DNA from: Paracoccaceae bacterium
Lineage (GTDB): Bacteria > Pseudomonadota > Alphaproteobacteria > Rhodobacterales > Rhodobacteraceae
Assembly (NCBI GenBank): GCA_007119835.1
Contig: SKOX01000159.1
Coordinates: forward strand, 1 to 29,964
Length of the DNA: 29,964 bases
Direction of reading: 5' to 3'
Part shown: positions 1 to 29,964 of the stretch, piece after piece
Layout: each line of letters begins with the position of its first letter
Numbering within the stretch: the first letter of the stretch is position 1
Made by a program: the position numbers and the translations under genes
The notes under the pieces: model-generated
Seen by the model: the letters and a program-made list of their open reading frames with translations, nothing else
What the model was told of the DNA's origin: nothing
Database searches by the model: none

Positions 1-43
1 ACGACTTGAAGAGACGCTCCTTGAGCTTGGAGAAGAACGCCAT
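1..43 (-). CDS. ftsY: Probable FtsY N-terminus (partial, runs off the left edge)
   Basis: Only the first 14 codons are visible, reading MAFFSKLKERLFKS from an ATG at 41-43 on the minus strand. A short basic-hydrophobic start of this kind (FF-KLK-RLFKSS) is what I recall for alphaproteobacterial FtsY, the signal recognition particle receptor GTPase that docks ribosomes at the inner membrane. Nothing of the NG GTPase domain lies inside the window, so the call rests on this short match. The upstream GGCGGG is a weak ribosome binding site. It lies downstream of fliG on the same strand, separated by 216 bases, so it probably has its own promoter. Confidence 0.5.
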   Translation of the reverse strand, partial: MAFFSKLKERLFKS

Positions 44-259
44 CGGGAACCCGCCGGAGAGATGCTTCCGGGCTCCCTAGCCTGCCGGCGGGGGGAAATG
101 CAAACGGTGAGCCCCGCCAGCCCCTCGAGAAAGCTTGCTTCGTCAGGCGTCTTAACCTGGGCGCGCGGTAAGCCGCTGCTTCCAATGGACAAAGCGTTAA
201 TGCGGCGCGATGGCAACCTTTGGCCGGCCCGACCGGATCAACCGGCCCGCTCGCCGCTG
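44..259. other. Intergenic region between fliG and the ftsY-like start
   Basis: These 216 bases hold no convincing gene. Next to the fliG stop are GC-rich repeats of the CCGG type (about 219-250) that could fold on the leftward transcript, but no T-run follows, so an intrinsic terminator is not clear. The stretch 148-200 is less GC-rich, with CTTAACCT and TTAATG, and is the most likely place for a promoter of the leftward ftsY-like gene. I could not assign -35 and -10 boxes. Confidence 0.4.
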
Positions 260-1285
260 TCAGCCGTCGTCGCCGTCGAGGAAGCTGATCGTCCCTTCCT
301 TGTGCAGGGCAAGGACGCGCTTGGTCAGCTCGATTTGCGCGGCCTCTCCCGCCTTGCGGGTGACATCCTCCATGGCGGCGAGTTCCTCGACGTAGCGTTC
401 GGCGAGGCGACGGGGGACGTTTTCCAGGATATGGCCGACGCTGTCGCTGCCCTGCATCTGGCCGAACTTGAGCGCCGGCAGCAACACCTCCTCGGGGATG
501 TCGCGCACCAGGGTGGCGACGTCGCGCCCGGAGATGCGGGTCGAGATGTGCTCGAAGGTGAACATCGAGCGCTGGACGTCGGAGGCGAGGTCCGGCAGCG
601 AGGTCTCGAGATGGGCGATGAAGCCCTCGCGCGCCTCGCTGGAGATGTTGTTCATCAGGCCGGCGATCAGTTCCGCCGGGCGCCGTTTCGTCCGGCTGCG
701 CTGGAGTGCGGAGAGGAAGTCGCGCTCCAGCGCGCTCGCGATGGCGTCGCTGGTGCGGCGGTCGAGGGTCGGCGCGCGCGAAAGGCGCAGCACGACCTCG
801 CGCGCGAAGCCGCGGTCGAGGCGCTCGAGGATCGAGGCGGCGGTCTCCGACTTCAGCTCGCTGAGGACCACCGCCGCGGTCTGGGGATGCTCGTTGCCGA
901 TGTAGTTCGCGACCGCGGCGACAGGCGCGCCGTTCAAGCGTTCCCACACCGTCGGCGGCTTGCCGCCCTCGCCGAGCAGCTCGTCCACCTCGCCGTCGTC
1001 GAACACGCCGCCGAGCAGGCGACGCGCGGCGTCGGCCCCGCCCGAGAGGTCGCCACCCGTCGCCAGTGCCTCGATGAACTCGACGATGACCGCGTCGAGG
1101 GTCTCCTGCGTCACCGTGCCGAGCGTGGCGAGCGCGGCCGCGAAGCGCTTGAGGTTCGACGGGCTCACGTCGCGAAGGACGGCGCTGCCGCGCTCGGGGC
1201 CGATGGCGGTCAGGATGATCGCGGCCTTCTGGATCGGCGAGACACCCGACGCGCGGGGACGCGGCTTCTCGGCGACGTCGGTCAT
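260..1285 (-). CDS. fliG: Flagellar motor switch protein FliG
   Basis: FliG forms the upper part of the C-ring, binds FliF through its N-terminal domain and takes torque from MotA through its C-terminal domain. The 341-residue product has the family's usual length and the hallmark EHPQT segment of the middle domain (YIGNEHPQTAAVVLSEL). The C-terminal domain follows MFTFE, where the torque-helix charges appear conserved: Lys in LPALK, Arg in VPRRL and an acidic pair in YVEEL. The start codon overlaps the fliP stop as ATGA (1282-1285), with AGGAG about nine bases upstream, which argues for translational coupling. It is the last gene of the leftward fliF-fliH-fliN-fliP-fliG operon; in many bacteria fliG directly follows fliF, so this order is somewhat unusual. 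Confidence 0.93.
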   Translation of the reverse strand: MTDVAEKPRPRASGVSPIQKAAIILTAIGPERGSAVLRDVSPSNLKRFAAALATLGTVTQETLDAVIVEFIEALATGGDLSGGADAARRLLGGVFDDGEVDELLGEGGKPPTVWERLNGAPVAAVANYIGNEHPQTAAVVLSELKSETAASILERLDRGFAREVVLRLSRAPTLDRRTSDAIASALERDFLSALQRSRTKRRPAELIAGLMNNISSEAREGFIAHLETSLPDLASDVQRSMFTFEHISTRISGRDVATLVRDIPEEVLLPALKFGQMQGSDSVGHILENVPRRLAERYVEELAAMEDVTRKAGEAAQIELTKRVLALHKEGTISFLDGDDG

Positions 1286-2052
1286 GTGGCGTAACTCCTG
1301 ACCATGGCGCCCGCGAGCAGGGCCCAGCCGTCGGCGATGACGAAGAAGGCGAGCTTGAAGGGCAGCGAGACGATGGCGGGCGGGACCATCATCATGCCCA
1401 TCGACATCAGCACCGCGGCGATCACGAGGTCGATGACGAGAAAGGGCAGGAAGATCAGGAAGCCGACCTCGAAGCCGCGCTGGATCTCGGAGAGCAGGAA
1501 GGTGGGCACGAGGATCGAAAGAGGCAGCTCGGCGCCTTCGGCAGGCACCCGCGGTGCGGCCTCGAGCATCATGCCCAGCGTCCGCGGGTTCACGCGGGTC
1601 TCCATGAACGCGCGGAACGGGTCCATCACCGGCCCGAAGGCCTCCTCGGGCTCGAGCGCGCCGTCGAGCATCGGCTGGATGCCGGCCTCCCAGGCGTCGG
1701 AGAAGACCGGCTCCATCACGAAGTAGGTCATGAAGAGGGCGAGGCTCACGATCATCATGTTGGGCGGCGCCTGCTGCACGCCGATCGCCTGCCTGAGGAT
1801 CGACAGCACCGTGACCATGAAGGGAAAGCAGGTCACCATGATGGCAAGGCCCGGCGCGAGCGACAGCAGGGTGATGAGAATGAAGATCTGGATGGTGCGC
1901 AGCGACAGCGAGCCGTCGGCGCCGTTCAGATCGATGGAAAAGTCCTGTGCGCCCGCGGCACCCGCGGCCAGCACCAGGAGGCCCAGCGCGGCGAGCAACG
2001 GCGCGGCGGCACCCGCTCCTATCTTGACGCGTGAGAGCCACCCCGAGAGCAT
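1282..2052 (-). CDS. fliP: Flagellar export gate protein FliP
   Basis: FliP builds the core of the flagellar type III export gate with FliQ and FliR in the inner membrane. The 256-residue product has a cleavable signal peptide (residues 1-35, ending AAGAAGAQD), then LSLAPGLAIMVTCF and LRQAIGVQQAPPNMM, both close to FliP signatures. A periplasmic segment with NPRTLGMM follows, then the last two membrane helices (EIQRGFEVGFLIFLPFLVID and MMMVPPAIVSLPFKL). ATG follows AAGGGAAA. It lies 79 bases after fliN, across a strong hairpin, and overlaps fliG by four bases. fliQ and fliR are not in the window. Confidence 0.95.
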   Translation of the reverse strand: MLSGWLSRVKIGAGAAAPLLAALGLLVLAAGAAGAQDFSIDLNGADGSLSLRTIQIFILITLLSLAPGLAIMVTCFPFMVTVLSILRQAIGVQQAPPNMMIVSLALFMTYFVMEPVFSDAWEAGIQPMLDGALEPEEAFGPVMDPFRAFMETRVNPRTLGMMLEAAPRVPAEGAELPLSILVPTFLLSEIQRGFEVGFLIFLPFLVIDLVIAAVLMSMGMMMVPPAIVSLPFKLAFFVIADGWALLAGAMVRSYAT

Positions 2053-2090
2053 GGTTTCCCTTAGGAGCGGAAGGTTACCGGAACGTTGAC

Positions 2091-2120
2091 GCCGGCCCGG
2101 CCGGGGTCGGCCGAGCCGGC
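2091..2120 (-). other. Strong intercistronic hairpin between fliN and fliP
   Basis: A 30-base imperfect palindrome: GCCGGC, a one-base mismatch, CGGCCG, a four-base loop, CGGCCG, a mismatch, GCCGGC. It begins 11 bases after the fliN stop and ends 38 bases before the fliP start on the leftward transcript. No U-run follows, so it is not a standard intrinsic terminator. It could stabilise the upstream mRNA or dampen expression of fliP and fliG relative to fliF-fliH-fliN. The structure is seen directly; the role is inferred. Confidence 0.6.
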
Positions 2121-2131
2121 GCGCGGGACGG

Positions 2132-2443
2132 TCAGAGATCGCTCGAGAAGTCCGCCACTTCGGTCAGGCGGACGCCGAGCCGGCCGGTGCCGTCCTCGAT
2201 CTCCTGGAGCTCGCCGCGGGCGATCAGGCGGTCGCCGATGTAGAGCTCCACCGGATCGTCGATCTTCGAGTCGAGCGTGAGCACGGAGTCGCGCTTGAGC
2301 TCCACGAGCTCGGAGACGAGCGGCCGCGCCCGGCCGACCGAGATCGTCACCTCGATCGGCACGCCCATGAACGGTGCGCCGCGGCGGCCGGCGCCGATCC
2401 GCGGGCCGAGATCGTCGACGTCATCCGGCAAGTCGCTGCGCAT
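2132..2443 (-). CDS. fliN: Flagellar motor switch protein FliN
   Basis: FliN forms the base of the C-ring and helps dock the FliH-FliI export complex. The 103-residue product is mostly a single SpoA domain (about residues 27-97): VPIEVTISVGRARPLVSEL, then LKRDSVLTLDSKIDDPVELYIGDRLIARGE and a final GVRLTEV, the usual FliN pattern. The N-terminal 25 residues are short and acidic. The ATG at 2441-2443 has GAGGAGA just upstream, inside the end of fliH, with which it overlaps by 23 bases. Its place directly after fliH fits the known FliH-FliN contact. Confidence 0.92.
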   Translation of the reverse strand: MRSDLPDDVDDLGPRIGAGRRGAPFMGVPIEVTISVGRARPLVSELVELKRDSVLTLDSKIDDPVELYIGDRLIARGELQEIEDGTGRLGVRLTEVADFSSDL

Positions 2444-3026
2444 CCGGGGTCTCCTCAGGCTTCAGGTGGGTTTCGATCGCCGCTGCGATCTCGGCGATGC
2501 AGGCGTCGAGGTCGAGCCGGTCGAGGCCCTGCGCCCAGGCGATCTCGGCCTCGCGCGGCAGGAACTCCGGCGCGGCCTCGACCGTCGCGGCGAGGCCGCG
2601 GGAGCTCACAAGCCCCTCGACGACCGGGACGAGTTCCGGCGCGCAGCGCACCCGCGGCCGCGCGGACGGGACCGCCCTGAGCGCCGCCGCGACGCGGCCT
2701 GCGATCTCGTCGGCCATCCCGGCCTCGGCGATGGTCGGCGCAAGGGCGCGGAAGAGGCGTGCGACCAGCGGCCCGACCTCTGCCAGCACGGCGGCGCGGG
2801 CCGCTTCGTTGGTCATCTGCGCGTCGGCGATCGCTTCGACGAAGTCGGCCGTCAGCCGCGACTGCTCCTCGACATGCGCCTCGGTGGCCGCGGCCTGTCC
2901 GGCGACGTAGCCCGCCTCGTACCCCTCCTCGCGCGCGGCGGCACGGATCGCGGTCTCCGCTGCGACCTTCGTCTGCGCCGCCTCTTCGCGCGGCGCGATG
3001 GTCTCCAGTCTGAACGCGCGCATCAT
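2421..3026 (-). CDS. fliH: FliH-like flagellar assembly protein
   Basis: FliH holds and regulates the export ATPase FliI at the base of the flagellum. The sequence is divergent, as FliH usually is, so the call relies on architecture and position. The 201-residue product has an Ala/Glu-rich N-terminal helical region with small-residue repeats (EEGYEAGYVAGQAA, residues about 34-47), as seen in FliH, then a helical middle and a C-terminal region ending DLDACIAEIAAAIETHL. It starts with an ATGA overlap with the fliF stop (3023-3026) behind AGGGAGA, and overlaps fliN by 23 bases. FliI is not in the window. Confidence 0.8.
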   Translation of the reverse strand: MMRAFRLETIAPREEAAQTKVAAETAIRAAAREEGYEAGYVAGQAAATEAHVEEQSRLTADFVEAIADAQMTNEAARAAVLAEVGPLVARLFRALAPTIAEAGMADEIAGRVAAALRAVPSARPRVRCAPELVPVVEGLVSSRGLAATVEAAPEFLPREAEIAWAQGLDRLDLDACIAEIAAAIETHLKPEETPDAQRLAG

Positions 3027-4597
3027 CCGGCGATCTCCCTTCTCGGTTCGGGCGCCTCTATCCAGTTCCGCAGCACGACGGCGGAGTCGTCGCTGCGCGC
3101 CGCGAAGACGTCGCGGAGCCGGTCGATCTTGTTCGCCGATTGCGGCGGCAGCGCGAGGAAGGCGTTGGGCTCCGGCGCGGCGAGGGCCGGCGCGGGCTCC
3201 GCGGCGGGAGGCTGGGCGGCGAGCGCTTCGGGCTGCGGCTCGTCGCGGCGCTGCATCATCGGGCGCAGGACGAACCAGGCGAGCGCGAGCACCACCGCCG
3301 CCAGGACGCCGAGCTGGATCAGGAGGGCGCCGTGGCGGTCAGCAAAGCTCTCCTCCATCCGTTCGGCGACGGTGCCCTCGGGCGGCGCGGTGAATTCGAG
3401 CGATCGGATCGTCACGGTGTCGCCCCGCTCTGCGTCGAAGCCGACAGCGGACTGCACAAGCTCGCGGAGCTGCTCCAGTTCCTCGGCCGGCCGCGGCGCC
3501 CAGGCCGGCGTCCCGGTCGCGTCCGGCGCGGTGACGCCGTCGATGAGCACGGCCACAGAGATGCGGCGGACCTGGCCGGGCTTGATGACCCGCTCGCGCC
3601 GGGTCTCCGACACCTCGTAATTCGTCCGCTCGCGCGTCTGGGTGGCGTCGCGCGAGTTCCGGCCGGCGCCTCCCTCCACGTCGCCGTCCGGCAGGTTGGA
3701 GGCGACGGTGACCCCGGAGCTTGCGCCGGTCTGGTTCTCGCGGCTCTGCTCGATCTCCGAGGAGATCGCGATGCGGCTTTCCGGGTCGATCAGCCGCTCG
3801 ACGATGGTCTGTGCCTCCATGTCGGCCTCGACGTCGACCTGAACGACGGCGCGGCCCGGCCCGACGCGCGCCTCGAGCAGGCGCTCGATCCGCTGCTTGA
3901 GGGCCTCGGCGCGGGCCTCGGGCTCCATGGTCGGGTTGATCGCCTGCGCGTCCCGCTCGCCGCTCGCGAGCACCACGCCGCGCGCCGAATCGATTACCGA
4001 GACCGCCTCGGGCTGCAGGCCCGCGACGGCCGACGACACCAGATAGCGGATCGACTGGGCCTGGGCGGGCTCGAGCCGCCCGCGGGCCATTGTGACGGTC
4101 ACAGAAGCAGAGGCGGTCGCGGCGCGCTGGAAGGGCTGCGGCGCCGGGTTTGCGATATGCACGCGGGCGGCGCGCACGTCGGCCGTCGCCGTAATCGTCC
4201 GGGCGAGCTCGCCCTCCTTCGCGCGCCAGTAGGCGGCGTCGAACATCTGGCTCGTGGTGCCGAAGCCCGAGAGCCCGTCGAGAAGCTCGTAGCCCGTCGG
4301 CCCGCTCGCCGGAAGGCCTTCGGCTGCGAGCGCCATGCGGGTCTGGTCGCGGCGCGCGCCGGCGACGTAGATGGAAGCGTCGCGGACCTCGAAGGGGATG
4401 CTCTGCCGCTCGAGCGCGGCCACGACCTCGCCCGCCGCAGCGGGGTCGAGCCCCGAATAGAGGAGCGCCATCGAGGGCGCCGTGGCGAGCCGCCCGATGC
4501 CGAACACCGCCGCGGCCACCGCCGCCACCGCCAGAAGCGCCACGACGCGACGGCGCGCGTCGAGATCTTCCCATGCCGTCTGCACCTGCTTGAGCAC
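3023..4597 (-). CDS. fliF: Flagellar MS-ring protein FliF
   Basis: FliF forms the MS ring in the inner membrane, the base on which the rotor and export gate assemble. The 524-residue product has a first membrane helix at about residues 19-38 and then the YscJ/FliF ring-building domains, with LLYSGLDPAAAGEVV and GYELLD near the start of the periplasmic part. A polar insert follows (about 290-320). The second membrane helix is at about 424-445 and the cytoplasmic tail ends in an acidic segment with VVLRNWIE, the usual FliG-binding end. The start is GTG at 4595-4597, with GGGG some ten bases upstream. It opens the leftward operon and faces fliL across a shared promoter region. Confidence 0.95.
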   Translation of the reverse strand: MLKQVQTAWEDLDARRRVVALLAVAAVAAAVFGIGRLATAPSMALLYSGLDPAAAGEVVAALERQSIPFEVRDASIYVAGARRDQTRMALAAEGLPASGPTGYELLDGLSGFGTTSQMFDAAYWRAKEGELARTITATADVRAARVHIANPAPQPFQRAATASASVTVTMARGRLEPAQAQSIRYLVSSAVAGLQPEAVSVIDSARGVVLASGERDAQAINPTMEPEARAEALKQRIERLLEARVGPGRAVVQVDVEADMEAQTIVERLIDPESRIAISSEIEQSRENQTGASSGVTVASNLPDGDVEGGAGRNSRDATQTRERTNYEVSETRRERVIKPGQVRRISVAVLIDGVTAPDATGTPAWAPRPAEELEQLRELVQSAVGFDAERGDTVTIRSLEFTAPPEGTVAERMEESFADRHGALLIQLGVLAAVVLALAWFVLRPMMQRRDEPQPEALAAQPPAAEPAPALAAPEPNAFLALPPQSANKIDRLRDVFAARSDDSAVVLRNWIEAPEPRREIAG

Positions 4598-4761
4598 GAA
4601 TTCTACCCCGGTTTCTGAGCCTTCTGTCGGGCGCCGTTCGCACCGACCTCCCCCGTTCGTTCCAGGCGCACCCTGCGCCGCCGAGACTTAAGATTCGGTT
4701 AGGTCTGTTGGGATAAACCACGGGGCGAAACGAGAACGTCGGCTGCAGAGGGGGCATTGGA
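4598..4761. promoter_or_regulatory. Divergent promoter region of fliF and fliL operons
   Basis: These 164 bases separate the two divergent flagellar arms and must hold promoters for both. The segment 4685-4725 is much less GC-rich than its surroundings and carries the CtrA-like site described separately. No clear sigma-54 (TGGCAC-N5-TTGC) or sigma-28 promoter was seen. Confidence 0.6.
4688..4702 (+). promoter_or_regulatory. Candidate CtrA binding site containing a GANTC methylation site
   Basis: The sequence is TTAA-GATTCGG-TTAG, one mismatch from the CtrA consensus TTAA-N7-TTAA. The spacer contains GATTC, a GANTC site recognised by the cell-cycle methyltransferase CcrM. CtrA controls flagellar genes in many alphaproteobacteria. 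The site lies 90 bases from the fliF start and 60 from the fliL start, so one bound regulator could act on both. The motif is seen; regulation is inferred. Confidence 0.55.
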
Positions 4762-5244
4762 ATGGCAGAGGCTGCTGAGGCGAAAGCCGTGCCGGCCGGC
4801 GGGAACAGGGGGCTGATCGCGGGGCTTCTCGCGGCCGTCGTGCTTGGCGCGGGCGGCTTCGGCGCGGTCTGGGGCGAGTTCGTCGATCCCCGTGCCCTGA
4901 TCGGCGGCAAGGAGCCGGCACCGGCGGCCGTGGCGGCGCTCGAGAACATCGGCTTCGTCCCGCTCGAGCCGATCCTCGTCGCGATGCCGGAGACCGGCGC
5001 GGGACGGCATCTCCGCTTCGTCGGGCAGCTCGAGGTCGTTCCCGAGCATGCGGCCGAGGTGGTCTCGCTGATGCCGCGGATCACCGACGCGCTCAACACC
5101 TACCTGCGCGCGCTCGAGGCGCGCGACCTGCAGCAGCCTGCGGCGACCGTCTGGCTCAGGGCCCAGATGCTCCGCCGGATCCAGCTCGTCACCGGCGAGG
5201 GGCGGGTCCGCGACCTGCTGATTACCGAGTTCGTGTTCAACTAG
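4762..5244 (+). CDS. fliL: Flagellar basal body protein FliL
   Basis: FliL is an inner-membrane protein with a periplasmic domain that surrounds and supports the stator complex. The 160-residue product has a short Ala-rich cytoplasmic start, one membrane helix at about residues 17-38, and a periplasmic domain containing FVPLEPILVAMP, RHLRFVGQLEVVPEH and a C-terminal LLITEFVFN. This matches the FliL layout, including the short hydrophobic end. It is the first gene of the rightward arm and is followed 14 bases later by a GTG-started gene. Confidence 0.88.
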   Translation: MAEAAEAKAVPAGGNRGLIAGLLAAVVLGAGGFGAVWGEFVDPRALIGGKEPAPAAVAALENIGFVPLEPILVAMPETGAGRHLRFVGQLEVVPEHAAEVVSLMPRITDALNTYLRALEARDLQQPAATVWLRAQMLRRIQLVTGEGRVRDLLITEFVFN

Positions 5245-5258
5245 CGGAGACGCCCCTC

Positions 5259-5897
5259 GTGACGCTCATCATCGACGGCCTCCTGGTGGCGGCGGCGACC
5301 TTTGCCGGAACGTACTGTTTCGTGCTTGCGCGGCGGGTGCGCGCGCTCAAGGATCTCGACAGCGGCATCGGCGGCGCGATCACCCGGATGACGCAGGCGC
5401 TCGACGAGGCGCGACGGGCACTCGAGGAAGCGAAGGCCGCCGGTCGCGAGGAGCATCGCGACCTCCGGCAGCTGGTGTCGCGCGCGGAGGTCGCCTCGGC
5501 GCAGCTGCGCGTGCTGCTCGCCGCGACCCGGAACCTGCCCGAACCCGACAAGCGGCTCGAGCGGCAGCCCGAGTCGCGGCAAGCGCCGGAACCTCGTCCG
5601 CGGGCGGCAGGTGGCGAGGCGGAGGGCAATGCGCGCGCCGAGCAGGCGCAGGCATCCAGCTTCTGGGGGCAGGAAGAGGCGCCGCGTACAGCGGCGGGCG
5701 GTCGGCCAGTCGACCGCAGCGGCGGGAGCCAGAGGGAGCGTGTCCCGGCGAATGACGCCGTGCCCAAGCCCGCGCCCCTTCAACCAGCCCCTGCCCTGCT
5801 GCGCCAGCGCGTCGCGACGGCGCCCGTGGCGGCGCCGACCGATGAGGCCGACCTCCTCGCCGCGCTGGCCGACTTCGCCCACGCCGGGAGAAACTGA
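5259..5897 (+). CDS. Membrane-anchored coiled-coil protein of the flagellar arm (DUF6468-like)
   Basis: I do not recognise a characterised function. The 212-residue product starts at a GTG (5259) 14 bases after fliL. It has one N-terminal membrane helix (about residues 5-25) and a charged helical segment (about 30-90, rich in Glu, Arg and Ala) likely to form a coiled coil. A long Pro/Ala/Arg-rich disordered region and a short acidic end (DEADLLAALADFAHAG) follow. Position and layout recall alphaproteobacterial flagellar-locus proteins of the DUF6468 type and, more loosely, Caulobacter PflI, a flagellar positioning protein; this was not checked by alignment. The linked fliL and motE-like genes make a motor-related role likely. 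Confidence 0.6.
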   Translation: MTLIIDGLLVAAATFAGTYCFVLARRVRALKDLDSGIGGAITRMTQALDEARRALEEAKAAGREEHRDLRQLVSRAEVASAQLRVLLAATRNLPEPDKRLERQPESRQAPEPRPRAAGGEAEGNARAEQAQASSFWGQEEAPRTAAGGRPVDRSGGSQRERVPANDAVPKPAPLQPAPALLRQRVATAPVAAPTDEADLLAALADFAHAGRN

Positions 5898-5900
5898 GCC

Positions 5901-6464
5901 ATGGCTGCCCGAAGGAAAGGCGCCGCGATCGGCGGCGTCGCCTTGATCGCCATCTGCTTTCTCGCCTCCGCCGGATTGCGCCTCGGCGGCGTCGGCGTCG
6001 CGCTCGCCCAGGACGCCTTCGACGGCACGGGCGCGGAGGAAGCGGGATGCGCCGCCGACGCGCTCGATGAACTGCTCGCCGCGATCCGCGAACGGGAAGT
6101 GCAGCTCGAGCGCGAGAACGAGCGGCTCGCGGAGCGCCGCCAGACGCTGAACGTCGCAGAGGCCAAGCTTGCCGAACAGCTGGCGGCCTTCGAGGAGGCG
6201 CGTGCGGGGCTCGAGGAGACGCTGGCCATCGCCGACGGCGCGGCCGAGCGCGACATCGCCCGGATGACCGCCGTCTACGAGCACATGAAGCCGGAGGACG
6301 CGGCGCGGATCTTCGATCACATGGAGCTCTCCTTCGCCTCCGGCCTGCTCGTGCGCATGAAGCCGGAGAGCGCGGCGCAGGTGCTCACCGGGATGGAAGC
6401 CGACCGCGCCTACGCGATCACCCTGATGATCGCGAGCCGCAACGCGCGCGCCCCGACCGAATAG
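5901..6464 (+). CDS. MotE-like periplasmic motility protein
   Basis: In Sinorhizobium, MotE is a periplasmic chaperone for the motility protein MotC and is reported as a disulfide-linked dimer. The 187-residue product has an N-terminal export or anchor segment (residues 8-36, ending VALAQ), a Cys at residue 50 just after it, and a long charged coiled coil (about 58-110). The C-terminal domain (about 113-180) carries VYEHMKPEDAARIFDHM and LLVRMKPESAAQVLTGM, a repeat of the MgtE-N/FliG-like fold typical of MotE. The start ATG is four bases after the previous stop. It precedes motA by 236 bases. The family call is good; its partner here is unknown. Confidence 0.75.
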   Translation: MAARRKGAAIGGVALIAICFLASAGLRLGGVGVALAQDAFDGTGAEEAGCAADALDELLAAIREREVQLERENERLAERRQTLNVAEAKLAEQLAAFEEARAGLEETLAIADGAAERDIARMTAVYEHMKPEDAARIFDHMELSFASGLLVRMKPESAAQVLTGMEADRAYAITLMIASRNARAPTE

Positions 6465-6700
6465 ACGTGCTCGTGCGCTGGCCGGACGGCGCGCGATGCG
6501 CCGGCGGCGGCACGCGTGAAGACACTCATCTCTGGCAGCGCCGCCTTTCTTAAGACTCCGGAAAGGCTGCACTTTACCCATGCCGCAAGCGCTTCCGGCG
6601 CCGACCGTGACCCTTTTTTAATCCCGCTGCGCGATCACGGCCGGCGGGTGCGTGCCCGGAGCGGGGGCCCGGCACGAGCGAGCGTCAGCTGGGGGTGAGC
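6465..6700 (+). promoter_or_regulatory. Leader and probable promoter region of motA
   Basis: These 236 bases between the MotE-like gene and motA contain no convincing gene. The segment 6540-6625 is locally AT-richer (CTTTCTTAAG, CTTTACCCATG, CCCTTTTTTAAT), suggesting a promoter of its own. TTACCCAT at about 6587 resembles a CtrA half-site, but no full TTAA-N7-TTAA was found. TGGCAGCGCC at 6533 was considered as a sigma-54 -24 element, but the matching TTGC is missing. Confidence 0.35.
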
Positions 6701-7597
6701 ATGAACGGAATATTCGGACTGATCATCGTCTTTGCGATGGTCTTTGGCGGCTACCTGCTCGCCGGCGGCAAGCTCGGCATCATCCTCTACGCCCTGCCGT
6801 TCGAGATGATGATGATCGGCGGCGCGGCGGCGGGCGGGCTGATCATCGCCAACAGCCCCAGCGGCGTGAAGCACACGCTACGCGACCTCGCCAAGATCTT
6901 CCGCGGGCCGCGCTGGAAGCCCGCTGACTACCGCGACCTGCTCTGCCTGATGTTCCAGCTGCTCCGGATCCAGAAGTCGAACGCGATGGAGCTCGACGCC
7001 CACATCGAGGATCCGGCCGCGTCGCCGATCTTCGCCGCCTACCCCCGCATCCTCGCCGACAAGGAAGCCGTCTCGCTGATCTGCGACACGCTTAGGGCGG
7101 CGTCGATGAACTACAACGACCCGCACCAGGTCGAGGCTGTCCTCGAAAAGCGGGTCGAGGCGAACGCCCACGAGGCGCAGCACTCGTCGCACACGCTCCA
7201 GATCATGGCCGACGGCCTGCCCGCGCTCGGCATCGTCGCCGCCGTGCTCGGCGTGATCAAGACCATGGCCTCCATCGACCAGCCGCCCGAGATCCTCGGC
7301 CGGATGATCGGCGGCGCGCTCGTCGGCACCTTCCTCGGCGTCTTCCTTTCCTACGGCGTTGTCGGGCCCTTCGCGAACCGGCTGCGGACGGTCATCGACG
7401 AGGAGCAGACCTTCTACGGCCTGATCCGCGAAGTCATGGTCGCGAGCCTCTACCAGCACGCGCCGAACATCTGCGTCGAGGTCGGCCGCCAGAACACCCC
7501 CGCCCACTACCGCCCGAGCTTCAACGAGCTCGAGCAGGCCCTGCGAGCCGTCCGCGGCCAGGGCGCGCCGGCCAAGCCGCAGAGCCTCGCGGCATGA
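6701..7597 (+). CDS. motA: Flagellar stator protein MotA
   Basis: MotA is the stator subunit that, with MotB, couples ion flow to rotor torque through FliG. The product of about 298 residues has four membrane helices: two near the N-terminus (GIFGLIIVFAMVFGGYLLAGG and the adjacent LPFEMMMIGGAAAGGLII), then a large cytoplasmic loop, then LPALGIVAAVLGVIKTM and GTFLGVFLSYGVVGP. Both functional prolines of MotA (in GLPALG and VVGP) are present. ATG at 6701 directly follows GGGGGTGAG; a GTG two codons upstream (6695) is an alternative. Its stop overlaps the next start as ATGA. No motB is visible in the window. Confidence 0.94.
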   Translation: MNGIFGLIIVFAMVFGGYLLAGGKLGIILYALPFEMMMIGGAAAGGLIIANSPSGVKHTLRDLAKIFRGPRWKPADYRDLLCLMFQLLRIQKSNAMELDAHIEDPAASPIFAAYPRILADKEAVSLICDTLRAASMNYNDPHQVEAVLEKRVEANAHEAQHSSHTLQIMADGLPALGIVAAVLGVIKTMASIDQPPEILGRMIGGALVGTFLGVFLSYGVVGPFANRLRTVIDEEQTFYGLIREVMVASLYQHAPNICVEVGRQNTPAHYRPSFNELEQALRAVRGQGAPAKPQSLAA

Positions 7598-9915
7598 GGC
7601 GCACGCTGACTGCCCTCGCGCTGCTCGCCGGAGCCGGCGCGGCAGCGGCCCAGGAGGGCGGGCCGATCCGCACGGGCGAGCATGCGAGCTTCTCGCGCAT
7701 CGTCATGACGATCGTGCCGACCACCGAGTGGTCGCTTGAGATCGGCCCGCGCGAGGCGACCGTCGTCTTCCCCGGCCGCGAGATCGACTTCGGGACCGAG
7801 GAGGTCTGGCAGCGGATCCCGCGTACGCGCGTCACCGCGATCCAGCCGATGCGCCGTGAGGACGGCACTGCCGTGCGCGTCGCCCTCGGCTGCGACTGCC
7901 GGGTCACGGCATCCTTCGTCGGCGCGCGCCACCTCGCGCTCGACATCCACGACGGCGCGGCAAGCGCAGGCGCAGGCGCCGGGGCGACGGCGACCGCTGA
8001 CGGCGAAGACCCGTTGGCGGCCTCGGCGCTGGAGGATGGTGCGGCCGCCGCCCGGCCGTCGCTGGAAGAAGCCGAGCGCGGCCTGCGCGCGCAGATCGCC
8101 CGCGCAGCCGAGCAGGGCGTCATAACTTTGAACGACGAGGCGCCAGCGGAGGCAGAGGTCCGGAAGGTGGAGGCACAGACGCCTTCTCCGCCCGCACCGG
8201 CCGCCGACGCATCGTTCGGCCGCGAAGACCCGGACCATGCGGCAACCGGCCCTCTCGCTCGCCCGGCGGACGAGGCACCTTCGCAGCCGGCAGCGACGGC
8301 GGACGCGGGCTGGGAGGCGCTGCATGCCCAAGTGCAGGTCGAGGCCGCGACCGTGTTCGATCGCCACGGCGCTGGCCGTGCGACCGGGCCAGCCCCGCAC
8401 CCCGAGTGCCGGCCGGACGAGGTGTTCGACGTCGCGCGCTGGTCCGACGGCCGGCCGCTTCCCGACCAGGCGGTCGAGCTCCGCCGCCTCCTCGTCGGCG
8501 AGTTCGACCGGCCGAACGGCGCCGTCGTTCGCGATCTGGCGCGGCTGCACATCCGCTACGGCCTCGGCGCCGAGGCGGCCGAGATCCTGCGTGGCTTCGA
8601 CGCGGAGGTGGAGCACCGCGCGCTCCTGGCCGACCTTGCCCGCGTCGTCGAGAACCGCGCGCCGGACGGGCCTCTTGCCCGCGACATCGCCTGCCCCGGG
8701 CGGCACGGCCTCTGGCTCGCCAAGGCCGGTCAACCGGCGATGATCGCCTCGGAGCGGCATTTCCGCTCATTGCGCACGGCCCTCGAGGAGATGCCGCCGG
8801 CGCTGCGCGTCGTCGTGGGCTCCGAACTCGTCGGACGGTTCCTCGACGCCGGCCGCATCGCGCAGGCCCGCGTCCTGCATGACGTCGTGGTGAGGCCGGG
8901 AATGGAGGCCGACGCCGCCATGCGCCTCGCCTCGGGCCGCCTCGCGGCGGCCGAGCGGCGCCTGCCCGAAGCCGAAGCATGGCTGACGGGGCTCATCGAG
9001 GGGAACGCGCCCAATGCGGGCGACGCGGTGCTTGCCCTGGTTGGCGCCCGACTGGCGAGCGGCGCCGCTGTGCCCGACGCCTGGATCACCGATCTGCGCG
9101 TTCTCGCGCTCGAGCAGCGCCGCGGCGAGCGCGAGCCGCAGGCGCGCACGCTGATCGCCGAGGCGATGGTCCGAAACGGCGACCTGCGCGGCGCCTTCGG
9201 CGAGCTTGCCGCCCTCGCTGCAGACCGCCCGGAGTCGACCGGCGCCGTGGAGGCCGTGGCCGTCAGGCTGCTCGTGGAGGCCGAGCCGGAGAAGGTCGGG
9301 CGCGCGGCCTATGCCGAGGCCGCGATCGGCCACCGCGCGATGATGAGCGAGGCCGCGGCAAACGACGCGGCGCGCGTCACGGTCGCAACGCGGCTCCTCG
9401 AGCTCGGGCTTCCGGCACCGGCGCTCACGATGGTCGCTCCTGCCGAAGCGCGCGGGTCGCGAGCGGCGCGCATCGTCGCAGCACAGGCGCGGCTGGCGCT
9501 GGGGGAGAGCGCGGAGGCCCTCGAAACCCTGGCCGGGCTTGCCGGCGGCGACGTGGCTTCGCTCCGCGCCCGCGCCCATGCAATGGCGGGAGATTTCGCG
9601 GCCGCGGCCACGGAAGTGGAAGCGGCCGGGATGGCGGCGGCGGCCCCCTCCTACGCCTGGGCCGGCGGTGACTGGGCGCGGGCCGCAGGTTCGGCCGATC
9701 CCCTTCAGGCGGCGATGGCCGCGTGGATGGCCGGCGGAGCGGACGCGGAGACGCCTGCGGACCTGCCTGCGCCGCTCACGCCCGAGGCCGTGTTCCGCCT
9801 TCCCCTGCCCTCCGTGGAGCGGCCGTCCATTGCCGCCGCCCGGTCTCTCGTCGAGGGTGGACGCGATGTCGGCGGCGTTCTCGCCGCGATCCTAACCGAC
9901 ACGCCCGACGAGTGA
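7594..9915 (+). CDS. Large exported helical-repeat protein coupled to motA, function unknown
   Basis: I recognise no characterised family. The 773-residue product begins with a signal peptide (residues 1-20, ending AAAAQ). A beta-rich domain follows at about 28-120, with HASFSRIVMTIVP, a Cys pair in LGCDC and a closing HLALDIHDG, resembling AMIN-type or similar small envelope domains. Residues about 120-255 are an Ala/Pro/Glu-rich low-complexity linker. The rest (about 260-773) is Ala-rich and helical with a TPR/Sel1-like rhythm, with Cys in PECRPDE and IACPGRHG. Its ATG overlaps the motA stop (ATGA). With a MotE-like chaperone upstream, a role as a periplasmic stator accessory, functionally like MotC, is a reasonable inference but is not shown. 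Confidence 0.7.
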   Translation: MRRTLTALALLAGAGAAAAQEGGPIRTGEHASFSRIVMTIVPTTEWSLEIGPREATVVFPGREIDFGTEEVWQRIPRTRVTAIQPMRREDGTAVRVALGCDCRVTASFVGARHLALDIHDGAASAGAGAGATATADGEDPLAASALEDGAAAARPSLEEAERGLRAQIARAAEQGVITLNDEAPAEAEVRKVEAQTPSPPAPAADASFGREDPDHAATGPLARPADEAPSQPAATADAGWEALHAQVQVEAATVFDRHGAGRATGPAPHPECRPDEVFDVARWSDGRPLPDQAVELRRLLVGEFDRPNGAVVRDLARLHIRYGLGAEAAEILRGFDAEVEHRALLADLARVVENRAPDGPLARDIACPGRHGLWLAKAGQPAMIASERHFRSLRTALEEMPPALRVVVGSELVGRFLDAGRIAQARVLHDVVVRPGMEADAAMRLASGRLAAAERRLPEAEAWLTGLIEGNAPNAGDAVLALVGARLASGAAVPDAWITDLRVLALEQRRGEREPQARTLIAEAMVRNGDLRGAFGELAALAADRPESTGAVEAVAVRLLVEAEPEKVGRAAYAEAAIGHRAMMSEAAANDAARVTVATRLLELGLPAPALTMVAPAEARGSRAARIVAAQARLALGESAEALETLAGLAGGDVASLRARAHAMAGDFAAAATEVEAAGMAAAAPSYAWAGGDWARAAGSADPLQAAMAAWMAGGADAETPADLPAPLTPEAVFRLPLPSVERPSIAAARSLVEGGRDVGGVLAAILTDTPDE

Positions 9916-9948
9916 GCCGGCATGCCTGTTCCGGCAAGGCGGGGCTCA
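9913..9948. terminator. Possible bidirectional terminator between convergent genes
   Basis: Between the converging motA-linked gene and the dehydrogenase gene lie TGAGCC (9913-9918) and GGCTCA (9943-9948), with nested GCCGG (9916-9920) and CCGGC (9931-9935) as a competing pairing. There is no T-run. Placement between convergent stops is the main support. Confidence 0.3.
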
Positions 9949-9952
9949 GCTG

Positions 9953-10819
9953 TCACTGCCCGGCGCGGCGGTCGATCTCGAGCCAGAGCCCGGCGTGGTC
10001 GACGTCGCCCGCCGACTGCAGCACGGCCTCGAACAGCGCTTGGCTGACGCTGGCGTAAGGCAGCTCCACCCCAACCTCATGTGCCGCGTCAAAGGCGTTC
10101 TTCAAGTCCTTGATATGGGTGGAAACCTTGCCGCGCGCGGCAAAGTCGCGCGCGATCATCCGCTCGCCGTGCACCTCGAGAATGCGGCTCCCGGCGAAGC
10201 CGCCGGCCAGCGCCTCGCGCACGCGGGCGGGATCGGCGCCGGCGCGCTCGGCGAGGACGAGCGCCTCGGCGACCGCGCCGATCGTGTTCGCGACGATCGC
10301 CTGGTTGGCGAGCTTCGCGATCTGACCCGCGCCCGCGGGGCCGACGAGGACGGCCCGGCCCAGCGCCTCGAAGACCGGTCGCACCCGCTCGAAGGCCTCC
10401 GGCTCGCCGCCGACCATGATGGCGAGGCTGCACACCTCCGCACCCACCGTCCCGCCCGAGACCGGCGCGTCGAGATGGGCGACGCCGCGCTCGGTGAGGC
10501 GGGCCGCGTGCTCCCGCGCCTCGCCGACGCCGATCGAGCTCATGTCCGCCACGACCCCACCCGCCCGCAGCGCGTCGGCGACGCCCTGCGCGAAGAGCAC
10601 GTCGCCGACCGTCGGCCCGTCGGCGAGCATGGTCACGAGGAGGTCCGCCTCGGCCGCCACCTCCGCGGCCGAGGCCGCGAGCCGCGCGCCGTCGCCCTCG
10701 AGGGCCTGCGCCTTGGCCGGCGTCCGGTTCCAGACCGTCAGGGGAAAGCCTGCCGCCAGGATGCAGCGCGCCATCGGCACGCCCATCAGCCCCGTGCCGA
10801 TCAGTCCGACCCTGTCCAT
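9953..10819 (-). CDS. Beta-hydroxyacid dehydrogenase, 2-hydroxy-3-oxopropionate / glyoxylate reductase type
   Basis: These enzymes reduce tartronate semialdehyde, glyoxylate or succinic semialdehyde, or oxidise 3-hydroxyisobutyrate, using NAD(P). The 288-residue product has the N-terminal Rossmann motif GLIGTGLMGVPMA (residues 5-17), the substrate motif DAPVSGG (117-123) and the catalytic Lys169 in GQIAKLANQ. KDLKNAF in the C-terminal helical domain is also typical. NRT at residues 31-33, at the end of the second strand, favours NADP(H) and the glyoxylate/succinic-semialdehyde reductase branch, but the substrate cannot be fixed from sequence. GGGGAGGAAGG gives a very strong ribosome binding site before the ATG. 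Neighbours give no pathway clue. Confidence 0.85.
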   Translation of the reverse strand: MDRVGLIGTGLMGVPMARCILAAGFPLTVWNRTPAKAQALEGDGARLAASAAEVAAEADLLVTMLADGPTVGDVLFAQGVADALRAGGVVADMSSIGVGEAREHAARLTERGVAHLDAPVSGGTVGAEVCSLAIMVGGEPEAFERVRPVFEALGRAVLVGPAGAGQIAKLANQAIVANTIGAVAEALVLAERAGADPARVREALAGGFAGSRILEVHGERMIARDFAARGKVSTHIKDLKNAFDAAHEVGVELPYASVSQALFEAVLQSAGDVDHAGLWLEIDRRAGQ

Positions 10820-10940
10820 GCCTTCCTCCCCGCGCGTCGATCATCACTCTTCTGACCGGCAACGCGACCGCGCGCAACACGGCTCAGGCGCCGCGGGCGA
10901 AGGGCTGCGGCGGCGGGCAGCCGACACCGCGGCGCGTCCG

Positions 10941-10972
10941 CAAAGAAAAACGCCGGCCCAATCGGGCCGGCG
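10941..10972 (-). terminator. Intrinsic terminator of the PRC-barrel gene
   Basis: A perfect nine-base-pair stem (10951-10959 with 10964-10972, CGCCGGCCC and its complement) with a four-base loop is followed on the minus strand by TTTTTCTTTG. It lies 28 bases past the stop of the leftward PRC-barrel gene. This is the clearest Rho-independent terminator in the window and separates that gene from the dehydrogenase gene on the same strand. Confidence 0.92.
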
Positions 10973-10999
10973 CCAGTCTGTCTTAGTTCAAGCGACCGC

Positions 11000-12235
11000 T
11001 CAGTTGACCGCGGTGCCGTCGTACTCGGGCATGTTCTCGAGCTCCTCCTGGGTCGCATCGACGTAGACGCGCAGGTCGGCCCAGCCCTCGTCGTGGAGGA
11101 TCTGCATCTCATCGAAGCCGATCGCCACGGTGTGCGTGCCGAGGCCGAGGAAGCCGCCGATGTCGATCACGGCATACTCCGCCTGGCCCTCGGGCCCCAT
11201 GACCACGTCGCTGACCGAGCCGATGTTCTCGTCATTGACGTCGTAGACGTTGGCGCCGAGCAGGTTGTCGGCCGTGATCTCCTGAGCCTCGGCCTGCTGG
11301 AAGCCCTCGCGCTGCATTTGCGGCGCCGCCATCGTCTGGCGGTCACCCCGCCACTGCGGGTCCTGCTGCACGCCGGGCTGCGCCGCGGCCTGGTCCTGCG
11401 TCGCGACCTGATCCTGCTGCTGGTCGACGCCGACCGCGGCATCCTGCTGATGCTCGTCCTCGGTCACGCCCATCTGCTGCTCGCGCTGCTGGCGGAGCTG
11501 GTCGCGGTCGAATTCGGGAGCATTCTCCAGCTCCTGCGCCGTCACCTGGGTGATGACGTAGAACTGGTCCGGGTCCTGCTGGTCGTAGCCGAACTCGATC
11601 TGGTCGGTGCTGAGCGCCACTTCGCGAGCACCGATGCCGAGGAAGCCGCCGATATCGAGCACGACTGCGCGGATCTCGCCCTCCTGGTCGATGACGACGT
11701 CGTTGACCGAGCCGACATTGTCCATGCCCTCGAGCTCGTCCTGCGTCATAGCGCGGGTCTGAAGACCCATGCCGGGCTCACGCATCTGCTGCTGACCGGT
11801 CACAACCTGATCCTGCTGCATCTGCTGCGGGTCGGTGTCGGTATCCGTCGCAACCTGAGCGTCGGTGTCCGCCTGGCCTTCGGTCGCGACGGTCTCCTGG
11901 GCGGTGTCGCCCTCGGCATCCTCGACCTGAACCGTAACCTCGGCGCCGTCATCGGCGTCCTGTGCGGCCGCCTGGTCCTGCTGCGCCGTCTCGTCGGCCT
12001 GCATCTGACCCTGCTGCTGCATCTGAGCCTGGTCCTGCGCCGGCGCGTAGACCTCTGCGTCCATCAGGTCGCTTACGAAAATGTCGTTCGCCTGAGGCTG
12101 ATAGAAGCCCTGGCCGGCCATCATCTGCTGGTCCTGATCGACGCCGACCTGCATCTGCTGGTCCTGCTGCTGCTGCGCCACGGCGGGGCCGCCGATGACG
12201 AGCGCCAGAGCTGTCGTTGCAATGAGTTTTCTCAC
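11000..12235 (-). CDS. Exported Gln/Asp-rich PRC-barrel protein
   Basis: PRC-barrel domains are small beta barrels that bind protein or RNA partners; exported forms are common in alphaproteobacteria but poorly understood. The 411-residue product starts at GTG (12233-12235), six bases after GAGGAGA, giving a signal peptide (1-20, ending GPAVA) that a longer upstream start would spoil. A PRC-like domain lies at about 171-232 (DNVGSVNDVVID, DIGGFLGIG) and a second at about 320-396 (NLLGANVYDVNDENIGSVSDVV, DIGGFLGLG). A stub at 52-65 (IFVSDLMDAEVYAP) looks like the first strand of the first barrel, cut off by about 105 residues of Gln/Asp/Glu/Ala-rich sequence. A second Gln-rich linker joins the barrels. 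It stands alone, with its own terminator. Confidence 0.85.
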   Translation of the reverse strand: MRKLIATTALALVIGGPAVAQQQQDQQMQVGVDQDQQMMAGQGFYQPQANDIFVSDLMDAEVYAPAQDQAQMQQQGQMQADETAQQDQAAAQDADDGAEVTVQVEDAEGDTAQETVATEGQADTDAQVATDTDTDPQQMQQDQVVTGQQQMREPGMGLQTRAMTQDELEGMDNVGSVNDVVIDQEGEIRAVVLDIGGFLGIGAREVALSTDQIEFGYDQQDPDQFYVITQVTAQELENAPEFDRDQLRQQREQQMGVTEDEHQQDAAVGVDQQQDQVATQDQAAAQPGVQQDPQWRGDRQTMAAPQMQREGFQQAEAQEITADNLLGANVYDVNDENIGSVSDVVMGPEGQAEYAVIDIGGFLGLGTHTVAIGFDEMQILHDEGWADLRVYVDATQEELENMPEYDGTAVN

Positions 12236-12520
12236 GTTCGGTCTCCTCAAAAATGTCTCACAAGATCGAGCGGCTGGCGCCCGATCCAGATGCTTCGAGC
12301 GTCGCCTTGCCCGCATGTGGCACGACAACACCGGCTGCGACGTTTGGTTCCGGGCCCGGAAGCCAAGGCGCCGGCGAGCGGGCCGAACGCGTTGATCCGG
12401 GATCACTTTCGCACCGGCGCGCACCTGGCACGGCAGCGGGCACGGCACGGAACGGTCACATCCCATTGCCTCGCCGCAACACCTCGCATAAGCGTTCCCG
12501 CAAACACCGGAGGAAGGCCC
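12236..12520. other. Divergent intergenic region between the PRC-barrel gene and metY
   Basis: These 285 bases carry both upstream regions. A perfect 14-base palindrome, TTCCGGGCCCGGAA, lies at 12348-12361 and overlaps the candidate EcfG -35 element. I looked for a SAM-responsive riboswitch before metY (SAM-II or SAM/SAH type) and did not recognise one. Otherwise nothing distinct is visible. Confidence 0.4.
12327..12351 (-). promoter_or_regulatory. Candidate EcfG (general stress) promoter of the PRC-barrel gene
   Basis: On the minus strand GGAAC (12351-12347) is followed after 16 bases by TGTTG (from 12330). The alphaproteobacterial general-stress sigma factor EcfG recognises GGAAC-N16/17-CGTT, so this is one mismatch away. 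It would give a leader of roughly 85 bases before the GTG start. PRC-barrel genes are frequent EcfG targets, which supports the reading; a chance match is possible. Confidence 0.4.
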
Positions 12521-13810
12521 ATGTCCGAGACGCCCCACGGCTTCGACACGCTCCAGATCCACGCCGGCGCCCGGCCGGATCCGGCGACCGGCGCGCGGCA
12601 GACGCCGATCTACCAGAACACCGCCTATGTCTTCCGCGACGCCGAGCACGCGGCCGCCCTCTTCAACCTCCAGGAGGTCGGCTACATCTACTCGCGGCTG
12701 ACCAACCCCACGGTTTCGGCGCTGCAGGAGCGCGTGGCTACCCTCGAGGGCGGCGTCGGCGCGGTCGCGACCTCATCGGGCCACGCCGCCCAGATCATGG
12801 CGCTCTTTCCGCTGATGCGGCCGGGGGACAACATCGTGGCGTCGACCCGCCTCTACGGCGGCACGGTCACGCAGTTCTCGCACACCATTAAGCGCTTCGG
12901 CTGGTCGGCGACCTTCGTCGACTGCGACGACCTCGCCGCCGTCGAGGCCGCCGCCGACGCGAACACCAAGGCGATCTTCGCCGAGTCGATCGCCAACCCC
13001 GGCGGCTACGTGCACGACATTCCCGCGCTGGCCGAAGTGGCCGGGCGGCTCGGCGTGCCGCTCATCATCGACAATACCTCGGCCACGCCCTGGCTCTGCC
13101 GCCCGTTCGATCAGGGCGCGACGCTGGTCGTGCATTCGACGACCAAGTACCTCTCGGGCAACGGCACCTCGGTCGGCGGCATCATCGTCGACTCCGGCCG
13201 GTTCGACTGGACGGCCGCAGGCAAGTTCCCCTCGCTCAGCGAGCCCGAAGCCGCCTATCACGGACTGAAGTTCCACGAGACCTTCGGGCCGATGGCCTAC
13301 ACCTTCCACGGCATCGCGGTCGGCCTGCGCGACCTCGGCATGACCATGGCGCCGATGAACGCCTTCCAGACGCTCCTCGGCATCGAAACCCTTTCGCTGC
13401 GGATGGAGCGCCACGTGGCGAATGCCGTGAAGGTGGCCGAGTGGCTCGAGCGCGACCCGCGGGTGACGCGCGTCACCTATGCGGGGCTGCCGTCCTCGCC
13501 CTACAACGACCGGGCGCAGCGCCTCTACCCGAAGGGCGCGGGCGCGCTCTTCACCTTCGCGGTGAAGGGCGGCTACGACGCCTGCGTGCGCCTCGTCGAC
13601 GCGGTGGAGATCTTCAGCCACGTGGCCAACCTCGGCGACACCCGCTCGCTCATCATCCACTCGGCATCGACCACCCACCGACAGCTCACGCCCGAGCAGC
13701 AGAAGGCCGCCGGCGCCGACCCCGACGCGGTACGGCTCTCGATCGGCATCGAGGATGCCGACGATCTGATCCGCGACCTCGACCAGGCGCTCGCGAAGGC
13801 GACGGGCTGA
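12521..13810 (+). CDS. metY: O-acetylhomoserine sulfhydrylase (MetY type)
   Basis: This PLP enzyme makes homocysteine from O-acetylhomoserine and sulfide in methionine synthesis. The 429-residue product matches the Cys/Met metabolism PLP family throughout: DTLQIHAG near the start, YSRLTNPT (57-64), ATSSGHAAQ, LYGGT (111-115), the cofactor-binding Asp184 in IIDNT, and the PLP lysine Lys209 in HSTTKYLSGNG. The length of about 430 with the NGTSVGG loop is typical of MetY rather than of the shorter MetB/MetC/MetZ enzymes. The ATG follows GGAGGAAGG at good spacing. It is divergent from the PRC-barrel gene. Confidence 0.92.
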   Translation: MSETPHGFDTLQIHAGARPDPATGARQTPIYQNTAYVFRDAEHAAALFNLQEVGYIYSRLTNPTVSALQERVATLEGGVGAVATSSGHAAQIMALFPLMRPGDNIVASTRLYGGTVTQFSHTIKRFGWSATFVDCDDLAAVEAAADANTKAIFAESIANPGGYVHDIPALAEVAGRLGVPLIIDNTSATPWLCRPFDQGATLVVHSTTKYLSGNGTSVGGIIVDSGRFDWTAAGKFPSLSEPEAAYHGLKFHETFGPMAYTFHGIAVGLRDLGMTMAPMNAFQTLLGIETLSLRMERHVANAVKVAEWLERDPRVTRVTYAGLPSSPYNDRAQRLYPKGAGALFTFAVKGGYDACVRLVDAVEIFSHVANLGDTRSLIIHSASTTHRQLTPEQQKAAGADPDAVRLSIGIEDADDLIRDLDQALAKATG

Positions 13811-13860
13811 GAGCGGCGTTCGGGAACCTCAGCCCGATGCCGCGCTTTTTCTGCCATGAA

Positions 13861-13885
13861 CGGCCGGCGACATCCTCGCCGGCCG
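13861..13885. repeat. Perfect 10-bp inverted repeat after metY
   Basis: CGGCCGGCGA (13861-13870), a five-base loop and TCGCCGGCCG (13876-13885) form a perfect hairpin 50 bases past the metY stop and 20 bases before the start of the small membrane protein gene. No T-run follows on the plus strand, so it may be a weak terminator for metY or a structured leader for the next gene. Confidence 0.5.
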
Positions 13886-13905
13886 CAGCGACGGAGAAGA
13901 GCGAC

Positions 13906-14175
13906 ATGCACGACAAGTCTTTCCAGAGCGGCCTCCGCAACGGCGCAGAGCGGGCCGCCGAGCAGGCACGCGAGGCGACTGCCGAGATGCGCGACAAGGC
14001 CCGCGAGCAGGCCGATCACCTGCGCCAGCAATGGGACGAAGCCGACGAAAGGATGCACACCGCCGCGGTCATCACCCTCGGGGCCGCCGTGATGACGCTG
14101 CTCGCGGCCTTCTGGCTCGTCCGCCGGCGCCGCAAGCGCGAACCCTTCCCCACGCCAGCCGTCCATCGGCGCTGA
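13906..14175 (+). CDS. Small helical membrane protein, ElaB/YqjD-like layout
   Basis: No defined function. The 89-residue product has a hydrophilic, strongly charged N-terminal helix (residues about 1-50, rich in Ala, Glu, Arg and Gln, e.g. AEQAREATAEMRDKAREQA). One membrane helix (about 52-71, TAAVITLGAAVMTLLAAFWL) and a basic tail beginning VRRRRKR follow. This is the layout of tail-anchored, ribosome- or stress-associated proteins such as YqjD/ElaB, but sequence identity was not checked. The ATG at 13906 has GGAGAAG upstream; an ATG at 13837 would add 23 residues across the inverted repeat and is less likely. GGAAC at 13823 could be half of a stress promoter, but a matching -10 is not convincing. 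Confidence 0.6.
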   Translation: MHDKSFQSGLRNGAERAAEQAREATAEMRDKAREQADHLRQQWDEADERMHTAAVITLGAAVMTLLAAFWLVRRRRKREPFPTPAVHRR

Positions 14176-14352
14176 GCCGCCGACACGCGCGGTGGGCACG
14201 CACGGTCGCGATGCCGGTGAACGCCTCAGCGCTCCGGTGCGGACGCTGCGGTCTTGATACTATCCTGTTCGATAACAGCGCTTGCGGCGTGTCCAATGTG
14301 GACAGCCGCGGCGTCGGGGGCGCCAGACCCTGTCAGGCGCCTCGATCAGCCG
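14176..14352. other. Intergenic region with two small palindromes
   Basis: This stretch between convergent genes holds no gene I can support. It contains CTGTT-CGAT-AACAG (14265-14278) and TGTCCA-ATG-TGGACA (14290-14304), two short perfect inverted repeats that could be operator-like or part of termination structures. Neither is followed by a T-run. Confidence 0.35.
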
Positions 14353-15420
14353 TCACGGTGCCGGTGCCGGACTGTCCCCGGCATCCCGGATCAGGCAGTG
14401 GACGAAGTCGAGCTTCCCGATGACCACCGGGCTCAGAACGAAGGGGTAGAGGTCCGGCTGACCCATGCTGCGGTTGAGGCTGTTGACGGCGTATGTCAGC
14501 GGCAGCCAGGCCTCGACGAGCGTCTCGACATTCTCGACACGATATGGATCGAGCGAGATGTCGGTTGAATGCGCCGGGTCGTCGCTCACCTCCGGATCGA
14601 CGCTGAGGCCGAAGGCCGCCGCGGTGTCGAGTGTGTCGACGATGTGGAAGTAGTGTGTCCACGTCTCGGCGAAGTCCTCCCACGGATGGGCGGCCGCATA
14701 GGCCGAGACGTGCCGCTCCTGCCAGTCGGCAGGCGGGCCAACTTCGTAGTTGCGCCTGAGAGCGGCGGCGTAATCCGCCCGCTCGTCGCCGAAGGTCGCC
14801 CGCGCCTCCTCGAGCCGTCCGCCGTCGCGCACCAGCAGATCCCAGTAGTAGTGCCCGACCTCGTGGCGCAGGTGGCCAAGGAGGGTGCGGAGAGGCTCGC
14901 CCAGATCGGCACGGCGCCGCTCGCGCTCGGCCGGATCGGCTTCGGCGATGTTGATCGTCACGAGGCCGTCGGCATGACCGGTCATCACCGGTCCGCCCGC
15001 CCCCGCATCCGAGAGGAAATCGAAGGCAAGGCCGCTCTCGCCGGCATCCCGCTGCCGCCTGAGCGGCAGACCGAAGCGCATCAGCGCGTAGACGAGCCGC
15101 CGCTTCGCCGCCTCGATGCTCTGCCAGAGAGCGCGGTTTTCAGGAACGGACAGGTCCGGGATGGTGCGGTTGAGCGCGCAGGCCACGCACAGCGGCCCCT
15201 CGCTGTTCGGGTGAACGAGCCAGTTGCAGGCATCCTCGCGCGCGTTGCCGCAGCGCGCCCACACGTTGCCGTCGGGCCCCGTCAGCACGCCCTCGGCGAA
15301 GGTGCCCGTGACGAGGCGCATCTGCCGCGGGTCGAAGCCCAGCGCGTGGCCGCAGCGGGTGCAGACCGTGTTCTCGAAATAGACGAGCTGCCCGCAGGCG
15401 TCGCACTTGAAGATCTCCAT
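14353..15420 (-). CDS. Zinc-ribbon metallopeptidase-like protein
   Basis: The 355-residue product belongs to the putative zinc-binding metallopeptidase family (zinc-ribbon plus gluzincin-like domain). Its N-terminus has a zinc-ribbon pair, Cys6/Cys9 and Cys20/Cys23, and a second Cys set at 57, 65, 78 and 81. The catalytic motif HEVGH is at 186-190 (LRHEVGHYYWD), with a downstream acidic segment PWEDFAETWTHYFHI (246-260) that could supply the third zinc ligand and a substrate site. There is no signal peptide, so it should be cytoplasmic. The substrate is unknown. The ATG has GGAGGA five bases upstream. It lies 93 bases downstream of the transporter gene on the same strand. Confidence 0.85.
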   Translation of the reverse strand: MEIFKCDACGQLVYFENTVCTRCGHALGFDPRQMRLVTGTFAEGVLTGPDGNVWARCGNAREDACNWLVHPNSEGPLCVACALNRTIPDLSVPENRALWQSIEAAKRRLVYALMRFGLPLRRQRDAGESGLAFDFLSDAGAGGPVMTGHADGLVTINIAEADPAERERRRADLGEPLRTLLGHLRHEVGHYYWDLLVRDGGRLEEARATFGDERADYAAALRRNYEVGPPADWQERHVSAYAAAHPWEDFAETWTHYFHIVDTLDTAAAFGLSVDPEVSDDPAHSTDISLDPYRVENVETLVEAWLPLTYAVNSLNRSMGQPDLYPFVLSPVVIGKLDFVHCLIRDAGDSPAPAP

Positions 15421-15513
15421 GGGTTCCTCCGCGGCGGCCCCCGCCGTGCGCGCCCTAACGCCAGCTGCGAGCGACGGTTCCGCTTCGATCCGACGCGCTG
15501 ATCGAGGCCGCTG

Positions 15514-16728
15514 TCATGCCGGCAGGCTGCGCGCGACGCGGATGACGTAGAGGGTCGAGACGATGCCAAGGGCCGACGACAGGAACATGGTGACGAGCAG
15601 CGGCCAGGCGCCCGTCCCCGGCCCCAGCGAAGCGCCCGTGAGCGTGGCGAGTGCCGCGCCGCCACCGATCATCAGCGCCCCGCCGAGCCCCGAGGCGCTG
15701 CCGGCGAGGTGCGGTCGCACCGAGACCATGCCTGCATTGGCGCTGGGCAGGAGCAGGCCGTTGCCAACGCCAACGAACATGATCGAGCCGAAGAAGACGA
15801 TCGGCGTGGCGAAGCCGAGCGCGAAGAGCAGGAGCCCGGCCCCCATGCCCGCGGTCGCGACGATACCGCCCGTCAGCATCATCCGGTTGATCCCGACCGT
15901 CGCGGCGAAGCGGCCCGAAAGATAGTTTCCGAACACGTAGCCGAGCGCGATGAAGCCGAAGTAGAAGCCGAGGACGGCGGGCGACAGCCCGAGCACCTCG
16001 CTCGCGACCCACGGGCCGCCGCCGAGGAAGGCGAAGAAGGCGCCCGAGGCGAGCGCGGCGGTGATCGCGTAGCCCCAGAACCGCCGCGACCGCGCGAGCT
16101 CGGGGTAGCTGCGGAACTGCTCGGAGAAGCTCGATGAGCGGTGCGCGTTCGTTTCGCCGAGGTCGCACCACATCAGCCAGGTGGCGGCGAGCCCGGCGAC
16201 GAAGGTGAGCACGAACACCGCCTCCCAGCCGAACGCCTGGTCGAGAAAGCCGCCGATCATCGGGCCGACCATGGGCATGAGCGCCATGCCCATGGTGACA
16301 TAGCCGATCATGCTGGCCGCTTCGTTGGCCGGGACCATGTCGCGGACGATCGCGCGGCTCAGCACGATGCCGGCGGCGACCGCAGCGGCGAGCATCCGGA
16401 AGAACAGGAAGACGCCGATACTGGGCGCGAGGATGCAGCCGACCGTAGCGGCGAGGAAGATCCCGAGCGACGCGAGAACGACCGGCCTGCGACCGTAGCG
16501 GTCAGAGAGCGGGCCAAGAAAGAGCTGCAGGATGGCGGTGATCGCCAGGTAGCCGGAGACCGCGAGCGAGACGAGGCCGTAATCGGCCTCGTAATGCCGC
16601 GCGAGGCTCGGCAACGACGGCAACAGCATGTTCATGTTGAGCGCCGCGATGCCCGCGAGCACCACGAGCGTAACGATGTGCGGTGGCGTGTCGCGGCTCA
16701 GTCTTGCGGGGCCGGCGGCGATGGGCAT
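15514..16728 (-). CDS. Bcr/CflA-type major facilitator drug exporter
   Basis: A 404-residue inner-membrane transporter with 12 predicted helices. It has the MFS loop motif GPLSDRYGRRPVV (between helices 2 and 3) and the drug/H+ antiporter motif C in helix 5 (MVGPMIGGFL). These mark it as a proton-driven exporter of the Bcr/CflA group, whose members export drugs such as bicyclomycin or chloramphenicol, or metabolites such as cysteine. The actual substrate cannot be read from sequence. The ATG at 16726-16728 gives a short polar N-terminus before helix 1. It is divergent from the sugar transferase gene, sharing a 330-base intergenic region. Confidence 0.88.
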   Translation of the reverse strand: MPIAAGPARLSRDTPPHIVTLVVLAGIAALNMNMLLPSLPSLARHYEADYGLVSLAVSGYLAITAILQLFLGPLSDRYGRRPVVLASLGIFLAATVGCILAPSIGVFLFFRMLAAAVAAGIVLSRAIVRDMVPANEAASMIGYVTMGMALMPMVGPMIGGFLDQAFGWEAVFVLTFVAGLAATWLMWCDLGETNAHRSSSFSEQFRSYPELARSRRFWGYAITAALASGAFFAFLGGGPWVASEVLGLSPAVLGFYFGFIALGYVFGNYLSGRFAATVGINRMMLTGGIVATAGMGAGLLLFALGFATPIVFFGSIMFVGVGNGLLLPSANAGMVSVRPHLAGSASGLGGALMIGGGAALATLTGASLGPGTGAWPLLVTMFLSSALGIVSTLYVIRVARSLPA

Positions 16729-17058
16729 GCGGTGATCCGAAGGGCGGTGCGTCGACCGAACGCTCTAGCGCCCCCGAAGGCGCTTGGCCATCGTCGGTCT
16801 CGTGCTGGGTCTGCCGGACGTCGCGCCCGCGCTTTCTGCGGGCACTTCATCACACTTGACAGCCGACCGCTGTTGCGTACGCTGATCACGCGCCTGTTAG
16901 ACTGCAGGGTCGGCCGCAATGGGACGGACCGATATCGGCTCTAGGCGAGATAGTTGGCTGAGATTTTTAACCAAATTATGCGTTTTGAAGTTTAGGCATT
17001 GCTCGAATCGCTCAGTTTGATAGAAATGTTCGCATAAGGGTGGGACGGGGTCAGTAGT
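16729..17058. other. 330-base divergent intergenic region with AT-richer leader of the sugar transferase
   Basis: No gene is supported here. The part nearest the sugar transferase (about 16955-17040) is strikingly AT-richer than the rest of the window, with TTTTTAACCAAATTATG at about 16963-16980, which fits a promoter and regulator-binding region. TTAACCAAATTA resembles a CtrA half-site but lacks the second TTAA at the right spacing. Confidence 0.45.
16856..16883 (+). promoter_or_regulatory. Weak candidate sigma-70 promoter
   Basis: TTGACA (16856-16861) is a perfect -35 hexamer, followed after 16 bases by TACGCT (16878-16883), a poor -10. It points toward the sugar transferase, about 175 bases from its start. 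The match is only suggestive. Confidence 0.25.
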
Positions 17059-17718
17059 ATGGCGACCAGCAGTTTGGAAAGTCTCCGACCGGAGACTTCG
17101 GTTTTTCATGGGATAGGGGAACCGCGGGGGCGCTTCTTCTGGCATATCAAGCGTGGCGTCGACATTGGTCTTAGCTTGCTCGCCCTCCCGATCCTGGCGA
17201 TGATTACCGTATGGCTACTGTTGCTCAACCCCCTGTTCAACCGGGGGCCCCTGGTCTTCAAGCAGCGGCGGATGGGGCGTTACCAGTCCGAGTTCACGAT
17301 CCTGAAATTCAGAACGATGGCGCCGAGCGCGAGCATCGCGCGTGGCGCCGGCGATCCGGTCGAAATGGATCGGATCACGCCCCTGGGCTACTGGCTCCGC
17401 CGGCTTCGGATCGACGAATTGCCGCAGATCATCAACGTGCTCCGCGGCGAGATGAGCCTGATAGGTCCGCGCCCCGATTACATTGAGTTTGCGCGCGATT
17501 ATTCCGACTCCGTGCCGAGCTATCGGCACCGCCACACCGTTCGGCCGGGCATCTCCGGCTACGCCCAGGTCTGCATGGGCTATGCAGAAGGCTACGCGCT
17601 GGCCGAAAGGAAGGCGCAGCTGGATCTGTACTACATCGAGAACGCCGGCTGGCGCCTCGAGTCGTGGATCTTGGCCCGGACGTTCGCGGTTCTGGTCTCG
17701 GGCTTCGGCGCACGCTGA
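17059..17718 (+). CDS. Polyprenyl-phosphate sugar-1-phosphate transferase (exopolysaccharide priming)
   Basis: This membrane enzyme moves a sugar phosphate onto undecaprenyl phosphate, the first step in making an exopolysaccharide or O-antigen. The 219-residue product is a small monotopic member of the bacterial sugar transferase family. It has one membrane segment (about 34-58), then KQRRMG, TILKFRTM (80-87), the catalytic Asp119-Glu120 in RLRIDELPQ, GEMSLIGPRP (130-139), and RPGISGYAQV (162-171). It lacks the N-terminal membrane domain of WbaP-type enzymes, resembling ExoY. No other polysaccharide genes follow, so it is either a solitary primer enzyme or the left-over part of a lost cluster. 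Its leader is unusually AT-rich for this window. Confidence 0.9.
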   Translation: MATSSLESLRPETSVFHGIGEPRGRFFWHIKRGVDIGLSLLALPILAMITVWLLLLNPLFNRGPLVFKQRRMGRYQSEFTILKFRTMAPSASIARGAGDPVEMDRITPLGYWLRRLRIDELPQIINVLRGEMSLIGPRPDYIEFARDYSDSVPSYRHRHTVRPGISGYAQVCMGYAEGYALAERKAQLDLYYIENAGWRLESWILARTFAVLVSGFGAR

Positions 17719-18416
17719 AGGCCCGCGCCCATTCTGGAGCGCACCGCGCCACCTCTGCATCGTGGCAGATGCCATACTGTCACCTTCCGTGCCGAGCGCC
17801 GCCGCCAGAGAGGATAATCTGCCTACTGGCAGGTGTGTAGGCATTGGCCCGCACCTCTCACCAGCCGCGAAGCCTGCTCCGGGTGCGGTCTGAAAGTGCT
17901 GCTGCGCTGCGTGCCACGATCGATGGCGTGCGCGCAATGGGCGGGGTCGTCCGGCGCGGGGCTGTTCCCGTTCGGTCTTGCTGGCTTAACGGCTCGGGTC
18001 TGCGGGCGACCTTGGCGGGATCGGCGGCATAATCCAGCCATCAGGAGCCGACGCAGTAGCCTTGCAGGACCCTCCCGAGGCAGCGGACCCTCGCGTCGGT
18101 GGCGCCGACGTAGAGGTCAATCCGCTCGAGCGCCTTCTTGTGGGCCTTGCAGACCGGCAAACAGCGCCTCGATCGTCCAACTCTGCCCCGTGACGCGCTC
18201 GGTGCGGTTCGAGGGTATACGGGCTTTCACAACCAGGAGCCTTCACTCGCGACGCCGGGATCGCATTGAGCGCCCGGACTCGACGACCCGCGGCAGCGCA
18301 TGCGTTCCCAACGGCAGCAGTACGGTCGCCGGGGGGCGCTCGCGCTCCGCATTGCGGAACCGACTGCGCGGCGGATCGGTTCACCAGATGCCGAAGCGAA
18401 TGACGAGCGAGACGAG
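17719..18416. other. About 700 bases without a convincing gene
   Basis: Open frames here are short or have low-complexity Arg/Ser/Pro-rich translations typical of non-coding GC-rich DNA. The best coding-like pieces are two fragments in different minus-strand frames at 18041-18239. The region may be decayed genes or a scar of an old insertion; I found no terminal inverted repeats or target duplications. Confidence 0.45.
18041..18239 (-). pseudogene. Possible frameshifted remnant of a coding sequence (perhaps transposase-like)
   Basis: On the minus strand one frame reads VVKARIPSNRTERVTGQSW then TIEALFAGLQ (about 18239-18147). An adjoining frame continues from 18151 with CKAHKKALERIDLYVGATD and ends VLQGYCVGS before a stop at 18041. 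Both have protein-like composition, and the junction suggests a frameshift. WTIEALFA with upstream basic residues recalls the C-terminal part of some IS4-type transposases, but this is a weak resemblance and could be chance. Confidence 0.2.
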
Positions 18417-19313
18417 ATGCTGACGGCTTTCGGGAAATCGGGGCGACTGTGGCGCGGCAACCTGCACGGACATTCGACGCGCTCGGACGGGGCCGTGTCG
18501 CCGGAGGAGATCTGCACGCGTTACCGTGAGGCGGGCTACGACTTTGTCGCGATCACCGACCACTTCCTGCCGGAATTCGGCTTCCCGATCACCGATACCC
18601 GCGCGTATCGCCGGGATGGCTTCACCACGCTCCTGGGTGCCGAGGTCAAGGCGCCGTCGCCGTCGCGCAACGATCTTTGGCACATCGTCGCTGTCGGCCT
18701 GCCAGAGGACTTTCCGCCGACGCGCGACGGCGAGACGGGACCTGCGCTCGCAGCGCGGTGCGCGGAGGCCGGCGCCTTCGTCGCCCTCGCCCATCCGCAT
18801 TGTTCGCAACTGACGTCGGAGGACGGCCTCGCCATCGAGGCGGCCCATGCCGTCGAGGTCTACAACCACAAGGCAACGATCGACGCCGACCGCGGCGACG
18901 GCCTCGTGCTCTTCGACGCGCTGCTCCACGCGGGCCGCCGCATCTTCGCGATCGCGGCAGACGACAGCCACTGGCACTTTCCCGATGCCTTCTGCGCCTG
19001 GGTGATGGTCCGGGCGGAGGCGAACGAGCCGCAGGCCCTCCTCGACGCCCTGAAGGCCGGCGCGTTCTACGCGAGCACAGGGCCGGAGATCCATCATGTG
19101 GCGCTCGACGGCGACGAACTCGAGGTCGCCTGCTCGCCTTCGGACTCCGTCATCCTCGTCGGGCCGCTCGGCTTGCGCATGGCCAAGGTGGGCACCGGCA
19201 TCACCCGTGCGCGTCTGCCTGTCGAGGCCGAGCGGGGCGGCTGGCGGCGGCTGATCGTCCGGGACGCCTACGGGCGCCGCGCCTGGTCCAACCCGCTCTG
19301 GCTCCGCGACTGA
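18417..19313 (+). CDS. PHP-domain metal-dependent hydrolase
   Basis: PHP enzymes use a cluster of divalent metals to cleave phosphoesters; small stand-alone members often have unknown substrates. The 298-residue product shows the full PHP ligand set: HGH (17-19) with SDG (23-25), TDH (47-49), Glu76 in GAEVKAP, His89, HPH (126-128) and a late DDSHW (182-186). It also has the ALKAGAFYASTGP segment common in CehA/McbA-like relatives, followed by a small beta domain. The ATG at 18417 was chosen because MLTAFGKSGRLWRGNLHGHS places the metal motif at the usual distance; an upstream ATG at 18300 adds 39 residues of low-complexity sequence. Convergent with the lactate permease gene. Confidence 0.85.
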   Translation: MLTAFGKSGRLWRGNLHGHSTRSDGAVSPEEICTRYREAGYDFVAITDHFLPEFGFPITDTRAYRRDGFTTLLGAEVKAPSPSRNDLWHIVAVGLPEDFPPTRDGETGPALAARCAEAGAFVALAHPHCSQLTSEDGLAIEAAHAVEVYNHKATIDADRGDGLVLFDALLHAGRRIFAIAADDSHWHFPDAFCAWVMVRAEANEPQALLDALKAGAFYASTGPEIHHVALDGDELEVACSPSDSVILVGPLGLRMAKVGTGITRARLPVEAERGGWRRLIVRDAYGRRAWSNPLWLRD

Positions 19314-19324
19314 AGGCGCCCTCT

Positions 19325-19364
19325 GCCGGGAGGCTGGAGCCGAAGGGGGCTTGCTCCGCCCGGC
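19325..19364. terminator. Possible bidirectional terminator hairpin
   Basis: GCCGGG (19325-19330) pairs with CCCGGC (19359-19364), enclosing GGAGC (19336-19340) and GCTCC (19353-19357). It sits between the convergent PHP and lctP stops, where transcription from both sides should end. It has no T-run, so it may be Rho-assisted or only structural. Confidence 0.4.
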
Positions 19365-19388
19365 GCCCTCGCGCAGCGGCAGCGGCCA

Positions 19389-20936
19389 TCACCAGGTCAG
19401 GAACAAAAGCCCCGCCGCCAGGCAGATAACGATCACCGGAATCCCGGTGAGGCGCATCACCCTGCCCTCTCGGGCCTCGAGCCCGACAGCCCCGGCCGCC
19501 ATCGCGATGTTCGACAGCGAGATCATGTTGCCGACGCCGGCCCCGACGAGCTGGAGCGCGAGAAAGCTTGCCACCGGCGCGTCGAGGGCTTCCGCCGAGT
19601 CCGCCTGGAGGCCGGCGAACAGCAGGTTCGCCACGGTGGCGCTGCCGGTCATGAACGAGCCGATCGCCCCGAGAAACGGACTGAAGATCACGAAGGCGCC
19701 GCCGAGCCGATCGGCGAAGCCCTGACCGAGAACTTCGGGGATCGACGGCAGGCCGGCCTCGTTCACCTCCGACCACAGAAGAAGCTGCGTGAGCGCGATG
19801 ATGAAGATCAGGACGATCGAGGCGAGACGGAGCCGTCGGTAGGTCGCGGCGGCGGCCTCCCGCAGCGTCGCGCGCGTCACGTTGAAGACGAGCAGCGCGG
19901 TGATCAGGGCGAGGGCGAGATAGAAATAGGGCGTGTAGAGCGGCGACAGCTCCTGATCCAGCTCCAAGCCGCGGAACTCCCCGAACGAGAGCGTCACATC
20001 CTGCAACGTCTCGCGCAGGCCCGGCACGGTCCGCGAGACGATCAGGGCCAGCGCCATGACGGCGAAGGGAGCGAAGCTGCGCATGATGCCCGAGGGCGCG
20101 CCCTTCTTCTCCTCGGGTCCGCGATCCGTCGAGATCCCGCTCGACGGCAGCAGGAACCCGTGGCTGGCCGCGAGGCTGATCGCCAGGATCGCCGAAGCGC
20201 CACCGACGATCGCCGGCAATTCCGGCCCGACGAAATAGGCGATTGCGAGGTAGGGAAGGCTGAAGCTCAGCGCCGAGAAGACCGCGAACGGGACGAATTC
20301 GCGGAAGCGACCCTTCTCCGAGCCCATCGTGACCAGATACGCGATGAAGCAGGTCACGAGGATCGCCATCCCGGCATGGACGGCGGCGGCCTGGAAAACC
20401 GCGCTTGCCACCACATCCTCCGGCAGGTCCAGGCCGCGGAAGCCGATGACGACAGGCGTCCCGGCCGCGCCGAATGGCACGGCCGTGCTGTTGCCGATCA
20501 GCGAGATGGCGACGGCCTTGGTAAGGCTGAAGCCGAAGTGGACGAGCACGGGCGCGGCCAGCACGGCAGGCGTGCCGAAGCCCGCGATGCCTTCGACGAA
20601 GCCGACCAGCCCCCAGGCGAGCAGCATCGCCAGCACCCGGTCGTCCGAGGTGACGCGCGCCATCGACGTCTTGATGGTGTCGAGGGCGCCGGTCTCGATC
20701 ATGACGTTCAGCACCAGGAGCGCCACCGCGACGATCAGCAGGACCTCGGCGAAGACCACGAGCGCGTCGAGCAGGCTGGCCACGAAGACCGTGCCGGAGA
20801 TCTGCCAGACGCCGAAGGCGATGGCGACGGTGAGGGCGTAGCTGATCGGAGCGGCCTCGTAGGCCGGCCGCCGCAGGGCGATCAGAAGCACGAACAGGAC
20901 GACGAAGGGCAGCAGCGTGACGAGAAACAGGGCCAT
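19389..20936 (-). CDS. lctP: L-lactate permease family transporter
   Basis: The lactate permease family takes up lactate (and glycolate) with protons across the inner membrane. The 515-residue product is hydrophobic, with about 12-14 membrane helices. It contains family-typical segments such as GFVEGIAGFGTPAVLAAP (about 112-129), SLIGNSTAVPFGAAGTP and, near the end, FLGAIGSFMTGSATVANLLFAG and NMISLSNIAMAAGAVGL. It is somewhat shorter than the roughly 550 residues of E. coli LldP. It is the last gene of the leftward operon, 46 bases after the 2-hydroxyacid dehydrogenase, which makes a lactate or related 2-hydroxyacid substrate likely. Import or export direction cannot be told. Confidence 0.9.
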   Translation of the reverse strand: MALFLVTLLPFVVLFVLLIALRRPAYEAAPISYALTVAIAFGVWQISGTVFVASLLDALVVFAEVLLIVAVALLVLNVMIETGALDTIKTSMARVTSDDRVLAMLLAWGLVGFVEGIAGFGTPAVLAAPVLVHFGFSLTKAVAISLIGNSTAVPFGAAGTPVVIGFRGLDLPEDVVASAVFQAAAVHAGMAILVTCFIAYLVTMGSEKGRFREFVPFAVFSALSFSLPYLAIAYFVGPELPAIVGGASAILAISLAASHGFLLPSSGISTDRGPEEKKGAPSGIMRSFAPFAVMALALIVSRTVPGLRETLQDVTLSFGEFRGLELDQELSPLYTPYFYLALALITALLVFNVTRATLREAAAATYRRLRLASIVLIFIIALTQLLLWSEVNEAGLPSIPEVLGQGFADRLGGAFVIFSPFLGAIGSFMTGSATVANLLFAGLQADSAEALDAPVASFLALQLVGAGVGNMISLSNIAMAAGAVGLEAREGRVMRLTGIPVIVICLAAGLLFLTW

Positions 20937-20982
20937 TCGGCGTCCGATCCGGGTTGTGATCTGTGTCGGGTGCGGCGCGCCG

Positions 20983-21987
20983 CTACGAGCCCGCCACGTT
21001 CTGCGGCTCGCCGCGGAGGAAGCCCTCGATGTTGCCGCGGGTGGTCTCGAGGATGCGGTGGACGGCGTCGCGGGTGTTGAAGGCGCTGTGCGGTGTCACG
21101 ATCACGTTGCGCATTCGCAGCAGGAGGTGGTCGGCGAGAAGCGTGTCGAGCTTGTGCTTGTCGCGAAAGAAGGAGCGCAGAAGCTCGGCCTCCTCCCGCA
21201 CCGTCGGCTCCTCCGGCAGCACGTCGAGACCGGCCGCGGCGACACGACCATCGGAGAGCGCCTTGAGGAGCGCCTCGGTGTCGACGACGGTGCCGCGGGC
21301 GGTGTTGAGGAGCACCACCCCCGGCTTCATTGCGGCGAACTCGTCGTGGGAGATCATCTTCTCGGTGCCGCTTGTCGCGGGGACGTGGAGCGAGACGACG
21401 TCCGAGCGGGAGAGGAGCTCGGGCAAATCGACATACGTGAGGCCGGTCTCCTCGGCGAGCTCCTGTCGCGGCTTGGTGTCGAAGGCGAGCACCTCCATGC
21501 CGAAGCCCCGCGCGATCCGGGCGACGTTGCCGCCGATGTCGCCGGTGCCAACGACGCCCATCGTGCGGCCGTGCAGATCGAAGCCGCTGAGGCCCTGCAG
21601 CGAGAAGTCGCCGCGGCGGGTGCGGTCGACCGCCTCGACCAGCTGGTGCGAGATCGCGAGCAGCAGCGCGAAGGTGTGCTCGGCGACGACGTGGCCGCCA
21701 TAGGTCGGCACGTTCGCCACTGTGATGTCACGCTCGCCGCAGCGCTCGATGTCGATGTGGTCGACGCCGGTCGAGCGCGTCGCGATCAGCTTGAGCCGGT
21801 CGAAGCGGTCGAGCAGGTCGCGATCGAGCTGGGAGTAAATGAACACCGAGAGGATCTCGGCGTCGGCCACCTCCTGCGCGGCCTCCGCGTCGAGCTGGCC
21901 CTCGCGATAGACGATCTCGTGGTCCTTCTCGAGCGCGGCGAAGGCCTCGCGCTCCCAAGGCTCGATCTCGAACATGGCGATCTTCAT
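20983..21987 (-). CDS. D-2-hydroxyacid dehydrogenase, D-lactate type
   Basis: D-isomer-specific NAD-dependent dehydrogenases interconvert 2-keto and D-2-hydroxy acids. The 334-residue product has RSTGVDHID (71-79), the NAD-binding GTGDIGGNVA (147-156) with Asp170 at the end of the next strand (NAD rather than NADP), and the catalytic residues Arg231 (NTARGT), Glu260 (LPEEPT) and His300 (TPHSAFNT). The extended loop after LPEEP (residues about 262-290) is typical of D-lactate dehydrogenase-like members. The context (PEP synthase before it, lactate permease after it) supports pyruvate/D-lactate as the substrate pair. It begins 25 bases after ppsA. Confidence 0.88.
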   Translation of the reverse strand: MKIAMFEIEPWEREAFAALEKDHEIVYREGQLDAEAAQEVADAEILSVFIYSQLDRDLLDRFDRLKLIATRSTGVDHIDIERCGERDITVANVPTYGGHVVAEHTFALLLAISHQLVEAVDRTRRGDFSLQGLSGFDLHGRTMGVVGTGDIGGNVARIARGFGMEVLAFDTKPRQELAEETGLTYVDLPELLSRSDVVSLHVPATSGTEKMISHDEFAAMKPGVVLLNTARGTVVDTEALLKALSDGRVAAAGLDVLPEEPTVREEAELLRSFFRDKHKLDTLLADHLLLRMRNVIVTPHSAFNTRDAVHRILETTRGNIEGFLRGEPQNVAGS

Positions 21988-22012
21988 CGTGCGTCCTTTC
22001 CCTGGCGTGCGA

Positions 22013-24406
22013 TCAGCCGCGGCGCCGCGCCTCGGCGGCGGCGACCTCGGTCTTCACCTTGAGGAAGCTGTCCGGGGTCACCGAGATCGAGTCGATCCCG
22101 GCCTCGACGAGGAAATGCGCGAAGTCGGGGTGGTCGCTCGGCACCTGCCCGCAGAGCCCGACCTTGGTGTCGTGCCGGTGCGCCTCCTCGATCAGGCGGG
22201 CGATCATCCGCTTCACGGCCGGGTCGCGCTCGTCGAACAGCGCCTTCAGCTTGTCGGAGTCCCGGTCGACGCCGAGCACGAGCTGGGTGAGGTCGTTCGA
22301 GCCGATGGAGAAGCCGTCGAAGCGCTCGGCGAACGCGTCGGCGAGGATGACGTTCGAGGGGATCTCGGCCATGACGTAGATCTGCAGGCCGGCGCGGCCG
22401 CGGATCAGGCCGTTGTCGCTCATCACCTGCAGGACGTGGTCGGCCTCGCCGACGGTGCGGCAGAACGGCACCATGACGATGACGTTCTCGAGGCCGATCT
22501 CCTCGCGCGCCTTGCGGATGGCGGCGCATTCCAGCGCGAAGCCGTCGCGGTAGTCCTCGTCGTAGTATCGGCTCGCCCCGCGCCAGCCGAGCATCGGGTT
22601 CTCCTCCTCGGGCTCGAACTGGCGGCCGCCGACGAGGTCGGCGTATTCGTTGGTCTTGAAATCGGAGAGCCGCACGATCACCGGGTTCGGGTGATGGGCG
22701 GCGGCGACGCGGGCGATGCCGCGGGCGAGCTTGTCGATGAAGTATTCGGGCTTCGACGGATAGCCGCGGGTCAGCGCCTCGATCTCCTTGCGCGCGTCCT
22801 TGTCCTCGACCTTGTCGAAATGGGCGAGCGCCATCGGGTGGACCTTGATCGCGTTGTTGATCAGGAATTCCAGCCGCGCGAGCCCGACGCCGTCGCTCGG
22901 CAGGCGCCACCAGCTGAAGGCGGCGGAGGGGTTGCCGATGTTGAGCATGATCTTGGTGTCGGTGTCGGGGATGTCGCTCAGGTCGACCTCCTCGACCTCG
23001 ATCTCGGCGATGCCGGCGTAGATGTGACCTTCGTCGCCCTCGGTACAGGAGACGGTGATCTCCTGCTTGTCCTTCAGGGTGCTGGTCGCCTTGCCGGTGC
23101 CGATGACGGCCGGCAGGCCGAGCTCGCGGCTGACGATGGCCGCGTGGGAGGTGCGCCCGCCGTGGTCGGTGACGATGGCGGCGGCGCGCTTCATCAGCGG
23201 CACCCAGTCGGGGTCGGTCTGGCCGGTGACGAGAATGCCGCCCTCGGGGAAGCGGTCGCCCTCCTTGGGGCTCTTGATTACATGCGCCTCGCCGGCCGCG
23301 GCGGCGTCGCCGATGCTCGTGCCGGTCAGCAGGCGCTCGCCGGTGCCCGAGACGTGGTAGGTCTCGATGCTGCCGCCGCCGCGGCGGGCCTGCACCGTCT
23401 CCGGGCGGGCCTGCACGATGAAGAGCCCGCCGGTCTCGCCGTCCTTGGCCCATTCGATGTCCATGGGCTGGCCGTAATGGTCCTCGATCTCGCAGGCCCA
23501 GCGGGCGAGCGTCAGCACCTCGTCGTCGGCGAGCACGAACGAGCCGCGCTCCTCATCGCTGGTCTTCGCGAGTTCCGAGGAGCCCTTGGCGGCGTAGACC
23601 ATCTTCTGCTCCTTGGAGCCCAGCCGCTTCTCGATGATCGGCCGCAGCTCGGGATTGCCCAGGAGCGGCTTGAAGACGTGGTATTCGTCCGGGTCGGCGG
23701 TGCCCTGCACGACGGTCTCGCCGAGGCCCCAGTTGCCGTTGATCAGCACCGTGCGGGGGAAGCCGGTCTCGGTGTCGATCGAGAACATCACGCCGGCGCC
23801 GGCCGTGTCGGCACGCACCATGCGCTGAACGCCGACCGAGAGCGCGATCTTCAGGTGATCGAATCCGCGGTCCTCGCGGTAGGCTATGGCGCGGTCGGTG
23901 AACAGCGAGGCGAAACAGCGCTTGCAGATCTCGAGGAGCTTGTCGGCGCCCTGGACGTTGAGAAAGCTCTCGAGCTGGCCGGCGAAGCTCGCCTCCGGCA
24001 GATCCTCGGCGGTGGCGGAACTGCGCACCGCGACGCTGAGGTCCTCCTCGCCGGCGTGCTGGCCCATCTCGGCGTAACAGCGCCGGATCTCCTCGACCAG
24101 CGCGGCGGGCATCTCGCCCTTGAGGATCAGCTTGCGGATTGCGTCGCCGACGGTGCGCAGGTTGCTGCGGTCGCCTTTCAGCTTGCCGATCTGCTCCGCG
24201 ATCCGATCCTGCAGTTCGTTGGCCTCGATGAAGGACCAGTAGGCCGTGGCTGTGGTGGCGAAGCCTTCCGGAACAGCGATGCCACGGTCACGCAGGGCCT
24301 TGATCATCTCCCCGAGCGACGAGTTCTTGCCCCCGACCCGGTCGGTATCCTCGCGGCCCAGGTCCTTGAACCAGGCGACCAGGGCTGCGTCATTGTCATC
24401 CGTCAT
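22013..24406 (-). CDS. ppsA: Phosphoenolpyruvate synthase
   Basis: PpsA converts pyruvate, ATP and water to PEP, AMP and phosphate, letting cells run gluconeogenesis from lactate or pyruvate. The 797-residue product has the family's length and order: the N-terminal ATP-grasp domain (GGKNSSLGEM, VRSSATAEDLP, SFAGQ), the swivelling phosphohistidine domain with His421 in GGRTSHAAIVSRELG, and the C-terminal PEP/pyruvate barrel with SIGSNDLTQ and catalytic Cys752 in GLCGQ. The ATG at 24404-24406 has GGAGG eight bases upstream and lies inside the end of the GH65 gene (11-base overlap), which implies coupled expression. Confidence 0.96.
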   Translation of the reverse strand: MTDDNDAALVAWFKDLGREDTDRVGGKNSSLGEMIKALRDRGIAVPEGFATTATAYWSFIEANELQDRIAEQIGKLKGDRSNLRTVGDAIRKLILKGEMPAALVEEIRRCYAEMGQHAGEEDLSVAVRSSATAEDLPEASFAGQLESFLNVQGADKLLEICKRCFASLFTDRAIAYREDRGFDHLKIALSVGVQRMVRADTAGAGVMFSIDTETGFPRTVLINGNWGLGETVVQGTADPDEYHVFKPLLGNPELRPIIEKRLGSKEQKMVYAAKGSSELAKTSDEERGSFVLADDEVLTLARWACEIEDHYGQPMDIEWAKDGETGGLFIVQARPETVQARRGGGSIETYHVSGTGERLLTGTSIGDAAAAGEAHVIKSPKEGDRFPEGGILVTGQTDPDWVPLMKRAAAIVTDHGGRTSHAAIVSRELGLPAVIGTGKATSTLKDKQEITVSCTEGDEGHIYAGIAEIEVEEVDLSDIPDTDTKIMLNIGNPSAAFSWWRLPSDGVGLARLEFLINNAIKVHPMALAHFDKVEDKDARKEIEALTRGYPSKPEYFIDKLARGIARVAAAHHPNPVIVRLSDFKTNEYADLVGGRQFEPEEENPMLGWRGASRYYDEDYRDGFALECAAIRKAREEIGLENVIVMVPFCRTVGEADHVLQVMSDNGLIRGRAGLQIYVMAEIPSNVILADAFAERFDGFSIGSNDLTQLVLGVDRDSDKLKALFDERDPAVKRMIARLIEEAHRHDTKVGLCGQVPSDHPDFAHFLVEAGIDSISVTPDSFLKVKTEVAAAEARRRG

Positions 24407-26882
24407 GGATTGCTGCCTCCGCTTGCTCGAGTTGCCGTCTGTTCTCATCGCACTGGCCACTGGCCCGCGCCGCCCGCTCGATCAGCTCGAACCGGGTGCG
24501 GGCGCCGGGGGCGAGTTGCCGGAAATGCCCGCGATAGCCGACCTGGACCGGCGCGGCCGCCGTCGGCTGCGCCGCGACCTCGACGCTCCTGCGGTCGGCA
24601 ATGATCTGGATGTCGTGCCCGCGGAAGTGGATCCGCAGCCGCAGCTCATCCAGACCCTCCGGCAGCAGCGGATTGACGAGCAGCGTTCCGCCGCGGACCT
24701 CGAGCCCGGTCAGGCAGCGCTGGAAGATGTCGACGGTGCCCGCCATGGCCCCGAGGTGGATGCCCTCCTGGGTGGTGCCGCCCTGGATGTCCGCGATATC
24801 CGCGTCGAGTGCGTGCCCCAGGAGCTTCCACGACATCGGCCGGTCGGACCGGATCAGCACCCAGGAGTGGACGACGAGGCTCAGCGTCGAGCCGTGCGAT
24901 GTTCGCGCGAGGTAGTAGTCGATGTTCTTCGTGATCCACCCCGGCTCGAAGCCGTAGCCAAGCCGCTCGAAAAGGAGGGCCAGTTCCTCCGTCGAGAAGA
25001 GGTAGAAGAGCATCAGCACGTCGGCCTGCTTCGAGGCCTTGTAGCGGTTCGGGCTGTCGCCTTCCGCGCCGAGGATGCGGTCGAGCCGGTGGATGTCCCC
25101 GTGTTTCTCGCGATAGCCGTCCCAGTCGAATTCCTCGAGCTTCTCGTAGCCCTCGAACTGGGAAATGATGCCGTCGCCGTGGAACGGAACGAACAGGCGG
25201 CGGCTGATCTCATCGTAGCGCGCAAGCTCCGCGTCGTCGATCCCGAGGCGCTCGCACAGCCGGTGGCGGGCCCGCGGGGGCAGGCTCTCGAGGACGTCCA
25301 CCGCATGCCGGAGGATGAAACACGCCATCACGTTGGTGTAGGCGTTGTTGTCGATACCGCGCTCCTCCTCCGGGGAAAGTCCGGGATAGCCGGTCTGGAA
25401 CTCGTCGGGACCCATCACCTCGCGGATGCCGAAGCGGCCGTCGGGGCGCTCCTCCGCGATCGAGGCCCAGAAGCGCGCGATCTCGAGGAACATCTCCGCG
25501 CCGTAGTCGCGCATGAACTCGCTGTCGGCCGTCACCTCGTAGTAGCGCCAGATGTTGTAGGCGATGGCGGCGTTGACGTGCCGCTGGCGGTGGGTGTTGT
25601 CGGGCACCCACTCCCCGGACTTCGGGTTGAGGTGCAGCACCTGGCTCTCCTCGCGGCCGTCGGAGCCGGACTGCCACGGGAAGAGCGCGCCCTCGAAGCC
25701 CTCTTCCCGCGCGTGCTTCCGCGCGGCGGCAAGCCGGCGGAAGCGGTACTTGAGCAGCGCGCGGGTGATGACCGGACGGCGCAGGTTGAGGAACGGCAGG
25801 ATGAAGAGCTCGTCCCAGAAGATGTGGCCGCGATAGGCCTCGCCGTGCCAGCCGCGCGCCGGCACGCCGATGTCACTGTCGATCGAGTTCTCCGAGACCG
25901 ACTGAAGCAGATGGAAGACGTGAAGCCTCAGCTTCATCTCGACCTCGTCGATCGGATGAAGCCGGATCACCATGTCGAAGTCGTCCCAGCGATCGTTCCA
26001 GGCCTCGGCGTGGGCGGCCAGCAGTTCATCGAAGCGCCCCGCAGCCGCGGCGGCCTCGCGCGCGGCGATCGCGGGTTCGGCGATGGCATTGTCCCGCGAG
26101 GTGAAGATCGCGACGATCTTCTCGACCGAGACCGCCTCGCCCTCTCCGAGATCGAGCCCGACGTCCTGCCCGATCCAGCCGTCGGCCCGTTCGGTCCGTC
26201 GCGCGACCTCGGCCAGCTCGCCATTGCGGTAGAGGCGCGTGCGCGCCGCCTCGACGATCTCGATCCGGGAGGTGTTGGTCCGCACGCGCAGGAGGATCAT
26301 TTCGTCCTGCGGCACGTCCGTCCCGAGTTGCTCCAGGTGCCGGTTCTCCAGCCCGCGGTAGCGGGCGACGTTGTCGTTGACCACCGTCCCGTCGAGCGCC
26401 GATCGGATCTCGAGCCGTCCCGACCAGTCTTCGGCGGTGATCTCGAGCGCGAGGCCCGCGAGGTGCTTCTCGGCCATGCTGACGAGGCGGCGCTCGTGCC
26501 AGCCGATCGTGCGCCCCTCGCCGTCGCGAAGGCGCAGGCGCCGCGTCAGGGTGCCGTCCCGCAGACAGAGTTCCTGCCTGTAGTCGAGAAGCTCGAGGTC
26601 GTCGATCCGGACCCACTCGCCGCCGTCGATCCGCAGCGTCAGCACGAGCCAGTTGGGCAGGTTGACGAGGTCCTCGTTCTCGATGTCGCGCCCCTCGACC
26701 TCGCTGGTCCGCCGGTTGTAAAGGCCCGCGACATAGGTGCCGGGATAATGCACGTCGTCTGCGGAGCAGTCCGGCGCCGCACCGCGGGTGCAGACATAGC
26801 CGTTGCCGAGCGTGCAGAGCGCCTCGTGCACGCCTTCCCGCTCCGGCTGGTAGCGATCGTAGGCAAGTGTCCAGTCGTTCAT
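24396..26882 (-). CDS. GH65 family disaccharide phosphorylase
   Basis: GH65 enzymes cleave alpha-glucosides such as trehalose, maltose or kojibiose with phosphate, giving beta-glucose 1-phosphate and a sugar. The 828-residue product has an N-terminal beta-sandwich (about 1-270), a helical-barrel catalytic domain (about 300-700) and a C-terminal beta domain. Key motifs are GHIFWDE (352-358), the catalytic acid Glu494 in VMGPDEF, KQADV (618-622), the phosphate-binding SHGSTLS (662-668) and GTTQEGIHLGAMAGT (702-716). The residue two after the catalytic Glu is Gln where GPDExH is usual. The start ATG (26880-26882) overlaps the mutase-phosphatase stop by four bases (ATGA). That neighbour makes trehalose the best guess for the substrate. 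Confidence 0.92.
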   Translation of the reverse strand: MNDWTLAYDRYQPEREGVHEALCTLGNGYVCTRGAAPDCSADDVHYPGTYVAGLYNRRTSEVEGRDIENEDLVNLPNWLVLTLRIDGGEWVRIDDLELLDYRQELCLRDGTLTRRLRLRDGEGRTIGWHERRLVSMAEKHLAGLALEITAEDWSGRLEIRSALDGTVVNDNVARYRGLENRHLEQLGTDVPQDEMILLRVRTNTSRIEIVEAARTRLYRNGELAEVARRTERADGWIGQDVGLDLGEGEAVSVEKIVAIFTSRDNAIAEPAIAAREAAAAAGRFDELLAAHAEAWNDRWDDFDMVIRLHPIDEVEMKLRLHVFHLLQSVSENSIDSDIGVPARGWHGEAYRGHIFWDELFILPFLNLRRPVITRALLKYRFRRLAAARKHAREEGFEGALFPWQSGSDGREESQVLHLNPKSGEWVPDNTHRQRHVNAAIAYNIWRYYEVTADSEFMRDYGAEMFLEIARFWASIAEERPDGRFGIREVMGPDEFQTGYPGLSPEEERGIDNNAYTNVMACFILRHAVDVLESLPPRARHRLCERLGIDDAELARYDEISRRLFVPFHGDGIISQFEGYEKLEEFDWDGYREKHGDIHRLDRILGAEGDSPNRYKASKQADVLMLFYLFSTEELALLFERLGYGFEPGWITKNIDYYLARTSHGSTLSLVVHSWVLIRSDRPMSWKLLGHALDADIADIQGGTTQEGIHLGAMAGTVDIFQRCLTGLEVRGGTLLVNPLLPEGLDELRLRIHFRGHDIQIIADRRSVEVAAQPTAAAPVQVGYRGHFRQLAPGARTRFELIERAARASGQCDENRRQLEQAEAAIHDG

Positions 26883-28449
26883 TCCATCGCCTCCCCGGCG
26901 ATTTCGTCCGCAAGCCACAGGAGGAAGCGCTCCACGGCATCGGTGTCCTCGAGGGCGAAGCGGGCGGAGGTGCGGCGATCCGCGCCGTCGCGCACCACGA
27001 CGCCGAGGCCGCGGTCGCTCAACGAGCGGAAGGCGTCCTCGTCGGTGGTGTCGTCGCCGACGTAGATCGGCAGGACGTCCGGGCGGTCGAGGTCGAGCTT
27101 CTTCAGCAGCGACAGCACGGCACGCCCCTTGTGCCAGTCGACGCGCGGCTTGATGTCGAAGACCTTCTTGCCGCCGGACGCACGCAGGTCGTCGTGCTGC
27201 GCGATCGTTTCCCGCACCGCGTCGGCGACCGTCGCCTCGTCGGCTTCGGAGACCTGCCGGAAATGCACCGCGAGCGAGAAACGCTTGCGCTCGACCCGGG
27301 CGCCTTCGACGGAGGCCAGCCGCTCCTCGAGGGCATCGCTGGCGGCTTCCAGGGTGGGGAGGAACGCTTCCCCCTTCTCCACCACCTCCTGCCAGCCGTT
27401 CGGGCCTGCGAGGTCGAAGCCGTGGCTGCCGGCGTAGTAGAGCTGGTCGTCCCGGACGAAACCCTGCACGTCCTTGAGGTCACGGCCGCTCACGATCGCG
27501 ACCGGCACCCGCGCGGCGAGGCGCGACAGGGCCGCTCGCATCCCTTCGCCAAGCGTCGCGTCCTCGGGGTTCTCCACGATCGGCGTCAGCGTACCGTCAT
27601 AGTCGAGGAAGACGGCGAGACGCTTGCCAGAAGCCTGCGCCTTGAAGGCGTCCCGCGCCTCCCGGACGAGCGGCGTCGAGCCGAGCGTGCGCGCGACCAG
27701 GCTCGGCCCCTCCGCGACGGCGAGCTCGGCCAGGTCTGCAACGACGAGATCGGCGCCGGCCTCTTCGAGCTCGGCCACGTCCTCGCGGCCGACGCCGATG
27801 ACCTTAGCGAAATCGCCGGCCGCGCCCGCCTCCACCCCGGAGACCGCGTCCTCGACGACCGCGCAGTTCCCGGGCGCCACGCCGAGCCGTTCGGCGGCGC
27901 GCAGCATGATCGCGGGGTCGGGCTTTCCGGGCAGGTCGGCCTCGGCCATGTCCTCGCCGTCGATCTTCACCTCGAACCGCTCGAGCATGCCCGCGCTGGC
28001 GAGCACGTCGCCGGCGTTCCGGCTGGAGGAGAAGACGGCGGCGCGTATTCCCGCACCTTCCAGATCGTCAAGAAGGGCGCGGCTGCCGGGGAACACAGCG
28101 ACCGCGTTCTCCGAAAGCCACTCCCTGAAGTGCCGGTTCTTGCGGTTGCCGAGCCCGCACACGGTCTCCGTGTCGGGACCGTCCTCCGGATCGCCGAACG
28201 GGAGCTCGATGCCGCGGGACTTCAGGAAGCTCTCCACGCCGTCGTAGCGCGGCTTGCCGTCGACATACCGCCGGTAGTCGGCCGCGGAGAACGGCTCGGC
28301 CGCGCTGTCGCGCTCGCGCAGATACGCGTCGAAAAGCCGCTTCCACGCAGCCATGTGGGCCTCGGCCGTGTCGGTGATCACGCCGTCCATGTCGAACAAG
28401 ACGGCTTCGAGCCGCATTCCGCCGGCCGGCCGATCCTTTCGCGGGACCA

Positions 28450-28450
<1 letters not shown>
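26879..28450 (-). CDS. Fused beta-phosphoglucomutase-like and trehalose-6-phosphate phosphatase protein
   Basis: A two-domain HAD protein of 523 residues. The first domain (about 14-240) is of the beta-phosphoglucomutase family: nucleophile Asp20 in FDMDGVITDT, SSSRN (141-145), Lys176 in PGKPDP, and Glu200-Asp201 in VVEDAVSG. The second (about 277-515) is of the OtsB type: nucleophile Asp283 in FLDYDGTL, VSGRDL (320-325), YAGSHGFDL (339-347) and GDDTTDEDAF (465-474). Together they could remove phosphate from trehalose 6-phosphate and turn beta-glucose 1-phosphate into glucose 6-phosphate. The ATG at 28448-28450 shares its A with the upstream ATPase stop (TGATG); Met12 is an alternative start. 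It overlaps the GH65 gene by four bases. No otsA is visible. Confidence 0.9.

Positions 28451-29964
<1,514 letters not shown>

What the first reader, a model, noticed from the sequence alone, without database searches (positions are those of the whole stretch)
24396..28450. Split, translationally coupled version of the mycobacterial OtsB1 architecture: mutase-phosphatase fusion plus GH65 phosphorylase
The two adjoining genes together carry beta-phosphoglucomutase, trehalose-6-phosphate phosphatase and GH65 domains in the order of the three-domain mycobacterial OtsB1 (Rv2006 type), joined here by an ATGA overlap. The set could take trehalose 6-phosphate to trehalose, then beta-glucose 1-phosphate and glucose 6-phosphate. 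This would be a full trehalose turnover route encoded as one coupled pair. Motifs are seen; the pathway is inferred.
Basis: partly seen in the sequence, partly recalled or inferred. Interest (0 to 1): 0.72.

Follow-up and report, generated by a model that had tools for sequence, protein, structure and literature searches.

The report
Trehalose module: mutase-phosphatase plus phosphorylase
Two overlapping bacterial genes carry three enzymes that meet at trehalose 6-phosphate and may together make the stress sugar trehalose from ordinary glucose 6-phosphate without the usual activated sugar UDP-glucose, a use that would also suggest a job for the tuberculosis-family protein OtsB1, whose function is unknown.

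Summary
In detail: on the minus strand a 523-aa beta-phosphoglucomutase/T6P-phosphatase fusion (28450-26879) overlaps an 828-aa GH65 enzyme (26882-24396) by ATGA, with the catalytic residues checked intact. The GH65 lacks the published trehalose-phosphorylase fingerprint (TRIGPP). It carries that of trehalose-6-PHOSPHATE phosphorylases (DQGQ.E), shares two extra arginines with them and joins their clade (100/100). So all three activities meet at T6P; they do not form a T6P -> trehalose -> G1P chain. The three domains occur together in 57 of 80 sampled loci from 12 named phyla, 48 of them in this two-gene form. Of the 80 genomes, 28 lack OtsA and none of those 28 has a trehalose PTS, yet 25 of these loci keep an OtsB whose active-site positions are almost fully conserved. 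The visible T6P source there is the GH65 run backwards. I therefore favour nucleotide-sugar-free trehalose synthesis (2 G6P -> trehalose + 2 Pi), reversible up to T6P. Direction is inferred, not shown. The window's own genome has OtsA and TreY, so T6P recycling stays open there. The one T6P review seen lists T6P phosphorylase only under degradation.

The parts
26879..28450 (-). Fused beta-phosphoglucomutase (about residues 13-245) and trehalose-6-phosphate phosphatase (about residues 275-515), 523 aa
   Evidence: PF00702/TIGR02009 and PF02358/TIGR00685; AlphaFold model pLDDT 90.6 matching OtsB2 (5gvx) and a solved beta-PGM (8h5s); mutase residues D20 D22 T28 H32 R68 K104 S141 K176 E200 D201 and phosphatase residues D283 D285 T287 S321 R323 R388 K441 D466 D467 D470 present
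24396..26882 (-). GH65 glycoside phosphorylase, 828 aa; predicted trehalose-6-phosphate phosphorylase (fingerprint D71 Q404 G406 Q414 E607; general acid E494; phosphate site S665 T666 H709; candidate 6-phosphate ligands R599 R602 H417)
   Evidence: PF03636/03632/03633; fingerprint and residues; best PDB match 9lb6 by sequence and by fold
26879..26882 (-). ATGA stop/start overlap joining the two genes
   Evidence: sequence; an overlap of about 4 bases is the commonest spacing (24 of 59 loci with an estimated gap)
22013..24406 (-). PEP synthase (pyruvate, water dikinase), start overlapping the GH65 stop by 11 bases; possible gluconeogenic partner
   Evidence: TIGR01418 1097.7 bits against a cut-off of 739.75; a PEP synthase lies directly beside the module or its GH65 in 7 of 80 loci: L004, L011, L016, L019, L045, L056, L083
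28450..29964 (-). 3' part of a Ca2+-type P-type ATPase (runs off the window), stop sharing one base with the mutase-phosphatase ATG
   Evidence: PF00689; best NCBIfam TIGR01522/TIGR01116 (partial, below cut-off); similar ATPase directly upstream in L004, L005, L016, L020
20983..21987 (-). D-isomer 2-hydroxyacid dehydrogenase, same strand downstream
   Evidence: PF02826/PF00389
19389..20936 (-). Lactate permease family transporter, same strand downstream
   Evidence: PF02652 1e-82; TIGR00795 below cut-off

Best explanation
The pair encodes a T6P module. The mutase domain interconverts glucose 6-phosphate and beta-glucose 1-phosphate; the GH65 is a T6P phosphorylase (T6P + Pi <-> beta-G1P + G6P); the phosphatase domain turns T6P into trehalose irreversibly. 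With the phosphatase as the pull, the net reaction is 2 G6P + H2O -> trehalose + 2 Pi: trehalose synthesis without UDP-glucose or OtsA. Where OtsA is also present, as in the window's genome, the same reversible enzymes can return surplus T6P to G6P. Shown here by sequence: domains, catalytic residues, T6P-type fingerprint, conserved linkage, and the trio in genomes where no OtsA was found. Inferred: substrate, kinetics, net direction.
For: (1) Fingerprint DQGQ.E identical to PDB 9lb6 and to the published T6P-phosphorylase motif, which correctly predicted the tested enzyme CaGP; the same panel separates kojibiose-, maltose- and trehalose-type rows. (2) One 100/100 clade with 9lb6 and a Pediococcus GH65, trehalose-type rows outside. 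(3) R602 kept in 61 of 62 OtsB-linked GH65s (1 gap) and H417 in 62 of 62; R602 is Leu in the 3 fused mutase-GH65 proteins without OtsB that were checked. (4) 28 of 80 genomes show no GT20, including 23 of the 57 with the full trio; 0 of these 28 have a trehalose PTS; none carries a second T6P phosphatase (0 of 28 against 21 of 52); the OtsB of 25 GT20-less loci is conserved at ten checked positions apart from one Thr-to-Ser, one Arg-to-Lys and one row gapped at three positions. (5) An evenly drawn genome, 100% complete, has the trio and no GT20 (G427). (6) PEP synthase directly beside it in 7 of 80 loci; class I FBP aldolase and GAPDH upstream in two of ten neighbours examined. (7) The reaction runs toward T6P in vitro with L. 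lactis T6P phosphorylase (PMC13121652).
Against: No activity was measured. The window's genome has one GT20 OtsA and a TreY, so it does not need this route, and its OtsB domain may simply serve OtsA. TreY is over the cut-off in 21 of 30 GT20-less genomes, including all six isolates among them, and TreT is present in 8 of 30, so trehalose is usually available by other means; TreS was not searched. Many GT20-less genomes are MAGs: L041 lacks GT20 while the nearly identical L042 has it, a likely false negative. In the evenly drawn set only 2 of 9 genomes with the fusion lack GT20. Four unfused mutase|GH65 loci without a neighbouring OtsB keep the T6P residues, all in GT20-bearing genomes, which fits T6P breakdown. 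Gluconeogenic neighbours are a minority, and PfkB-type sugar kinases are also neighbours (4 of 93). The beta-PGM equilibrium favours G6P (recalled). 9lb6 is named 'hydrolase' and 'phosphatase' in the PDB; its identity as a phosphorylase rests on a cited title (paper not held) and on the fingerprint.
Confidence: 0.58

Rival explanations
1. T6P recycling: OtsA makes T6P; the OtsB domain finishes trehalose, while GH65 + mutase return surplus T6P to 2 G6P, so the pair balances T6P and trehalose or guards against T6P build-up.
For: The own genome has OtsA on contig C151 and no other T6P phosphatase domain; 52 of 80 and 7 of 9 genomes have GT20; GT20 lies directly upstream of the trio in L058; 4 of 80 loci have mutase|GH65 without OtsB, all in GT20-bearing genomes and with T6P residues kept; a review lists TrePP as T6P degradation (PMC12125463).
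Against: It does not explain the 28 genomes with no GT20 and no trehalose PTS found, 25 of whose loci keep an OtsB with a conserved active site; PEP synthase beside the module in 7 of 80 loci points to gluconeogenesis.
Confidence: 0.27
2. One reading: OtsB makes trehalose, a trehalose phosphorylase splits it to beta-G1P + glucose, and the mutase makes G6P.
For: Mutase + GH65 pairs with trehalose-type residues (T, R and P at the three positions that align) exist on Rhodococcus and Streptomyces plasmids, also with a 4-base overlap; TreY/TreT could supply trehalose in most OtsA-less genomes.
Against: The window GH65 reads DQGQ.E and lies in the T6P clade; the trehalose-type rows lack R599/R602; an OtsB domain would have no visible substrate in OtsA-less genomes.
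Confidence: 0.08
3. The GH65 is a hydrolase or acts on another alpha-glucoside (kojibiose, nigerose, glucosylglycerol and so on), and the neighbourhood is incidental.
For: One source names many close relatives alpha,alpha-trehalase.
Against: Phosphorylase-type phosphate site HGSTLS and H709, as in 9lb6; hydrolases have Pro-Ala plus a general-base Glu there; kojibiose-, maltose- and glucosylglycerol-type rows fall outside its clade.
Confidence: 0.04

Closest known systems
OtsB1 (Rv2006-type mutase-OtsB-GH65 protein of mycobacteria and relatives)
   Same: OtsB1 function is stated as unknown in PMC11046441 (passage).
   Different: Two polypeptides here, and the mutase domain is intact; in the Rhodococcus protein as annotated the mutase residues checked are missing or replaced. 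The Rv2006 sequence itself was not compared.
Lactococcus/Weissella/Pediococcus T6P phosphorylase (TrePP, EC 2.4.1.216) with beta-PGM
   Same: Same GH65 subtype fingerprint and same extra arginines in the Weissella and Pediococcus rows; same two-enzyme T6P <-> 2 G6P chemistry.
   Different: 34% (9lb6) and 37% (Pediococcus) identity to the window; there T6P comes from sugar uptake and is catabolised (recalled; title of Andersson et al. 2001 seen); here a T6P phosphatase is fused to the mutase, and no trehalose PTS was found in the 28 OtsA-less relatives.
Actinobacterial beta-PGM|GH65 trehalose-phosphorylase-type pairs (L100, L101)
   Same: Mutase gene overlapping a GH65 gene by 4 bases.
   Different: Trehalose-type residues, separate clade; no OtsB gene annotated in the stretch fetched.
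OtsAB pathway
   Same: Ends with T6P phosphatase making trehalose.
   Different: OtsA needs UDP- or ADP-glucose; the module would use beta-G1P made from G6P.

Membership tests
T6P phosphorylase (GH65, EC 2.4.1.216) | Specificity fingerprint at CsKP positions 64/392/394/402/416/585 (DQGQDE in PMC8537180) | tested here: met
   D-Q-G-Q-.-E, identical to 9lb6 at the aligned positions; position 416 aligns ambiguously (W, gap, with D two residues on)
T6P phosphorylase (GH65, EC 2.4.1.216) | Inverting phosphorylase chemistry: general acid Glu and phosphate site | tested here: met
   E494; HGSTLS and H709 as in 9lb6 (HGSTTS, H); Ser-Thr instead of the Ser-Ser of kojibiose phosphorylase
T6P phosphorylase (GH65, EC 2.4.1.216) | Activity on T6P + Pi | not testable with these tools
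   needs an enzyme assay
Trehalose phosphorylase (GH65, EC 2.4.1.64) | Fingerprint TRIGPP and its clade | tested here: not met
   window DQGQ.E; rows L100, L101 (T, R, P) and L105 (S, R, P), three of six positions gapped, fall in another clade; no enzyme of proven trehalose specificity was in the panel
beta-phosphoglucomutase | HAD catalytic set (L. lactis D8, D10, T16, H20, R49, K76, S114, K145, E169, D170; numbering recalled) | tested here: met
   all ten in the window; of 64 rows, eight positions invariant, one T to S once, one S to T in nine rows; subfamily TIGR02009 met, equivalog TIGR01990 below cut-off (110.5 against 189.4 bits)
Trehalose-6-phosphate phosphatase (OtsB) | TIGR00685 and HAD motifs DxDGT, SGR, K, GDDxTDED | tested here: met
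   191.8 bits against a cut-off of 68.05; motifs intact
OtsB1 architecture | mutase-OtsB-GH65 in this order | tested here: met
   as two coupled genes
OtsB1 architecture | single polypeptide | tested here: not met
   stop and start ATGA between OtsB and GH65
OtsB1 architecture | sequence relationship to Rv2006 itself | not tested
   Rv2006 was not fetched; Rhodococcus fused proteins were used instead
UDP-glucose-free trehalose synthesis module (proposed) | trio retained where no other T6P source is encoded | tested here: inconclusive
   28 of 80 genomes without GT20, 0 of 28 with trehalose PTS, one evenly drawn 100%-complete genome without GT20; but MAG gaps exist (L041/L042) and a GT4-type TPS was not searched for

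The most novel reading that the evidence does not exclude
The mutase / T6P phosphorylase / T6P phosphatase trio is a natural, nucleotide-sugar-free trehalose biosynthesis pathway (2 G6P -> trehalose + 2 Pi), spread by lateral transfer over many bacterial phyla and at least one archaeon, in places beside gluconeogenic genes and, on actinobacterial plasmids, near universal stress proteins; OtsB1-type fusions are one-polypeptide versions of it, which would suggest a role for that orphan protein under low oxygen.
Probability: 0.48. Interest if true: 0.78.

Novelty: new variant of a known kind. Interest (0 to 1): 0.6.

Why it matters
If the direction is right, bacteria have a further trehalose route that saves a nucleotide triphosphate per molecule, which could matter in energy-poor, salty or low-oxygen settings; a 2026 paper calls a related in vitro T6P-phosphorylase route 'new-to-nature' (PMC13121652, abstract and passages). 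It also turns an open question, what OtsB1-type proteins do (PMC11046441, passage), into a short list of in vitro assays, and it warns against the label 'alpha,alpha-trehalase' that one source gives to many of these GH65s.

Tried and rejected
Rejected: trehalose phosphorylase, kojibiose or maltose phosphorylase, and hydrolase readings of the GH65. Rejected: trehalose PTS as T6P source in OtsA-less genomes (0 of 28). Considered unlikely but not searched: a GT4-type T6P synthase; PMC7688234 (passages) reports a narrow, mainly Sulfolobales distribution. TreS was not searched in any genome.

Led nowhere or weak: the AlphaFold model of the GH65 is poor around the active site (mean pLDDT 71; residues 332-359, 404-432, 662-669, 693-714 under 50), so no ligand geometry was attempted; fold search only confirms 9lb6 as best match. 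A Pfam scan of 93 nearest neighbours (one each side of the trio loci, proteins over 700 aa left out, simple frame calling) gave no dominant partner: PfkB 4 of 93, response regulator 4 of 93, GT20 2 of 93. In the 397-genome phylum draw only 3 genomes, one of them the window's own, had the fusion at E <= 1e-60, so that draw adds little weight. Mirror-tree correlations are not corrected for shared species history. The tree warns that the long 9lb6 and outgroup branches may attract; the panel (more outgroup rows, careful method, mixture model off) again puts 9lb6 with the trio group. Neither changes the odds.

Not in print: a natural synthetic role for T6P phosphorylase beside OtsB was not seen in the listings of nine paper searches (each listing shows at most 12 to 40 papers); most subscription papers are not held. 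Papers: PMC8537180 was read in parts 1-2 of 7 plus passages; PMC8626586, PMC11046441, PMC13121652, PMC12125463, PMC8950772, PMC7688234, PMC2867773, PMC4916473 and PMC3518184 were seen as passages only; Feng et al. 2025 (J Agric Food Chem) was seen only as a reference-list entry.
Full report
WHAT IS THERE. On the minus strand, 28450..26879 encodes a 523-aa protein with a beta-phosphoglucomutase-type HAD domain and a trehalose-phosphatase domain, and 26882..24396 encodes an 828-aa GH65 protein with all three GH65 Pfam domains. They share the bases ATGA. The upstream P-type ATPase stop shares one base with the fusion's ATG, and the GH65 stop overlaps the ATG of a PEP synthase by 11 bases; a 2-hydroxyacid dehydrogenase and a lactate permease follow on the same strand.

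STATE OF THE ENZYMES. At ten positions equivalent to the L. lactis beta-PGM active site (numbering recalled) the window is complete. Across 64 rows (window + 63 loci) eight positions are invariant, one has a single Thr-to-Ser and one has Ser-to-Thr in nine. Across 63 OtsB rows (window + 62 loci) the S, R, K and three Asp positions are invariant; the two Asp and the Thr of DxDGT are gapped in two rows and the Thr is Ser in one; Arg 388 differs in seven. An AlphaFold model of the fusion (pLDDT 90.6) best matches OtsB2 (5gvx) and Rv3400 (8h5s; named beta-phosphoglucomutase) among solved structures.

WHAT THE GH65 ACTS ON. PMC8537180 gives six specificity-determining positions: trehalose phosphorylase TRIGPP, T6P phosphorylase DQGQDE, kojibiose phosphorylase EEAPxx, maltose phosphorylase KV[MF]NES; the T6P prediction was tested there on CaGP and held. 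The window reads D-Q-G-Q-(W or gap)-E, the same as PDB 9lb6 in the same alignment; position 416 is ambiguous in the loop. Of 96 aligned rows 76 read DQGQWE. A panel of 30 GH65s reproduced the classes: three plasmid sequences with EEAP; two with K, V, S and three (L100, L101, L105) with T/S, R, P at the three positions that align, the other three being gapped; and window, trio loci, 9lb6 and a Pediococcus GH65 in one clade of 20 rows at 100/100. Arg 599 and Arg 602 are shared with 9lb6 and absent from the ten rows outside that clade; His 417 is shared with 9lb6 and is Tyr and Phe in the two outgroup structures. R602 is kept in 61 of 62 OtsB-associated GH65s (one gap, L014, whose frame is short) and H417 in 62 of 62. 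In the fused mutase-GH65 proteins without OtsB that were checked, R602 is Leu in 3 of 3 (L054, L080, L094) and H417 is changed in the two examined, whereas the four unfused mutase|GH65 pairs keep both. That is what a 6-phosphate contact lost together with the phosphatase could look like, on a small sample. The phosphate site (HGSTLS, H709) matches 9lb6 and not the hydrolases, which have Pro-Ala and a general-base Glu (PMC8626586). A caution: 9lb6 (Weissella ceti) is labelled 'trehalose-6-phosphate hydrolase' and 'phosphatase' in the PDB; I link it to the T6P-phosphorylase structure paper only through a cited title and through its fingerprint.

HOW WIDESPREAD AND IN WHAT FORM. By stop-to-stop frames: fusion|GH65 48; all three fused 5; mutase|OtsB|GH65 4; mutase|GH65 4; mutase-GH65 fused 2; OtsB-GH65 fused 2; OtsB|GH65 3; GH65 alone in the stretch 12. 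The commonest spacing, estimated from the alignments, is a 4-base overlap, 24 of 59 loci. The nine fused rows of all kinds need seven label changes on the GH65 tree, at least four of them forced by well-supported branches, so fusion or fission happened repeatedly. Pairwise distances of GH65, OtsB and mutase correlate at 0.71-0.75 over 58 rows (0 of 2000 permutations as high; not corrected for common descent). In genomes drawn evenly the fusion is rare: 8 of 289 in the class, counting matches below 1e-100 that cover both domains (a further genome, G148, has the two domains as neighbouring genes and was not followed), and 3 of 397 in the phylum at E <= 1e-60, the window's own genome being one in each and one more being shared. 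Of the 9 distinct genomes, 8 have the GH65 directly after it. Several copies sit on plasmids. Patchiness and plasmids point to lateral transfer.

WHERE DOES T6P COME FROM. GT20 (OtsA) was found in 52 of the 80 genomes, counting every match over the cut-off, and not in 28; of 57 genomes with the full trio, 23 lack it. A trehalose PTS was found in 0 of those 28. T6P-phosphatase domains: none of the 28 has two or more, 27 have one and one has none; 21 of 52 GT20-bearing genomes have two or more (Fisher p = 2.7e-5, not corrected for relatedness). The OtsB of the 25 GT20-less loci that have one is conserved at the ten checked positions apart from one Thr-to-Ser, one Arg388-to-Lys and one row gapped at three positions. 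Isolates without GT20 include Thioalkalivibrio denitrificans, T. thiocyanoxidans, Kineobactrum sediminis and Pseudomonas profundi with the full trio, plus Desulfobulbus alkaliphilus and Marinobacter orientalis with part of it in the fetched stretch. Among the 9 evenly drawn genomes 2 lack GT20, one of them 100% complete (G427). If the phosphatase domain works in these cells, the visible T6P source is the GH65 next to it, run in the synthetic direction.

AGAINST THIS. L041 lacks GT20 but its near-copy L042 has it, so some absences are assembly gaps. Trehalose is usually obtainable otherwise: TreY over cut-off in 21 of 30 GT20-less genomes (all six isolates named above among them) and in the window's own, TreT in 8 of 30, in T. 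thiocyanoxidans directly upstream of the trio. By subtraction nine GT20-less genomes show neither (G016, G318, G326, G336, G337, G339, G345, G348, G368); G326 is the doubtful L041 genome and G339 has a TreY fragment at a contig end; TreS was not searched. A GT4-type T6P synthase was not searched for; it is reported as mainly Sulfolobales (PMC7688234). Four mutase|GH65 loci without OtsB, all in GT20-bearing genomes, keep the T6P residues, which fits T6P breakdown. The window's genome (85% complete) has one OtsA, one GH65 and this single T6P phosphatase domain, so here OtsB may serve OtsA and the GH65 may recycle T6P.

DIRECTION. A PEP synthase, whose usual role is gluconeogenic, lies directly beside the module or its GH65 in the window and in 7 of 80 loci (downstream in L004, L011, L016, L019, L056, L083; upstream in L045), within 4 kb on the other strand in L024, with one further weak match in L044; a 2-hydroxyacid dehydrogenase is immediately downstream in L045 and L048. 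Of ten same-strand neighbours examined, two were class I FBP aldolase (L015) and GAPDH (L017), one TreT (L059), one GT20 (L058) and one a trehalase (L066). These are minorities, and aldolase, GAPDH and the PfkB kinases (4 of 93) do not fix a direction. In vitro, L. lactis T6P phosphorylase makes T6P in high yield from maltose and polyphosphate (PMC13121652; 93% and Keq 760 as that paper states). From stoichiometry (established knowledge), 2 G6P + H2O -> trehalose + 2 Pi spends no UTP, against one per trehalose by OtsAB.

COMPARISON. A 2024 review states that only OtsB2 of M. tuberculosis has phosphatase activity, that a delta-otsB1 mutant has no obvious phenotype and that its function is unknown (PMC11046441). 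OtsB1 is counted as a DosR-regulon gene and rises in hypoxia, as does the cation ATPase gene ctpF (PMC2867773, PMC4916473); the window also has a cation ATPase gene joined to the same gene string, which may be coincidence. Rhodococcus plasmid proteins show OtsB and GH65 of the T6P type with universal stress protein genes nearby, but in the 1188-aa protein as annotated the mutase residues checked are missing or replaced. So this is built like OtsB1, with an intact mutase and two polypeptides; I did not compare Rv2006 itself. A 2025 review lists T6P phosphorylase only under degradation (PMC12125463, passages), and nine paper searches listed no natural synthetic role.

VERDICT. Real, widespread, correctly spotted; the pathway should be redrawn around T6P. 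GH65 = T6P phosphorylase: about 0.85. Net trehalose synthesis as the main purpose of the module across its range: about 0.5-0.6. All known enzyme kinds, in a combination whose use I did not find in the literature I could search.

Noticed in passing
window 28450-29964: The P-type ATPase upstream carries a C-terminal tail of roughly 150 residues extremely rich in Lys/Glu/Asp/Arg after its last membrane domain; a TolA-like match there is probably composition only.
   Followed up: no
window 19389-21987 and 22013-24406: Lactate permease, 2-hydroxyacid dehydrogenase and PEP synthase run on the same strand behind the module; one or more of these three recur near the module in other lineages (L019, L024, L045, L048, L080, Indioceanicola plasmid L093).
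   Followed up: partly
L054, L080, L094: Mutase-GH65 fusions without OtsB have lost the conserved arginine R602 (to Leu), and H417 in the two examined; they may be a sub-group with another substrate.
   Followed up: partly
L100 and L101 (Rhodococcus and Streptomyces plasmids): Trehalose-phosphorylase-type GH65 genes overlap a mutase gene by 4 bases, a parallel coupling of mutase to a different GH65 specificity.
   Followed up: partly
L108 (Rubrobacter radiotolerans plasmid) 4001-8208: otsB, a T6P-type GH65 and a polyphosphate kinase 2 family gene in a row: a possible polyphosphate-linked trehalose set.
   Followed up: partly
L092, L096, L106: On actinobacterial plasmids OtsB-GH65 fusions or the GH65 sit near universal stress proteins and SHOCT or dsRBD-fold genes, in L092 also near hydrogenase genes; in M. 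tuberculosis otsB1 belongs to the DosR regulon.
   Followed up: partly
PDB 9lb6: The GH65 from Weissella ceti is labelled hydrolase in one field and phosphatase in another, though its residues and a cited paper title say phosphorylase.
   Followed up: partly
window 260-7597: Flagellar genes (fliG, fliP, fliF on minus; fliL, motA on plus) occupy the other end of the window; nothing unusual seen.
   Followed up: no
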